Virus record (IMG/VR): IMGVR_UViG_3300020394_001068
Span: 1 to 48,106 of that record
Reading direction: 5' to 3' (one strand)
Origin: a virus
DNA: 48,106 nt
Part shown: piece by piece, positions 1 to 48,106 of the stretch
Numbering within the stretch: position 1 is the first letter of the stretch
Layout: the number at the start of each line of letters is the position of its first letter
Translations under genes and position numbers: made by a program
The notes under the pieces: generated by a model
Database searches by the model: none
What the model was told of the DNA's origin: nothing
What the model saw: the letters and a program-made list of their open reading frames with translations, nothing else

Positions 1-216
1 CCCGCCGATAGATCAGGCGGTGGTCGTGAAGTAACTGCGGCTGCAATTACAGACGGAAGCATCACAGGAACAGGTACGGTTACGCATTATGCAATCGTAG
101 ATACAAGCAATAGCAGATTGCTAGTAACTGGATCACTTTCTGCTTCACAATCAGTAACTTCTGGGAACACCTTCAGCCTAGCTTCTTTTACGGTAGGTAT
201 TCCAGACCCATCATAG
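1..216 (+). CDS. C-terminal part of a virion appendage protein split by the window edge
   Basis: This open frame has no start inside the left edge and ends with TAG at 214-216, leaving 71 visible residues rich in Thr, Ser and Gly. It is the continuation of the gene that starts at 47946. The last five bases of the window (CCCGC) equal the first five, and merging them keeps the frame open as ...SIGAP-ADRSGGG.... The complete protein would be about 123 aa. Its beta-rich, low-complexity composition and its place between the tail-fibre chaperone-like gene and fibre genes suggest a small structural or fibre-associated protein. No catalytic motif is visible. Confidence 0.75.
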   Translation, partial: PADRSGGGREVTAAAITDGSITGTGTVTHYAIVDTSNSRLLVTGSLSASQSVTSGNTFSLASFTVGIPDPS

Positions 217-225
217 GTTTTTTAA

Positions 226-357
226 ATGGTTCATCATAATCTAAGTGCCGTTTCAGATGAACACGGTAAAAAAATTGCTGAAAAAGATTTTTCGGTTGAG
301 TTAAAAGAAAAAAAGAAAAAAACCGAAGAAGATGATGTAAAAGACGAAAGCAAGTAA
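226..357 (+). CDS. small charged protein, 43 aa
   Basis: A short ORF starts at ATG 226 and ends with TAA at 355-357. The product begins [11 protein letters not shown] and its second half is extremely rich in Lys and Glu, with a KEKKKK run. It lies 9 nt after the preceding stop and 2 nt before the next ATG, which is the packing seen between real genes here. An AGG in the preceding stop region could serve as the ribosome-binding site. There is no recognisable domain, and the charged tail suggests a disordered peptide. Function unknown. Confidence 0.55.
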
Positions 358-359
358 AG

Positions 360-1073
360 ATGGTTAAATTTGCAGATCGGGTCAAGGTAGCTACTTCAAC
401 AACAGGAACAGGAACAGTTACTCTTGGGTCTGCACAAAGTGGTTATCAAACATTTGCTGATGGCGGTATTTCTGATGGGGATACCGTCCGTTACGTTATT
501 GAAGATGGTACGGCTTGGGAAATAGGTCAGGGTACTTATACTCATAGCGGAACGACATTAACGAGAACCCTCAGTAGCAGTTCAACAGGATCATTACTCA
601 ATTTAAGTGGTTCTGCTTATGTATTTATAAGCCCAAGTGCGGCTGATTTAACTTTATCGGGGGCAGCGCATAATTTTACAGCATTTACAGCGACATCAGG
701 ACAGACCTCATTCAGTGTGAATTACACTGTTGGAAATATCTTGGTGTTTATGAATGGTGCAAAATTAGATGCAAGTTCATTTACAGCTACAAGTGGAACT
801 GCGGTTGTGCTTGGTTCTGGTGCTTCAACTGGTGATATAGTTGAGGTTGTTGAATATGGCGGTGCATCTGCAAATTATTCTACAACAGAATTTACAGCAA
901 CATCAGGGCAGACTGCATTCTCTGGGAGTTACAATATAAATAAAAGTGCGGTTTATCTTAATGGGATTTTATTACTGCCAACTACAGACTATTCAATATC
1001 AACTAGCGTAGTGACGTTAGTTTCTGGCGCAAGTACTGGCGACATCTTACAAGTGCAACAATACGCGATTTAG
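360..1073 (+). CDS. tail fibre/appendage protein with two T-S-G-Q repeats
   Basis: A 237-aa structural protein. Residues 1-100 form a beta-rich N-terminal region that begins FADRVKV, similar in style to the IADRV start of the protein at 47946. Two tandem copies of a ~58-residue module follow (about 109-165 and 178-235), each starting FTATSGQT, with a central VxMNG or VYLNG turn and ending SGASTGDI followed by a VxxVE/VQ strand. Modules of this type are widespread in tail fibres of marine phages and presumably stack as trimeric beta-structure. The neighbours are all fibre genes. A role in host adsorption is inferred from context, and no receptor-binding residues can be named. Confidence 0.75.
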
Positions 1074-1082
1074 GAAAAAGTC

Positions 1083-2189
1083 ATGAGTATAAACAGAAAT
1101 TTAGCAAGCTTTGCGCCGAGTATTAATTCTTCTGGTAAGGCGGCAGTTGCCACGATAACGGTTACGGTTGCAGGTGGCAAATATTACATGGATGGTACGC
1201 AACAACAAACTGTTTCGCTTTCCAAAGGTATTACTTATCGCTTCGACAATTCTGATAGTACCAACAGTGGGCATCCCCTTGCGTTTTCCACAACATCAAA
1301 CGGAACACACGGAGGTGGGTCGGCTTTTACGACAGGGATTTCAACAAATGGAACTGCAGGTTCAAGTGGCGCGTATGTGGAAGTTACATTAGAGCAAGAC
1401 GCGCCAGATCATTTATATTACTATTGTACGAACCATAGTGGCATGGGCGGTCTTGTAAAAACTGCACCAGTTGGTGATGCAAATTTTGCAAGCTTTGCGA
1501 GTGCTTTTACATTTCCTACGTCTGACGGAAGTGCCTCACAAGTTTTACAGACGGACGGATCAGGAACCATCTCTTTCGGCACACCTGCGGCAAGTTATGG
1601 AAACAGTGATGTTGATAGTCACTTAAATTTTAGTAGCGCAACAAGCGGTCAAGTTCTTAGTTACAACGGTTCAGATTATGCTTGGATAAGCAATGCAGGT
1701 TATTCTGACAGTGATGTAAATACCCATCTTAATGTAAGCAGTGCAAGTTCAAACCAAATATTAAGTTGGAATGGTTCTGATTATGCTTGGGTAGATGATC
1801 AGAGCGGATCAGGTGGTATTGCAAGTGTTGCGGCTGATACGACGCCACAGCTTGGCGGTGATCTTGATGTGAACGGCAACGGTATTGTTTCAGCATCAAA
1901 TGGAAACATTGCAATTACACCAAATGGAACAGGAAAAATTATTTTAGATGGTTTATCTTTTCCAACGGCAGATGGAAGTGCTTCACAAGTTTTGCAAACT
2001 GATGGGTCAGGTCAGTTAAGCTTTGCTGATCAATCAGGAGGTTTGAGTGCTGTAAATAGTCACACAAAGACGCTAAGCTCGGATGTAACAGTCGCAGCGA
2101 CAGATAACGCTTTCTCAGTTGGTCCATTAACCGTATCAAGCGGTGTAACAATTACAATTTCCTCAGGGGCAAGATACGCAGTAATCTAA
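1083..2189 (+). CDS. tail fibre protein with a cupredoxin-like domain
   Basis: A 368-aa protein with a clear modular layout. Residues ~20-128 look like a plastocyanin/cupredoxin-type beta-sandwich: FDNSD..NSGHPL supplies His64, and YYYCTNHSGMGG supplies Cys115, His118 and Met121, the ligand set of type 1 copper sites. The rest is fibre-like: two copies of a DGSASQVLQTDGSG motif (near 148-161 and 297-310) and two copies of a DV..HLN....S..Q.LS.NGSDYAW unit (about 176-201 and 211-236). Its stop overlaps the next start (TAATG), so it is translationally coupled to the propeller array. The cupredoxin call is fold-level pattern recognition, and copper binding is not demonstrated. Confidence 0.75.
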   Translation: MSINRNLASFAPSINSSGKAAVATITVTVAGGKYYMDGTQQQTVSLSKGITYRFDNSDSTNSGHPLAFSTTSNGTHGGGSAFTTGISTNGTAGSSGAYVEVTLEQDAPDHLYYYCTNHSGMGGLVKTAPVGDANFASFASAFTFPTSDGSASQVLQTDGSGTISFGTPAASYGNSDVDSHLNFSSATSGQVLSYNGSDYAWISNAGYSDSDVNTHLNVSSASSNQILSWNGSDYAWVDDQSGSGGIASVAADTTPQLGGDLDVNGNGIVSASNGNIAITPNGTGKIILDGLSFPTADGSASQVLQTDGSGQLSFADQSGGLSAVNSHTKTLSSDVTVAATDNAFSVGPLTVSSGVTITISSGARYAVI

Positions 2190-3298
2190 TGACAGAACTT
2201 AAAGTAGATACAGTTGTAAATCTAGCAGGTACAGGTAAGCCCAACTTTGAAAATGGGATTACGGTCAATAGTGCCGCTACGTCTACGCTTAACCTAAATG
2301 AATATACTGAAAGTTCATCAGAGCCAAGCAGTCCAAGCAATGGTGCTTTGTGGTGGGATACTGCAAATGAGAAAACATTTATCTATGCAGAAGGTCAGTG
2401 GCGAGAAACAGTTGGTGTTTCGGCTGAAATAGTAAACGGTGGAACAAGAGGCTTTGCTTTTGGTGGCGATTACACCAATGTCATTGAATACGTTGATATT
2501 CAAACCGCAGGGAATGCAACAGATTTTGGCGATATGCAATCAACAGGAGAGGGAAAACCTGCAGGTGTAAGCAGTAAAACCAGAGGTGTAATGAGTGGTA
2601 ATGGTAATTGGATGGAAAATTATGAATATATTACCTGTGCCACTGCAGGTAATGCCACAAACTTTGGATCAACTTATCAAAATGACCAAAAGGGTCCTGC
2701 GTTTGTATCAGATGGTTCTCGCGGTGTTCTTGTCAGTGGTATAACAGATTATGAAAACTCTAATCATATGGAATATATAACCATAGACACAACTGGAAAC
2801 GGCACAAATTTTGGTAATCAAACTGTCACATCAACAGATAGAGCAGGTTGTGCGGATTCTACAAGAGGTGTAATCTTTGCAGGACAAAACACTAATGTTA
2901 TTGATTATATAACTATACAAACCACAGGAAATGCCACAGATTTCGGTGATTGTATTTATAGTGGAATAAGACATTCTGGGGCAACGGCAGACGCCACTAC
3001 TGGATTTCATATAGCAGGTGCCGATAGTTCTATGCAGGGTGAAATTCATTACGTTACTATCCAGACTACTGGCAACGCGGCCGATTGGGGCGATTTGTCT
3101 GTTGCGGCTTATGGGTGCGATGCATCTTCGGATGGAACCTACGTTTGTGTATTTTTTAGTCAAGCGAACACTGGGAGCATCAGTAATGCTAATAATATTG
3201 AAAGATTTTCAACAGCGAGCGCAGGTAATGCTTCGGATTTTGGTGATATGACAGTATCAAATGTAAGCCGTGGTTCATTATCAGGTAACGCTTCTTAG
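2189..3298 (+). CDS. six-repeat propeller-like fibre paralog 1 (adaptor type A)
   Basis: A 369-aa protein, first of six tandem paralogs. Residues 1-85 are a type A adaptor (KVDT.V..AGTGKPNF, then SSEPSSPSNG and a WWDTANEK strand), a module seen in many phage fibre proteins. The rest contains six ~46-residue repeats built around Y(I/V)TI.TTGNATDFGD and a following S..TRGV..GG segment. Six units with GG doublets suggest a six-bladed Kelch-like beta-propeller; this is inference. It is the most diverged member, with variants such as GNATNFG and GNAADWGD. The stop TAG at 3296-3298 lies inside the ribosome-binding site (TAGGAG) of the next gene. Confidence 0.75.
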   Translation: MTELKVDTVVNLAGTGKPNFENGITVNSAATSTLNLNEYTESSSEPSSPSNGALWWDTANEKTFIYAEGQWRETVGVSAEIVNGGTRGFAFGGDYTNVIEYVDIQTAGNATDFGDMQSTGEGKPAGVSSKTRGVMSGNGNWMENYEYITCATAGNATNFGSTYQNDQKGPAFVSDGSRGVLVSGITDYENSNHMEYITIDTTGNGTNFGNQTVTSTDRAGCADSTRGVIFAGQNTNVIDYITIQTTGNATDFGDCIYSGIRHSGATADATTGFHIAGADSSMQGEIHYVTIQTTGNAADWGDLSVAAYGCDASSDGTYVCVFFSQANTGSISNANNIERFSTASAGNASDFGDMTVSNVSRGSLSGNAS

Positions 3299-3307
3299 GA
3301 GAAAAAA

Positions 3308-4408
3308 ATGCCAGAAATAAAAGTTGATACAATTGTAGATGCGGCAGGGACAGGGAAACCAAATTTCTCAAATGGTATTACAATCAATGGCGCGGCAGTT
3401 TCTACGCTCAATATTGGTGAATATAACGCAAGTGGAACTGAACCAAGTTCTCCTCAAAATGGTTCTATTTGGTGGGATACAACTAACGAAAAAATCTTTG
3501 TGTATATTGATGGTGAATTTAAAGAAACGATTATTATTTCTTCCGCAGTTTGGTATGGGTCAAGAGGTGTAATGTGTGGTGGTACATACCCTGTTCAAAA
3601 TACGATGGATTACATTACAATTCAAACTACTGGTAATGCTACTGACTTTGGAGACCTTGATGTAACAAGAGAAGACCCAACTTGTTTTAGTGATGGTACG
3701 CAAGGATTTGCTGCTTGTGGTTATGACGGCAGTAGCAACACACAATCTGTTAGTTATTTTACTTTTGCAACAACGGGAAACGCCAGTGATTTTGGCGACA
3801 TGACAGTTACAAGAAATTATGGTGCAGGTGGAGCGTGTGATGGAACAAGAGGTTTAGTTGCAGGTAATGGATTATCTGGAAATGTTATTGATTACATAAC
3901 AACGGCCACCGCCTCTAATGGCTCAGATTTTGGAGACCTAACAGTAGCAGGTCGTGGTGCGGCAGGTGGAAATGATGCAACAAGAGCTTGTTTCGGTGGG
4001 AGACAAGGTGGCAGCATTGTAAATACAATTGATTACGTCACTATCCAAACTACAGGAAACGCAACAGATTTTGGGGATTTAACTTATGCAAGAAAATCTG
4101 GTTGTTCAGTATCGGATACAACAAGAATTTGTTTTGCAGGTGGTCAAGGTGCATCGTACTCAAACGTAATTGATTATATTACCACTCAAACCACAGGTAA
4201 TGCTACTGACTTTGGCGATGCAACACAGGCATTTGGTTGGTCAGGTGGGGGAATGTCTGATGCTAGTCGAGGTTGCTATCAATCTATGTCAGGCGGCAAT
4301 TATTCAAATGTAATAGAATATATTACGATACAAACAACAGGTAACGCGACAGACTTCGGTGATAGAACTAATTCATATTCTAATGTTGGAAGTTGTGCAG
4401 GTACTTAG
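3308..4408 (+). CDS. six-repeat propeller-like fibre paralog 2 (adaptor type A)
   Basis: A 366-aa paralog starting 9 nt after the previous stop. Its N-terminus (KVDTIVDAAGTGKPNF) matches that of the preceding gene, so genes 1 and 2 form a pair. The adaptor ends with SGTEPSSPQNG and WWDTTNEK, then WYGSRGVMCGG opens the repeat region. Six DFGD-containing repeats follow and the protein ends SCAGT. Repeats 1, 4, 5 and 6 are nearly canonical (TTGNATDFGD). The start is fixed by GGAG at 3298-3301, which overlaps the upstream stop. Likely a receptor-binding or decorating fibre subunit. Confidence 0.75.
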   Translation: MPEIKVDTIVDAAGTGKPNFSNGITINGAAVSTLNIGEYNASGTEPSSPQNGSIWWDTTNEKIFVYIDGEFKETIIISSAVWYGSRGVMCGGTYPVQNTMDYITIQTTGNATDFGDLDVTREDPTCFSDGTQGFAACGYDGSSNTQSVSYFTFATTGNASDFGDMTVTRNYGAGGACDGTRGLVAGNGLSGNVIDYITTATASNGSDFGDLTVAGRGAAGGNDATRACFGGRQGGSIVNTIDYVTIQTTGNATDFGDLTYARKSGCSVSDTTRICFAGGQGASYSNVIDYITTQTTGNATDFGDATQAFGWSGGGMSDASRGCYQSMSGGNYSNVIEYITIQTTGNATDFGDRTNSYSNVGSCAGT

Positions 4409-4417
4409 GAGAAATAT

Positions 4418-5542
4418 ATGTCAGAATTTGTTACAAGAAAAATTACGGATAGCGCAGGGACAGGCGCACCAAGTTTTACATACGGTCTTAATTCTGGCGG
4501 CTCTGATAGTGGTTTAATTGGCAAGGCTTTTACCTCATCAGGAACAGAACCATCTTCCCCTGCAAACGGTGACCTTTGGTATGACAGTGGCAATGATAAA
4601 TTATATTATTATGTAGCAGGTGAGTTTAAACAGATTACTCATGTCAATCCGTCTACTTTATGGTACGGGGATAGAGGTATTTTTGCAGGTGGTTATAATA
4701 ACAGCATCCCCGGCAAGCAAAATGTTATTCAATATATTGATATTACTTCTTCTGGCAATGCTACAGACTTTGGAGATTTATTAGCATCATTTTATGGTGC
4801 GGCAGGTTGTTCTGATGCAACCTATGGAGTTATTTTTGCAGGTAACGATGAAGTTCAAGACAGAGAAGAAATATCATATATCACCATTTCAACCACTGGA
4901 AACGCAACTGATTTTGGAGATTTAACAACTGGTATGGAGTCAGGGGCGGCTGCGGCCGATTCTACACGCGGTTTACACTTCGGCGGTGAACGTGTTGATG
5001 GAACTTATTATTCCAATAACATTGAATATATTACAATAGCATCTCCCTCTAATTCTACAGACTTCGGAGACCTATCGGTTTCTAGAAGGCAACTTGCAGC
5101 ATTAAGTAATGGCACAAGAGGCGTTACCGCAGGTGGTCAAGGTGCTTCGGCTTATAACAATGTCATGGATTATGTCGTTATCCAGACAACAGGTAACGCA
5201 ACTGACTTTGGTGATTTATTAGGCTCGAAAAAGAATATGGCAGGTGCAGGTGGCGATACCAGAGGATTGTTTGGGGGCGGCAGAAATTCAAGCAGCATTT
5301 TAGATCAAATAGAATATATTACGACAGACACAACTGGAAATTCTACAGATTTTGGAGATTTAGTAAGCGGTCAGCACATATTGTCTGCGGTTAATAATGC
5401 GACAACTGCAATTTTTGGTGGAGGTACTTCAAGTGATAGTTTGCAATCAGTAACAATAGCAACGACAGGAAATGCTTCTGATTTTGGTGATTTATCAGCG
5501 CAAACTTACGCCATGGCAAGTATGTCGGGGGCAGCCTCTTAG
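4418..5542 (+). CDS. six-repeat propeller-like fibre paralog 3 (adaptor type B)
   Basis: A 374-aa paralog, again 9 nt from its upstream neighbour with TAGGAG as combined stop and ribosome-binding site. The adaptor differs from genes 1 and 2: KITDSAGTGAPSFTYGLNSG, then SGTEPSSPANGDLWYD and GEFKQITHVN. WYGDRGIFAGG opens six repeats, some degenerate (ASPSNSTDFGD) and others canonical. The C-terminus is SGAAS. The change of adaptor combined with retention of six repeats suggests that different adaptors put similar propellers at different attachment sites; this is a hypothesis. Confidence 0.75.
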   Translation: MSEFVTRKITDSAGTGAPSFTYGLNSGGSDSGLIGKAFTSSGTEPSSPANGDLWYDSGNDKLYYYVAGEFKQITHVNPSTLWYGDRGIFAGGYNNSIPGKQNVIQYIDITSSGNATDFGDLLASFYGAAGCSDATYGVIFAGNDEVQDREEISYITISTTGNATDFGDLTTGMESGAAAADSTRGLHFGGERVDGTYYSNNIEYITIASPSNSTDFGDLSVSRRQLAALSNGTRGVTAGGQGASAYNNVMDYVVIQTTGNATDFGDLLGSKKNMAGAGGDTRGLFGGGRNSSSILDQIEYITTDTTGNSTDFGDLVSGQHILSAVNNATTAIFGGGTSSDSLQSVTIATTGNASDFGDLSAQTYAMASMSGAAS

Positions 5543-5551
5543 GAAGATAAA

Positions 5552-6655
5552 ATGAGTGATGCAGAAATTGAAAAGATAACAGACAGCGCAGGTACTGGTG
5601 CACCAAATTTTACTTATGGATTAAATAGCGGTGGGTCAGATAGCGGTCTTTTAGGTATTGCATACACGGCAAGCGGCACGGAGCCAACTTCCCCTGCGAA
5701 TGGGGATGTTTGGTTTGATACTGCAAATGACAAATATTACACTTATATCAATGGGGAATTTAAGCAGCTTACTCATGTAAATTTTGTACCTTCGACATGG
5801 TACGGTGCAAGGGCATTACACGTTGGAGGTTTATCATCAAATGCTATAGATTATTTTGATATTACTTCGACTGGTAATGCATCAGATTTTGGCAATTTGA
5901 CAAGTTCAAGAAGAACCGCAGGGTCAGTTTCCGATACAACTTATGGAGTTTTTGCAGGTGGATATACAAGCACTCATGTAAATACGATTGATTTTGTAAC
6001 CATAGCCACGACAGCCGATGCCGCAGATTTTGGAGACATGACTGCCGCAACAAGAGATCATATGGCACTTTCTAATGGTGATCGTGGGCTTTTTGCAGGG
6101 GGCTATGATGGTAGTACAACAAATAAAATTGAATATATTACTTTAGGTGGTCAAACATCAGGAAATGGTACAGATTTTGGTGATTTGACGCTTGCAAGAA
6201 AAGACAGTGAAGGCGGCATGAATGATGCTACTAGAGGCGTTTTTGCTGCAACTGCTTCTAATTACACGATGGATTATGTTACTATAGCCACAACAGGTAA
6301 TGCTACAGATTTTGGTGATGATAGTTTAAATAGAACTTATGCCGCTTCTACCTCAGGAGATACAAGGGGTGTAACAGGTGGTGGAAGTCTTATAAATGCT
6401 ATTAACTACATAACTATTCAAACAACTGGAAACTCTACAGATTTTGGAGACCTTTCAGTGAGCAGATACCAACTTGCAGCAACAAGCGACAATACATATG
6501 GAGTTTTCGCAGGTGGTTTTGATTATTATAATGGATTAAATACCATAGATAGAATTACGATAGCTACCACAGGCAATGCCACGGATCACGGAGACTTAAA
6601 CAAATCAGGTAATGCTCGAAGAATGGGTGGCATGACATCAGGCAGTGCTTCTTAG
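5552..6655 (+). CDS. six-repeat propeller-like fibre paralog 4 (adaptor type B)
   Basis: A 367-aa partner of gene 3, with the same adaptor signature (EKITDSAGTGAPNFTYGLNSG) and the same GEFKQLTHVN end. WYGARALHVGG opens the repeat region, and six DFG or DHGD repeats follow, one carrying a two-residue insertion (GGQTSGNGTDFGD) and one reading TTADAADFGD. The C-terminus is SGSAS. The spacing to both neighbours is again 9 nt. The TAGGAAG overlap with the upstream stop is slightly weaker than in the other pairs, which may tune the dosage of the second half of the array. Confidence 0.75.
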   Translation: MSDAEIEKITDSAGTGAPNFTYGLNSGGSDSGLLGIAYTASGTEPTSPANGDVWFDTANDKYYTYINGEFKQLTHVNFVPSTWYGARALHVGGLSSNAIDYFDITSTGNASDFGNLTSSRRTAGSVSDTTYGVFAGGYTSTHVNTIDFVTIATTADAADFGDMTAATRDHMALSNGDRGLFAGGYDGSTTNKIEYITLGGQTSGNGTDFGDLTLARKDSEGGMNDATRGVFAATASNYTMDYVTIATTGNATDFGDDSLNRTYAASTSGDTRGVTGGGSLINAINYITIQTTGNSTDFGDLSVSRYQLAATSDNTYGVFAGGFDYYNGLNTIDRITIATTGNATDHGDLNKSGNARRMGGMTSGSAS

Positions 6656-6664
6656 GAAAATTTA

Positions 6665-7783
6665 ATGAGTACAATAAAAGTAAATACAATTGATAATGAA
6701 GGCGGTGCAGTTGATTTCCCAAATAAATTAACGGTGCGCGGAAATGCAATTGAACGTACTTATACTTCATCAGGCACCGAGCCAAGTTCACCTTCTAACG
6801 GTGATTTTTGGTACGACACAGGAAATGATGTTTTAAAGCATTATATAAATTCTGAGTTCAAAACTATTTCTTTGAAAGCAGCATTTAGTTGGGGTGGGGC
6901 TAGAGGTCTTTTTTTTGGTGGTTTACTTAGCAACTTCTATAGCCTTTCAAATGTAATTGATTATATTACAATTGCGAGTGCAGGTAACGCAACTGATTTT
7001 GGTGATACGACTTCTGCAATACAGAATAGTTCTGGATTAAGTAATCGTTCAAGGGCGGTTTTTGGTGGTGGATATACCACTACGTATCAAAGTAACATCC
7101 AATATGTAGAAACAGCCACAACAGGAAATGGAACTAATTTTGGTGCCTTAACAGTAGCAAGGAATAACTCAGGTGCTTGTTCTGATGGAACATATGGATT
7201 GTTTGGTGGTGGATATACTGGCGCTGCTAGTGATACTATTGATTACATTACTGTTGCCACAACAGGAGATGCAACAGACTTTGGCAATCTAACGTCAGGT
7301 GCTTATGGTGTATCAGCTTTATCTGATGCAACTTATGGATTATTTGTATTAGGACGAACTGGAACTTATGTTTATGTAAATACGATTGATTACGTAACCA
7401 TTGCAACCACAGGTAATGCAAGTGATTTCGGAGATGCAACTGTTTCCCTTGGTTATAGAGCTTGTTGTTCTGATACGACAAGAGGAATTATCGCAGGTGG
7501 GGCTTCTGGTGGGACATCAACTTATGTAAACGTAATTGAATATGTTACTATAGCCTCAACTGGCAATGCAACTGATTTTGGCGATTTATCAGATGATGTT
7601 TCAGCAATGGCGGCAGTTTCAGATGGTACATATGGAGTGATAAGCCATGGTCTCAATGACAGTTATCAAATTGTAAATACGTTAGATACAATAACTATTC
7701 AAACCACGGGTAATGCCACGGATTTCGGTGATTTATCAGTAGCCAGAAGCAGGTTAACAGGGGCATCAGGCAATGCGTCTTAG
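6665..7783 (+). CDS. six-repeat propeller-like fibre paralog 5 (adaptor type C)
   Basis: A 372-aa paralog with a third adaptor type (KVNTIDNEGGAVDFPNKL followed by VRGNAIE), then SGTEPSSPSNGDFWYD and SEFKTISL. WGGARGLFFGG precedes six repeats (for example TIDYITVATTGDATDFGN). It ends ASGNAS. Upstream spacing is 9 nt, with TAGGA as stop plus ribosome-binding site. It pairs with gene 6: adaptor proteins are close, yet many synonymous third positions differ, which points to an old duplication under purifying selection rather than a recent copy. Confidence 0.75.
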   Translation: MSTIKVNTIDNEGGAVDFPNKLTVRGNAIERTYTSSGTEPSSPSNGDFWYDTGNDVLKHYINSEFKTISLKAAFSWGGARGLFFGGLLSNFYSLSNVIDYITIASAGNATDFGDTTSAIQNSSGLSNRSRAVFGGGYTTTYQSNIQYVETATTGNGTNFGALTVARNNSGACSDGTYGLFGGGYTGAASDTIDYITVATTGDATDFGNLTSGAYGVSALSDATYGLFVLGRTGTYVYVNTIDYVTIATTGNASDFGDATVSLGYRACCSDTTRGIIAGGASGGTSTYVNVIEYVTIASTGNATDFGDLSDDVSAMAAVSDGTYGVISHGLNDSYQIVNTLDTITIQTTGNATDFGDLSVARSRLTGASGNAS

Positions 7784-7792
7784 GAGAGAAAA

Positions 7793-8926
7793 ATGAGTAC
7801 ATTAAAAGTAAACACAATTAGCAATAAAGGTTCAGCGGTTGACTTTCCTAACAAGCTTAAAGTTAGAGGCAACGCAATTGAGCAGGGATATACAGCAAGC
7901 GGCACAGAACCATCTTCGCCAAGTGAGGGAGATTTCTGGTGGGATAGTACTAATAGTGTTCTTTATCAATATGTAAATAGTGAGTTTAAAACCATTTCTC
8001 TTGCTGCTTCTGGTATAACGTGGGGTGGAGATAGAGGGCTTCAAGCAGGCGGTGAGACTGCAAACAATGGATCGTCTGTAAACGTCATTTCTTATATTGA
8101 TATAACAACCACAGGGAACGCTACTGACTTTGGTGATTTATCAAATGCTAGAGAGCATTCGGGAGGATTAAGCAATCAAACAAGAGGCGTATTTTGTGGT
8201 GGCGATTCTAGTGGTTCTAATCAAGATGTAATGGATTTGGTTACTATTGCTACCGCAGGCAATGCAACAGATTTCGGAAACCTACAACGTGCAAAAACTG
8301 GAACAAACGCAGCAAGTTCGGATGGAACAACAGGAATAATTGCAGGTGGATATACCTCTGGTAGTTATCCTAGTAGTTATTTAGATGAAATAGATAAAAT
8401 TACAGTTGCAACTTCAGCAGACGCAACTGATTTCGGTGATTTAAATTACAATGGTGGATATATGACATCTTTTGCTGATGCAACAAGAGGTGTTATTGCA
8501 GGTGGATATACTACAGCAGGGTCTGGTGATGCGACAATGGAGTATATCACCTATGCTTCCGCAGGTAATGCTACAGATTTTGGTGACCTGACAGAAGGAA
8601 GATATTTGGCAGGTAGTTTTTCCGATACAACCCGAGGCGTTATTGGGGGTGGTTCTACACCTTCGTCAAACGGTGTTAATACAATCGATTATGTCACAAC
8701 GCAAACAACAGGCAACGCAACCGATTTTGGCGATCTGACGCAAGGAAGAAGAACGTGCGGAATGGGAAATAATACACGAGGGGTTTTTGGAAGTGGTGAT
8801 ACTAATTCAACATTTTATAATATTATGGATTATGTAACGATCCAAACAACAGGTAACGCTACAGATTTTGGTGACAATACTGGCACCTATGGTAAATCTG
8901 GAGCGTGTTCAGGTAACGCATCTTAG
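7793..8926 (+). CDS. six-repeat propeller-like fibre paralog 6 (adaptor type C)
   Basis: A 377-aa paralog, the last of the array. The adaptor is type C (KVNTISNKGSAVDFPNKL, VRGNAIE), then SGTEPSSPSEGDFWWD. WGGDRGLQAGG opens six repeats, the fifth and sixth almost canonical (TTGNATDFGD). It ends CSGNAS. The stop TAG at 8924-8926 is embedded in an unusually strong AGGAGG that serves the next gene, which starts with TTG. It has the longest repeat loops of the set, which is where receptor contacts would be expected if this is a propeller. Confidence 0.75.
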   Translation: MSTLKVNTISNKGSAVDFPNKLKVRGNAIEQGYTASGTEPSSPSEGDFWWDSTNSVLYQYVNSEFKTISLAASGITWGGDRGLQAGGETANNGSSVNVISYIDITTTGNATDFGDLSNAREHSGGLSNQTRGVFCGGDSSGSNQDVMDLVTIATAGNATDFGNLQRAKTGTNAASSDGTTGIIAGGYTSGSYPSSYLDEIDKITVATSADATDFGDLNYNGGYMTSFADATRGVIAGGYTTAGSGDATMEYITYASAGNATDFGDLTEGRYLAGSFSDTTRGVIGGGSTPSSNGVNTIDYVTTQTTGNATDFGDLTQGRRTCGMGNNTRGVFGSGDTNSTFYNIMDYVTIQTTGNATDFGDNTGTYGKSGACSGNAS

Positions 8927-8936
8927 GAGGTCAAGT

Positions 8937-9755
8937 TTGACAAACGTAGTAACAAAACCAATAACTTTTTCTTTGCCAGTAGAAGCAAGTAAAAATATCA
9001 ATCAAGTTGCAGCCGCAAAAGTTGCCGAAAAATTGCCAGAAATTGCAAAAGCTACTAGGGCATTTGATAGGAATAATTCACAGACAACATTAAATATGAT
9101 GACATTGACAATGCTCAACGGTCATTCCCCTTATAGAATGTTGCGGCAGATTACAGCAGAAGTTGAAAAAAGAGAAAATGCATTAAATGAAGCGCAGGTT
9201 ACTCATGCTGAAATACGCATGGAAATTATTGAACTAGAAGGTTCAAGCGATGCAGTGAGTGAAGCAAAGCTTCGACAGAAGCGGCACAATCTTATTCAAA
9301 TGGAAAATAAAATAAACGGCTCAATAAAAGATATTGCTACGCTTATTGATAGTTATGATAACATCAAAGAAAATTATGGGATTGATGAATGGGATGAAGT
9401 TGCTTTTGAAAGAGAAGAAAAGCGGCATCATGTCCGCAGAGGCTTTGAACTTATGTATCGGAATTTAATGGACGGTGGTAGAGCTTCCACAGCAACCATT
9501 GAATATATGCAACAATACGGAGTGCATCCACAGTTAGCTTTGACAGAAGTTTCTGGGTATATCAAGGTAACGGCAGAACGGATTGCGAAAAAAGAGTTGC
9601 TACACAGCAATGATCTGGAAAGCTTTTTAGATCAAATGGCAGATAAGTATTATAAAAATGCAGACATTACCGCAGAAAGAATTTTTGGTAAGGCAGATTT
9701 TCTTAATACAGATTATATGTTACAACTTGAAAAGTCTAAGGAGTCAAAAGAATGA
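8937..9755 (+). CDS. helical structural protein of unknown function, TTG start
   Basis: The frame is open from 8868, but the credible start is TTG at 8937. AGGAGG at 8925-8930 lies 6 nt upstream, and starting there avoids a long overlap with the previous gene. The 272-aa product (MTNVVTKPITF...) is mostly charged and alpha-helical. Heptad-like stretches lie around residues 75-160 (EVEKRENALNEAQ, LIQMENKINGS), consistent with a coiled coil. It is not related to the beta-rich fibre proteins next to it. Position between the propeller array and a small conserved gene suggests a virion or fibre-assembly role, but I do not recognise the family. Confidence 0.75.
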   Translation: MTNVVTKPITFSLPVEASKNINQVAAAKVAEKLPEIAKATRAFDRNNSQTTLNMMTLTMLNGHSPYRMLRQITAEVEKRENALNEAQVTHAEIRMEIIELEGSSDAVSEAKLRQKRHNLIQMENKINGSIKDIATLIDSYDNIKENYGIDEWDEVAFEREEKRHHVRRGFELMYRNLMDGGRASTATIEYMQQYGVHPQLALTEVSGYIKVTAERIAKKELLHSNDLESFLDQMADKYYKNADITAERIFGKADFLNTDYMLQLEKSKESKE

Positions 9756-10060
9756 TTATAGAATATAAAATGCATATGACCGCAGGAGGTATGCGTACCC
9801 CTGAGTGGGTTGAAGATGGTGGTTACTTTTCTGATGCTGCCACAAATACTTTGGTAGGTTGGTCACCTGATGAGGCAGATCGGGAATATTACATTCCTGA
9901 TACTGTAACTGAATTGACAGCTACAGAATTAGAAACAAAAGTCCTAGCTTTGCACACCGCAAATAAATTTCAAAAATCTAATGAAGATGGAACAACTTCA
10001 GATATGACAAATGCAGAAGTCAAAACAATGGTTTCTGATTGGGTTTCAGCTAGGTCATAA
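9752..10060 (+). CDS. small fibre-region protein (MTAGGMRTPEWVEDGGY family)
   Basis: A 102-aa protein whose ATG overlaps the upstream stop (ATGA), so the two are coupled. The N-terminal half carries a characteristic HMTAGGMRTPEWVEDGGYF stretch followed by VGWSPDEADREYYIPDT. The C-terminal half is helical (LTATELETKVLALH, MTNAEVKTMVSDW). The same pattern recurs in marine phage genomes next to tail fibre genes. The size, and the acidic two-part layout, would suit a fibre-assembly chaperone, but this is inferred only from position. No enzyme motif is present. Confidence 0.65.
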   Translation: MIIEYKMHMTAGGMRTPEWVEDGGYFSDAATNTLVGWSPDEADREYYIPDTVTELTATELETKVLALHTANKFQKSNEDGTTSDMTNAEVKTMVSDWVSARS

Positions 10061-10064
10061 TTAA

Positions 10065-11546
10065 ATGTTTGGATTTGCGCCAGTCGCATCAGCACCGATT
10101 GCGGATGATGCTGTAAGCGAAATTGCAATAACGCCAAGCAGCATTGTCTTGGGAACACCTGCAATTGGGTCAGTTACATTTACGCAAGTCCATTCACTCA
10201 CAGCAACATCAGTTGTCTCTGGTGCTCCTGTTGTGCAATCAAGCACAGCAACAATCATTAATGTTATCACGGCAAGTTCACTGCTCACTGGCGCGTCTGT
10301 GGTCGCAAATACATCTATTGTATCCGAACACGCATTAATCTGTTCAAACGTAGCGTGTGCGCCACCACAAGCTGCTTCTACTGCGATAACGCAAAAACAT
10401 GACCTCACACCTCAAAGTGTTGTTTCTGGCTCTCTCAGTGCGCCTACAATCAATATGGGTGAGGATGAAACATTCACAACACCTTCTTTGACGGCAGGTG
10501 TTCCGTCTGTTCCAACATTATCACTTACCGTTGAACACTCATTAACTGCTTCTTCTGTGGAGTCAGGAAACGTTGTTGTTGCATCTGTTGCAATGACAGA
10601 AGATGAGACCTTGACACCAACAAGTGTGACTTCGGGATCATTTGATGTTGGTTCAACCGCAATAGTCGGTACTCATACACTTACAGCTTCCAGCGTCTTA
10701 TCAGGAACGCCAATAGCAAATAATGCTAATATGGCTGAATATGAGACACTTACAACATCTGATCTTGATGCAGGTGAACCACAGGTCGGAAGTCCTGCAT
10801 TTGTATCGCAACAATCACTCACACCTTCTTCTGTTGAAGCGTCTGCGGCTAGTGTTGCTTCTGTTGCACTAACACAAGAACACACTTTAACAGCAACAAG
10901 TGTACAAGCATCTGCGCCTGTTGTTTCATCAATTGACCTTACAGAAGTTATTCCACTTACTGCTAATTCTATTGAAACCAACAATCCAAGTGTTGGCACA
11001 ACAACCATTACTCAAAACACCGCATTGACTGCATCTGCAATTGCAACAGGAACACCTATTGTTTCAAGCGTCAATATGGCTGAAGATGAAACTTTTGTTC
11101 TGGATAGTGTTTCATCGGTTGCACCAAATGTTGCCACAACATCAATAACACAAGTTCATGTCTTAACAGCAACAAGCGTTGCGGCAGCAAGTCCAGTTGT
11201 AGACTCGATAGCAATGTCAGAAGCAGAAACACTTGTCCCTGTAAGTGTTGTATCTGGCACACCTGCACTGCCAGATAATATTTTCCCTGCATTACCAGAA
11301 GGCCAGTTGCCATTAGACACTGTTGAAGGTGGCAATCCGATTGTTGGAACACCTGCGGCAACAATAAATATTGTGTTAACTGCAAGCAATATAGTAAGTG
11401 GAACGCCAACTATTCCAACGCTTGTTTATGATATTGGATTAGCAGGTCGCGTAAATGCAGGTACGGCTGTTCCAAATTCAGTAGAAGCAGACGATAGTAT
11501 TAATACCGCAGACATTGATAATGACGGAATAAATTCTGTCAGTTAG
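10065..11546 (+). CDS. virion protein made of about eighteen 23-residue repeats
   Basis: A 493-aa protein that is almost entirely a tandem repeat. Each unit is 23 residues and follows LTA(T/S)SV.SG.P.V.S..(I/M).... with a charged or His-containing end (for example TQVHS or AEDET). I count about seventeen to eighteen units, the penultimate one stretched by a Pro-rich insert (FPALPEGQLPLD). The C-terminal ~40 residues leave the pattern and end in an acidic Asp/Asn-rich segment. Regular 23-residue beta-type repeats suggest an elongated fibre or beta-solenoid stalk. It has no Cys-rich or catalytic motif. Exact role unknown. Confidence 0.7.
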   Translation: MFGFAPVASAPIADDAVSEIAITPSSIVLGTPAIGSVTFTQVHSLTATSVVSGAPVVQSSTATIINVITASSLLTGASVVANTSIVSEHALICSNVACAPPQAASTAITQKHDLTPQSVVSGSLSAPTINMGEDETFTTPSLTAGVPSVPTLSLTVEHSLTASSVESGNVVVASVAMTEDETLTPTSVTSGSFDVGSTAIVGTHTLTASSVLSGTPIANNANMAEYETLTTSDLDAGEPQVGSPAFVSQQSLTPSSVEASAASVASVALTQEHTLTATSVQASAPVVSSIDLTEVIPLTANSIETNNPSVGTTTITQNTALTASAIATGTPIVSSVNMAEDETFVLDSVSSVAPNVATTSITQVHVLTATSVAAASPVVDSIAMSEAETLVPVSVVSGTPALPDNIFPALPEGQLPLDTVEGGNPIVGTPAATINIVLTASNIVSGTPTIPTLVYDIGLAGRVNAGTAVPNSVEADDSINTADIDNDGINSVS

Positions 11547-11554
11547 GAGTTAAA

Positions 11555-11878
11555 ATGGCATTTACAATTAAAAAAGGCGATACAAGTCCTTTTCTTACGG
11601 CAACATTGAAAGACGCTAATGGAACGGCTGTCGATTTGACAAGCGCAACTGTTGTTTTCAACATGGCGGATCTTGATGATAATTTAATAGTAACAAATGG
11701 ATCATGCACAATCGTAGATGAGGACGCAGGTAGAATTAGATATAATTGGGTAACTGCGGATACAGCTAATGAAGGTGTATTTCGGGGCGAGTTCACGGTC
11801 ACCTTTGCATCTGGTGCAATAGAGACCTTTCCTAATTCAACTTATTTCAGAATTAAAATTCTAGATGATTTGGGTTAA
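11555..11878 (+). CDS. BppU N-terminal-like baseplate/appendage protein
   Basis: A 107-aa protein with the pattern of the baseplate upper protein N-terminal (BppU_N, Ig-like) family: KKGDTSPFLTATLKDANG, then VDLTSATVVFNM, a central DEDAGRIRYNW, and a C-terminal GEFTVTFASG..ETFPN strand. In lactococcal phages this fold attaches receptor-binding proteins to the baseplate. Here it is a stand-alone domain placed after the fibre genes. GGAG at 11546-11549 lies just upstream of the ATG and overlaps the previous stop. A docking role is inferred from family and context. Confidence 0.7.
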   Translation: MAFTIKKGDTSPFLTATLKDANGTAVDLTSATVVFNMADLDDNLIVTNGSCTIVDEDAGRIRYNWVTADTANEGVFRGEFTVTFASGAIETFPNSTYFRIKILDDLG

Positions 11879-11879
11879 T

Positions 11880-12092
11880 ATGAGGTTGTTTGATCAATAT
11901 ATGGGATATGTGATCGCTGTTTCTACAGCTATGCTTGCTGGTGTTTGGTGGTTGATGAATAACATTCTAACCAACAAGTCAGAAATAAGATTATTAAAAC
12001 ACCAAAATGATATTACCAACAAACTTTTGGATGAATTGCGTAATGATCAAAAAGAAATGAGACGCGACATCCAAAGGCTGCTTTCAAAGTAG
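11880..12092 (+). CDS. small single-pass membrane protein
   Basis: An in-frame ATG exists at 11865, but the one at 11880, just after the previous stop, avoids a 14-nt overlap and is preferred. The ~70-aa product has a short N-terminal stretch, one transmembrane segment (YVIAVSTAMLAGVWWLM, about residues 10-26) and then a charged helical region (EIRLLKHQNDITNKLLDEL.NDQKEMRRDIQRLL) with heptad spacing. This topology is common in small lysis accessory or holin-type proteins. The next genes also encode membrane proteins. Function not established. Confidence 0.65.
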   Translation: MRLFDQYMGYVIAVSTAMLAGVWWLMNNILTNKSEIRLLKHQNDITNKLLDELRNDQKEMRRDIQRLLSK

Positions 12093-12099
12093 GTTTGCG

Positions 12100-12576
12100 A
12101 TGGATCCAGTTTCATGTGTAGCTTTAGCAACTGGAGCATTTAAAGCTCTCAAGGGTGCAATCGGGGCAGGTAAAGATTTACAAGATATGACCTCACAGCT
12201 CTCAACATGGGGAAAAGCTTTCAGTGATTTTACAAACTTAGAAGAAAGAGAAAAAAATCCACCCTTCTGGAAAAAAACTTTTAAAGGGAGCGATGAAGAA
12301 ACAGCGATAGAGATATTCGCCAATAAGAAAAAAATGGAACATATGCGACAAGAGATAAAGGAACACATCACTTGGCATTATGGGAAAAGCGCATGGGATG
12401 AAGTTTTGCAGATTGAGGCTCAAATGCGTAAAAGAAGAAAAGATGAACTTTATAGAAAACAGGCACAAATAGATAATTTAATAAATTTTGCTATTGGTTT
12501 TGTTATATTTGCAGTTAGTGGCGGTATATTGTTCTTTGTATTTTATTTAATCGGTCAATTTCGAGGCATCTGGTGA
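12100..12576 (+). CDS. membrane-anchored conserved phage protein, 158 aa
   Basis: The N-terminal ~45 residues are Gly/Ala-rich and helical (MDPVSCVALATGAFKALKGA). The middle is highly charged (EEREKNPPFWKKTFKGSDEETAIEIFANKKKMEHMRQEIKEH), and a hydrophobic segment near the C-terminus (residues ~127-152, INFAIGFVIFAVSGGILFFVFYL) is a clear transmembrane helix. Similar proteins occur in marine phages next to fibre and lysis genes. It could be a virion or lysis-associated membrane protein. No enzymatic motif is visible. Confidence 0.65.
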   Translation: MDPVSCVALATGAFKALKGAIGAGKDLQDMTSQLSTWGKAFSDFTNLEEREKNPPFWKKTFKGSDEETAIEIFANKKKMEHMRQEIKEHITWHYGKSAWDEVLQIEAQMRKRRKDELYRKQAQIDNLINFAIGFVIFAVSGGILFFVFYLIGQFRGIW

Positions 12577-12737
12577 TGTGGGTTTTATTGTGGTTACAAT
12601 TAGTAAGCGGACAGTTTGACCACTATCATGTAGGCAGTCATTCAACAGAAGAGGCTTGTAAAGCTGCATTATCTAAAGCAAAGGTGCTTGTTACAAATCA
12701 AAATTCAAAGGTTGTATGTATTAAAATAGAACGTTGA
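12576..12737 (+). CDS. small protein with hydrophobic N-terminus, 53 aa
   Basis: The ATG at 12576 overlaps the stop of the previous gene (TGATG), and the stop is at 12735-12737. The product begins MWVLLWLQLVSGQFDHYHVG, a short hydrophobic start that could be a membrane anchor or an uncleaved signal. It then has HSTEEACKAALSKAKVLV and ends with a VVCIKIE strand containing the second of two Cys residues. The overlaps on both sides and the clean codon pattern support a real gene. Function unknown. Confidence 0.6.
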   Translation: MWVLLWLQLVSGQFDHYHVGSHSTEEACKAALSKAKVLVTNQNSKVVCIKIER

Positions 12738-12847
12738 TACTCAAAGAATGGCGCGGAAAATATATAATATATGACAAGAATGGTAAAATAGTTATAATTA
12801 CACGCGATAAAAAGGTTGCTCTAGCTTTTGCGAGGTCAAAAAAATGA
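12734..12847 (+). CDS. micro-protein with TTG start, 37 aa
   Basis: TTG at 12734 overlaps the upstream stop, and the TGA at 12845-12847 overlaps the next ATG (ATGA), so the frame fills the only gap in this operon. The product reads LKEWRGKYIIYDKNGK, then IVIITRDKKVALAFAR, a plausible beta-beta-helix mini-fold. Small proteins with this WRGKY.IYD...IVIIT pattern occur in other marine phages in my recollection. Without mass-spectrometry or homology data this remains a modest call. Confidence 0.45.
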   Translation: MILKEWRGKYIIYDKNGKIVIITRDKKVALAFARSKK

Positions 12848-13197
12848 CAGAGTTTGATAAGGCAGATACAAATGGTGATGGCGTTATTCAGCGCAAAGAA
12901 TGGAATGCATTAGCTTTGGAAGATCGCAGATTGGAAATGATAGACCGAGACCTTAAGCGAAATGCAGAAAGACGATTCACTGGTTTTGCATTGGCAGGGA
13001 TGTTGATTTACCCATTTATAATTTTGTTAGCATCAGTTCTTGGTTTTGATAAAGCAGCAAGTCTAATTACCGATATTGCATCAGTTTATGTGATTGCAGC
13101 ATCTGGTGTTGTAGCTGCATTCATGGGCTTTAATGCGTATAGTGCAAAAGCAGAAACAAAAAAATCAACGATTTCAATGGAGGATAGAAATGATTGA
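12844..13197 (+). CDS. EF-hand membrane protein
   Basis: A 117-aa protein with one textbook calcium-binding EF-hand loop at residues 8-19 (D8, N10, D12, G13, I15 and E19 in the canonical positions), a charged helix, then two predicted transmembrane segments (about 45-68 and 76-100). The C-terminal tail is polar. A cytoplasmic calcium-binding head on a two-pass membrane protein, encoded directly upstream of the holin-like gene, suggests a lysis accessory or regulator. That function is inferred. It overlaps the next gene by 8 nt. Confidence 0.7.
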   Translation: MTEFDKADTNGDGVIQRKEWNALALEDRRLEMIDRDLKRNAERRFTGFALAGMLIYPFIILLASVLGFDKAASLITDIASVYVIAASGVVAAFMGFNAYSAKAETKKSTISMEDRND

Positions 13198-13576
13198 TTT
13201 ACTTGGAAAGCTAGTTGATCCAGTTAGTAATATTCTTGATAAGGTCATTGAAGATAAGGATCAAAAAGCAAAACTTGCACATGAAATCGCAACGATGGCA
13301 GAGAAGAACCATCAAGCCATTGTTATGCAGCAATTGAAAATATTACAAGCCGATGCTCAAGGTAACTGGTTTCAATCTTCTTGGAGACCGCTTATCGGTT
13401 GGATTGCAGGTATTTCGCTCGGTATAAATTACATGGTTGCCCCAATTGCTTTAGGTTTTGGCTTTGAAGTTCCGCAGGCTGATATGTCAGTAATGATGCC
13501 TCTGTTACTTGGTATGCTTGGTATTGGGGGAATGAGGTCATTTGATAAATTAAAAAAAACGGATAGTAAAAAATGA
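13190..13576 (+). CDS. holin-like protein of the GTA/3TM family
   Basis: The frame is open further upstream, but ATG 13190 is preferred because GGAGG at 13179-13183 is well spaced and the overlap with the previous gene becomes only 8 nt. The 128-aa product resembles the 3TM holin family found in alphaproteobacterial phages and gene transfer agents. It has an N-terminal amphipathic region (LGKLVDPVSNILDKVIEDKD), a polar helix ending ADAQGNWFQSSWRP, and then hydrophobic spans (LIGWIAGISLGINYMVAPIA and MMPLLLGMLGIGGMR). It would permeabilise the inner membrane so the endolysin can reach the wall. The downstream GH19 enzyme fits this. Confidence 0.75.
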   Translation: MIDLLGKLVDPVSNILDKVIEDKDQKAKLAHEIATMAEKNHQAIVMQQLKILQADAQGNWFQSSWRPLIGWIAGISLGINYMVAPIALGFGFEVPQADMSVMMPLLLGMLGIGGMRSFDKLKKTDSKK

Positions 13577-13830
13577 AAATCAACATTGGTTTAGCGTTTG
13601 CAATGGTCGTGCAGTTAGTAGCCTTGGTATGGTATATCAGTGGTCTTGTGCATGACCTAGAACACATGAAACAAACCATTTCAGCGCAAGATGAAATGAT
13701 AAGGCTGATAGATCAGGATGTTGATGATCTTTGGTATTTTTGTACATACACAGAGAACAGATGGGCAGAGTCATATACCGATGATATGGTTTATCAACGT
13801 GTATGCGGATCAAAAGAAGTTCAAGAATAA
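13573..13830 (+). CDS. single-pass membrane protein, possible spanin-like lysis accessory
   Basis: An 85-aa product that starts inside the stop of the holin gene (ATGA). It has an N-terminal transmembrane helix (residues ~4-25, IGLAFAMVVQLVALVWYISGL), a helical stretch with heptad character (HDLEHMKQTISAQDEMIRLIDQDVDDLW) and two Cys in the C-terminal third. Topology and position between holin and endolysin would suit an inner-membrane spanin (Rz-like), but no Rz1-type lipoprotein partner is seen, so this is a guess. Confidence 0.6.
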   Translation: MKINIGLAFAMVVQLVALVWYISGLVHDLEHMKQTISAQDEMIRLIDQDVDDLWYFCTYTENRWAESYTDDMVYQRVCGSKEVQE

Positions 13831-14237
13831 TGTATACATATAAAATAAAAGAAATTGTTAGAGTTATTGATGGTGATACAGTGGATGTATTAATTGATTT
13901 AGGTTTTGATCTTACGAAATTAGAGCGTGTTAGATTAGCAGGTATTGATACACCAGAAAGCAGAACAAAAGATTTAGCAGAGAAACATATGGGTTATGAG
14001 GCAAAGGCTTATCTTACAGAACTATTAGATGCCGCAGATGATCTAATAGTGAAAACTGAGAAAGATGGAAAGTTCGGTAGAATGCTTGGTTGGTTCTACA
14101 ATAATAAATTTTCACAATATTCGATTAATGAACAACTGATTGATGAAGGTTATGCTTGGAAATATGACGGTGGGTCTAAGAAAAAAGATTTACAAGAACT
14201 CATAGATCGTAGGAATAAATATGTCAAAATCACTTAA
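13830..14237 (+). CDS. thermonuclease (SNase) family protein
   Basis: The frame is open from 13803, but ATG 13830 overlaps the previous stop (TAATG) and gives a 135-aa product. It matches the Staphylococcal nuclease fold: RVIDGDTVDV near the start (D14, D16), then RVRLAGIDTPE with Arg35 and Glu43, and GRMLG with Arg84. These correspond to the catalytic Arg35, Glu43 and Arg87 of the S. aureus enzyme. The predicted activity is calcium-dependent cleavage of DNA or RNA. There is no obvious signal peptide. Its location inside the lysis cassette suggests degradation of host nucleic acid late in infection; alternatively it is a structural SNase-like domain. Confidence 0.85.
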   Translation: MYTYKIKEIVRVIDGDTVDVLIDLGFDLTKLERVRLAGIDTPESRTKDLAEKHMGYEAKAYLTELLDAADDLIVKTEKDGKFGRMLGWFYNNKFSQYSINEQLIDEGYAWKYDGGSKKKDLQELIDRRNKYVKIT

Positions 14238-14829
14238 AAAATTACAAGAAAAAATTGGAAGTCATCCTGATGGGTCTTTTGGTCCAAATACAGCAAAAGC
14301 AATTTGCAATTATTATGTTCTTAATGCAGAGCGCGGAGCACATTTTTTGGGACAGCTTGTCCATGAGTCAGGCACTTTTAAATACACTGAAGAAAATTTA
14401 AATTATTCAACAAAATCTATTTTGGCAGTTTTTGGAAAATATTTTAAGACAACGGCTGATGCAGAACAATGTGCCAGAAACCCACAGGCGCTTGCTGATA
14501 AGGTTTACGGTGGTCGGATGGGTAATGAAGGGCAGGGCTATTTATGGCGTGGTAGAGGCTTTTTGCAGGTCACAGGAAAAAATAATTACGATCAATTTTG
14601 TGCAGATATGAATTTACCTGAGGTTATGTCCGATCCTGATCTTGTTTCAAGTCAATATCCAATGGAAAGTGCTATTTGGTTTTTTAAACGAAATAAACTT
14701 TGGGAGATTTGTGACGAGGGCGTAAATGATGAAGTAATCAAATCTTTAACAAAGCGGATTAATGGCGGTTATAACGGTTTGAAACATAGAAAAGAAGAAA
14801 CTTATAAAATCTATGAATGGCTGAAATGA
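14221..14829 (+). CDS. endolysin, glycoside hydrolase family 19
   Basis: A 202-aa GH19 (chitinase-like) lysozyme that cleaves the glycan backbone of peptidoglycan. Catalytic Glu49 is in QLVHESG and the second acid is Glu58 in EENLNYS, the usual spacing in phage GH19 endolysins. WRGRGFLQVTGKNNY (residues ~105-120) is the conserved substrate-binding loop. The first ~30 residues (LQEKIGSHPDGSFGPNTAKAI) look like a short peptidoglycan-binding-type repeat. It has no signal peptide, so export would depend on the holin. It overlaps the nuclease gene by 17 nt and the next gene by 4 nt. Confidence 0.9.
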   Translation: MSKSLKKLQEKIGSHPDGSFGPNTAKAICNYYVLNAERGAHFLGQLVHESGTFKYTEENLNYSTKSILAVFGKYFKTTADAEQCARNPQALADKVYGGRMGNEGQGYLWRGRGFLQVTGKNNYDQFCADMNLPEVMSDPDLVSSQYPMESAIWFFKRNKLWEICDEGVNDEVIKSLTKRINGGYNGLKHRKEETYKIYEWLK

Positions 14830-15101
14830 AAACCTCAATTGCATATTCTGGTAAACTATCACAAAGACAATTGGTACGTTTAGGCGGCTTGATTGCATTT
14901 GTTTGTGGTCGTCGCCCATATGATACAATTTTAAATGATCTTACAGAAAATGGTTTTGTTTCTGATTTAGATAACAACCTAGAGCTTACAGACCTTGGAA
15001 GGCGTGAATTAACTAGGTTGGTATCAATGGCAGGATTAAAGCCAGAACAATTTACTGATAAAGCTTATCAGGACGAATCTTTGGCTTCACCAGTTCATTA
15101 G
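14826..15101 (+). CDS. small winged-helix-like protein, last gene of the late operon
   Basis: ATG 14826 overlaps the endolysin stop (ATGA), and this start is preferred over the in-frame ATG at 14817. The 91-aa product (MKTSIAYSGKLSQRQLVRLGG) has a pattern compatible with a winged helix: helices around SQRQLVRLGGLIAFV, DTILNDLTENGFVS and NLELTDLGRRELTRLV. It might be a regulator or a lysis accessory. Its last 50 nt overlap the 3' end of the oppositely oriented gene at 15052-15285, and no terminator is visible between them. Confidence 0.55.
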   Translation: MKTSIAYSGKLSQRQLVRLGGLIAFVCGRRPYDTILNDLTENGFVSDLDNNLELTDLGRRELTRLVSMAGLKPEQFTDKAYQDESLASPVH

Positions 15102-15285
15102 AAGCAACATCTGTACCTTTGCAATAAACATGAACATTTTGGTGTGTTGCAAACGGTTCAAATGTATCTCTTATTTTTGTTTTGTTATAACTGCAAGCAT
15201 CATAACTTGGAAACATCAAAGGATACTCTAGTGTTTCTCCGTCAATCATAAAACTTAAAATCATAAATGTGTAATATTTTATCAT
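15052..15285 (-). CDS. unknown protein, end of leftward operon
   Basis: A 77-aa product on the minus strand whose ATG overlaps the stop of the gene before it (ATGA). It begins MIKYYTFMILSFMIDGETLEYPLMFPSYDACS, with a hydrophobic first 15 residues, two Cys (one in each half) and a basic C-terminus. Its 3' end overlaps the lysis-operon gene on the other strand by 50 nt. I do not recognise the family. A small secreted or membrane-proximal protein is possible from the N-terminus. Confidence 0.55.
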   Translation of the reverse strand: MIKYYTFMILSFMIDGETLEYPLMFPSYDACSYNKTKIRDTFEPFATHQNVHVYCKGTDVASNELVKPKIRPDKLYQ

Positions 15286-15647
15286 TGTTGTACTTCCAAT
15301 AAATTACTCATGCAGCTTTTAGCATCTTCTGCTTCAAATATTCTTCTGTTAAACATTTCAATAAACTGTTCTGCACGATCAACAAGTTTTTCTTTCTTCA
15401 ATGCTGCAATAGTAGCTTCAAACGATGCAATTTTTTTATCAATTGCATCCTCAAAAAAGCTTACAAAATTTGTAATTGTTTCTTGAGATATACCTTCTCT
15501 TATAACAGGATTGTAAATATTTTTTACCACAGGATTGTTCGGGTCGTTGTTGACATCTACATCAACCCATTGCCTCCATAATGTTCTTACAGCGGTGCGA
15601 TCAGTTTTGGTAAGTCTATAAGTAGTAATTGTTTTTTGAATAAACAT
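15282..15647 (-). CDS. unknown early protein, 121 aa
   Basis: A minus-strand gene with a good ribosome-binding site (GAGAGGA about 7 nt before the ATG). The product is mainly helical and charged: an N-terminal TYRLTKTDRTAVRTLWRQWVD, a middle EGISQETITNFVSFFEDAIDKKIASFEATIAALKKEK that could form a coiled coil, and a final AEDAKSCMSNLLE. It has no recognisable domain. It lies downstream of the DUF932-like gene and of a terminator-like hairpin, so expression would need read-through or another promoter. Confidence 0.6.
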   Translation of the reverse strand: MFIQKTITTYRLTKTDRTAVRTLWRQWVDVDVNNDPNNPVVKNIYNPVIREGISQETITNFVSFFEDAIDKKIASFEATIAALKKEKLVDRAEQFIEMFNRRIFEAEDAKSCMSNLLEVQQ

Positions 15648-15720
15648 TTGTATTTCCTCTCTGTTTACTTTTTGTTATCCATTCGCTTTTTTCAAGCTTT
15701 GTCAATTCGCTTGAAAGTTG

Positions 15721-15744
15721 AAAAATAAGGGGGCTGTTGCCCCC
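15721..15744 (-). terminator. intrinsic terminator after the DUF932-like gene
   Basis: Read leftward, a perfect 6-bp stem GGGGGC, loop AACA and GCCCCC (15744-15729) is followed by TTATTTTT (15728-15721). It starts 5 nt after the stop of the gene at 15750-16589, so it is oriented to end that transcript. It may be leaky, because two more leftward genes follow without an obvious promoter of their own. Confidence 0.75.
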
Positions 15745-15749
15745 CGTTG

Positions 15750-16589
15750 TTAAATTTCTGCCCAAGCTTTTGTATTTATTGCTTTTGCAATTTTTTGTTC
15801 TCTGTCTCGAGTCACACTGACAGGAGATTTATGTTCTGCAGTATGGCTAGCCCAATGGGTCATGCAATTATACAATGCCCATTTGTTATGGCCAAGGTCT
15901 TTGGTTTCTGTTTTCAATTGTCCCATCAATTTTTCAAGCTGTTTAGAATTATACTTTTCTTCGCTTGATTTTGTTTGATGATTGATAAGATATTTTTTAA
16001 AAAAGTTTTCTGCTTTTTTTGCAGTTATCTTTTGTTTCATCCAACCTTGCCATAATTCTTTTTGTCCGTGGAATATTGCAAGACCGTTTGAAATCTTGTC
16101 TGCAGCACCCTCTACATTTACCTGTGATGTATGACGCATCCAAACTTTTGAAATAGAGTCTGGTGTAGTACATCCGTTCTCGCACCATAATCTGAAAGCA
16201 TCTGCAACAGTTTGATATGCATATGAACCGTCATAAGAATTCCAAACACGGATACGATATTTGCAATAATCACCGACAGCAGGTTCTGCAACCAAATCGT
16301 TGAATAATACTTCTATTTGTAATTTTCTACCATCATCAAGTGTTTTAACATCAAAGCCAAAATCTTGTGAGATATTTGTTTGCTTGATACTGTCATATGT
16401 AGAATTAACAACATCATCATGTGAAAGCATTTTATAGCTGTTGCGATGAACATGAAGTGGCATTCCTGTATCTTCTCGAACAAGAACTTTCCAACCCTCA
16501 ATCGGGGTATCAGAACCTTGTGCGGTAAGCGGAACTTCGTTCACCTTAAAATTATAGTCTGTTTCATTTATATTAGTAAAATCAAGCAT
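15750..16589 (-). CDS. DUF932-like phage/plasmid protein
   Basis: A 279-aa protein matching the DUF932 type found in many phages and plasmids: an N-terminal region with VPLTAQGSDTPIEGWKVLVREDTGMPLHVH, then SYKMLSHDDVV, a central LDDGRKLQIEVLF strand, and R(I)RVWNSYDGSYAYQTVADAFRLWCENGC. The C-terminal 100 residues are helical and basic. Molecular function is not established for the family; an early role in DNA metabolism or host takeover is likely. It is the first leftward gene, behind promoter element 16624-16664, with GGAGGTTC just before the ATG. Confidence 0.75.
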   Translation of the reverse strand: MLDFTNINETDYNFKVNEVPLTAQGSDTPIEGWKVLVREDTGMPLHVHRNSYKMLSHDDVVNSTYDSIKQTNISQDFGFDVKTLDDGRKLQIEVLFNDLVAEPAVGDYCKYRIRVWNSYDGSYAYQTVADAFRLWCENGCTTPDSISKVWMRHTSQVNVEGAADKISNGLAIFHGQKELWQGWMKQKITAKKAENFFKKYLINHQTKSSEEKYNSKQLEKLMGQLKTETKDLGHNKWALYNCMTHWASHTAEHKSPVSVTRDREQKIAKAINTKAWAEI

Positions 16590-16623
16590 TTATGAACCTC
16601 CGTTTATGTTGATTTGTAAGTAG

Positions 16624-16664
16624 AAACTATCACAAACTAAGTTGTTGTCAATAATTAATTTACA
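16624..16664 (-). promoter_or_regulatory. early promoter/operator P1
   Basis: Read leftward, TGTAAATTAATTATTGACA (16664-16646) has the dyad ends TGTAAA and TTGACA, the latter serving as -35. A 16-bp spacer and TAGTTT (16629-16624) as -10 follow. It lies back to back with P2 and drives 15750-16589. The same 19-bp box recurs in five other places in the genome with the same geometry. Confidence 0.75.
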
Positions 16665-16672
16665 AAAAATAA

Positions 16673-16714
16673 TGTAAATATTATATTGACATATTATAAT
16701 GTATGTGATAGTAT
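16673..16714 (+). promoter_or_regulatory. early promoter/operator P2
   Basis: TGTAAATATTATATTGACA (16673-16691), a 17-bp spacer and TAGTAT (16709-16714). The -35 is TTGACA at 16686-16691. The leader ends GAGGTTCAAATG at the start codon of the gene at 16760. The 19-bp box is identical to that of P3. It is divergent from P1, with only 8 bp between the two boxes. Confidence 0.8.
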
Positions 16715-16759
16715 GAACTTGTCTAAAATGAATTAGACAAAATTATTAAAGAGGTTCAA

Positions 16760-17011
16760 ATGAAAAATAAACCACCATATTTTACATTAGATGATCTAAC
16801 TCCAGATCAATTGAAAAATGTAAAAATCAAAGGCGATCAATCGCTCAACGAAGTTATCAAGGAGGTAAATAAAAAACCAAAACAGTATAATTTTTCAAAA
16901 GAAGAAGTTCGTAAATACGCAATAAAGGTTTTGAATACAATTTCTCAACTTTCTTATTCTGAAAGAATGAGGGTTCTAGATCATGCGAGGAAAATGAACG
17001 ATGTTAACTAA
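16760..17011 (+). CDS. unknown early protein, 83 aa
   Basis: First gene of the main rightward early operon, directly behind P2 with the conserved GAGGTTC leader. The product is charged and helical: PYFTLDDLTPDQLKNVKIKGDQSLNEVIKEV, then FSKEEVRKYAIKVLNTISQLSYSERMRVLDHARK. The C-terminal half could be a small helical DNA- or protein-binding domain, but I cannot assign a family. It overlaps the next gene by 11 nt, so the two are probably coupled. Confidence 0.6.
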   Translation: MKNKPPYFTLDDLTPDQLKNVKIKGDQSLNEVIKEVNKKPKQYNFSKEEVRKYAIKVLNTISQLSYSERMRVLDHARKMNDVN

Positions 17012-17531
17012 AGAGGTAAATCCAAAAGGTGGCAAGCTTAGGCTTGTCACTGACATTCCAACCGAAGAAAGGTTAGAACAGCAAGCCAAAGAATTGAAGA
17101 ATGATTTGCCAGAGGCTTATGCAAATCGGACTTTACAAGAAATGAAAATTCATTTGCTGAAAGAATACCTTCAAGAGACTTGGAAAAATGATATTTACGT
17201 TATCATGGTCTATCGCAGAGAGGCGGCAGACGATATGGTACATAATCCCGAATTTAAAGGTAAATGTACTTGGTTATCTATTCGACGCAAAGACAGAAGA
17301 CCTGTGAATAATTGGCAAGATATGCAAACAATTAAGAACAGGCTTTGTGGCAGAGAATGTGATGCAATACAAATTTTTCCAAAAGAAAGTAAAATGGTCA
17401 ATACGGCTAATCAGTATCATTTAATTGTGATGCCAGAAGAAGCAAACATACCTTTCGGTTGGCAAACAAGATTTGTTAAAAAAGAAAATTACACAGGTAC
17501 TGGAGTACAAAATTTTAAAGGAGACGAATAA
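17001..17531 (+). CDS. DUF7694-like conserved phage protein
   Basis: A 176-aa protein whose core (residues ~65-165) carries the pattern of a family common in phages of proteobacteria: WKNDIYVIMVYRRE, then TWLSIRRKDRRPVNNWQDMQTIKNRLCG, ECDAIQIFPKESKMVNTANQYHLIVMP, and a final PFGWQTRFV. The N-terminal 60 residues are helical and basic. Function is unknown for the family. It sits in the early operon between small unknown genes and an HTH gene. Assignment rests on the motif string I recall, not on a search. Confidence 0.65.
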   Translation: MLTKEVNPKGGKLRLVTDIPTEERLEQQAKELKNDLPEAYANRTLQEMKIHLLKEYLQETWKNDIYVIMVYRREAADDMVHNPEFKGKCTWLSIRRKDRRPVNNWQDMQTIKNRLCGRECDAIQIFPKESKMVNTANQYHLIVMPEEANIPFGWQTRFVKKENYTGTGVQNFKGDE

Positions 17532-17532
17532 A

Positions 17533-17853
17533 ATGAATAATAATAAAATGATTTATCACAGTGGTTATTTTAGAGATACAGGTATCGGTTATCAAAAGAC
17601 AGATACAAGCAAGAGGGCTGCGCAAAGCAGCCCTAAGCATAAATTAACAATACGAGATCGTGTTTTTGAATTGTTACAAAAAGCTGGTGTTGCATTAACA
17701 ACAGAAGAGATAGCAGATTTTCTAAATTGCCCATACGCAAGTGTGCAACCTCGACTGAGTGAACTGCAGAACAGCGGTAAGGTTATTGACAGTGGTTACA
17801 GAGGCAAAACCAAATGGGGAAAATCTTGTATCAAATGGAAAGTTAAAAATTAA
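17533..17853 (+). CDS. winged-helix DNA-binding protein
   Basis: The frame is open upstream, but ATG 17533, just after the previous stop with GGAG at 17520-17523, is the sensible start, giving 106 aa. Residues ~40-85 (IRDRVFELLQKAGVALTTEEIADFLNC, then PYASVQPRLSELQNSGKVID) form a clear winged helix-turn-helix of the kind used by small transcription regulators. The N-terminus (YHSGYFRDTGIGY) resembles that of the protein at 17930 (YHGGYLKYKGTY). It is a candidate binder of the repeated early-promoter dyads; that link is only a hypothesis. Confidence 0.7.
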   Translation: MNNNKMIYHSGYFRDTGIGYQKTDTSKRAAQSSPKHKLTIRDRVFELLQKAGVALTTEEIADFLNCPYASVQPRLSELQNSGKVIDSGYRGKTKWGKSCIKWKVKN

Positions 17854-17863
17854 TTAAAATAAA

Positions 17864-17905
17864 TGTAAATATTATATTGACAACTATGTGCAAATATATT
17901 AGTCT
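17864..17905 (+). promoter_or_regulatory. early promoter/operator P3
   Basis: TGTAAATATTATATTGACA (17864-17882), a 17-bp spacer and TAGTCT (17900-17905). The leader ends GAGAGGTTCAAATG at the start of the gene at 17930. The 19-bp box is identical to P2 base for base, although the surrounding spacers differ, which argues for selection on the box itself. Confidence 0.8.
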
Positions 17906-17929
17906 GTATATATAGAAAGAGAGGTTCAA

Positions 17930-18322
17930 ATGACTAATTTTAATAAAGAAGATTTTACTTATCACGGTGGATACCTAAAATACAAAGGCACATACCAAAA
18001 TCAGCCTACATATGATGACGTCTACGGAGCTGATAAAATTCATCCATCACGCATTGGAATGCCTCACGAGCTTTTCATTGCTAGATTTAAATATAATGGA
18101 CCATTTACCAAAGCAGTATTCATTAAACAGCTTATGAAAAATTTTACTGTTGAAGAATATGCTGCAAAAAGAGCAGAAGGTGGTTTTGAAAATTCACCGC
18201 TCAACATTTTAAAATTAAATGATGAAAAATGGTATTACGATACAATGTTCAAATGGTCAGAAAAGCAAAGGGCAAAAGGCTGTAAGAAGCAACACGTATT
18301 TTGCTCATACGATCACGGTTAA
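17930..18322 (+). CDS. unknown early protein, 130 aa
   Basis: First gene behind P3. The product begins MTNFNKEDFTYHGGYLKYKG and later has HPSRIGMPHELFIARFKYNGPFTKAVFIKQLMKNFTVEEYAAKR, and a Lys/Cys-containing C-terminus (GCKKQHVFCSYDHG). The YHGGY start resembles YHSGY in the winged-helix protein two genes upstream, suggesting a shared short N-terminal motif. There is no known domain. A G/C-rich hairpin 8 nt after the stop may attenuate transcription into the following genes. Confidence 0.6.
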   Translation: MTNFNKEDFTYHGGYLKYKGTYQNQPTYDDVYGADKIHPSRIGMPHELFIARFKYNGPFTKAVFIKQLMKNFTVEEYAAKRAEGGFENSPLNILKLNDEKWYYDTMFKWSEKQRAKGCKKQHVFCSYDHG

Positions 18323-18330
18323 ATTCAATG

Positions 18331-18346
18331 GGGGGGCTTGCCCCCC
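18331..18346 (+). terminator. intercistronic G/C hairpin, attenuator-like
   Basis: GGGGGG-CTTG-CCCCCC forms a perfect 6-bp stem with a tetraloop, followed by TTAATCC rather than a full T-tract. It sits between the stop of the gene at 17930-18322 and the GGAGGTTC leader of the gene at 18367. It probably acts as a partial terminator or an RNA-stabilising 3' end. Confidence 0.5.
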
Positions 18347-18366
18347 TTAATCCAACGGAGGTTCAC

Positions 18367-18600
18367 ATGGCATATATTCATCATAATCAATTTTTGAATG
18401 TAGAGGTAAAAGGTAAAAGGTTTGATATTGTTGTAGAAGGTATCTTTGATACGATTACATCAGAAGTAAATATAACCGATGTATATTTAAACGACAGTCG
18501 GGGAGACGAGAAGGGAGGTTTTAAAATACCAGACAGAATAATGAAATTTCTTAATCTACGTTACAATGATTTTGAAGATTTTAGAGACAGTATTTATTAG
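18367..18600 (+). CDS. unknown early protein, 77 aa
   Basis: The frame is open from 18301, but ATG 18367, preceded by GGAGGTTCAC (the same leader motif as the P1-P6 genes), is the clear start. The product (MAYIHHNQFLNVEVKGKRFDIVVEG) is a beta-rich N-terminal half followed by DVYLNDSRGDEKGGFKIPDRIMKFLNLRYNDFEDF. It looks like a small single-domain phage protein seen near early genes elsewhere. Function unknown. It is 15 nt before the HTH gene at 18616. Confidence 0.6.
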   Translation: MAYIHHNQFLNVEVKGKRFDIVVEGIFDTITSEVNITDVYLNDSRGDEKGGFKIPDRIMKFLNLRYNDFEDFRDSIY

Positions 18601-18615
18601 CGGGGAAAGTAATAA

Positions 18616-18825
18616 ATGAAATGGAATGACCTTATACGAAAACAAAGAGAAGAACGAAAGGCATTAATTTTTGACCAAATTGAAAAAGGTCACAGTCAAT
18701 CAGAAGCTGCTCGTATTCTCGGGATGCACCGTCAACAGATTTATCAATTCTGTAAAATTCATAATATCAATTTTATTGGCGAACAGCAAAAATTTCGGAA
18801 AGGCAAAAAAAAGAAAAGGGCATAA
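18616..18825 (+). CDS. small helix-turn-helix protein A
   Basis: A 69-aa protein with an HTH of the FIS/resolvase-like type: ALIFDQIEKGHSQSEAARILGMHRQQIYQFCKIHNINF, where GHSQSEAARILGM is the first helix-turn and RQQIYQFCKIH the recognition helix. The C-terminus is very basic (RKGKKKKRA). The 132-residue protein at 20195 has the same arrangement (AGFSAPAIADILQINVITLRTFAYNHNIFF), so the two look like diverged paralogs on either side of the 465-aa protein. A DNA-binding regulatory role is likely. Confidence 0.65.
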   Translation: MKWNDLIRKQREERKALIFDQIEKGHSQSEAARILGMHRQQIYQFCKIHNINFIGEQQKFRKGKKKKRA

Positions 18826-18828
18826 GTA

Positions 18829-20226
18829 ATGGCAAAAAAACCAAAATCAAAAGAAAAATTTTACAGTCAAGCATCTAAAGATTTACTATCTTCTAGAAAT
18901 GATTTCAGTGGAATTAAGATTGGTAATAGACAAGATATAGTTCAACAAGTTAAATCGCAGTTTTCTAAACAAGAACAATCTTTATTTGACGATTATATAA
19001 ATTACGATAAAGATGCAGAGTTTGATAAACCATTTGGATGGGGACAAACAGCAGGTACAGCGCATGATGGTACAGACAATTTGGTCGTAAGACCAGAACA
19101 TGAAAGCTATCTTTACAATACATTTCTTGCGGCACTAGCAAATCCAAAGAAGGCTTTTTTTATTGATTTTGCATTTGCACAGCCAGAAGAAAAGAAACGA
19201 CTCGAATATGATTTCAAGCTCATGCGAAAAAAGATTATTGAAAGTGAACGCATAACCTTAGCAGATGATTTTGTGAAAAAAGCGGTAGCACTTTCATTCT
19301 CGTATCCTAAATATATTCTTCAACTTTTACCGAAGGCAATTCCATGTTTCGATAATCTTTGGATTGAGTGGAATGAACTTGTAAAATTTGATGAAGTTCA
19401 AAAACACAATGAAACATTGGGAATGTCTACAGAATACGATAGACGCCCATACGTGGCAAATAAAACAGCTTACCATATAGAGAATCGTGGTTCTAATATT
19501 TTTCAATACACAGTTTGTTTAAGCGAACAATTTTATACAGACGAAACAATGACAAAAAAATCTGCGCAAGATGCAATGATGAGTTCTTGGTCTTGGTTTT
19601 TTTCTAACGAAGACTCACTGGGATCGCTTGGATGTGAACATAATGGGAAACCGTATACAGAAAGTCCTGATTTATTTAATCGACTTCTTGGAAAAAAATA
19701 TTGTGATCATTTTGCAGAAGAGTTTCCAAAAACAGCAATGAAAAACTTTGGTCAACAAATTGCATTTGGCGAAACTGATATAACTGCAACAAAATTAAAT
19801 TATCATACAGACCTTGATAAAGAAGATAAAATTAAACAACAGCTTACACATACAGCACAAGCATGTGATGGTGATTTAAGATTTCTGGCTGCTGTTTTCT
19901 CTCTTTTAAATTATCCAAGATTTGTAAGAGAAGTACATTCGCCACAAAAAATATATCCACAAATTAGATGGGGACAACGCGTTCCCAGAAATGAATTAAG
20001 GGTAGTAGAAATCGAATTACCAAAACATGGCGTTAATATTTATCAACAGCTTTTCACAGGTCACGGCACACCAAAAAGACAGCATACCAGACGAGGGCAT
20101 TGGCGTATTTTGAAAGATGTACATGGACGAATCAAAAAACGTACATGGGTTAAACAGTGTACAGTTGGCAATGCAGAATTAGGAATTATTGAACATGAGT
20201 ACATCCTTACGTCAAAAAGTAAATAA
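18829..20226 (+). CDS. conserved phage protein with C-terminal H.RRGHWR motif
   Basis: A 465-aa protein that begins 3 nt after the small HTH gene. The N-terminal half is helical and charged with no domain I recognise. The C-terminal ~90 residues contain KRQHTRRGHWRILKD, then KKRTWVKQCTVGNAELGIIEHEY, a signature found at the C-terminus of otherwise unrelated proteins in many phages. That module is basic and may bind nucleic acid, but its function is not established. Size and early position fit a replication or host-takeover protein. The stop is shortly followed by, and overlaps, the next start region. Confidence 0.65.
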   Translation: MAKKPKSKEKFYSQASKDLLSSRNDFSGIKIGNRQDIVQQVKSQFSKQEQSLFDDYINYDKDAEFDKPFGWGQTAGTAHDGTDNLVVRPEHESYLYNTFLAALANPKKAFFIDFAFAQPEEKKRLEYDFKLMRKKIIESERITLADDFVKKAVALSFSYPKYILQLLPKAIPCFDNLWIEWNELVKFDEVQKHNETLGMSTEYDRRPYVANKTAYHIENRGSNIFQYTVCLSEQFYTDETMTKKSAQDAMMSSWSWFFSNEDSLGSLGCEHNGKPYTESPDLFNRLLGKKYCDHFAEEFPKTAMKNFGQQIAFGETDITATKLNYHTDLDKEDKIKQQLTHTAQACDGDLRFLAAVFSLLNYPRFVREVHSPQKIYPQIRWGQRVPRNELRVVEIELPKHGVNIYQQLFTGHGTPKRQHTRRGHWRILKDVHGRIKKRTWVKQCTVGNAELGIIEHEYILTSKSK

Positions 20227-20587
20227 GGCTGCATCAGAATTAAAACTAGCAAAGAGGCAAAGAAGAATTGAAACCATCCGATGTTATGCTGATGCTGGTT
20301 TTTCTGCACCTGCAATAGCAGATATTTTACAGATAAATGTCATAACACTGAGAACTTTTGCTTATAATCACAACATATTTTTTAAGAACAGGAAACCAAT
20401 GACAAAAGAAAAATTATCCGAGGGATTGATCCAAGAACGTAAATATTTAACACAGCAAGTATTATATTGGGAGCGTGAACGATGGAGGTCAGATGCTGAT
20501 AAAAATGCCACAAATAACTATTATTTGGCAAAAAAAGACCTCAAAGACTTCTACGCAAGGTGTAGAACTGCAGGAATTAAAATTTAA
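20195..20587 (+). CDS. helix-turn-helix protein B
   Basis: Start ATG 20195; TTG 20189 in the same frame is nearer to AGGA at 20181-20184 and is an alternative. The 130-aa product begins MSTSLRQKVNKAASELKLAKRQRR. Residues ~27-62 form an HTH resembling that of the 18616 product. The C-terminal half (EKLSEGLIQERKYLTQQVLYWERERWRSD) is a charged helix that could mediate oligomerisation. It overlaps the 465-aa gene and ends in TAATG, coupling it to the next ORF. Probable DNA-binding regulator. Confidence 0.6.
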   Translation: MSTSLRQKVNKAASELKLAKRQRRIETIRCYADAGFSAPAIADILQINVITLRTFAYNHNIFFKNRKPMTKEKLSEGLIQERKYLTQQVLYWERERWRSDADKNATNNYYLAKKDLKDFYARCRTAGIKI

Positions 20588-20751
20588 TGAATTATATTGA
20601 AGCTTTTATTAAAAAATTTGGCAGAGAACCAACAGAGAACGAGATCGCTATTTTAATGGAAGCAGTTGCAAATCAAGATCAAGATAATAGAAAAAGTAAA
20701 AGAATTAAATTCAGCGATAATAAAGTCAAAAGGTCAGAAGATAATTCGTGA
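20587..20751 (+). CDS. small basic protein, 54 aa
   Basis: ATG 20587 overlaps the stop of the HTH gene (TAATG), and TGA lies at 20749-20751. The product starts MNYIEAFIKKFGREPTENEIAILMEAVANQDQ, a short helix-loop-helix pattern (FGREPTENEI is typical of small helical domains), and ends in a Lys/Arg-rich tail (RKSKRIKFSDNKVKRS). The translational coupling supports a real gene. Function unknown. Confidence 0.5.
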   Translation: MNYIEAFIKKFGREPTENEIAILMEAVANQDQDNRKSKRIKFSDNKVKRSEDNS

Positions 20752-20857
20752 GACGGTGGAAAAACTGTATGATAGGAAACCTGCTAACTACGATACAGAA
20801 AAGAGAAGACCACCGCCCCAACTATTTTTTATTAAACAAAAAGGGATAATACAATGA
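20666..20857 (+). CDS. possible small basic protein, start uncertain
   Basis: An open frame with a TTG at 20666 or, more conservatively, a GTG at 20756. It ends at 20857 in an ATGA overlap with the next gene. The unique part reads ETVEKLYDRKPANYDTEKRRPPPQLFFIKQ. It overlaps the 54-aa ORF in another frame, so at most its downstream part fills otherwise empty sequence. The coupling to 20854 is the main support. Confidence 0.35.
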   Translation: MQIKIKIIEKVKELNSAIIKSKGQKIIRETVEKLYDRKPANYDTEKRRPPPQLFFIKQKGIIQ

Positions 20858-21279
20858 AAAAAGTAGCCATAGATTTTGCTTTAACACAACTTGAAACAAT
20901 GAAAGATGGAATGCAATGCTATCAATCTTTTTTAAAAGAACATCATAAAAATAAAGATACAAAGGTAGCATCTGTAAAAAATATAATTAAAAAAATTGAA
21001 AAGACCTTACTTGAAAATAATGTTGATTTGAAATCGTATACTGTTTTTCGCGGAGAAGGTATTTCCAGTGAACTTTTAACAAGATTAAAGGCTGATGTGC
21101 AAAATCTTTTTAACTGTCAAAAGATACATTTACAACACCATCCAATATTTTCGGAAAAAAATGGTCATGGAAGTAATATTATTATTGTAATGGATGATCA
21201 GACAGAAAATATGTGGATATGTAATGTTGATGCATATGAAAATTTGAAATTTAAGAAAAAAGAATGTTACATACAGTAA
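20854..21279 (+). CDS. unknown early protein, 141 aa
   Basis: The N-terminal half is helical (ALTQLETMKDGMQCYQSFLKEHHKNKDTKVASVKNIIKKIEKTLLENNVDL). The C-terminal half contains IFSEKNGHGSNIIIVMDDQTENMWICNVDAYENL, which looks like a compact beta-rich fold. The stop is inside the next gene (16-nt overlap), which encodes the RusA resolvase, so it may be co-expressed with DNA-processing functions. I do not recognise the family. Confidence 0.6.
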   Translation: MKKVAIDFALTQLETMKDGMQCYQSFLKEHHKNKDTKVASVKNIIKKIEKTLLENNVDLKSYTVFRGEGISSELLTRLKADVQNLFNCQKIHLQHHPIFSEKNGHGSNIIIVMDDQTENMWICNVDAYENLKFKKKECYIQ

Positions 21280-21695
21280 ATTTTATAGTCACTGGCACTC
21301 CTGTTGGAAAAGGTAGACCACGTTTCACAAGAACTGGTGTTCCATATACTCCAAAAGAAACAAAAGACTATGAGGCACGAATAAAGAATTCAGCTTGGGT
21401 TGCAATGAAGAAGCAACGCCTTGGTACATCTAAAAAAAGATGCAGTGTAATAATAAGTGCTGTTTTCCCGATCCCAAAATCTTACTCTAAAATTAAGGTA
21501 CTTCACTGTCAGGCAGGTAATATTGTGCCACCTCGTCCTGATATTGATAACATTGTTAAGGCTGCATTAGATGCATGCAATTCTATTGTTTATGACGATG
21601 ATAGACAAGTTTGGCACATCTCTGCTTTCAAAAAATATACTGATATTGACGAAGAGCCTCATTTAAAAGTTAAAGTACAGTGGGATGCCACATGA
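21264..21695 (+). CDS. RusA-family Holliday junction resolvase
   Basis: A 143-aa protein with the RusA pattern. The N-terminal IVTGTPVGKGRPRFTRTG gives the basic DNA-binding loop, PRPDIDNIVKAALDA supplies catalytic Asp93 and Asp95, and IVYDDDRQV supplies Asp111-113. RusA homodimers resolve four-way junctions by symmetrical Mg-dependent cleavage. Here it would process recombination intermediates made by the ERF/SSB module encoded leftward at 23077-24074, and branched DNA before packaging. The length is normal for the family. It ends in an ATGA overlap with the next gene. Confidence 0.9.
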   Translation: MLHTVNFIVTGTPVGKGRPRFTRTGVPYTPKETKDYEARIKNSAWVAMKKQRLGTSKKRCSVIISAVFPIPKSYSKIKVLHCQAGNIVPPRPDIDNIVKAALDACNSIVYDDDRQVWHISAFKKYTDIDEEPHLKVKVQWDAT

Positions 21696-22387
21696 CAGAG
21701 CAAGCATTTATATTTGATATGGATGGAACTCTGACGCCAAGCAAACAAATTATTCAAAAAGATTTTTACGAATTTTTTATGTCTTTTTGCGAATCGCATT
21801 CCGTCTCTATTGTGAGCGGGGCAGATTATATGCAAATTGTAAAACAATTAGGTGGAGAATTGATAAGTGAATGTGATGCAATTTTTCCATGCTCTGGAAA
21901 CGAGGAGCGTGTATTTGGTGAGGTTGTTTCATCAAAACCATGGGAACCAAGCAAAAGACTCATCTCACATTTAGCAGCCCTTTGTGATGCCTCTTCGTAT
22001 CCAATTAAATTGGGTAATCATATTGAACTACGTATGGGAATGTTAAATTTTAGTATTGTAGGCAGACCTGCTTCTTTGGCTGATAGAGATATGTATAAAA
22101 CATGGGATAGAGAATATAACGAACGTGCTGCTTGTGCTGCATATATAAATCATAATTTTCAAGGTTTAAATGCTGTTGTTGCAGGTGAAACAGGAATAGA
22201 TATTTTTCCGAGGGGAAAAGATAAAAGCCAAATTTTAACAAGATTTGTTGGACGAGAGACAATTTATTTTGGTGACAGTATTTATCCGCAGGGAAATGAT
22301 TACGATATTGCATTAGCTTGTAACAAATACCATACCGTTAAAAATTGGAAAGAAACTCAATCAATAATTGCAGCAGAGTATTTATAA
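21692..22387 (+). CDS. phosphomannomutase-like HAD-superfamily enzyme
   Basis: ATG 21692 overlaps the resolvase stop, giving 231 aa. The N-terminus has the HAD nucleophile motif FDMDGTLT (Asp9, Asp11), then SVSIVSGADYMQIVKQLG, and near the C-terminus YFGDSIYPQGNDYDIAL. Together these resemble eukaryotic-type (PMM1/PMM2) phosphomannomutases of the HAD-IIB class rather than generic phosphatases. That enzyme interconverts mannose-6-phosphate and mannose-1-phosphate on the way to GDP-mannose. A host-sugar or glycosylation supply role is possible. A related phosphatase activity cannot be excluded. Its 3' end overlaps the oppositely oriented HNH gene by 31 nt. Confidence 0.8.
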   Translation: MTEQAFIFDMDGTLTPSKQIIQKDFYEFFMSFCESHSVSIVSGADYMQIVKQLGGELISECDAIFPCSGNEERVFGEVVSSKPWEPSKRLISHLAALCDASSYPIKLGNHIELRMGMLNFSIVGRPASLADRDMYKTWDREYNERAACAAYINHNFQGLNAVVAGETGIDIFPRGKDKSQILTRFVGRETIYFGDSIYPQGNDYDIALACNKYHTVKNWKETQSIIAAEYL

Positions 22388-22683
22388 TCTTTACCGTACA
22401 GCCTTTCCCACTCCAGTGGTTGTTTATGAATAGCTATCTTTGATTGATCCCATAAACCTTGATGGTGCCCATCGCAAAGTGGAATGGCAGAATTATCGGA
22501 TCGCTTTCTTGCACTAAATCTATCGTGGATTGGATGATGTGCTGTTGTGGCAGATAATTGAGGTTCGTTAAATTTACGACAAATACAACATGGCATAGAT
22601 CGTATTTTATCTAAATATTTTGGATTTTTTTTTGGTTTACTTTTTTTTAGACCTATTGGAGGTTTGTTAGCTAAATTACTCAT
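22357..22683 (-). CDS. HNH-type nuclease (DUF968/Ref-like)
   Basis: A 108-aa minus-strand protein with a zinc-finger-like pattern: MPCCICRKFNEPQLSATTAHHPIHDRFSARKRSDNSAIPLCDGHHQGLWDQ. CxxC, HH and CxxHH spaced like this are typical of HNH nucleases of the DUF968 or P1 Ref type, which act on recombination intermediates. The N-terminus is Lys-rich. It is the last gene of the recombination operon and starts in an ATGA overlap. No catalytic assay can be inferred from sequence alone. Confidence 0.75.
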   Translation of the reverse strand: MSNLANKPPIGLKKSKPKKNPKYLDKIRSMPCCICRKFNEPQLSATTAHHPIHDRFSARKRSDNSAIPLCDGHHQGLWDQSKIAIHKQPLEWERLYGKDYKYSAAIID

Positions 22684-23096
22684 AACATTTCCGACACAGG
22701 ATCGTACCCAATGGTTATTGTAAGTTTTTCCATTGCTTGCTCAAAAAAATCATTAAACTCTTTTTGATCCATTTTACTAAATGCAATGCTGTCTGGAACA
22801 TAATATACACCACCATTTGCTTTATTAACAACTGTTCTGTAATAACCACAAAGCATTTTTAAATCATCGTGCAAATGTGCAGATGTCGCCCACCTTTGTG
22901 TTGCTTTTACAACGTTATTTAAAATAGACCAATACAGTTTATGGTGTTGAGGCGATCGCTCACTGACAGCCTGTATATTAAACAATTGATTATTTTTATA
23001 TACCTCTAGCATTTCTGCGTCATATCGCGTGACAGGGTGCAAGACCCCATCACGCTTTACAACTTGTAAGGTTGGTTTAGAACGGGATTTCATCAT
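22680..23096 (-). CDS. DUF1367-like recombination-module protein
   Basis: The frame is open to 23195, but the ATG at 23096 (or 23093), within the end of the SSB gene, is preferred, giving ~138 aa starting MMKSRSKPTLQVVKRDG. Residues ~58-130 (RSPQHHKLYWSILNNVV, LHDDLKMLCGYYR, VPDSIAFSKMDQKEFNDFFEQAMEKL) follow the pattern of DUF1367 proteins, which sit next to recombination genes in many proteobacterial phages. The biochemical role is not established. It overlaps SSB by 20 nt. Confidence 0.65.
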   Translation of the reverse strand: MMKSRSKPTLQVVKRDGVLHPVTRYDAEMLEVYKNNQLFNIQAVSERSPQHHKLYWSILNNVVKATQRWATSAHLHDDLKMLCGYYRTVVNKANGGVYYVPDSIAFSKMDQKEFNDFFEQAMEKLTITIGYDPVSEML

Positions 23097-23448
23097 CCAA
23101 GCTATCCAGTTCCGTGTTTTCGTCAACATCAGTTGATTGATCAGTGTCCAGAGAGGTTCTATTCCGCCCACCAAGCAATTCAACTTGTTCAACATTACAA
23201 GTTATTCTTGTATTACCATTATATTCATCGGTGCCAAAATCACCAGAGATAAAAACTTTTGTTCCCTTCTTTAAATATTGTGCAATACTTGTTTGTTGTC
23301 CCCATAAACTACAATCTATAAATGCAGTTGTTTTTTTTCTTCTATCATTAACAGCAACAGAAAAATTAACGACATCGTGACCACTGTTTGTTTGTCTTAC
23401 ATCTGAACAATCTTTTGTAAGATTACCAATAAACATATGGATATGCAT
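23077..23448 (-). CDS. ssb: single-stranded DNA-binding protein
   Basis: A 123-aa OB-fold SSB. The core reads FIGNLTKD, VNFSVAVNDRRKKTTAFIDCSLWG, then YLKKGTKVFISGDFG and NVEQVELLGG. The C-terminus is a short acidic linker ending DDEIPF, the canonical tail that recruits partner proteins. It coats ssDNA during replication and annealing, and lies directly downstream of the ERF annealase, whose stop overlaps this ATG (TAATG). The second Met (residue 5) could also be used. The shortness of the tail is normal for phage SSBs. Confidence 0.93.
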   Translation of the reverse strand: MHIHMFIGNLTKDCSDVRQTNSGHDVVNFSVAVNDRRKKTTAFIDCSLWGQQTSIAQYLKKGTKVFISGDFGTDEYNGNTRITCNVEQVELLGGRNRTSLDTDQSTDVDENTELDSLDDEIPF

Positions 23449-24074
23449 TATGTAACCTCCAATTCCGCTTCTCTACTTTGCCATTGAACCTCTAATTCTG
23501 CCGATCTTTCTTCATCAAACGTTTTTATGTTATCAATGATTGATTGTGCTTCTTTTCCAAATTTTAAAAGTGCATCTGCATCCATTGTTGGTAACATTCT
23601 TTCTAATTTTATTGCACGTTCTAATATACTTGCTTGTCTTGGTGTGATTGATTTTTCTTTTAAATCTTTTTTAATTTTCATTCTATCTTCACCGACAGCC
23701 TTATTACCATCATCGTCTTGAACTGGTACGCCTGTCAATGATGCCAAGCCATACCGTCTTGCATATGTAATTGCTCCACCAAGTGACTGCATATCAGATT
23801 TTTTGTATTCGAGATAAACAGTACTTGTGAAAGAATGACCAGATGTATGTATTGCGCTTGTCTTAACAAACTTTCCATGTTCATCAGCACCACATTCTTG
23901 AATAATTGCAAAACCTTGTGATGCAAATGCAGGTATAACAGCATCTTGAATTGCAGATAAATCTGCGTATGCGTTATTTAGAAATGCATTTTTTTGATTT
24001 TTAATTGCCTTGCCCATGTTTGCTTGGGCTTGAACAAATGCTGTGATTGCATCAGTATTTTTTACTTCGTTCAT
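23448..24074 (-). CDS. erf: ERF-family single-strand annealing protein
   Basis: A 208-aa protein matching the ERF annealase family: an N-terminal KNQKNAFLNNAYADLSAIQDAVIPAFASQGFAIIQE, then HTSGHSFTSTVYLEYKKSDMQSLGGAITYARRYGLASLTGVPVQDDDGN. The SLGGAITYARRYGL..LTG stretch is the family hallmark. ERF proteins form rings that anneal complementary ssDNA for recombination and end joining in replication. The gene follows Gp157 and precedes SSB in the leftward operon, a common arrangement. Confidence 0.9.
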   Translation of the reverse strand: MNEVKNTDAITAFVQAQANMGKAIKNQKNAFLNNAYADLSAIQDAVIPAFASQGFAIIQECGADEHGKFVKTSAIHTSGHSFTSTVYLEYKKSDMQSLGGAITYARRYGLASLTGVPVQDDDGNKAVGEDRMKIKKDLKEKSITPRQASILERAIKLERMLPTMDADALLKFGKEAQSIIDNIKTFDEERSAELEVQWQSREAELEVT

Positions 24075-24557
24075 TTACTTCATCCTTATACTAATAGTTG
24101 TGTTACCAGATACCAATTCGGCTCCATCAATCTGTACACCTGCTTGTAATTGTTTTTTAATTTCTATTTTATCGGGTATGATGTTTACCTTACAAAGTTG
24201 TGACGGAATTTTATTCTCGTCTGTTATATTCAGTATTTCACCTCCTTTTCTAAGCGATACAGTAGCTATCGCGTGTGGTATTTTTTTCTGATTTGTCATT
24301 AAAAGAATTTTGTGAAGTGTTTCTTTCAATGCATCTTTACGTTGTTTAAGTCCGTTTCGTCTTGTATTGTACCGATCAATTAAAATATTAAGTGCTTCAA
24401 TTTGACAATCTGTTTCATTTACCTTTTCTAAAACAGTACCAACAAAATCAAGAACGTCTGTCTCTCCATCAAGCGTATCCCAAAATGTTTCTAAATCATC
24501 AGCGTAGTCTGCTAATTCTTCTGTAACCATTGTTATCAGTCCACTATCAATCTGCAT
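24075..24557 (-). CDS. Gp157-family siphovirus protein
   Basis: A 160-aa protein resembling the siphovirus Gp157 family (first described from S. thermophilus phage Sfi19/21). It has helical segments IEALNILIDRYNTRRNGLKQRKDALKETLHKIL, then a beta part IPHAIATVSLRKGGEILNITDENKIPSQLC, and IEIKKQLQAGVQIDGAELVSG near the end. Gp157 has been linked to phage resistance phenotypes and usually sits upstream of the annealase gene, as here. It directly abuts ERF. The exact function is not known. Confidence 0.8.
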   Translation of the reverse strand: MQIDSGLITMVTEELADYADDLETFWDTLDGETDVLDFVGTVLEKVNETDCQIEALNILIDRYNTRRNGLKQRKDALKETLHKILLMTNQKKIPHAIATVSLRKGGEILNITDENKIPSQLCKVNIIPDKIEIKKQLQAGVQIDGAELVSGNTTISIRMK

Positions 24558-24789
24558 TTTTAATCTCCGTTAAAAGACTTAATGCTGCAGAAAACTTACT
24601 TCTATCAAATGCCTTCTCTATTGCCTGATCAAGCGTTTGCAAACATCTTGGTGGATATGCCAATCTTTTATATTCATCATATGAAATTTTATCATCTTCC
24701 ATATCTTGAAGTAGTTTACTGTTATGATCATGTATTGCTGAACAGATTTCTAATTTAACATCTAATGCTGATGCATATTTTGTAATCAT
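24547..24789 (-). CDS. unknown early protein, first gene of recombination operon
   Basis: An 80-aa protein immediately behind promoter P4, with the AGAGGTTCAAAATG leader. The product is helical: ALDVKLEICSAIHDHNSKLLQDMEDDKISYDEYKRLAY, then PPRCLQTLDQAIEKAFDRSKF. It overlaps Gp157 by 11 nt. I do not recognise it. The conserved leader suggests it is made early and in large amounts. Confidence 0.6.
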   Translation of the reverse strand: MITKYASALDVKLEICSAIHDHNSKLLQDMEDDKISYDEYKRLAYPPRCLQTLDQAIEKAFDRSKFSAALSLLTEIKNAD

Positions 24790-24819
24790 TTTGAACCTCT
24801 TTATTTGAATGATAGTAAG

Positions 24820-24861
24820 ATACTAATTTTAAACGATTTATTTGTCAACCAAATATTTACA
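24820..24861 (-). promoter_or_regulatory. early promoter/operator P4
   Basis: Read leftward, TGTAAATATTTGGTTGACA (24861-24843), a 17-bp spacer and TAGTAT (24825-24820). It drives the leftward recombination operon. The box is 16 of 19 identical to P2, and both dyad half-sites are unchanged. Confidence 0.8.
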
Positions 24862-24884
24862 AAAACTTTTGGTGACTTTATCAG

Positions 24885-24984
24885 TATAATTATTTAAAAG
24901 AAAAAAGGTCACACAGAAACTTGTTGAAGCAAGTAAAAAATCTGTATGACCTTATGCGTCACTTAAGGGCTTAAGTGTGCCCTT
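24885..24984 (+). promoter_or_regulatory. putative promoter -10 and structured leader of the replication operon
   Basis: TATAAT at 24885-24890 is followed by an unusual folded region. AAGGTCACACAGA (24905-24917) pairs with TCTGTATGACCTT (24941-24953) with one mismatch, and encloses a smaller hairpin ACTTG/CAAGT (24919-24934). Next come two overlapping, mutually exclusive hairpins, ACTTAA-GGGC-TTAAGT (24961-24976) and AAGGGC-loop-GCCCTT (24965-24984). No convincing -35 is placed for the -10. The ribosome-binding site of the replication gene lies about 30 nt after the last stem. Candidates are a regulatory leader or attenuator, or a replication-origin structure. Confidence 0.55.
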
Positions 24985-25023
24985 CACATATCAATTTTAT
25001 TGGTTTTTGTAAAGGAGAAATCA

Positions 25024-25725
25024 ATGTCACATTACATGACTGCACTTGCAATGAAACAGAAGGGAATAAAGCCCTCTGCTAAAATTGTTCTTTACTGGCT
25101 TGCAGATCATTACAATGGCGAAACAGGAGAATGTTTCCCTAGCCATAAACGTTTGGCTGAATGTTGTGAAATGACAAGGCAAAGTATTATTAATCAATTA
25201 AAAATTTTAGAAGAAGCTGGTTTGGTTAAAATAATTCCTCGGTTTAGAAGTAACGGTTCACATACATCAAATACTTACGAATTGATGCTGATTGATACTG
25301 AAAAAGAGCCAGAGGTAGTCAAAAATTTTGACATACCTAGTCAAAAAAATGAACAAGGGCTTATAAAAGATTTTAACACCCTTAACCTTGTAAATAATAA
25401 CCAAGTAAATGAACAAGATAATATAAGGGTGGTTTCATTCTTTGAGGAGGTTTGGGAAAGGTATCCAAGAAAAGTTGGAAAAGGTGCAGCAAAAAAAGCT
25501 TGGATAAAAGCGTGTACAAAAATAAATGATTTGGCATTGCGCGATGCTGTTTTTGAATACATTGAAGCTGTCAATGGAAAAACGAAAAAGTTTATTCCAC
25601 ATCTTGCAACTTGGTTAAATCAAGAAAGGTGGGACGATGAACTTGAAAATTTAGAACCAGAAAAAACCTCCGATTTTTTGAAAAATTTATTTAAGTCAAA
25701 AAGCTTGGGAATTGAAAAGCAATGA
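25024..25725 (+). CDS. HTH-domain replication initiation protein
   Basis: The frame is open from 25000, but ATG 25024 after AAGGAGAAATCA is the correct start, giving 233 aa. The N-terminus is an HTH_36/winged helix (KPSAKIVLYWLADHYNGETGECFPSHKRLAECCEMTRQSIINQLKILEEAGLV). A polar linker follows, and the C-terminal part (FFEEVWERYPRKVGKGAAKKAWIKA, then FIPHLATWLNQERWDDE) is the pattern found at the end of many phage replication initiators. It would bind the origin and recruit host helicase. The origin may lie in the structured DNA just upstream; that is inference. Confidence 0.8.
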   Translation: MSHYMTALAMKQKGIKPSAKIVLYWLADHYNGETGECFPSHKRLAECCEMTRQSIINQLKILEEAGLVKIIPRFRSNGSHTSNTYELMLIDTEKEPEVVKNFDIPSQKNEQGLIKDFNTLNLVNNNQVNEQDNIRVVSFFEEVWERYPRKVGKGAAKKAWIKACTKINDLALRDAVFEYIEAVNGKTKKFIPHLATWLNQERWDDELENLEPEKTSDFLKNLFKSKSLGIEKQ

Positions 25726-26213
25726 ATTATGATCAACGTAAAAGACAAATTTCTGCTTGGTTAATGCAAACACTTAAGCGGTATGAAGTACCATCGCACA
25801 TGGACGAAGATGCTTGTAGAGAAGAAATGGTTTTGATGGTAGAAGATATTAATAGTGAAATACCAAAATTAAATGAGTCTGGTATGAAGTATCTTTTAGA
25901 AAAAGTTGCACAGTATGTGCGGAAAAATCAATCGTCAAGAAAATGGCCAACCATAAATATTTTTACAAAGGGCGTAAAAGAGTATCGCGAAAAAATGACA
26001 GAAGATTTACTTATTTCCGAAGCTCCAAAACAATTTGATGAATGTATGCTTCAAGCTAATAGAATTAAAAAACTTGAAGATGTTGGCGAATATTGGATTA
26101 CTGGTGGTGGTGCAGAAAAATTATTGCAACGCAATTTAATAACACATGATGATTTAGTACCATATAAAAATTATCTTGCATCTTTGCATAAATCTCGTAA
26201 TGTAGTTGAGTAA
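25722..26213 (+). CDS. replication-associated protein of unknown family
   Basis: A 163-aa protein that overlaps the initiator by 4 nt (ATGA). It is mostly helical: QISAWLMQTLKRYEVPSHMDEDACREEMVLMVEDINSEIPKLNESGMKYLLEKVAQYVRKNQSSRKWPTINIFTKGVKEY. In lambdoid phages this slot holds a helicase loader or a P/DnaC-type gene, but no Walker A motif is visible here, so it is not an ATP-dependent loader. Role inferred from position only. A strong terminator follows. Confidence 0.6.
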   Translation: MNYDQRKRQISAWLMQTLKRYEVPSHMDEDACREEMVLMVEDINSEIPKLNESGMKYLLEKVAQYVRKNQSSRKWPTINIFTKGVKEYREKMTEDLLISEAPKQFDECMLQANRIKKLEDVGEYWITGGGAEKLLQRNLITHDDLVPYKNYLASLHKSRNVVE

Positions 26214-26267
26214 CTAAGGGTCAGCGATTGGCGTCAGGTACCACTTGGTTTTGCCTCAACTGTACTG

Positions 26268-26291
26268 CCCCCTTTTTAGGGGGTTTTTTTT
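26268..26291 (+). terminator. intrinsic terminator after replication genes
   Basis: CCCCC (26268-26272), loop TTTTTA and GGGGG (26279-26283) are followed by eight T residues. It is a classic rho-independent terminator for the 25024-26213 unit. The in-frame ATG at 26292 of the next reading frame touches the T-tract and so has no room for a ribosome-binding site. Confidence 0.85.
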
Positions 26292-26336
26292 ATGAAAAAT
26301 GTATGTATTGTAGTTACAAAAATTGGGAGAAATATT

Positions 26337-27029
26337 GTGATAACAGAAACCTACAAACGTAAAATGTTCACTCATAAAAATAGAAGTTTTGTTGTACGAG
26401 AGGGCACAAGTGATAGTTTTGTAGTTAAAGAAGTTTCTGGAAGTGCATACAATAAATTAAAACTTTATCCGCAAGATGTTTGTTTAGACATCGGTTTAAA
26501 TATTGGTGTATTTTCAGTTATTGCATCTGAAAAATGTAAGTTTGTATATTCGTTTGAACCAGAACCAGAAAATTTTGAATTGGCGAGTAAAAACGTTTCT
26601 TTAAATAAAAGAGAAAATGTAAAATTATATAATGTTGCTGTTATTGGTAATAACGACAAGAAAAGGTATCTGTCGATTAATAAAAAGAAAAATAAAGGTT
26701 GTCATTCTTTGATACCGAAAAGAGGTCGCGGTTCGCAGACAGTAGATTGTAAAGAAATAAATAAAATTATCAAAGAAACAAATCCGTCTGTAATGAAAGT
26801 TGATACAGAGGGTGCAGAGTTCGAAATATTAATGGCAATTGAACCAGCAAATATTAAAAAATTTAGAGAGATAATTTTTGAATTTCACCATGCTCACTTG
26901 AACGATATTGATACAAGAGAAAAATATCGTGCATTAATTTCATTCCTTAAAAAGTTTTTCAAAAAGGTTCATTATCGTGAAGAAACAAAAGGTGCATGGG
27001 TAAGTAACGTATACTGTACAAATGCATAG
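26337..27029 (+). CDS. FkbM-family methyltransferase
   Basis: The frame is open from 26292, next to the terminator, but GTG 26337 has GGGAGA 6 nt upstream and is preferred (ATG 26364 is a third option). The product is about 230 aa with a Rossmann methyltransferase core: VCLDIGLNIGVFSV (SAM-binding motif I, Asp51), FEPEPENF as the acidic loop, and VMKVDTEGAEFEIL near residue 150. FkbM proteins methylate hydroxyl groups of sugars and other small molecules. Here it heads a cluster with a glycosyltransferase and a cytidylyltransferase, so a modified sugar or DNA-linked group is a reasonable target; this is inferred. Confidence 0.85.
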   Translation: MITETYKRKMFTHKNRSFVVREGTSDSFVVKEVSGSAYNKLKLYPQDVCLDIGLNIGVFSVIASEKCKFVYSFEPEPENFELASKNVSLNKRENVKLYNVAVIGNNDKKRYLSINKKKNKGCHSLIPKRGRGSQTVDCKEINKIIKETNPSVMKVDTEGAEFEILMAIEPANIKKFREIIFEFHHAHLNDIDTREKYRALISFLKKFFKKVHYREETKGAWVSNVYCTNA

Positions 27030-27037
27030 GTAGATAA

Positions 27038-27700
27038 ATGAGCAAACAAGAAAAATGGCCTGCAACAAAAATAGTTTTATTTGAAACTGATAAATTAATC
27101 CCGTATGCACGAAACAGCAGAGTTCATAGCACTGAACAAATTGCACAAATAGCAGCAAGCATCCAAGAATGGGGATTTACAGTTCCGATTCTTATTGACG
27201 AAAAAAATACCTTGATTGCAGGTCACGGCAGGCTTCTGGCTGCACAGAAGTTAGAATTGAAAAAAATACCAGTTATGATTGCAAAAGGTTGGTCAGATGC
27301 TCAAAAACGTGCGTATGTCATAGCAGATAATAAATTAGCAATTAATGCAGAATGGGATGAAGAGCTTTTAAAAGTTGAAATAAAACAATTAGAATTAGAA
27401 AAGTTTGATATTTCTACAATGGGTTTTGAATTAGATGAACTGACTGACTTATTTTTAGATAAAGATTTTGGCGAGACAGATGCATTTGATGAATGGCAAG
27501 ATATGCCAGAATACGACAATGAAAATCTAGATTATTTTAGAACAATAAAAATACATTTTGATAATCAAGAAGATGTCAATTTATTTGCAGAAAAGACTGG
27601 TTTACCACTTACTGAGGCAACAAGATTTATAAGATTTCCAGAACCAGCAAGAACAGATTTAGATGCTTATCGAGTCCACGGAGACGAAAGTGAAACCTGA
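27038..27700 (+). CDS. ParB/Srx-like domain protein
   Basis: A 220-aa protein with a ParB N-terminal-type domain: KLIPYARNSRVHSTEQIAQIAASIQEWGFTVPILID, then LIAGHGRLLAAQKL (GHGR at 62-65) and KRAYVIADNKL. ParB-type folds of this class often occur with DNA methyltransferases in phages, but no methylase domain is attached here. The C-terminal third (DYFRTIKIHFDNQEDVNLFAEKTGLP) is a separate small domain. It has no partition partner (no ParA), so a role in genome modification or nucleotide-dependent DNA binding is more likely. It overlaps the next gene by 11 nt. Confidence 0.8.
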   Translation: MSKQEKWPATKIVLFETDKLIPYARNSRVHSTEQIAQIAASIQEWGFTVPILIDEKNTLIAGHGRLLAAQKLELKKIPVMIAKGWSDAQKRAYVIADNKLAINAEWDEELLKVEIKQLELEKFDISTMGFELDELTDLFLDKDFGETDAFDEWQDMPEYDNENLDYFRTIKIHFDNQEDVNLFAEKTGLPLTEATRFIRFPEPARTDLDAYRVHGDESET

Positions 27701-28604
27701 GTTTCCTCTGTATATCCCAAGTAAGGGACGTGCAGAATATATGATGACTTCAAAAGCACTTACAATGATGAAGGTTCCGCATTACATAATTGTAGAACCA
27801 CAAGAATTAGACGAGTATGCAAAAGCAATTAAACATTGGGATTTGCTTACAACAATTATACCACTGGATATGTCTTACAAAGAAAAATACGAGCTTTGTG
27901 ATGAATTAGGACTTGAAAAAAGCACTGGCGCAGGACCTGCACGTAATTTTGCTTGGGAACATTCTAAAACTTACGGATTTGCTTGGCATTGGGTAATGGA
28001 TGATAACATTAAATATTTTCATCGTTTCAATAAAAATTTACAAGTTAAAGTTACCGATGGCACTTGTTTCAAAGTAATGGAAGATTTCGTACAACGATAT
28101 ACAAACATTGGAATGGCAGGTCCAAATTACATGATGTTTGCACCACGAAAAACAAGGTTGCCACCATTCGTTCTAAATACAAGAATTTACAGCTGTAATT
28201 TAATACGAAACGAACTCAAATATCGGTGGCGTGGTAGATATAACGAAGATACAATTTTATCGTTAGATATTTTAAAAGCAGGTTGGTGTACTACACAATT
28301 TAATGTTTTTCTCCAAGAAAAAACAAATACGCAGGTTATGAAAGGTGGCAATACAGACGAGTTTTATCATAAAGAAGGAAGCGTTCAAGCTGGTGACAGA
28401 TATGCAGATACTGGAACATTAGAAAAATCTAAAATGCAAGTAAAGGTACATCCCGATTGTTCAAGATTGGTAAAAAAATATGGCAGATGGCATCATCATG
28501 TAGATTACAATAGATTTAAAAAACAAAAATTGATTCGCAGAACCGATATTGATTGGACAGGTCAAGTAAAAGATTATGGCATGAAAATGGTTAAGGTTAG
28601 ATGA
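27690..28604 (+). CDS. TET-associated-type glycosyltransferase
   Basis: The start is probably GTG 27690, with GGAG at 27679-27682; the frame is also open further upstream. The 304-aa product fits the TAGT family: FPLYIPSKGRAEY at the N-terminus, a middle GPARNFAWEH and WVMDDNIKYF (the D-D-N metal and sugar-nucleotide site, Asp104, Asp105, Asn106), and later EKTNTQVMKGGN. Known family members glycosylate oxidised methylcytosine in phage DNA. No TET/JBP oxygenase or cytosine methylase was found in this window, so the acceptor is unclear. Family assignment is good, acceptor uncertain. Confidence 0.75.
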   Translation: MKPEFPLYIPSKGRAEYMMTSKALTMMKVPHYIIVEPQELDEYAKAIKHWDLLTTIIPLDMSYKEKYELCDELGLEKSTGAGPARNFAWEHSKTYGFAWHWVMDDNIKYFHRFNKNLQVKVTDGTCFKVMEDFVQRYTNIGMAGPNYMMFAPRKTRLPPFVLNTRIYSCNLIRNELKYRWRGRYNEDTILSLDILKAGWCTTQFNVFLQEKTNTQVMKGGNTDEFYHKEGSVQAGDRYADTGTLEKSKMQVKVHPDCSRLVKKYGRWHHHVDYNRFKKQKLIRRTDIDWTGQVKDYGMKMVKVR

Positions 28605-29056
28605 AAATAGGATTTACCGCATCTACATTTGATTTACTCCATGCAGGGCATGTAGCAATGCTTTCAGAGGCAAAAAATGTTTGTAATTATTTATTGGTCG
28701 GGTTGCATGTAAATCCACACGAAGAACGTAAAGAAAAAAATGAGCCAATACAAACATTGGTAGAGAGATACACACAATTAAAGGCAATCTCGTATGTTGA
28801 TGAAATAATACCTTATCAAAAAGAAAACGATTTGCTTGATATTTTAAAATTGTACAACATTCATATAAGAATTATCGGTGAAGAGTATCGCGATAAAGAT
28901 TTTACTGGTAAAAATTTAGATATGGAAATTTACTACAATAAAAGAAGGCACGATTTCAGTTCGAGCCTTCTTAGAAAACGAGTCGTGGTAACCGAGCTTG
29001 AAAAAAGCGAATCAACAAAGCTGGAAAACTCAAAGATTAGTAATATGAGCAGATGA
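28601..29056 (+). CDS. cytidylyltransferase-like nucleotidyltransferase
   Basis: A 151-aa protein with the HxGH signature of CTP-transfer enzymes: FTASTFDLLHAGHVAML (His14, His17). Later motifs are RIIGEEYRDKDFTG and KRRHDFSSSLLRKR, the latter like the RTxGISTT-type loop of glycerol-3-phosphate cytidylyltransferases (TagD class). It would activate a sugar- or polyol-phosphate as a CDP derivative. Adjacent to a glycosyltransferase, it may supply a donor substrate. It overlaps the glycosyltransferase stop by 4 nt, and its 3' end overlaps the gene at 29030 on the other strand. Confidence 0.8.
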   Translation: MKIGFTASTFDLLHAGHVAMLSEAKNVCNYLLVGLHVNPHEERKEKNEPIQTLVERYTQLKAISYVDEIIPYQKENDLLDILKLYNIHIRIIGEEYRDKDFTGKNLDMEIYYNKRRHDFSSSLLRKRVVVTELEKSESTKLENSKISNMSR

Positions 29057-29239
29057 TCCAAGTTCGTTTACTGCATAGACCATTGTTCTGTTATCATTAT
29101 AAGGTCTTGCAAAATCTACCACCTCAAAAAATGTTTTAAATTCTTTGCGGATACGGTTTGCCCCCTTTCCTCGTACCGCAACAAAGTGTGTTCTGTTTTC
29201 GTAAATTGTTTTCTCGTAATCAGTTTGAAAATTAAACAT
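29030..29239 (-). CDS. unknown small protein, 69 aa
   Basis: Minus-strand gene directly after 29239-29553, whose stop it overlaps by one base. The product MFNFQTDYEKTIYENRTHFVAVRGKGANRIRKEF, then FFEVVDFARPYNDNRTMVYAVNELGSSAHI, is a plausible alpha/beta mini-domain. Function unknown. Its 3' end overlaps the cytidylyltransferase gene by 27 nt in convergent orientation. Confidence 0.55.
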   Translation of the reverse strand: MFNFQTDYEKTIYENRTHFVAVRGKGANRIRKEFKTFFEVVDFARPYNDNRTMVYAVNELGSSAHITNL

Positions 29240-29553
29240 TAGTAAGTCTCCCCTGTAAAAATATTAACTGGATTTTCCCAGCTGTAAAATGCTTCTCTTA
29301 CTGCAGCCCTTTCTGCCTCGATCTGTGCTGGTGTTCTGTTTGCCTGTGCCTTCTTGTATTCTTCAATAAATTGAGCTGTTTCGATGTCTCTTGTATTATC
29401 TGCATATTCTTTTTGTTCTGCAGTAATAAAACCATTTTCAAAGAATTGCTCTACAATATCTTTTGGTGGAACGCTGTTGTTGCTGATCCATCTAATAACA
29501 TCACCGTCAAAGTAAGTATTTGTTTCGAATTTTTCTTGAGTATTGTAAGTCAT
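29239..29553 (-). CDS. unknown early protein, 104 aa
   Basis: First leftward gene behind promoter P5, with the conserved AGAGGTTCAAAATG leader. The product is acidic and helical: TYFDGDVIRWISNNSVPPKDIVEQFFENGFITAEQKEYADN, then a Q/A-rich helix EEYKKAQANRTPAQIEAERAAVREAFYSWENP. It has no recognised domain. The operon structure suggests an early regulatory or host-interaction gene placed just before the packaging genes. Confidence 0.6.
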   Translation of the reverse strand: MTYNTQEKFETNTYFDGDVIRWISNNSVPPKDIVEQFFENGFITAEQKEYADNTRDIETAQFIEEYKKAQANRTPAQIEAERAAVREAFYSWENPVNIFTGETY

Positions 29554-29580
29554 TTTGAACCTCTCTTAGTTTATATATAC

Positions 29581-29622
29581 AGACTATCAAATGGCACATA
29601 TTATGTCAATACAATATTTACA
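29581..29622 (-). promoter_or_regulatory. early promoter/operator P5
   Basis: Read leftward, TGTAAATATTGTATTGACA (29622-29604), a 17-bp spacer and TAGTCT (29586-29581). It differs from the P2 box by one base. It drives the leftward pair 29239-29553 and 29030-29239 and lies 26 bp upstream of the -35 of the candidate rightward terminase promoter. Confidence 0.8.
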
Positions 29623-29647
29623 AATAATTACAAAAAAATACAACTCT

Positions 29648-29674
29648 TTGACCATTCAAAATTTATGCTATAAA
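29648..29674 (+). promoter_or_regulatory. candidate promoter of the packaging/late operon
   Basis: TTGACC (29648-29653), 15 bp and TATAAA (29669-29674) lie 19-31 bp before the terminase small-subunit start. It lacks the 19-bp dyad of the early promoters. It is the most sigma70-like site on the rightward strand before the terminase genes. Spacing is one to two bases shorter than optimal. Confidence 0.5.
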
Positions 29675-29704
29675 TATACATAGACACAAGATATGGTGGA
29701 TAGC

Positions 29705-30127
29705 ATGAATGACAGTATAGATGTTGATACTGAAGCAAAAAAACGAGGACCTAAGGGACCATCTAAAGCCTTGAATGATAAAGATTTTATGCAACTTCTT
29801 AACATGATTCGTATACAATGTACCCAAACCGAATGTTGTAATGTTCTGGGTATGTCAGATACCACATTAAATAGAAGATTAAAGGAACGTGGGTACGAAA
29901 ATTTTGAAGACCTCTATAAAAAGCATAACGATGAAGGCAAAATGTCATTACGCAGAATGCAATGGCAAGCAGCAGAAAATGGAAATGCAACCATGCTAGT
30001 TTGGCTTGGGAAACAGTATCTTCGTCAACGTGACAGATTGGATGCTGAAGTTACTGGTAAAGATGGTGGCGCGATTGTAACAAAAATAGAGCGTGTAATT
30101 GTCGACCCTACAAATACAAACGCCTAG
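29705..30127 (+). CDS. terS: terminase small subunit
   Basis: ATG 29705 is preferred over ATG 29693 because GGTGG (29695-29699) lies 5 nt upstream, giving 140 aa. The N-terminal part (EAKKRGPKGPSK) is basic. Residues ~25-60 have an HTH-like pattern (ALNDKDFMQLLNMIRIQCTQTECCNVLGMSDTTLNRRLKERG), the recognition module for the packaging site. The C-terminal part (KMSLRRMQWQAAENGNATMLVWLGKQYLRQRD) is the helical oligomerisation region typical of small terminases. It overlaps the large subunit by 29 nt. Confidence 0.8.
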   Translation: MNDSIDVDTEAKKRGPKGPSKALNDKDFMQLLNMIRIQCTQTECCNVLGMSDTTLNRRLKERGYENFEDLYKKHNDEGKMSLRRMQWQAAENGNATMLVWLGKQYLRQRDRLDAEVTGKDGGAIVTKIERVIVDPTNTNA

Positions 30128-31313
30128 ATGGGCAAATCCTTTATTAACTGGTGATTTAGGTAAACCGAGATACAGAGGTGCCAAAGGTGGACGTGCATCT
30201 GGTAAATCTCATTTTTTTGCAGAAATGATTATAGAACGGATGTTAAGTTATCCTGACTCAAAAATTATTTGTATTCGAGAAGTACAAAAATCACTAGAAT
30301 TTTCATCAAAACAATTATTACATGATAAAATAGAAGCACTTAATGTTGGTCATTATTTTGAAATACAAAAAACAAGAATTACCTGTGTGCTTGGCACTGG
30401 AGTAATTATTTTTCAAGGCATGCAAGATCATACAGCAGAAAGTGTAAAATCGCTTGAAGGTTTTGATGTTGCTTGGATTGAAGAAGCTCAATCATTATCA
30501 ACGAGATCATTAGAATTGCTTGATCCAACACTAAGAAAAGAAGGTTCTGAAATTTGGTGTAGCTGGAACCCAAACAAAGAAGACGATCCAGTAGAACAAT
30601 TATTCAAAGATAATAATAATGCTGTTTTGGTTCATGTTAACTACATGGACAATCCTTTTGTTACAGAAGCAACAAAAGAAATGGCTGATAGGATACGAGG
30701 TCAAAATCCAATAAAATATAATCATATTTGGCTTGGCGATTATATGCGTGAGGTAGAAGGTGCTCTTTGGAATGCAGATGATATTCAAAAATGTAGGATT
30801 GAAGCAGATCAAGTTCCAGAATTAGAAAGAATTGTTGTAGCAATTGACCCTGCGGTAACTGGTAAAGCCACGTCTGATGAAACAGGTATTGTGGTTGCAG
30901 GAAGATCAGGTAAAAATAAGTATTATATACTTGAAGATTGTAGTTTGCGCGGATCACCAGATCAATGGATTCGTAGATCAATTTTAAAATATCACGAATA
31001 TCAAGCAGACCGAATTATTGCAGAAGTAAACAATGGTGGCGATTTGGTAGAAAATCTGTTAAGAAATACAGATAGGAATGTTTCGTTTAGATCAGTTCGT
31101 GCAACAAGAGGGAAAATGCTTCGTGCAGAACCAATCGCAGCGTTATATGAAAGTGAGCAAGTATTTCATGCGGGAAAATTTACAGAGCTTGAAGAACAGA
31201 TGATTTTTTACAATGGTTCTGGTAACATATCTCCCGATAGATTAGATGCCTTAGTGTGGGCTATTACAGAACTATCGCAAGTAAGCGGTTCACCAGTTTG
31301 GAGAATATCATAA
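30099..31313 (+). CDS. terL: terminase large subunit
   Basis: Starts with TTG at 30099 inside the small-subunit gene; no good ATG is nearer. 404 aa. Walker A is GGRASGKS (residues 30-37), Walker B is near VAWIEEA (~125-131), and the RNase H-like nuclease has AIDPAVTGKATSDETG (~248) and the C-terminal DRLDALVWA. It pumps DNA into the prohead and cuts it. The length and PBSX-like arrangement are normal. It abuts the portal gene with a TAATG overlap. Confidence 0.93.
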   Translation: MSTLQIQTPRWANPLLTGDLGKPRYRGAKGGRASGKSHFFAEMIIERMLSYPDSKIICIREVQKSLEFSSKQLLHDKIEALNVGHYFEIQKTRITCVLGTGVIIFQGMQDHTAESVKSLEGFDVAWIEEAQSLSTRSLELLDPTLRKEGSEIWCSWNPNKEDDPVEQLFKDNNNAVLVHVNYMDNPFVTEATKEMADRIRGQNPIKYNHIWLGDYMREVEGALWNADDIQKCRIEADQVPELERIVVAIDPAVTGKATSDETGIVVAGRSGKNKYYILEDCSLRGSPDQWIRRSILKYHEYQADRIIAEVNNGGDLVENLLRNTDRNVSFRSVRATRGKMLRAEPIAALYESEQVFHAGKFTELEEQMIFYNGSGNISPDRLDALVWAITELSQVSGSPVWRIS

Positions 31314-33589
31314 TGGGCATTGTTGATAATTTAAAAAATCTTTTTGCAAATAATTTACAATTTAAAGAAGCACCAAAAGTTTATATGGCAGGTCATACCT
31401 TGTATGCGCATAATCGTAGAGACGGATACAAAAGTTATGCAAAAGAAGGCTACTTAGAAAATGCAATTGTGTATCGGTGTGTAAATGAAATAGCAAATGG
31501 TGCAGCAACTATTCCAATGAAAGTATTCAATGGTGAGACTGAACTTGATAATCACCCACTTATTTCTCTGTTACAAAGACCAAACCCAACGCAAGCTGGA
31601 ATTGAATATTTTCAATCGCTTTACTCTTATCTTCTGCTATCTGGAAACAGCTATGCTCTTGCAAGTGCAGTTAATCAAGTTCCGACAGAACTTTATTTAT
31701 TACGTCCCGATAGAATAGAAATAGAACCAAGTGATACATCTATTCCAAAATCTTATAAATATAAGTTAAATGGGCAAGTTGCAGCACGATACGAAGCTGA
31801 TCCAGTAACAGGTCAATCTGAGGTAAAACATTTTAAAACATTTAATCCTTTAGATGATTATTTAGGATGTTCTCCGTTGATGGCTGCTGCTGTTGATCTA
31901 GACCAACATAACATGATTGCTAAACATAATATTGGCTTGTTGGTAAATGGTGCAAGACCTTCAGGTGCAATCGTATTTAAACCAAAAGATGATATGGGTA
32001 ATACAGCTATGTTGTCTGATGGACAGAGAGAACAAATTTCAAGAGACCTTGAGCAACGATTTGTTGGTACAAAAAATGCAGGTAGACCAGTTTTATTAGA
32101 AGGTGATTTTGATTGGAAAGAAATGGCAATGTCACCAAAAGATATGGATTTCTTACAAAATAAAAATATGGCTGCAAAAGATATTGCTCTTTGTTTTGGT
32201 GTTCCATCACAATTGATTGGTATTCCCGATAGTCAAACTTATGCAAATGTTCAAGAAGCAAGACTTGCATTATATGAGGAGACAATCATTCCGTTAGCAC
32301 GAAGAATAATGAGCGATATGAATGAATGGCTCTCCCCAAGTTTTGGTGAGGAAATAAATATTCAATACGATTTTGAGAATGTACCTGCAATGACAGAAAG
32401 ACGTAGACGCATTTACGAAAATGTTACGGCTGCTGTTCGTGAGGGTATTATTAGCCGTAACGAGGCTAGAGAGCGATTGGGTCTTGGACCCATAACAGGT
32501 GGTGATGAAGTATATATTGCTGCCAACTTATTTCCGTTAGGAGGACCAGATGTTGCAGAAGATAAAGGCGTTGATCCAGAAGTTGCTGGGAAAGAAGCCT
32601 ATGGTGAAGAAAAAAGAGAAATCCGTAAAGACCACTTCACAACCGAAGAAGAAGCCACAGAAAGGGCGGAAGAAATAGGTTGTGTTGGTACTCATACAAT
32701 TGACGATAATGGAACAACCATTTACATGCCTTGCCGAACTCACGCGGCATACGAAGATGCAATAGATGAGTATTCTAAATATTATCACGATGATGATGAT
32801 GAGGATGATAAAAGAAAAAAACCAAAGCGCAAAAAGCCTAAACGCAAAGACGAAGAAGACGATTACGAAGAAAAAGCAGAAAGTGATGTAGACACAAGAC
32901 CAACAGCAGCAATGGCAATAAATGCAACAAGAGGGTTAGAGCTTCGTAGAAAGTTCAATCGTGGTGGTACCATGGTTGGCGTTCAAAGGGCAAGCAGCCT
33001 TAAAAATCGAGAAAGGTTAAGCCCACGAAGTGTTAGACGAATGCATTCATTTTTTTCTAGACATGAAGTTGATAAACAAGCAGAAGGTTTTAATCGAGGC
33101 GAAAAAGGTTATCCTAGTGCAGGTTTGATAGCATGGTTGCTGTGGGGTGGTGACGAAGGTCAGTCGTGGGCAAGACGAAAGACAGCTGAATTAGATAAAG
33201 CTCGTGATAAACAACTTGAATTAGAAGATCATATCACCGCAGCATATATTGAAACAAAAGCACCGATTTCTGAGGCTGTTAAAAAAGGTTTGGCAAAAAA
33301 GGTAAAAGATCATAACGAAAAACATGGTGATAAAAAAGGTAAACGTGTTACGCAGAGAATGTTAGAAGCTGTGTTTCGTAGAGGTGTGGGTGCCTACAAT
33401 ACCAATCCATCTTCTGTAAGGCCAAGTGTTCGAAGTTCAGATCAATGGGCTTATGCGCGGGTCAATGCATTTTTATTTGCTGTACGCAGAGGAAGATTTA
33501 GAAGTGGTAAATTCGACCTTGATTTGTTGCCTTCTGGTCACCCATTAAAAAGTAATGCTAAAAAGACAATGCAAATCGCAGCCGAATAG
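31313..33589 (+). CDS. HK97-type portal protein with a large multidomain C-terminal extension
   Basis: ATG 31313 overlaps the terminase stop. Residues 1-~415 are a standard HK97-family portal (YSYLLLSGNSYALA, DFDWKEMAMSPKDMDFL, ALCFGVPSQLIGIPDSQTYANVQEA). The remaining ~340 residues are extra. They comprise a small domain ending in GCVGTH and YMPCRTH (~440-480), a Lys/Asp-rich linker (~492-522), a KFNRGG...RHEVDKQAEGF domain (~540-629) and a DUF5824-like C-terminal domain (GKRVTQRMLEAVFRRGVGAY to DLLPSGHPL, ~660-745). The total of 758 aa is far above the usual ~400-500. The added domains probably act in assembly or are cleaved off; inference. Confidence 0.88.
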   Translation: MGIVDNLKNLFANNLQFKEAPKVYMAGHTLYAHNRRDGYKSYAKEGYLENAIVYRCVNEIANGAATIPMKVFNGETELDNHPLISLLQRPNPTQAGIEYFQSLYSYLLLSGNSYALASAVNQVPTELYLLRPDRIEIEPSDTSIPKSYKYKLNGQVAARYEADPVTGQSEVKHFKTFNPLDDYLGCSPLMAAAVDLDQHNMIAKHNIGLLVNGARPSGAIVFKPKDDMGNTAMLSDGQREQISRDLEQRFVGTKNAGRPVLLEGDFDWKEMAMSPKDMDFLQNKNMAAKDIALCFGVPSQLIGIPDSQTYANVQEARLALYEETIIPLARRIMSDMNEWLSPSFGEEINIQYDFENVPAMTERRRRIYENVTAAVREGIISRNEARERLGLGPITGGDEVYIAANLFPLGGPDVAEDKGVDPEVAGKEAYGEEKREIRKDHFTTEEEATERAEEIGCVGTHTIDDNGTTIYMPCRTHAAYEDAIDEYSKYYHDDDDEDDKRKKPKRKKPKRKDEEDDYEEKAESDVDTRPTAAMAINATRGLELRRKFNRGGTMVGVQRASSLKNRERLSPRSVRRMHSFFSRHEVDKQAEGFNRGEKGYPSAGLIAWLLWGGDEGQSWARRKTAELDKARDKQLELEDHITAAYIETKAPISEAVKKGLAKKVKDHNEKHGDKKGKRVTQRMLEAVFRRGVGAYNTNPSSVRPSVRSSDQWAYARVNAFLFAVRRGRFRSGKFDLDLLPSGHPLKSNAKKTMQIAAE

Positions 33590-33598
33590 TACACTGAT

Positions 33599-33706
33599 TT
33601 AATTTAATATGCCACCAAAATATGCAATAAGCACAGGCATGTAAAAAACAAGCATTGTAAATGCTAGTATAATTGTAAAATTTGTGATAAAGATTATTAA
33701 ATTCAT
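33599..33706 (-). CDS. small hydrophobic membrane peptide, 35 aa
   Basis: A minus-strand ORF from ATG 33706 (GGAG 6-9 nt upstream; a 39-aa start at 33718 is an alternative) to TAA at 33599. The product is nearly all hydrophobic: NLIIFITNFTIILAFTMLVFYMPVLIAYFGG. It is a clear single transmembrane helix or hairpin. It lies downstream of two other leftward genes behind P6. Such micro-membrane proteins often modulate host membranes or superinfection, but no function can be assigned here. Confidence 0.5.
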   Translation of the reverse strand: MNLIIFITNFTIILAFTMLVFYMPVLIAYFGGILN

Positions 33707-33730
33707 AATACGCTCCATTTTATAAAACTG

Positions 33731-33761
33731 AGCCACCTATTGAACAAGGTGGCTTCTTTTT
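33731..33761 (+). terminator. bidirectional intrinsic terminator between portal and leftward genes
   Basis: AGCCACCT (33731-33738) pairs with AGGTGGCT (33747-33754), an 8-bp stem, followed on the plus strand by TCTTTTT. On the minus strand the same stem is followed by CAGTTTTATA. It overlaps the 3' end of the leftward gene at 33737. It could end the rightward packaging transcript and attenuate the leftward one before the small membrane gene. Confidence 0.7.
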
Positions 33762-34078
33762 AAAAGCCTTCTTAATCGTCTGCTTTTTTTGTAATTATCA
33801 ACCCTGTCAAGGTTGTCTTCAAAAGAATTGAATAAATCTGCAAGTTCTTTGTAAACAATATTGTAAGCAGTTAAGGGTCTTTGGTTTTTGATACAGTATA
33901 AAAGCATATCTTTTTCATCAAACGTATCATAATAAACACGATCGTATTCATCTTTTATCAAATACATCCCTTCTAAAATATTTTGATATTCTGGTTTAGA
34001 ATGTGATCGTTCTTTAATAATTTGCCATGCAGTAGAAAACGACATACGCCTTAGATGTGTATTAAATAAATTTAACAT
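33737..34078 (-). CDS. unknown early protein, 113 aa
   Basis: The ORF is open to 34159, but ATG 34078 with GGAGG 9-13 nt upstream, overlapping the stop of 34078-34419 (TAATG), is the likely start. The product is basic and helical: MLNLFNTHLRRMSFSTAWQIIKERSHSKPEYQNILEGMYLIKDEYDRVYYD, then ELADLFNSFEDNLDRVDNYKKSRRLRRLLKRS. It has no known domain. Its stop falls inside the terminator stem. Confidence 0.6.
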   Translation of the reverse strand: MLNLFNTHLRRMSFSTAWQIIKERSHSKPEYQNILEGMYLIKDEYDRVYYDTFDEKDMLLYCIKNQRPLTAYNIVYKELADLFNSFEDNLDRVDNYKKSRRLRRLLKRSHLVQ

Positions 34079-34419
34079 TACGCTGCCTCCTTTTTCAATA
34101 TATCGTTTGGAGATACTTTGATTGCTGATTCTAGAATGTGATCGCTGTATTGTTTGCATTCTAGGTTATCAAGTTCGGCAAGCCACTCGTCATATGTAAT
34201 AACTGTGGTTGGGAATTCTTTGTAATCAATTGTATTGCTGATGGTAATGGCTGCAACAAATGCAAAAGCATCTGCAGGACTATTTAAGTCGGATACAATG
34301 TAATCATCACCAAATTTAAATTTCCATTGGTGATTTCCGTCTGCATATTTACCAGACTCACAATGTGAACCATAATTTTCTAGTACTTGTGTTTTAACAA
34401 CATATTTTCTACTTAACAT
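34078..34419 (-). CDS. conserved phage protein (LENYGSH family)
   Basis: A 113-aa protein behind promoter P6 with a GAGAGGTTC leader. The start RKYVVKTQVLENYGSHCESGKYADGNHQWKFKFGDDYIV is a pattern that recurs in many unrelated phages as small early proteins. The second half is helical (FAFVAAITISNT, DEWLAELDNLECKQYSDHI). No biochemical role is known to me. It interrupts the head gene cluster, inserted between portal and head-morphogenesis genes in opposite orientation. Confidence 0.65.
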   Translation of the reverse strand: MLSRKYVVKTQVLENYGSHCESGKYADGNHQWKFKFGDDYIVSDLNSPADAFAFVAAITISNTIDYKEFPTTVITYDEWLAELDNLECKQYSDHILESAIKVSPNDILKKEAA

Positions 34420-34446
34420 TTTAGAACCTCTCTTTTTGATAAGTCT

Positions 34447-34488
34447 AAACTATCAAATATACATATGTTTGTCAATATAATATTTACA
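34447..34488 (-). promoter_or_regulatory. early promoter/operator P6
   Basis: Read leftward, TGTAAATATTATATTGACA (34488-34470), a 17-bp spacer and TAGTTT (34452-34447). The box is identical to P2 and P3. It drives the leftward block inside the head operon. A possible TATAAG -10 for the rightward head operon lies at 34523-34528. Confidence 0.8.
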
Positions 34489-34533
34489 AAAAAGTGTATT
34501 AGACGAGAAAAAAATACTATGTTATAAGGTGCT

Positions 34534-35316
34534 ATGGGTTTTCCTGTTTACATAAAATCTTCAAGACGCAGAATAAGTATTGCAAAAGAAGTTGCCGAGG
34601 TTAATAGGATACGTTTAGGTTATGAAAGAGGTCTTACAAAAAGATTTATTACATTATTCAGAAAAACAGCCAGACAAGCAGCACATGGTCATACCAACGG
34701 AGGTACTGTTTCGTCGTATACTGTTGAATTAGAAAATGAAGTTGGTGCTATTCTGAGGGCACATTATACCGATGTAATAAATCAATTTGGTGCCAGAGTA
34801 TTTGATGGTTATAAATTTGAAACACGGTTCGAAGTGTTAATAGACCAATTTTATCAACTTTTTGGTGCAGAAAAGGTGGTTTCAATTTCAAGAACAACAC
34901 GAAATTTGATTCGTGGTGCAATATTGAGAGCAGAAAAAGATGCACTTGGTGTAGATGAAACAGCAAAATTAATTGTAGAACGCACATCAGGATCAATCGG
35001 AAGATCAAGAGCAGCAACAATTGCAAGAACAGAAACGCATGCCGCAGCATCTTTTGCAACACACAAGGTTACAAACGAATTGCCATTACCACATAGAAAA
35101 CAATGGAGTTCTGTTAACGATGCAAGAACAAGAGACCATCACGCAGCAATGAATGGTGTTTCTGTCGGTCACGATGATGATTTCATTGTAAGGGTAAAAG
35201 GTACTGAATATCGTATGGCACACACACACGATCCACGCGGTGGTGCAATCAATAATATAAACTGTCGATGTGTTACATTATACATACCAGAAGAGGACGT
35301 TATTTTTAGGGATTAA
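34534..35316 (+). CDS. Mu-F-like head morphogenesis protein
   Basis: A 260-aa protein with the Phage_Mu_F C-terminal signature: TIARTETHAAASFATHKV, then WSSVNDARTRDHHAAMNGVSV and HTHDPRGGAINNINCRC near the end. The first 130 residues are helical. Proteins of this class (Mu gpF, SPP1 gp7) are minor head components made early in procapsid assembly, often ejected or located near the portal. It is normally adjacent to the portal gene; here the leftward block lies between them. Confidence 0.85.
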   Translation: MGFPVYIKSSRRRISIAKEVAEVNRIRLGYERGLTKRFITLFRKTARQAAHGHTNGGTVSSYTVELENEVGAILRAHYTDVINQFGARVFDGYKFETRFEVLIDQFYQLFGAEKVVSISRTTRNLIRGAILRAEKDALGVDETAKLIVERTSGSIGRSRAATIARTETHAAASFATHKVTNELPLPHRKQWSSVNDARTRDHHAAMNGVSVGHDDDFIVRVKGTEYRMAHTHDPRGGAINNINCRCVTLYIPEEDVIFRD

Positions 35317-35369
35317 CAAACTATTCAAAAACTTGTACAACTGTGTTAAATTAAAAAAAGAGGTTACGA

Positions 35370-36227
35370 ATGCCATTGCCAAAACCTAGATTGGGTGAAA
35401 GCAGAAACGATTTTATGGGAAGATGTCTACAAGACGATAAAATCGTATCGGAATTTGCAAGCAACAAACAGAGGTTTGCGGTTTGCAGCACACAATATGA
35501 GGGCAGTAAAATGACTGACGAAGTAATTGAAGAACAGTTTGAAGATTTAGAACAAACTGAACAGAAACTCGAGAATGGTACCTTAAATGTTTCGTTTGAC
35601 CTAAAAACGTATGGCGAAGACGAAGAAAAAGGTGTTTTTACTGGTTATGGCTCGATTTTTGGGAATAAAGACCTTGGAAACGACATTGTTTTAGAAGGGG
35701 CATTTGCACGATCTATTGGCAGAAAAGGTGCAAAATCAGTTAAATTTTTATATCAACATAAACAAGACGAGCCAATTGGTGTTTTTGACGAACTGAAAGA
35801 AGATGATAAAGGTTTACGTGTTAAAGGTCGTCTTGCAATGGGAACGCAAAGAGGTCGTGAAGTCTACGAATTAATGAAGATGGGCGCAATTGATGGATTA
35901 TCTATTGGGTACCGTGTAGATGAAAAAGGTTACGATTACGATAAGCGACGTAGGCGAAGAATGCTTAAGTCGGTCGATTTAATGGAGATTTCTGCAGTTA
36001 CTTTTCCGATGAACCCTCGCGCAAGGGTTGATGCGGTGAAAGGTGCAGAACGCACAGTAAGAGATTGGGAACAGTTCCTTCGGGATGAAGGAAGCCTTTC
36101 TCGAACTGAGGCAAAGGCGGCTGCAAGCGCAGTTTCCAAGGCACTTGAACAGCGGGATGCTGTTAAAGAAGAACAGCCTGAAGTTCTTGAAGCAATTGAT
36201 CGCTTCACAAACATCTTAAAATCTTAA
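35370..36227 (+). CDS. HK97-family prohead protease
   Basis: A 285-aa protein. Residues 1-45 (PLPKPRLGESRNDFMGRCLQDDKIVSEFASNKQRFAVCS) are an extra N-terminal module common in phage proteases of this type. The protease core runs from ~72 (VSFDLKTYGEDEEKGVFTGYGSIFGN), with catalytic His130 (FLYQHKQDEPIG) and Ser178 (IDGLSIGY), and VDLMEISAVTFPMNPRA closing the domain. The acidic, helical C-terminal tail could scaffold the capsid. It would cleave the delta domain of the major capsid protein encoded next. The start follows AAAGAGGTTACGA. Confidence 0.9.
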   Translation: MPLPKPRLGESRNDFMGRCLQDDKIVSEFASNKQRFAVCSTQYEGSKMTDEVIEEQFEDLEQTEQKLENGTLNVSFDLKTYGEDEEKGVFTGYGSIFGNKDLGNDIVLEGAFARSIGRKGAKSVKFLYQHKQDEPIGVFDELKEDDKGLRVKGRLAMGTQRGREVYELMKMGAIDGLSIGYRVDEKGYDYDKRRRRRMLKSVDLMEISAVTFPMNPRARVDAVKGAERTVRDWEQFLRDEGSLSRTEAKAAASAVSKALEQRDAVKEEQPEVLEAIDRFTNILKS

Positions 36228-36238
36228 CTCTACGAAAG

Positions 36239-37462
36239 GTGGAAAAAATGACAGAAGAAGTCAAAACTGCCGTAGACGCGATGGCGAGTGCCTTTGAAGA
36301 ATTTAAAAAGGTAAATGACGAGCGTTTGGCAGAAATTGAAAGCAAGGGGGAAGCAGACCCACTTGTTGAAGAAAAGCTTGCTAAGCTTGAAGGGGAAATG
36401 GACAAGTTTGAGACAATCAACCAGTCAATCACCCAACAACAAAAAAATGCAGAAGGCATGGAAGAAAAACTTGCTGAGATTGAAACAATGCTCAAGCGTC
36501 CTGCAAATGCAATGGATGCAAAAGACATTGATGTAAATCTAAAAGCTTGGGACACTTTTATGCGTAAAGGTGAAGATGGGCTTGATGAAATTGAAAAGAA
36601 AGCTTTGACAGTTGGTACCGCTGCAACTGCAGGTAATTTAGCACCTGCAGAGTATGTGGAAGAACTAATTAAGGTTATTACTGAAATTTCACCAGTTCGT
36701 TCTGTTGCTCGTATCCGTCAGACTTCAAATAAAGAAATTGAAGTACCAAGTAAAACTGCAACATTTGCAGCAGCTTGGACAGCGGAAACTGGTTCACGAT
36801 CAGAAACAACAGGCTATACTACTTCTTTGAATACAATACCAACTCATGAGCATTATGCACTTGTTGATATTAGTTCACAGTTATTAGAAGATAGTGTTTT
36901 CGATTTAGAAGCAGAAATGAATACTGAATTTGCAGAGCAATTTGCAAAGGCAGAAGGCGCAGCCTTTATTTCTGGTGATGGTTCTAACAAACCAACAGGT
37001 ATCGTGAATGGTTCTACTGTTTCATCAACAACAGCAGCAAACGCTGCATCAATTGTTGCAGATGATTTATTTGATCTGGTTCATGGCTTAAAATCAGAGT
37101 ACGCAAGGTCAGCAACATTTATGATGAACCGCGCTACACTTGGAGCAATCAGAAAGCTCAAAGACACCGCAGGTCAGTATTTGTTCCAAACTGGTTTTTC
37201 TGGTCAATCAGGTCTGCCAAACACAATTCTTGGGCATCCATATGTAGAGGCACCAGATGTTGCTGATATTGCTACAACTGCAAAATCAGTTATCTTTGGT
37301 GATTATCGCAGAGGGTATATGATTGTAGATCGTGTGGCACTTGCAGTATTACGTGATCCATTTAGCCAAGCTTCATCAGGTAATGTTCGTTACATTGCTA
37401 GAAGAAGGGTTGGTGGTGAAGTAGTTCTTGCAGAAGCAATGCGAGTGCTAGAGCATCCATAA
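36239..37462 (+). CDS. major capsid protein, HK97 fold
   Basis: A 407-aa protein. The first ~95 residues form an acidic coiled coil (delta/scaffold domain) likely removed by the protease, with the cleavage region near TVGTAATAGNL. The rest matches the HK97 capsid family: EYVEELIKVITEISPVRSVARI, SSQLLEDSVFDLEAEMNTEFAEQFAKAEGAAFISGDGSNKPTGI, then SATFMMNRATLGAIRKLKDTAGQYL and VIFGDYRRGYMIVDR. It forms the icosahedral shell. The short ribosome-binding site GAAAGGTGG precedes the start. A G/C hairpin follows the gene, probably modulating expression of downstream genes relative to the abundant capsid. Confidence 0.93.
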   Translation: MEKMTEEVKTAVDAMASAFEEFKKVNDERLAEIESKGEADPLVEEKLAKLEGEMDKFETINQSITQQQKNAEGMEEKLAEIETMLKRPANAMDAKDIDVNLKAWDTFMRKGEDGLDEIEKKALTVGTAATAGNLAPAEYVEELIKVITEISPVRSVARIRQTSNKEIEVPSKTATFAAAWTAETGSRSETTGYTTSLNTIPTHEHYALVDISSQLLEDSVFDLEAEMNTEFAEQFAKAEGAAFISGDGSNKPTGIVNGSTVSSTTAANAASIVADDLFDLVHGLKSEYARSATFMMNRATLGAIRKLKDTAGQYLFQTGFSGQSGLPNTILGHPYVEAPDVADIATTAKSVIFGDYRRGYMIVDRVALAVLRDPFSQASSGNVRYIARRRVGGEVVLAEAMRVLEHP

Positions 37463-37473
37463 GTTTATGGTTT

Positions 37474-37494
37474 GGGGGGCTTTGTCCCCCCTTT
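37474..37494 (+). terminator. hairpin downstream of the capsid gene
   Basis: GGGGGG-CTTTGT-CCCCCC (37474-37491) followed by TTT. Six G/C pairs with a short U-run suggest a partial terminator or an mRNA-stabilising structure that keeps capsid output above that of the following connector genes. It matches the hairpin at 18331-18346 in layout. Confidence 0.55.
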
Positions 37495-37510
37495 CTACTA
37501 GGAGGTAGAA

Positions 37511-37807
37511 ATGAAAATAATGATGATTAAAAATGCGGTAGGAGTTTCACGCTCAGACGGTGCGGAAACAATGACCTATGAAGCAAACAAAGAATACAAT
37601 TCTTCCGAAGCATGGCAAGAAAAAGTCTTTAAGTATTTTGTTGATAATGGTTTAGCAAACGAGATAGGTGGTAATGCTCCTGTTCCAGAAACAAAAACTG
37701 ATAAACCAAAACGTGCAAGAAACGAAAAAGGTCAATTGGTAGGTGATGATCCAACAACACCTGATGTCAACGAGGCTTGGGAAGGCGGTAAAGCACCAAA
37801 AAAATAA
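37511..37807 (+). CDS. unknown small head-region protein, 98 aa
   Basis: Lies between capsid and connector. The product starts MKIMMIKNAVGVSRSDGAETMTYEANKEYNSSEAWQEKVFKYFVDNGLANEI, a compact alpha/beta pattern, and has a Lys/Pro/Asp-rich tail (KTDKPKRARNEKGQLVGDDPTTPDVNEAW) likely disordered. Small proteins at this position are often head fibre or decoration proteins. The AGGAGG before the ATG is strong, consistent with abundant synthesis. Function inferred only from context. Confidence 0.65.
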   Translation: MKIMMIKNAVGVSRSDGAETMTYEANKEYNSSEAWQEKVFKYFVDNGLANEIGGNAPVPETKTDKPKRARNEKGQLVGDDPTTPDVNEAWEGGKAPKK

Positions 37808-37824
37808 ATAGGGAATGGTAGGCC

Positions 37825-38499
37825 ATGGCTGGATTAAAAGTAACAACAGAACCAACGATTGAGCCTATCAGTATCGAGGAGGCAAAAGAACACCTTCGAC
37901 TTGATGATGATGTAGATGATATTCCTGTAAAAACCTTTATAAAAGCATCACGACTTTGGGCAGAAAAATACACAGGACGTGCGTTCATAACAAGAACTGT
38001 ACAACAATATCTTGACAGTACAGCATCGGTCCTTGATCCTTTGTACGAAGGGATGCGGACAGGTATTGAGACAAGGGCATATTCCAATTATATTGAATTA
38101 GCGGCTTCTCCTGCAATAAGTGTAACAAGTATAAATTATTATAATGACTCAGATACACAATCTACTTGGGCAACATCAAATTATTATGTTGATACTGTTA
38201 CTGATTTGGGACGTGTTTATCTTAGGGATGGAGGAACATTTCCGACTGATCTTAGGGCTGCGAACGGTTTAGAGATAAATTACACGGCAGGTTACGGTGC
38301 TTCTAGAAGCGACATTCCTGACGATATTAGATTAGCAATGTTGCAATATATGACATTTGCTTATGAGCATAGGGGTGAACAAGAGGGTGGAACTCCTCCC
38401 ATGCCACCCAAAATTCTAAGCACGTTATTAAATCCATATAAGATTATACGATTAGGAGTTCATCCCTATGCCAATATTCTGAGGACAGGGATAAGCTGA
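37825..38499 (+). CDS. head-tail connector (gp6-like)
   Basis: A 224-aa protein with the HK97 gp6-like connector pattern: TEPTIEPISIEEAKEHLRLDDDVDDIPVKTFIKASRLWAEKYTGRAFITRTVQQYLD in the first 70 residues, then INYTAGYGASRSDIPDDIRLAMLQYMTFAYEHRGE in the C-terminal half. Connectors form a ring between the portal and the tail. The stop overlaps the next ATG by 1 nt (TGATG). Length is within the family's range. Confidence 0.85.
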   Translation: MAGLKVTTEPTIEPISIEEAKEHLRLDDDVDDIPVKTFIKASRLWAEKYTGRAFITRTVQQYLDSTASVLDPLYEGMRTGIETRAYSNYIELAASPAISVTSINYYNDSDTQSTWATSNYYVDTVTDLGRVYLRDGGTFPTDLRAANGLEINYTAGYGASRSDIPDDIRLAMLQYMTFAYEHRGEQEGGTPPMPPKILSTLLNPYKIIRLGVHPYANILRTGIS

Positions 38500-38852
38500 T
38501 GTCTATTGGTAAAATGCGTCAAAAATTACAGATACAGAGATTTACCAAAACTCCCGATGGAGGTGGTGGGGCGACAGTTGTATTTAGTAAAGTTGCAGAT
38601 ATTTTCGCACGAATAATGCCAAAAGACGCAAAAGAAAATCTTTTCGGTGATCAAATGCGAGAGGTTACAACCCATGTAATAATGATTCGGTATCGTAGAG
38701 ATTTAAGTCACGCAGACAGAATTGTTCAAGAACATTTTAGAGATGGTGTAAAACATACAAGAACGTTTGCAATTAAAGGAATAAAAAATATTAACAACGA
38801 ATTTAAATACATGCAGATTGCAGCACAAGAAGGCGCAGGTGTGCCCACATGA
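38499..38852 (+). CDS. head-tail adaptor/head-closure protein
   Basis: A 117-aa member of the SPP1 gp16/HK97-type head closure family: MSIGKMRQKLQIQRFTKTPDGGGGATVVFSKVADIFARI, then TTHVIMIRYRRDLSHADRIVQE. These proteins add to the connector and seal the head before tail attachment. The start codon overlaps the connector stop, and its own stop overlaps the next gene by 4 nt. Confidence 0.82.
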   Translation: MSIGKMRQKLQIQRFTKTPDGGGGATVVFSKVADIFARIMPKDAKENLFGDQMREVTTHVIMIRYRRDLSHADRIVQEHFRDGVKHTRTFAIKGIKNINNEFKYMQIAAQEGAGVPT

Positions 38853-39277
38853 CAAAAATTGGTGTTATTGTTACAAGAAAATCAAGAACGAGACAACTTT
38901 TGCCACAATACCTTGATCAAGCAAAACAAATTGTTGCCGCAGGTGGAAACATGGTACGCAATACTGCTGTTCAGTCTATTCAATCGCATCAAAGTTCTGG
39001 AAGGGTTTACGAAAAATATAATCCGCGAAGAACTCACACGGCATCAACTGCAGGCAATCCACCGAATACAGATACTGGTTTTTTGGTAAATAATATTCAT
39101 GTTATTATTGATCCTGATGGGTTGGGTGCAGATGTGGAAAGTCGCGCTGATTATTCAGAAGCACTTGAATTTGGAACAAGTAAAATGGGCGCACGGCCTT
39201 TTTTACAACCTGCGTTAGAAGAAAACAGATCAAAAATAAGAGCAATGTATAGAAGAATGAAGGCGAGAACGAGATAA
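38849..39277 (+). CDS. HK97-gp10-like tail completion protein
   Basis: A 142-aa protein with the HK97 gp10/tail-completion arrangement: VAAGGNMVRNTAVQSIQSHQSSGRVYEKYN, then TASTAGNPPNTDTGFLVNNIHVIIDPDGLGADVESRADYSEALEFGTSKMGARPFLQPALEENR. The (E)FGTSKM.ARPFL stretch is the family hallmark. It would mature the tail end that joins the head. It ends in a TAATG overlap with the following gene. Confidence 0.87.
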   Translation: MTKIGVIVTRKSRTRQLLPQYLDQAKQIVAAGGNMVRNTAVQSIQSHQSSGRVYEKYNPRRTHTASTAGNPPNTDTGFLVNNIHVIIDPDGLGADVESRADYSEALEFGTSKMGARPFLQPALEENRSKIRAMYRRMKARTR

Positions 39278-39681
39278 TGTCTTTACATTCTTTTCCTCTG
39301 CAACAGGCTATATTTAGCACTTTAGATGGTAATACCACAGGATTATCAGGTGCATCTGTATCTATTTTTGATAATGCAGATGAAAGTACTGCATATCCTT
39401 ATGTTCTTATTGGTGAAGAAACTACAGCAAATAATGGCACAAAAACATTAGATGGAATTGAACACACTCTTACAATTCACGTTTGGTCTCAATATCGTGG
39501 ATTACGAGAGATTAAAGAGATTATGCAATCAGTCTATACGAACTTGCATAATACTGATATAACTGTATCAGGTGCTTCACTGGTGAATGTTCGACAAGAG
39601 TTTTCGACAACGCTAGTGGAAAATGATAATTTAACACGGCATGGGGTTATGAGATTTCGTGTCGTTGTGTTTGACAGCTAA
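39277..39681 (+). CDS. DUF3168-like tail terminator protein
   Basis: A 134-aa protein of DUF3168 type: LQQAIFSTLDGN at the N-terminus, YPYVLIGEETTANNGTKTLDGIEHTLTIHVWSQYRGLREIKEIMQSVY in the core, and VMRFRVVVFDS at the C-terminus. This family forms the ring that ends tail-tube growth and joins the head. It starts 1 nt into the stop of the previous gene. Confidence 0.85.
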   Translation: MSLHSFPLQQAIFSTLDGNTTGLSGASVSIFDNADESTAYPYVLIGEETTANNGTKTLDGIEHTLTIHVWSQYRGLREIKEIMQSVYTNLHNTDITVSGASLVNVRQEFSTTLVENDNLTRHGVMRFRVVVFDS

Positions 39682-39693
39682 AGGAGTAAAGAC

Positions 39694-40119
39694 ATGGCGG
39701 CACAAAAAGGTTCAGCCCTACTTTTAAAAATTGGTGCAGATAATACGGCTGCATCAGGTTCAGATACTTATACAACCATAGGTGGTTTAAGATCAACTTC
39801 ACTTGTAATGAATGACGAAGCAGTAGACGTTACAACCAAAGATAGTTCTAATGTAAGAGCATTATTGGCAAATGGTGGTATTCAATCAATGTCAATAACT
39901 GGTTCTGGTGTATTTACAGATGCAGCATCAGAGGCAACATTGCGAAGTGCTTTTGGTGCAAGTGATTTTCACAACTTTCAGATAATTGTTCCAGATTTCG
40001 GAACATACACAGGCGAGTTTATGGTGGCGTCTTTAGAGTATGCAGGTGAGCATAATGGCGAAGTTACATATTCTGTTACACTAGAAAATTCTGGCGCATT
40101 TACATTCGCAACAGTCTAA
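39694..40119 (+). CDS. major tail protein
   Basis: A 141-aa tail tube subunit of the TP901-1/GTA-like class: ALLLKIGADNTAASGSDTYTTIGGLRSTSLVMNDEAVDVTTKDSS, then LLANGGIQSMSITGSGVFTDAASEATLRSAFGASDFHNFQI and YAGEHNGEVTYSVTLENSGAFTF. These beta-sandwich subunits polymerise into the tail tube, whose length is set by the 661-aa tape measure protein encoded at 40875. GGAG upstream of the start is good. Confidence 0.87.
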   Translation: MAAQKGSALLLKIGADNTAASGSDTYTTIGGLRSTSLVMNDEAVDVTTKDSSNVRALLANGGIQSMSITGSGVFTDAASEATLRSAFGASDFHNFQIIVPDFGTYTGEFMVASLEYAGEHNGEVTYSVTLENSGAFTFATV

Positions 40120-40131
40120 GGAGTTTAGAGA

Positions 40132-40422
40132 ATGGCTTGGGAAAAGGTTACAATACATTTTAATGACACCATGCTTGCAGGTCATTCTCGCGGCACCATG
40201 TTTACCATTCCGTGTGCTGCAAAATTCAAGGTAGGTGATGTAATCACAGCTAATGACAAACAATTTAAGGTAACATCTGTCATAGATGTGGCAGGTCGTG
40301 GCGAAGTTTTTGAAATCGAAACAGAGGAGGTCAAGAGTGACAAACCCAAAGCGCGGAGAAATGCAGTTGAGTCTGGGGGATCAGACATGGACGGCAAGAG
40401 TGACGATGGACGGAATAGCTAG
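40132..40422 (+). CDS. small tail-region protein with long 3' overlap
   Basis: A 96-aa protein in the segment between the major tail protein and the chaperone. The first ~65 residues are beta-rich (VTIHFNDTMLAGHSRGTMFTIPCAAKFKVGDVITANDKQFKVTSVIDVAGRGEVFEIET). The last ~30 residues (KSDKPKARRNAVESGGSDMDGK) are charged and overlap the chaperone frame by 86 nt, so that tail is dual-coding. It may be a tail tube accessory or a head-tail joining factor. Family not recognised. Confidence 0.65.
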   Translation: MAWEKVTIHFNDTMLAGHSRGTMFTIPCAAKFKVGDVITANDKQFKVTSVIDVAGRGEVFEIETEEVKSDKPKARRNAVESGGSDMDGKSDDGRNS

Positions 40423-40681
40423 AATTGAAACAGCTTGTAATACAGGCATTGTTAAAATTTTAGGTCGTTTAACAGACGGAGATTTAACCACAACAGAAAT
40501 AGTAAATATTTTGCATCCTATCATTAAGGGTGGTGGTAATGATGTTACCGTAAAAGATATTTCTAATGCTGTATGGGATGCAGGTTTGGCAGAAGCAATG
40601 AGGGCAGTAGGTGAAATTCTTGGTGCTGCCCTTAGTAATGGAGACGATGAGGGAAACGCAAAAAAGGTGGTAAAGGGGTAG
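40337..40681 (+). CDS. tail assembly chaperone (G-type, GTA gp10-like)
   Basis: The frame is open from 40286, but GTG 40337, preceded by GAGGAGG 6 nt upstream, is the start, giving 114 aa. The core reads LGDQTWTARVTMDGIARIETACNTGIVKILGRLTDGDLTTTEIVNILHPIIKGGG, then VWDAGLAEAMRAVGEILGAALSNG, the pattern of the GTA-type tail assembly chaperone family. Near the end, GCA-AAA-AAG forms a slippery heptamer, so part of the product is extended by -1 frameshifting into the next segment (lambda G/GT logic). Confidence 0.82.
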   Translation: MTNPKRGEMQLSLGDQTWTARVTMDGIARIETACNTGIVKILGRLTDGDLTTTEIVNILHPIIKGGGNDVTVKDISNAVWDAGLAEAMRAVGEILGAALSNGDDEGNAKKVVKG

Positions 40682-40875
40682 GTGATTTTCCGTGGCAAGA
40701 TTATCTAGAAATTGGGTTGGGTAAAATGGGGATAAGACCTGATGATTTCTGGAATATGTCACTTCAAGAATTTCATGCTGCACTTAACGGCTTTGCAGAA
40801 TTTCATTCAAGTGGAAAACCACCGCCACTTAACAAGGATGAACTTGAAGATTTGATGGAAAGGTATCCTGATTAA
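40660..40875 (+). CDS. frameshift extension (T part) of the tail assembly chaperone
   Basis: The slippery site A AAA AAG (40660-40666) is in register with the chaperone codons. A -1 slip continues in an open frame to TAA at 40873-40875, and the fusion is 179 aa. The extension contains GDFPWQDYLEIGLGKMGIRPDDFWNMSLQEFHAALNGF, the pattern of the GTA-type TAC family. No start codon precedes its conserved PWQDYLEIGLG part in this frame, so it can be made only by frameshifting. It ends with a TAATG overlap into the tape measure gene. Confidence 0.8.
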   Translation, partial: KKGGKGVGDFPWQDYLEIGLGKMGIRPDDFWNMSLQEFHAALNGFAEFHSSGKPPPLNKDELEDLMERYPD

Positions 40876-42860
40876 TGGCAACTACAGTTGATACATTACT
40901 TGTTCGTATAGAAGCCGACATGAGCGATTTAAAAAGACAACTCGCTCGTGTGGAACGTGATGTAAACAAATCAACAGCAGGTATAGCAGCAGCTTTCAAA
41001 AGAATGGGTCCTGTTATTGGTGCCGTTGCAACAGCACTGACTGTTCGTCAATTAGGTAGAATGGGCATGGCTGCTATTAATTTGGCAGGTGATGTTGAAG
41101 AAATGCAAGCTAAATCAAGTGTGGTTTTTGGTGCATTCAGAGAGCAGGTCGTCGCTGATTTAGATGAATTTGGAGATGCTGTTGGTAGAAGCACTCACAA
41201 ACTAGAAGAAATGGCATCAAGTGTTCAAGACACATTTGTTCCAATGGGATTTGCTAGAGGTGAAGCTGCAAAATTATCAGTTCAACTAACAAAATTGGCA
41301 GTAGATACAGCATCATTTAACAATGCAAGTGATGTTGAAACAATGAGAGCGTTTCAAAGTGCCATTGTTGGGAACCATGAAACGGTACGAAGATTTGGTG
41401 TTGTAATTACAGAGGCAACATTGAAACAAGAATTGTTTCGTATGGGTATCACAAAAAATATTGATCAAGTTACAAATGCAGAAAAAGTACAAGCAAGATT
41501 AAATCTTATAACTGCAGGGTTAGGCGATGCGCAAGGTGATGCAGCAAGAACGGCTGAAAGTTTTACCAACCAAACAAAAGCATTGAAAGATGAATTTTTT
41601 GATTTGTCTGTTGAAATCGGACAACAACTTATTCCTATTGCAACCGATTTGGTCAAAGTATTTAGGGATGGAATAGGTGCAACAAGGGCTTTTCTTATTG
41701 CAATTGGTTTCCTTGATGAATTTGGCGATGATCTTGCAGGTGTGAGTGCAGAATTGATCAAAGCGCAAACAGAACTTAAAAATATGCAAGAAGAATTAGA
41801 AAACATGCAGTCTTCGGGACATTCCAAGAAAAATGCCGAGGATAGAATAAAGCGAAAACAAGTAGAAATTAAACTTTTAAAAGAACAAAAAGAAGAATTA
41901 CAATTAATAGCAGATATTGAGAAGGCACTTAATGCTATACCTGATGCACCTGCAGGTGGTGGCGCTTCTATTACAAAAGACATTCAGGAAGAACTTAAGA
42001 GAAATGCAATTCTTCGTGAACAAGTAAGTATGCAAAAACAATTAAATGAAGCTACGGCGAGTGGAAACAAGGTAGCAATTGCAAAAGCCAAAGCAAGAAT
42101 AGCAGAATTCCCTGCAATGCAACGATCAATAGGTTTTGTTGAGTCACTTACAGAAGCAGAAAAAAAGTTAATGCTTGCAACAGGTGGATTTACAAATATT
42201 GCTGATGGTGTTGTTGTTGTCAGTGGTCAGCTCGGTTTGAGTTTAGAAGAATTACAAGACAAATATGACGAATTAGGTAAAAAGATAGAAGATATAAACC
42301 CACTTATGGATGCTCAACTAGATGCAGTACAATCACTAGCAACAAGTTTTTCTAATGCCCTTGCAGACATGCTGATGTCAGGTAAATTAAATTTACAGTC
42401 ACTGGCAGATATTTTTAGAAATTTTGTAAGAACAATGATAGCAAAAGCAATTGAATTATTCTTTGTGAATAAAATATTAGGATCTATTTTTGGTCTGCCA
42501 ACAACAACATTTGCTAGTGGTGCTACAGTATTAGGGCGTGTTGCCACGACTAGAGATGTAACTCCGTCGGCATCAGGTGGAGCAGCGTACGGTGGACAAG
42601 CTATGCTTGTTGGCGAAAGAGGTCCTGAGATTTTTGTTCCACATTCAGCAGGTTCTATTATGAATAGTAATAATACGCGATCTGCGCTTGGCGGTCGGGG
42701 TGGTGCAACTGTTGTTCAGAATATAAACGTTACAACAGGCGTACAACAAACCGTAAGAAATGAAATTCGTTCATTGATGCCAGAAATTGCTGCAAATGCA
42801 AAAAATGCGGTTTTAGATACCAAAAGGCGTGGCGGTAATTTTGGAAGGGCTTTTGCATAA
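40875..42860 (+). CDS. tail tape measure protein
   Basis: A 661-aa protein. The N-terminal ~45 residues (VRIEADMSDLKRQLARVERDVNKST) are typical of tape measures, followed by a hydrophobic helix (MGPVIGAVATALTVRQLG). Long helical coiled-coil stretches lie at about 260-410 and the C-terminal 130 residues are Gly/Ala-rich. A region ~190-240 (VTNAEKVQARLNLITAGLGDAQGDAARTAESFTNQTKALKDEFFD) is conserved in this class. At roughly 0.15 nm per residue, 661 residues predict a tail near 100 nm; that is an estimate from a general rule. The start is in a TAATG overlap with the chaperone extension. Confidence 0.85.
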   Translation: MATTVDTLLVRIEADMSDLKRQLARVERDVNKSTAGIAAAFKRMGPVIGAVATALTVRQLGRMGMAAINLAGDVEEMQAKSSVVFGAFREQVVADLDEFGDAVGRSTHKLEEMASSVQDTFVPMGFARGEAAKLSVQLTKLAVDTASFNNASDVETMRAFQSAIVGNHETVRRFGVVITEATLKQELFRMGITKNIDQVTNAEKVQARLNLITAGLGDAQGDAARTAESFTNQTKALKDEFFDLSVEIGQQLIPIATDLVKVFRDGIGATRAFLIAIGFLDEFGDDLAGVSAELIKAQTELKNMQEELENMQSSGHSKKNAEDRIKRKQVEIKLLKEQKEELQLIADIEKALNAIPDAPAGGGASITKDIQEELKRNAILREQVSMQKQLNEATASGNKVAIAKAKARIAEFPAMQRSIGFVESLTEAEKKLMLATGGFTNIADGVVVVSGQLGLSLEELQDKYDELGKKIEDINPLMDAQLDAVQSLATSFSNALADMLMSGKLNLQSLADIFRNFVRTMIAKAIELFFVNKILGSIFGLPTTTFASGATVLGRVATTRDVTPSASGGAAYGGQAMLVGERGPEIFVPHSAGSIMNSNNTRSALGGRGGATVVQNINVTTGVQQTVRNEIRSLMPEIAANAKNAVLDTKRRGGNFGRAFA

Positions 42861-43459
42861 TGGCTATATCGTATCCCTTATCGTTACCTACAGCAACAGG
42901 TATAAAATCAATTACATGGACAATGGTAAATTCAGTTTCATATTCAGAAAGCCCATTTACATTTGAAGGACAAGTTCATGCCTATAATGGAGAGCGTTGG
43001 GAAGCAGATATTACATTGCCAAGGATGAAAAGAGCCAGTGCGGAACAATGGATTTCTTTTCTTGCTAGTTTACGTGGAAGATATGGCACATTTCTACTAA
43101 ATGATCCCGATGCAACAAGTCCAAGAGGCACAGCTACGGCTGCAACAATAAGTGGTTCCGCAGGTGATAGAACAGTATCAGCAACAGTTACAAGTGGTGA
43201 TACGCTGCTTGCAGGTGATTACCTTCAACTTGGAACAGGAAGCGATAGCACCTTACATAAGGTATTAGCAAACTTCACAGGCACAGGGAGTGCAGCAAAC
43301 CTTGAAATATTCCCTGCACTGCGGAAAACACGTTCTAGCGTCTCTGCAGACCTTACAAGCGCATCTGGGCTATTTAGACTAAGTAGCAACGAAACATCAT
43401 GGAATGCAGATGATGTAAGCACTTATGGAATTTCATTTGGAGCGGTTGAGGTTGTATGA
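42860..43459 (+). CDS. distal tail-like protein
   Basis: A 199-aa protein at the position of GTA gp12-type/distal tail proteins. It starts MAISYPLSLPTATGIKSITWTMVNSVSYSESPFTFEGQVHAYNGERWEADITLPRMKRASAEQWISFLASLRGRYGTFLLNDPDA, a beta-rich core with the GRYGTFLLNDP turn. The C-terminal half (TATISGSAGDRTVSATVTSGDTLLAGDYLQLGTG) looks like a small beta-sandwich insertion. It overlaps the tape measure stop by 1 nt and probably forms the ring connecting tape measure/tube to the hub. Confidence 0.75.
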   Translation: MAISYPLSLPTATGIKSITWTMVNSVSYSESPFTFEGQVHAYNGERWEADITLPRMKRASAEQWISFLASLRGRYGTFLLNDPDATSPRGTATAATISGSAGDRTVSATVTSGDTLLAGDYLQLGTGSDSTLHKVLANFTGTGSAANLEIFPALRKTRSSVSADLTSASGLFRLSSNETSWNADDVSTYGISFGAVEVV

Positions 43460-44046
43460 GTCGGTCAATAAACGCAAATATTGTTTCAGCGTTAGCAAAT
43501 CCTGAAATTGAACCTTTTTATGCGGTACGATTAGATTTTTCCACCGCAGCTCTTTATCTTTGGACTGGTTATGGTGACAAGACAATAAACAGCCAAACAT
43601 ATATTGGGTCAGGCAATTTACTGTCTATTGATGGATTAGAAGAAGTGAATGATCTTTCTTCTGCAGGAACAAAAATTGCACTGAATGGCATTGATAGTAC
43701 AATTTTAAATTATGCACTGACTGAGGATTATCAAGGAAGGGAAGTAAATATATATTGGGGCGTTGCAGGTGTTACGCAGGTTGTAGAAGTTTTTAGTGGT
43801 TACATGGATCAAATGACAATTGTAGATAAGGGCGATACATCTACAATTAGTTTGTCTGTTGAAAGTAAGTTAATAGTTTTAGAACGTCCTAATATTAGAA
43901 GATATACAGAAGGCAGTCACGCATCTGTTATTGATACGGAAGGGTATTCAAATACAAATGACAGTTTTTTTAGATGGGTAGCTAAATTACAAGATGTTCA
44001 AGTCGCTTGGGGTCGAGAGAATGAGCGTGGCGATGAAACATCCTAA
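43456..44046 (+). CDS. DUF2163/GTA gp13-like baseplate hub protein
   Basis: A 196-aa protein with NIVSALANPEIEPFYAVRLDFSTAALYLWTGYGDKTINSQTYIGSGNLLSIDGLEEVNDLSSAGTKIALNGI, then a C-terminal SVESKLIVLERPNIRRYTEGSHASV. This follows the DUF2163/hub pattern found in alphaproteobacterial phages and GTAs, a component of the tail tip between distal tail and the peptidase/J proteins. The start overlaps the preceding stop by 4 nt. Confidence 0.78.
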   Translation: MSRSINANIVSALANPEIEPFYAVRLDFSTAALYLWTGYGDKTINSQTYIGSGNLLSIDGLEEVNDLSSAGTKIALNGIDSTILNYALTEDYQGREVNIYWGVAGVTQVVEVFSGYMDQMTIVDKGDTSTISLSVESKLIVLERPNIRRYTEGSHASVIDTEGYSNTNDSFFRWVAKLQDVQVAWGRENERGDETS

Positions 44047-44452
44047 TTTAGACATGTTAAACAAATATATAGCAGAAGTAAAAAATAAACCTTTTCAGTG
44101 GTTTGAGCATGATTGTTTAACATTTACCAATAATGCTTTTAAACAAATGTATGGAAAAGGTTGGGCTGATGATTGGCTTTCAAAGTATCACGAAAATGGT
44201 GAGCCGTTTAAAAGAGATAAACTTAGAAAAATATTCAATGCACAAACAATTGAAGATGCAATTGATCAAAAATTGCAGAGAATTGATTTTGTACCGCCAA
44301 AGGGGTCTTTGGTTTTAACTGATAAAGCAAGGCAATGGGTCATTGGAAAAGCAATGGGAATTGCAATTGGAAATGATGCAATATTTGTTTCAGATCAAGG
44401 ACTGAATGCAATGCCAATTGAATATATTACTGATGCTTGGATTAACCCATGA
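44021..44452 (+). CDS. DUF6950-like tail-tip cell-wall peptidase candidate
   Basis: The frame is open from 43994; ATG 44021 (143 aa) or 44033 are the better starts, with GAGAGA just before 44021. The product begins HPNLDMLNKYIAEVKNKPFQWFEHDCLTFTNNAFKQMYGKGWADDW, in which the HDC..F..NA block is the DUF6950/NlpC-P60-like Cys motif. A C-terminal GNDAIFVSDQGLNAMPIEY could supply the rest of the active site. This gene slot holds the GTA gp14-type wall peptidase that opens peptidoglycan during DNA entry. Catalysis is inferred. Confidence 0.7.
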   Translation: MSVAMKHPNLDMLNKYIAEVKNKPFQWFEHDCLTFTNNAFKQMYGKGWADDWLSKYHENGEPFKRDKLRKIFNAQTIEDAIDQKLQRIDFVPPKGSLVLTDKARQWVIGKAMGIAIGNDAIFVSDQGLNAMPIEYITDAWINP

Positions 44453-47400
44453 AATACCAATTAGGTGATTTTACTGTAAAATATTGGAATAGTTGGGAAA
44501 GAGTTCCACGTTCACCTGCACAAATCGGCTTTGCGATTATGGGTCAACTTGGAATAATGGTAAGCACAACAGTAGCAGTTTTTGTGGGTTTGGCTACCAT
44601 TGCGGCTGTTTCTTACATTGCACGAGCACTGATGCCAAAGTTTGATACAGATGCATTTGGATCAAGCAGTGGTTTGATGACCAATACAAGAACAGCAACT
44701 GCGCCTCAAGAACTTGTATATGGCACAATTCGTAAAGGCGGTATAATAACATATCTTGAGTCAACTGGAACAACAAATGAATATCTACATCAAATAATTT
44801 GTCTTGCAGGGCATGAAGTAAATCAAATTGGTGATATTTATATTAATGATCAGATTGTTAGTTTAGACTCTGATGGCAATGTTACAACATCGACATGGCA
44901 AGATAATGATGGTAATTCTACTATCTTAATAAAAAAATTTACTGGTGCAGCAAATCAAAATGTTTACACAACCTTAAATGCTCTTTCCAATGGTCCTAGT
45001 TGGGCAAATGGCGCAAGTGGTGATGATACAAATTTCCGTGGTCAAGGAATAGCATGTCTGTATATACGTCTTAAATATGATCAAAATGTTTTTACACAAG
45101 GTGTTCCATTATTCACAGCATTGGTGCAAGGCAAAAAGGTTTACGATCCAAGATCCTCATCTACTGCTTTTTCTGCAAATGCAGCGTTATGCATTAGGGA
45201 CTATTTAACATCAAAATATGGATTAAATAATGCCACAGCTATCAATGATACGGTTTTCTCTACTGCCGCAAATACTTGTGATGAAACTGTATCTCTTAGC
45301 GGTAGTGGGAACGAAAAAAGATACGAAATAAATGGTGTGCTTTCTTTAGATAGACAACCAAAAGACATTTTGGGAGATATGGTTGCTGCATGTGCTGGAA
45401 CACTTTTTTGGGGTCAAGGTGAATGGCAATTGAAAGTAGGTGAATATACTACTGCTGTCAAAACACTGACCTTATCAGATTTTAGAAGTGATGTTTCCAT
45501 AATTACAAAACATTCCAGACGAGACAATTTTAATATTGTTCGCGGAACATTTAATGATAGTAGCGCAGATTATATAAGATCAGATTATCCAGAAATAAAA
45601 AGTTCAACATTCATAGCTAATGATGCAGGTGTAGAAAATGCATTAGATTTGCCATTACCACTTACAACATCAAGTGCAATGGCACAAAGACTTGCAAAAT
45701 TGACATTGTTTCGCGCAAGAGAACAAATGACTGTTTCCGCAGATTTTAGTTTAGCAGCATTAGAGGTTCAGGTCGGAGACATAATAGGAATAACAAATTC
45801 AAGATATGGATGGAGTGCCAAAGATTTTGAGGTTATCGGTTGGAAATTAAAAAATGATAGAGATGGTGGAGAATTAGCAGTTTCACTTACATTACGTGAA
45901 ACATCATCAGCAGCATTTTCATGGTCAGCAGAGGAAGCAGATTTAAAATCAAATGACAGTAATTTACCAAGTCTGACTGATAATTTAACAATTTCCAGTT
46001 TATCAACTTCTGGTGGTGGCAGAACACAAGCTGATGGAACTTTTATAAATAGTGTAATTGTTTCTTGGACTGCACCAAATAATTCTTTTATTTCTCATTA
46101 TGAAGTAGAACATAAAGCAACGGCAGATAGTAATTACCAGTCTACAACAACTCCCGAAACAAGTATTGAATTAACACCACTTGTTGATGGCGTAGAATAT
46201 CAAATAAGAGTAAGAGCTGTAACTGTACAAGGGAATAAGGGACCATTTGCAACAACAACCTTCACTGGCGGTGGTGATACTACCGCACCAAGTCTACCCA
46301 CATCTATCTCTGCCACTGGGGGTTTTAAATTTATAACAATAAACTGGACAAACCCTGCAGATGCAGATTTGAATTTTGTTGAAATTTATGAAAATACCAC
46401 AAATAGCTCAAGCGGTGCGACAAAGGTCGGTGTTTCTGGTGGTTCTACCTTTACGCGCACAGGCTTAAATTTAAATCAAACAAGATACTATTTCTTAAAG
46501 GCAGTTGACTTTTCGGGCAACGCATCAGCGTTTACAACGGGGGTATCAGCAACAACTACATATTTAGACGATCCAGATTTTGAGAACGGCATAAGACAAA
46601 TATTTATTGATGCAGGTTTAGATATGATTGAACCTGTTTCTTCATTGCCGACAAGCGGTGATTTTGTTGGTCAAAATGTATATCTTACAACAAATGATCA
46701 GCTTTATGCTTGGGATGGGTCAAATTGGAATACAGCCGCAGGTGGAGCAAGTAGCTTCTCTGAGTTGTCAGGTTCTATTGCAGCAAGTCAAATACCTGAT
46801 GGCACAATTGCAACAGCTAAAATTGCTGATGACGCAATCACGGCTGCAAAGATAGCAGCAAACGCAATTGGTGCAAATGAAATAGCCGCAAATTCTATCA
46901 CCACAAACAAGATAGCAGCTAATCAAATAACAGGCGGTCTCATTGCATCATCAGGTATTATTACAAGTACAGCGCAAATAAATGACGCAATAATTACCGC
47001 AGCAAAAATTCAAGATTTAGCGGTTACAAGTGCGAAAATCGGAGATTTAGATGCTTCGAAAATTACCGCAGGTGAGCTTGACGTAGAGCGTTTTCCTGCA
47101 TTGGGTCAGGCAAATACTACCATTTTTAGTAACAGTCTTACTAGAAATGGTACGGCAGCATCTGTCACTGTTTCGTTTTCTGGCGTAAAAGTAGGTGCGG
47201 ACGTAATTGTTGTTGGACAGATTGGTGGTCACGCGAATAATGTTGAAAGTCCTTATTTAAGAGTAACCCCCAGTTCCTCCAACGTTACTTTAGCTAGTAC
47301 GTCTTATAGAGATTTGAAAGCAAAAGAGGGTAGTATCACAATAAACCCACTAAGAGAATTTCAACCGATGGTAATGACTGGTACGACAACCTCCACCAGT

Positions 47401-47493
47401 GGATCGGTAGGTTTTTCAATACAGTTACGAGGGAATGATAGCGGTGGTGGAGGGTCACAAGGCACTATCGCAGTTTTAGTATTGTCAGGTTAA
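44449..47493 (+). CDS. J-like tail tip / host-attachment hub protein
   Basis: A 1014-aa tail-tip protein. The N-terminus has a hydrophobic segment (TVAVFVGLATIAAVSYIARALMPKFD, ~42-66), then a J-type beta-rich body (PQELVYGTIRKGGIITYL, EVNQIGDIYINDQIV). Two fibronectin type III-like domains follow near 518-605 and 616-702 (VIVSWTAPNN and ITINWTNPADADLNFVEIYE). A repetitive segment (~785-880) carries AKIADDAITAAKIAANAIGANEIAANSITTNKIAANQI, consistent with a trimeric fibre stalk, and the protein ends in a ~120-residue terminal domain. It is comparable to lambda gpJ and contacts the receptor or caps the tail tip. It overlaps the peptidase gene by 4 nt. Confidence 0.88.
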   Translation: MKYQLGDFTVKYWNSWERVPRSPAQIGFAIMGQLGIMVSTTVAVFVGLATIAAVSYIARALMPKFDTDAFGSSSGLMTNTRTATAPQELVYGTIRKGGIITYLESTGTTNEYLHQIICLAGHEVNQIGDIYINDQIVSLDSDGNVTTSTWQDNDGNSTILIKKFTGAANQNVYTTLNALSNGPSWANGASGDDTNFRGQGIACLYIRLKYDQNVFTQGVPLFTALVQGKKVYDPRSSSTAFSANAALCIRDYLTSKYGLNNATAINDTVFSTAANTCDETVSLSGSGNEKRYEINGVLSLDRQPKDILGDMVAACAGTLFWGQGEWQLKVGEYTTAVKTLTLSDFRSDVSIITKHSRRDNFNIVRGTFNDSSADYIRSDYPEIKSSTFIANDAGVENALDLPLPLTTSSAMAQRLAKLTLFRAREQMTVSADFSLAALEVQVGDIIGITNSRYGWSAKDFEVIGWKLKNDRDGGELAVSLTLRETSSAAFSWSAEEADLKSNDSNLPSLTDNLTISSLSTSGGGRTQADGTFINSVIVSWTAPNNSFISHYEVEHKATADSNYQSTTTPETSIELTPLVDGVEYQIRVRAVTVQGNKGPFATTTFTGGGDTTAPSLPTSISATGGFKFITINWTNPADADLNFVEIYENTTNSSSGATKVGVSGGSTFTRTGLNLNQTRYYFLKAVDFSGNASAFTTGVSATTTYLDDPDFENGIRQIFIDAGLDMIEPVSSLPTSGDFVGQNVYLTTNDQLYAWDGSNWNTAAGGASSFSELSGSIAASQIPDGTIATAKIADDAITAAKIAANAIGANEIAANSITTNKIAANQITGGLIASSGIITSTAQINDAIITAAKIQDLAVTSAKIGDLDASKITAGELDVERFPALGQANTTIFSNSLTRNGTAASVTVSFSGVKVGADVIVVGQIGGHANNVESPYLRVTPSSSNVTLASTSYRDLKAKEGSITINPLREFQPMVMTGTTTSTSGSVGFSIQLRGNDSGGGGSQGTIAVLVLSG

Positions 47494-47495
47494 AA

Positions 47496-47876
47496 ATGGA
47501 TTACACAATTTATACTTCAGATGGGTCATACTTTGGAACACTTACTTGTTCGCAAGAAAGTCTAGCACCCATGATCCCTGAGGGTGGTTTTTACGTAGAA
47601 GGTCATCAGCATACATTATCTACTTGTGTAAATGGAATATTGTCAACTCCAAGTGATGCAGAAATAGAGACACAAACTTACGATTTGTACTTAGAAGGGT
47701 TCAGAGAAGAACGAAATAAACGGTTAGCAGATACAGATTGGACGCAAGTTTCAGATAGCCCTTTATCCGATAGCAAAAAAACAGAATGGCAGACGTATCG
47801 TCAAGCACTACGCGATATGCCATCACAAGAGGGGTTTGATCCTCTAAATCCAACGTATCCAACTGAACCATCTTAG
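47496..47876 (+). CDS. tail fibre assembly chaperone-like protein (APC type)
   Basis: A 126-aa protein. The second half contains GFREERNKRLADTDWTQVSDSPLSDSKKTEWQTYRQALRDMPSQEGFDPLNPTYP, the pattern of the Phage_tail_APC family, which acts in folding or assembly of tail fibres. The N-terminal ~55 residues (DYTIYTSDGSYFGTL and GGFYVEGHQHTLSTC) are a beta-rich part. The neighbours are the J protein and fibre genes, which supports the assembly role. It is followed by a 69-nt gap with the ribosome-binding site (GGAG) of the next fibre gene. Confidence 0.75.
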   Translation: MDYTIYTSDGSYFGTLTCSQESLAPMIPEGGFYVEGHQHTLSTCVNGILSTPSDAEIETQTYDLYLEGFREERNKRLADTDWTQVSDSPLSDSKKTEWQTYRQALRDMPSQEGFDPLNPTYPTEPS

Positions 47877-47945
47877 GACTTCTATTATTTGAAGAAATGA
47901 TGTAGGATGCAGGTGCATATGCAATTTGAAACGGAGATTTAAATT

Positions 47946-48106
47946 ATGGCAACTATAGCGGACAGGGTGTTTGATAACGGATTGACCGTTTTAGACACAG
48001 AAGCAAATAAAATAGTAGTGACTTCACAAGAGGCTACAACCTACACAGAAGCAAACGCAACATACGCTTTAGGAAATTCTACATCACTTTCCATTGGCGC
48101 ACCCGC
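47946..48106 (+). CDS. N-terminal part of the virion appendage protein split by the window edge
   Basis: ATG 47946, preceded by CGGAGATTTAAATT, opens a frame that runs off the right edge after 53 codons. The product starts MATIADRVFDNGLTVLDTEANKIVV. Overlaying the 5-nt repeat CCCGC at the two window ends joins it, in frame, to the ORF ending at 216, giving about 123 aa. The IADRV start resembles the FADRV start of the protein at 360, so the two may share an attachment motif. Beta-rich and Thr/Ala-rich, likely structural. Confidence 0.75.
   Translation, partial: MATIADRVFDNGLTVLDTEANKIVVTSQEATTYTEANATYALGNSTSLSIGAP

Follow-up and report, generated by a model that had tools for sequence, protein, structure and literature searches.

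The window studied here, a stretch of 48,106 nt from a 48.1-kb IMG/VR virus record with lambda-like siphovirus genes, carries a head-to-tail array of six paralogous genes that is probably the multi-part apparatus by which a marine siphovirus of the lambda-like kind binds its receptors, in which slots of fixed type (A, B and C) would hold exchangeable Kelch propeller tips, the A, B and C proteins would co-assemble, and a helical protein encoded just downstream would aid the propellers. The observation at the center of this reading is that whole propellers are replaced at the boundary between adaptor and propeller, including transfers between slots, while the adaptors stay in place.

The array consists of six ORFs on one strand (+), which encode proteins of 369, 366, 374, 367, 372 and 377 aa in order: g1 (2189-3298), g2 (3308-4408), g3 (4418-5542), g4 (5552-6655), g5 (6665-7783) and g6 (7793-8926). 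The initial annotation, made from the sequence alone, had described six consecutive genes of 366-377 aa, each with an adaptor and six DFGD-type repeats, and this layout was recovered: every product has an N-terminal adaptor, measured at 75-82 aa, and then six repeats, giving the 36 it had counted, among which a few copies are degenerate (e.g. NFGS, DWGD and DHGD). The adaptors (all +) occupy slots A1 (g1, 2189..2434, 82 aa), A2 (g2, 3308..3550), B1 (g3, 4418..4660), B2 (g4, 5552..5797), C1 (g5, 6665..6889) and C2 (g6, 7793..8020), assigned by the adaptor tree and by identity comparison. The repeat regions follow at 2435..3295, 3551..4405, 4661..5539, 5798..6652, 6890..7780 and 8021..8923 (all +). 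At the g1/g2 junction (3296..3307, +), the TAG stop codon lies within the Shine-Dalgarno sequence (TTAGGAG or close variants) and a 9-nt spacer follows; the same plan recurs at 4406, 5540, 6653 and 7781, and therefore all six genes are in one frame. Stop-codon read-through to a polyprotein was considered and rejected, since the stop sits at a fixed spacing within the Shine-Dalgarno sequence, which accounts for the common frame; in other lineages whose starts overlap, the array genes are out of frame with each other. The position of the stop suggests that translation of g1-g6 is coupled. All six genes are intact and closely spaced, and an independent contig (L009/L087) carries the same six at 99-100% identity.

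By prediction, the repeats of g1-g6 form a closed Kelch propeller of six four-stranded blades, in agreement with the “propeller-like” label they were first given. The AlphaFold2 model of g5, built from an 80-sequence alignment, consists of all-beta repeats with a mean pLDDT of 92.7 and pTM of 0.83, and Foldseek matched it to the Kelch domains of KLHL12 and Keap1 (E about 1e-18, target TM 0.87) over about 290 columns with rmsd of about 2.5 and 13% identity. The fold and the six blades are thus those of the Keap1 and KLHL12 Kelch domains (TM 0.85-0.90), whereas the identity is 10-16%, the repeat consensus (here TGNATDFGD) is another one and the context differs, and the function of eukaryotic Kelch domains is not transferable beyond binding through loops. 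A Pfam search with all six proteins returned no Kelch family at E<=1, so the Kelch assignment is by predicted fold and not by sequence family; sequence searches of solved structures with the propeller and with the helical protein gave nothing significant. Residues 1-30 of the g5 adaptor have low confidence in this monomer model, as would be expected if they fold together with partners. In an alignment of 876 blades, TGNATDFGD is nearly invariant, and the greatest variability falls after GG (columns 22-28) and near columns 4-7, a pattern that would be expected if the frame is constant and the binding loops vary. Kelch propellers are also known from jumbo phages: phage CBB encodes the Kelch proteins CBB_550, 552 and 554, one of which was detected in virions (PMC5259590), and we found similar structural matches in PhiPA3, Noxifer and BcepSaruman. 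These phages likewise have several six-bladed Kelch-type propellers per genome, but they differ from the window virus in phage type, the sequence identity is low and no A/B/C adaptors have been described there. The window propellers match phrog_19111 and phrog_26444, and the helical gene matches phrog_1409 (E between 4e-13 and 4e-3), all of which are annotated as function unknown. By the position of the array beside tail genes, its products are putative tail fibre or receptor-binding proteins, and the propellers presumably bind the host surface.

To the adaptors applies the order that the initial annotation had read by eye, namely A,A,B,B,C,C. Adaptor identity is 60, 75 and 73% within the A, B and C pairs, compared with 32-45% between pairs, while the propellers of g1-g6 are 39-49% alike without useful pairing. 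Six genes can be paired in 15 ways; of these, AA/BB/CC is the best for adaptors (mean 69.6%; runner-up 53.7%), and for propellers it is indistinguishable (47.3% vs 46.9%). AABBCC thus describes the adaptors and not whole genes, and pairing at the whole-gene level is rejected, since the adaptors alone pair. Trees built separately for adaptors and propellers of 64 genes from 16 arrays, the comparison by which the initial annotation had wished its pairing to be judged, gave the same division: grouping by type is seen for adaptors and is missing for propellers. In the adaptor tree A, B and C form three clean clades (g1 in clade A), and the slot label requires the minimum of 2 changes, compared with 30.5 after shuffling; in the propeller tree it requires 24, compared with 30.4. 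Mean identity in the same slot and across slots is 68 and 43% for adaptors, and 45.1 and 43.9% for propellers, which thus carry almost no slot signal across the 16 related arrays. The adaptor tree confirms the proposal that three adaptor lineages coexist in the operon with two members each, and they also occur in related viruses.

Comparison of the locus across related contigs, which had been suggested as a check, showed that propellers move between slots and viruses and adaptors stay. A near relative is contig L010, whose flanks share 89-93% nucleotide identity with the window. Its adaptors match the window's in register at 90, 82, 88, 95, 88 and 88%, and its propellers at 40, 38, 43, 50, 50 and 45%. 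However, the g3 propeller of the window is 95% identical to that of g4 in L010 (slot B2), and the g4 propeller is 90% identical to that of g5 (slot C1), i.e. both are found one slot further on; the remaining four propellers of L010 were judged unrelated to those in the same slots of the window. The g1 propeller resembles those in slot A of L170/L171 (about 70%), and the g6 propeller those in L010 slots B1 and A1 (61-64%). At the DNA level, the flanks and the six adaptors of window and L010 share about 90% identity, which drops where each adaptor ends, in six of six genes, with the first poor 60-nt window beginning at codon 61-69. Slot-by-slot conservation of adaptors was also found in L091 and L088, with no in-register propeller above 54%; over all three relatives, adaptors are 79-95% and propellers 38-54% identical to the window in register. 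Errors of metagenomic assembly are possible in such repeats; against them speak the 5-10% difference between swapped propellers and the recurrence of the window order on L009/L087.

There are 23 propeller pairs between viruses with at least 60% identity, of which 17 are in the same slot type and 6 are not. Homologous recombination may bring about the exchange, using the conserved adaptor DNA upstream and the conserved start of the next gene downstream, and guidance by adaptor DNA of the same type would give such a same-slot bias with occasional slot hopping. Blade shuffling was rejected: identity is roughly even along the exchanged propellers, no blade-level chimeras were seen, and propellers are exchanged as wholes. 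Concerted evolution within a genome was rejected as well, as propeller identity within a virus (mean 44.8%) equals that between viruses. A diversity-generating retroelement was likewise considered; no RVT_1 match was found in the 48.1-kb record, and diversification driven by a retroelement is rejected for want of a reverse transcriptase there.

To summarize gene numbers, we collected arrays by adaptor-based searches and, after removal of two spurious entries, obtained 33 complete non-redundant A/B/C arrays (a gene is disrupted in two of them, and one of those with three genes is without Kelch propellers). It turned out that 19 have three genes, 4 have six, 5 have two, 2 have five, 2 have four and 1 has seven, and two further six-gene arrays lie near contig ends (L247 and L155). 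The gene order is ABC in most three-gene arrays and ACB in L016; in arrays of the L014/L025 type the middle slot is misnamed by the automatic A/B/C labels, its adaptor being a type of its own. Six-gene arrays are ordered AABBCC in the window clade and AABCBC in L247/L155, where the duplicates cluster together and away from those of the window (SH-aLRT 94-98), so that all three adaptor types have been doubled at least twice independently. The basic unit of these arrays is an A,B,C triplet, doubled to give AABBCC. Three is also the favoured number where the adaptors are unrelated: of 53 complete propeller arrays in a wider sample, 24 contain exactly three genes, and one nine-gene array has apparently three adaptor groups. 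The exceptions with 2, 4, 5 or 7 genes (L253, L187, L197, L182, L175, L258 and L174) weaken a strict rule of multiples of three, and single-gene propeller fibres also occur. The sampling favours relatives of the queries, and kinship between arrays makes them non-independent and inflates the counts, so these numbers point to a preference for three or six, not a law. Some apparent two-gene arrays retain a third slot gene with a different C-domain (glycine-rich in L064, DUF7483 in L133, unassigned in L057), and in L195 and L178 the A, B and C adaptors are joined to no Kelch-type repeats, the repeat domain of L195 being SGL/lactonase-like. It is thus the adaptor that defines the slot.

Directly downstream of g6 is a gene (8937..9755, +, TTG start) for a 272-aa, phrog_1409-like protein, judged helical from its sequence and without an informative structural match. 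The gene stands beside 91 of 101 non-redundant propeller loci, immediately adjoining in most, and when it served as the query, 66 of the 67 loci fetched, which are the nearest relatives of the window's copy, had a propeller directly upstream. It is absent from all five examined A/B/C arrays lacking Kelch propellers, some of them close relatives. This distribution tracks the Kelch propeller rather than the adaptor, and we infer that the protein is a candidate propeller-specific chaperone, assembly or docking factor.

The rest of the record contains a lambda-like gene set: terminase (30099), portal (31256), major head protein (36239), tape measure (40875) and distal tail (42860). A lambda J-like central tail fibre (44449..47490, +; phrog_31/5616), the presumed platform, has 44% identity with J of Roseobacter phage CRP-811, in which no comparable array is annotated next to this gene. 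It is followed by a tail-fibre-assembly-like protein (47496..47873, +; phrog_4912, E=9e-20). A homologue of the latter is located at 2633-3013 in L010, just upstream of the array, and by this gene order the two ends of the window are probably adjacent in the real genome; if they are joined end to end, the J-like fibre gene lies just upstream of the array. Between the start of the window and g1 there are a tail-fibre-like protein (360..1073, +; phrog_2710, E=3e-9) and a fibre connector candidate with a plastocyanin-like stretch (1083..2189, +), which overlaps the start of g1, matches “baseplate wedge tail fiber protein connector” (phrog_677, E=2e-18) and has 93% nucleotide identity in L010. By tblastn, no match was found in the phage collection for a window propeller, for the helical gene or for the middle-slot gene of L043, which belongs to another propeller family.

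Taken at their simplest, the products would each mount a closed six-bladed Kelch propeller on a short adaptor specific to slot A1, A2, B1, B2, C1 or C2. Coupled translation may supply A, B and C proteins in matched amounts; all slots would be required together and co-assemble as A:B:C units, in the simplest form as heterotrimeric stalks bearing three different propellers, doubled to 2:2:2 in the window virus, with the 272-aa helical protein folding or docking the propellers. The initial annotation had offered two ideas, that one virion carries several receptor-binding specificities or that a population chooses among them; of these, the preservation of every slot as an ortholog tends to favour the assembly of all into one virion. 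A symmetric homotrimeric J hub offers no easy place for three non-equivalent adaptors unless these are mutually joined, either side by side, as a heterotrimer, or in series, as a branched tower. The triplet preference favours the heterotrimer, and the array-size exceptions leave room for the tower. A single-chain AlphaFold2 model of a natural in-frame A-B-C triplet from L011, with TAG read as Q, reached pTM 0.37 with disordered adaptor N-termini, a value that the four-residue tether and the small number of sequences (17) confound.

The closest precedents are the branched tailspikes of Ackermannviridae and the heterotrimer of virophage DSLV2. In DSLV2, three consecutive tail proteins, which have relatives in Synechococcus phages, reportedly purify together as a heterotrimer in a 1:1:1 ratio (PMC12724248). 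The likeness is one of gene arrangement, three adjacent paralogous genes with positional orthology, of which the window has a doubled form; the DSLV2 proteins, however, are virophage capsid fibres of 196-247 aa with a gp37-tip-like fold and no Kelch propellers. In Ackermannviridae (CBA120, S117; TSP1-4), several receptor-binding proteins have conserved N-terminal slot domains and variable C-terminal receptor domains (PMC11414711, PMC7506556), and homologous recombination exchanges the tips and can put the tip of one slot in place of that of another (PMC11414711). The window resembles them in the conserved slot domains and exchangeable C-terminal tips; they differ in having tailspikes, XD/TD (gp10-like) linking domains and four unequal slots, against Kelch propellers, mutually related adaptors of about 80 aa and three slots or their doubling in a lambda-like siphovirus.

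The Ackermannviridae case lends itself to another explanation, a tiered fibre like their tailspike complex, in which homotrimers are stacked or branched, A on the tail, B on A and C on B. It would account for distinct, ordered and slot-conserved adaptors with exchangeable tips, accommodates 4, 5 or 7 genes per array, has a known precedent for cross-slot tip exchange (PMC11414711) and fits the connector gene upstream of the array. However, it predicts neither the preference for three or six nor the joint doubling of all three types, and the adaptors have only about 80 aa, in which no gp10-like linking domain was identified (Pfam: no adaptor match); we regard it as possible, though clearly the less probable arrangement. 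A bank of alternative receptor-binding proteins, competing for the same attachment sites so that virions differ in their tips, is unlikely: it suits the high diversity of propellers within one genome and their trading between viruses, but competing alternatives would have no need of distinct, slot-specific adaptors that are kept in register (79-95%) throughout the close relatives, or of A:B:C numbers in balance, and the intact, closely spaced genes with stops overlapping Shine-Dalgarno sequences also argue against it. Ordinary tandem duplication and drift without division of roles would yield head-to-tail paralogues with adaptor pairs, but is very improbable given adaptors orthologous slot by slot across viruses, replacement limited to the tips, and repeated arrays of three or six in unrelated adaptor families.

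In conclusion, the host range of a phage is usually pictured as one fibre and one receptor. The array described here indicates a common marine architecture in which the mounting parts are constant and whole binding tips are traded between slots and between viruses. As far as we could find, it is apparently undescribed, although the lack of a published description of such an array in the open-licence literature is weak evidence of absence. More specifically, tailed phages may build obligate heterotrimeric or doubled fibres, in which every chain comes from its own gene with its own slot adaptor and bears a different propeller, with three to six independently exchangeable Kelch specificities per tip and a dedicated chaperone, which we put forward only tentatively. 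PHROG families of unknown function gain a predicted fold and a proposed role, together with a candidate chaperone. Besides, the array offers a sequence-readable system for studying how receptor specificities combine in one virion, and bears on whether fibres can be obligate hetero-oligomers and on how uncultured viruses change hosts.

Across the window's array, the six propeller genes have a single reading frame in common (3296-8936), and the TAG stop codon of each gene forms part of the following gene's Shine-Dalgarno sequence (TTAGGAG or a close variant), after which a spacer of 9 nt follows. The downstream helical gene, a candidate propeller chaperone, uses TTAGGAGG together with a TTG start codon.

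The propellers end in a short, family-specific C-terminal motif, SGNAS/SGAAS/CSGD in the window (2189-8926) and its near relatives and CSNGHGGL in most other propeller families, which is perhaps a closing strand or a chaperone tag. Adaptors A, B and C are also present without Kelch-type repeats in four other loci (L195:4895-7972, L178, L188 and L194), and the repeat domain of L195 resembles SGL/lactonase and ends in YQYSTGL. In the fn3/GVW adaptor family, the adaptor is kept in one slot while the propeller is replaced by another C-domain, which is glycine-rich in L064 (8551-9453), unassigned in L057 (11210-12055) and DUF7483 in L133 (5631-7679).

Larger arrays also exist. L101 contains nine consecutive propeller genes (3302-13236), and their adaptors seem to fall into three sets with three members each. 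In L129 there is an array of about nine propeller genes of another kind. Some propeller genes lie on contigs with cellular labels, namely Porticoccaceae MAG (L155, a six-gene array), Epulopiscium (L158), Thermoprotei MAG (L161) and Desulfobacter vibrioformis DSM 8776 (L162), which are possibly prophages or stray viral contigs.

Upstream of the window's array, a connector-like protein (1083-2189) matches baseplate connector PHROGs, and one stretch of it weakly resembles plastocyanin (PF00127, a match below the cut-off). Downstream, a 493-aa protein built of short degenerate repeats (LTATSVVSGAPVV; 10065-11546), for which no family match was found, is conserved at this position relative to the array in near relatives. 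Besides, genes resembling methyltransferase and beta-glucosyl-HMC-alpha-glucosyltransferase (26292-28604) indicate possible DNA modification.
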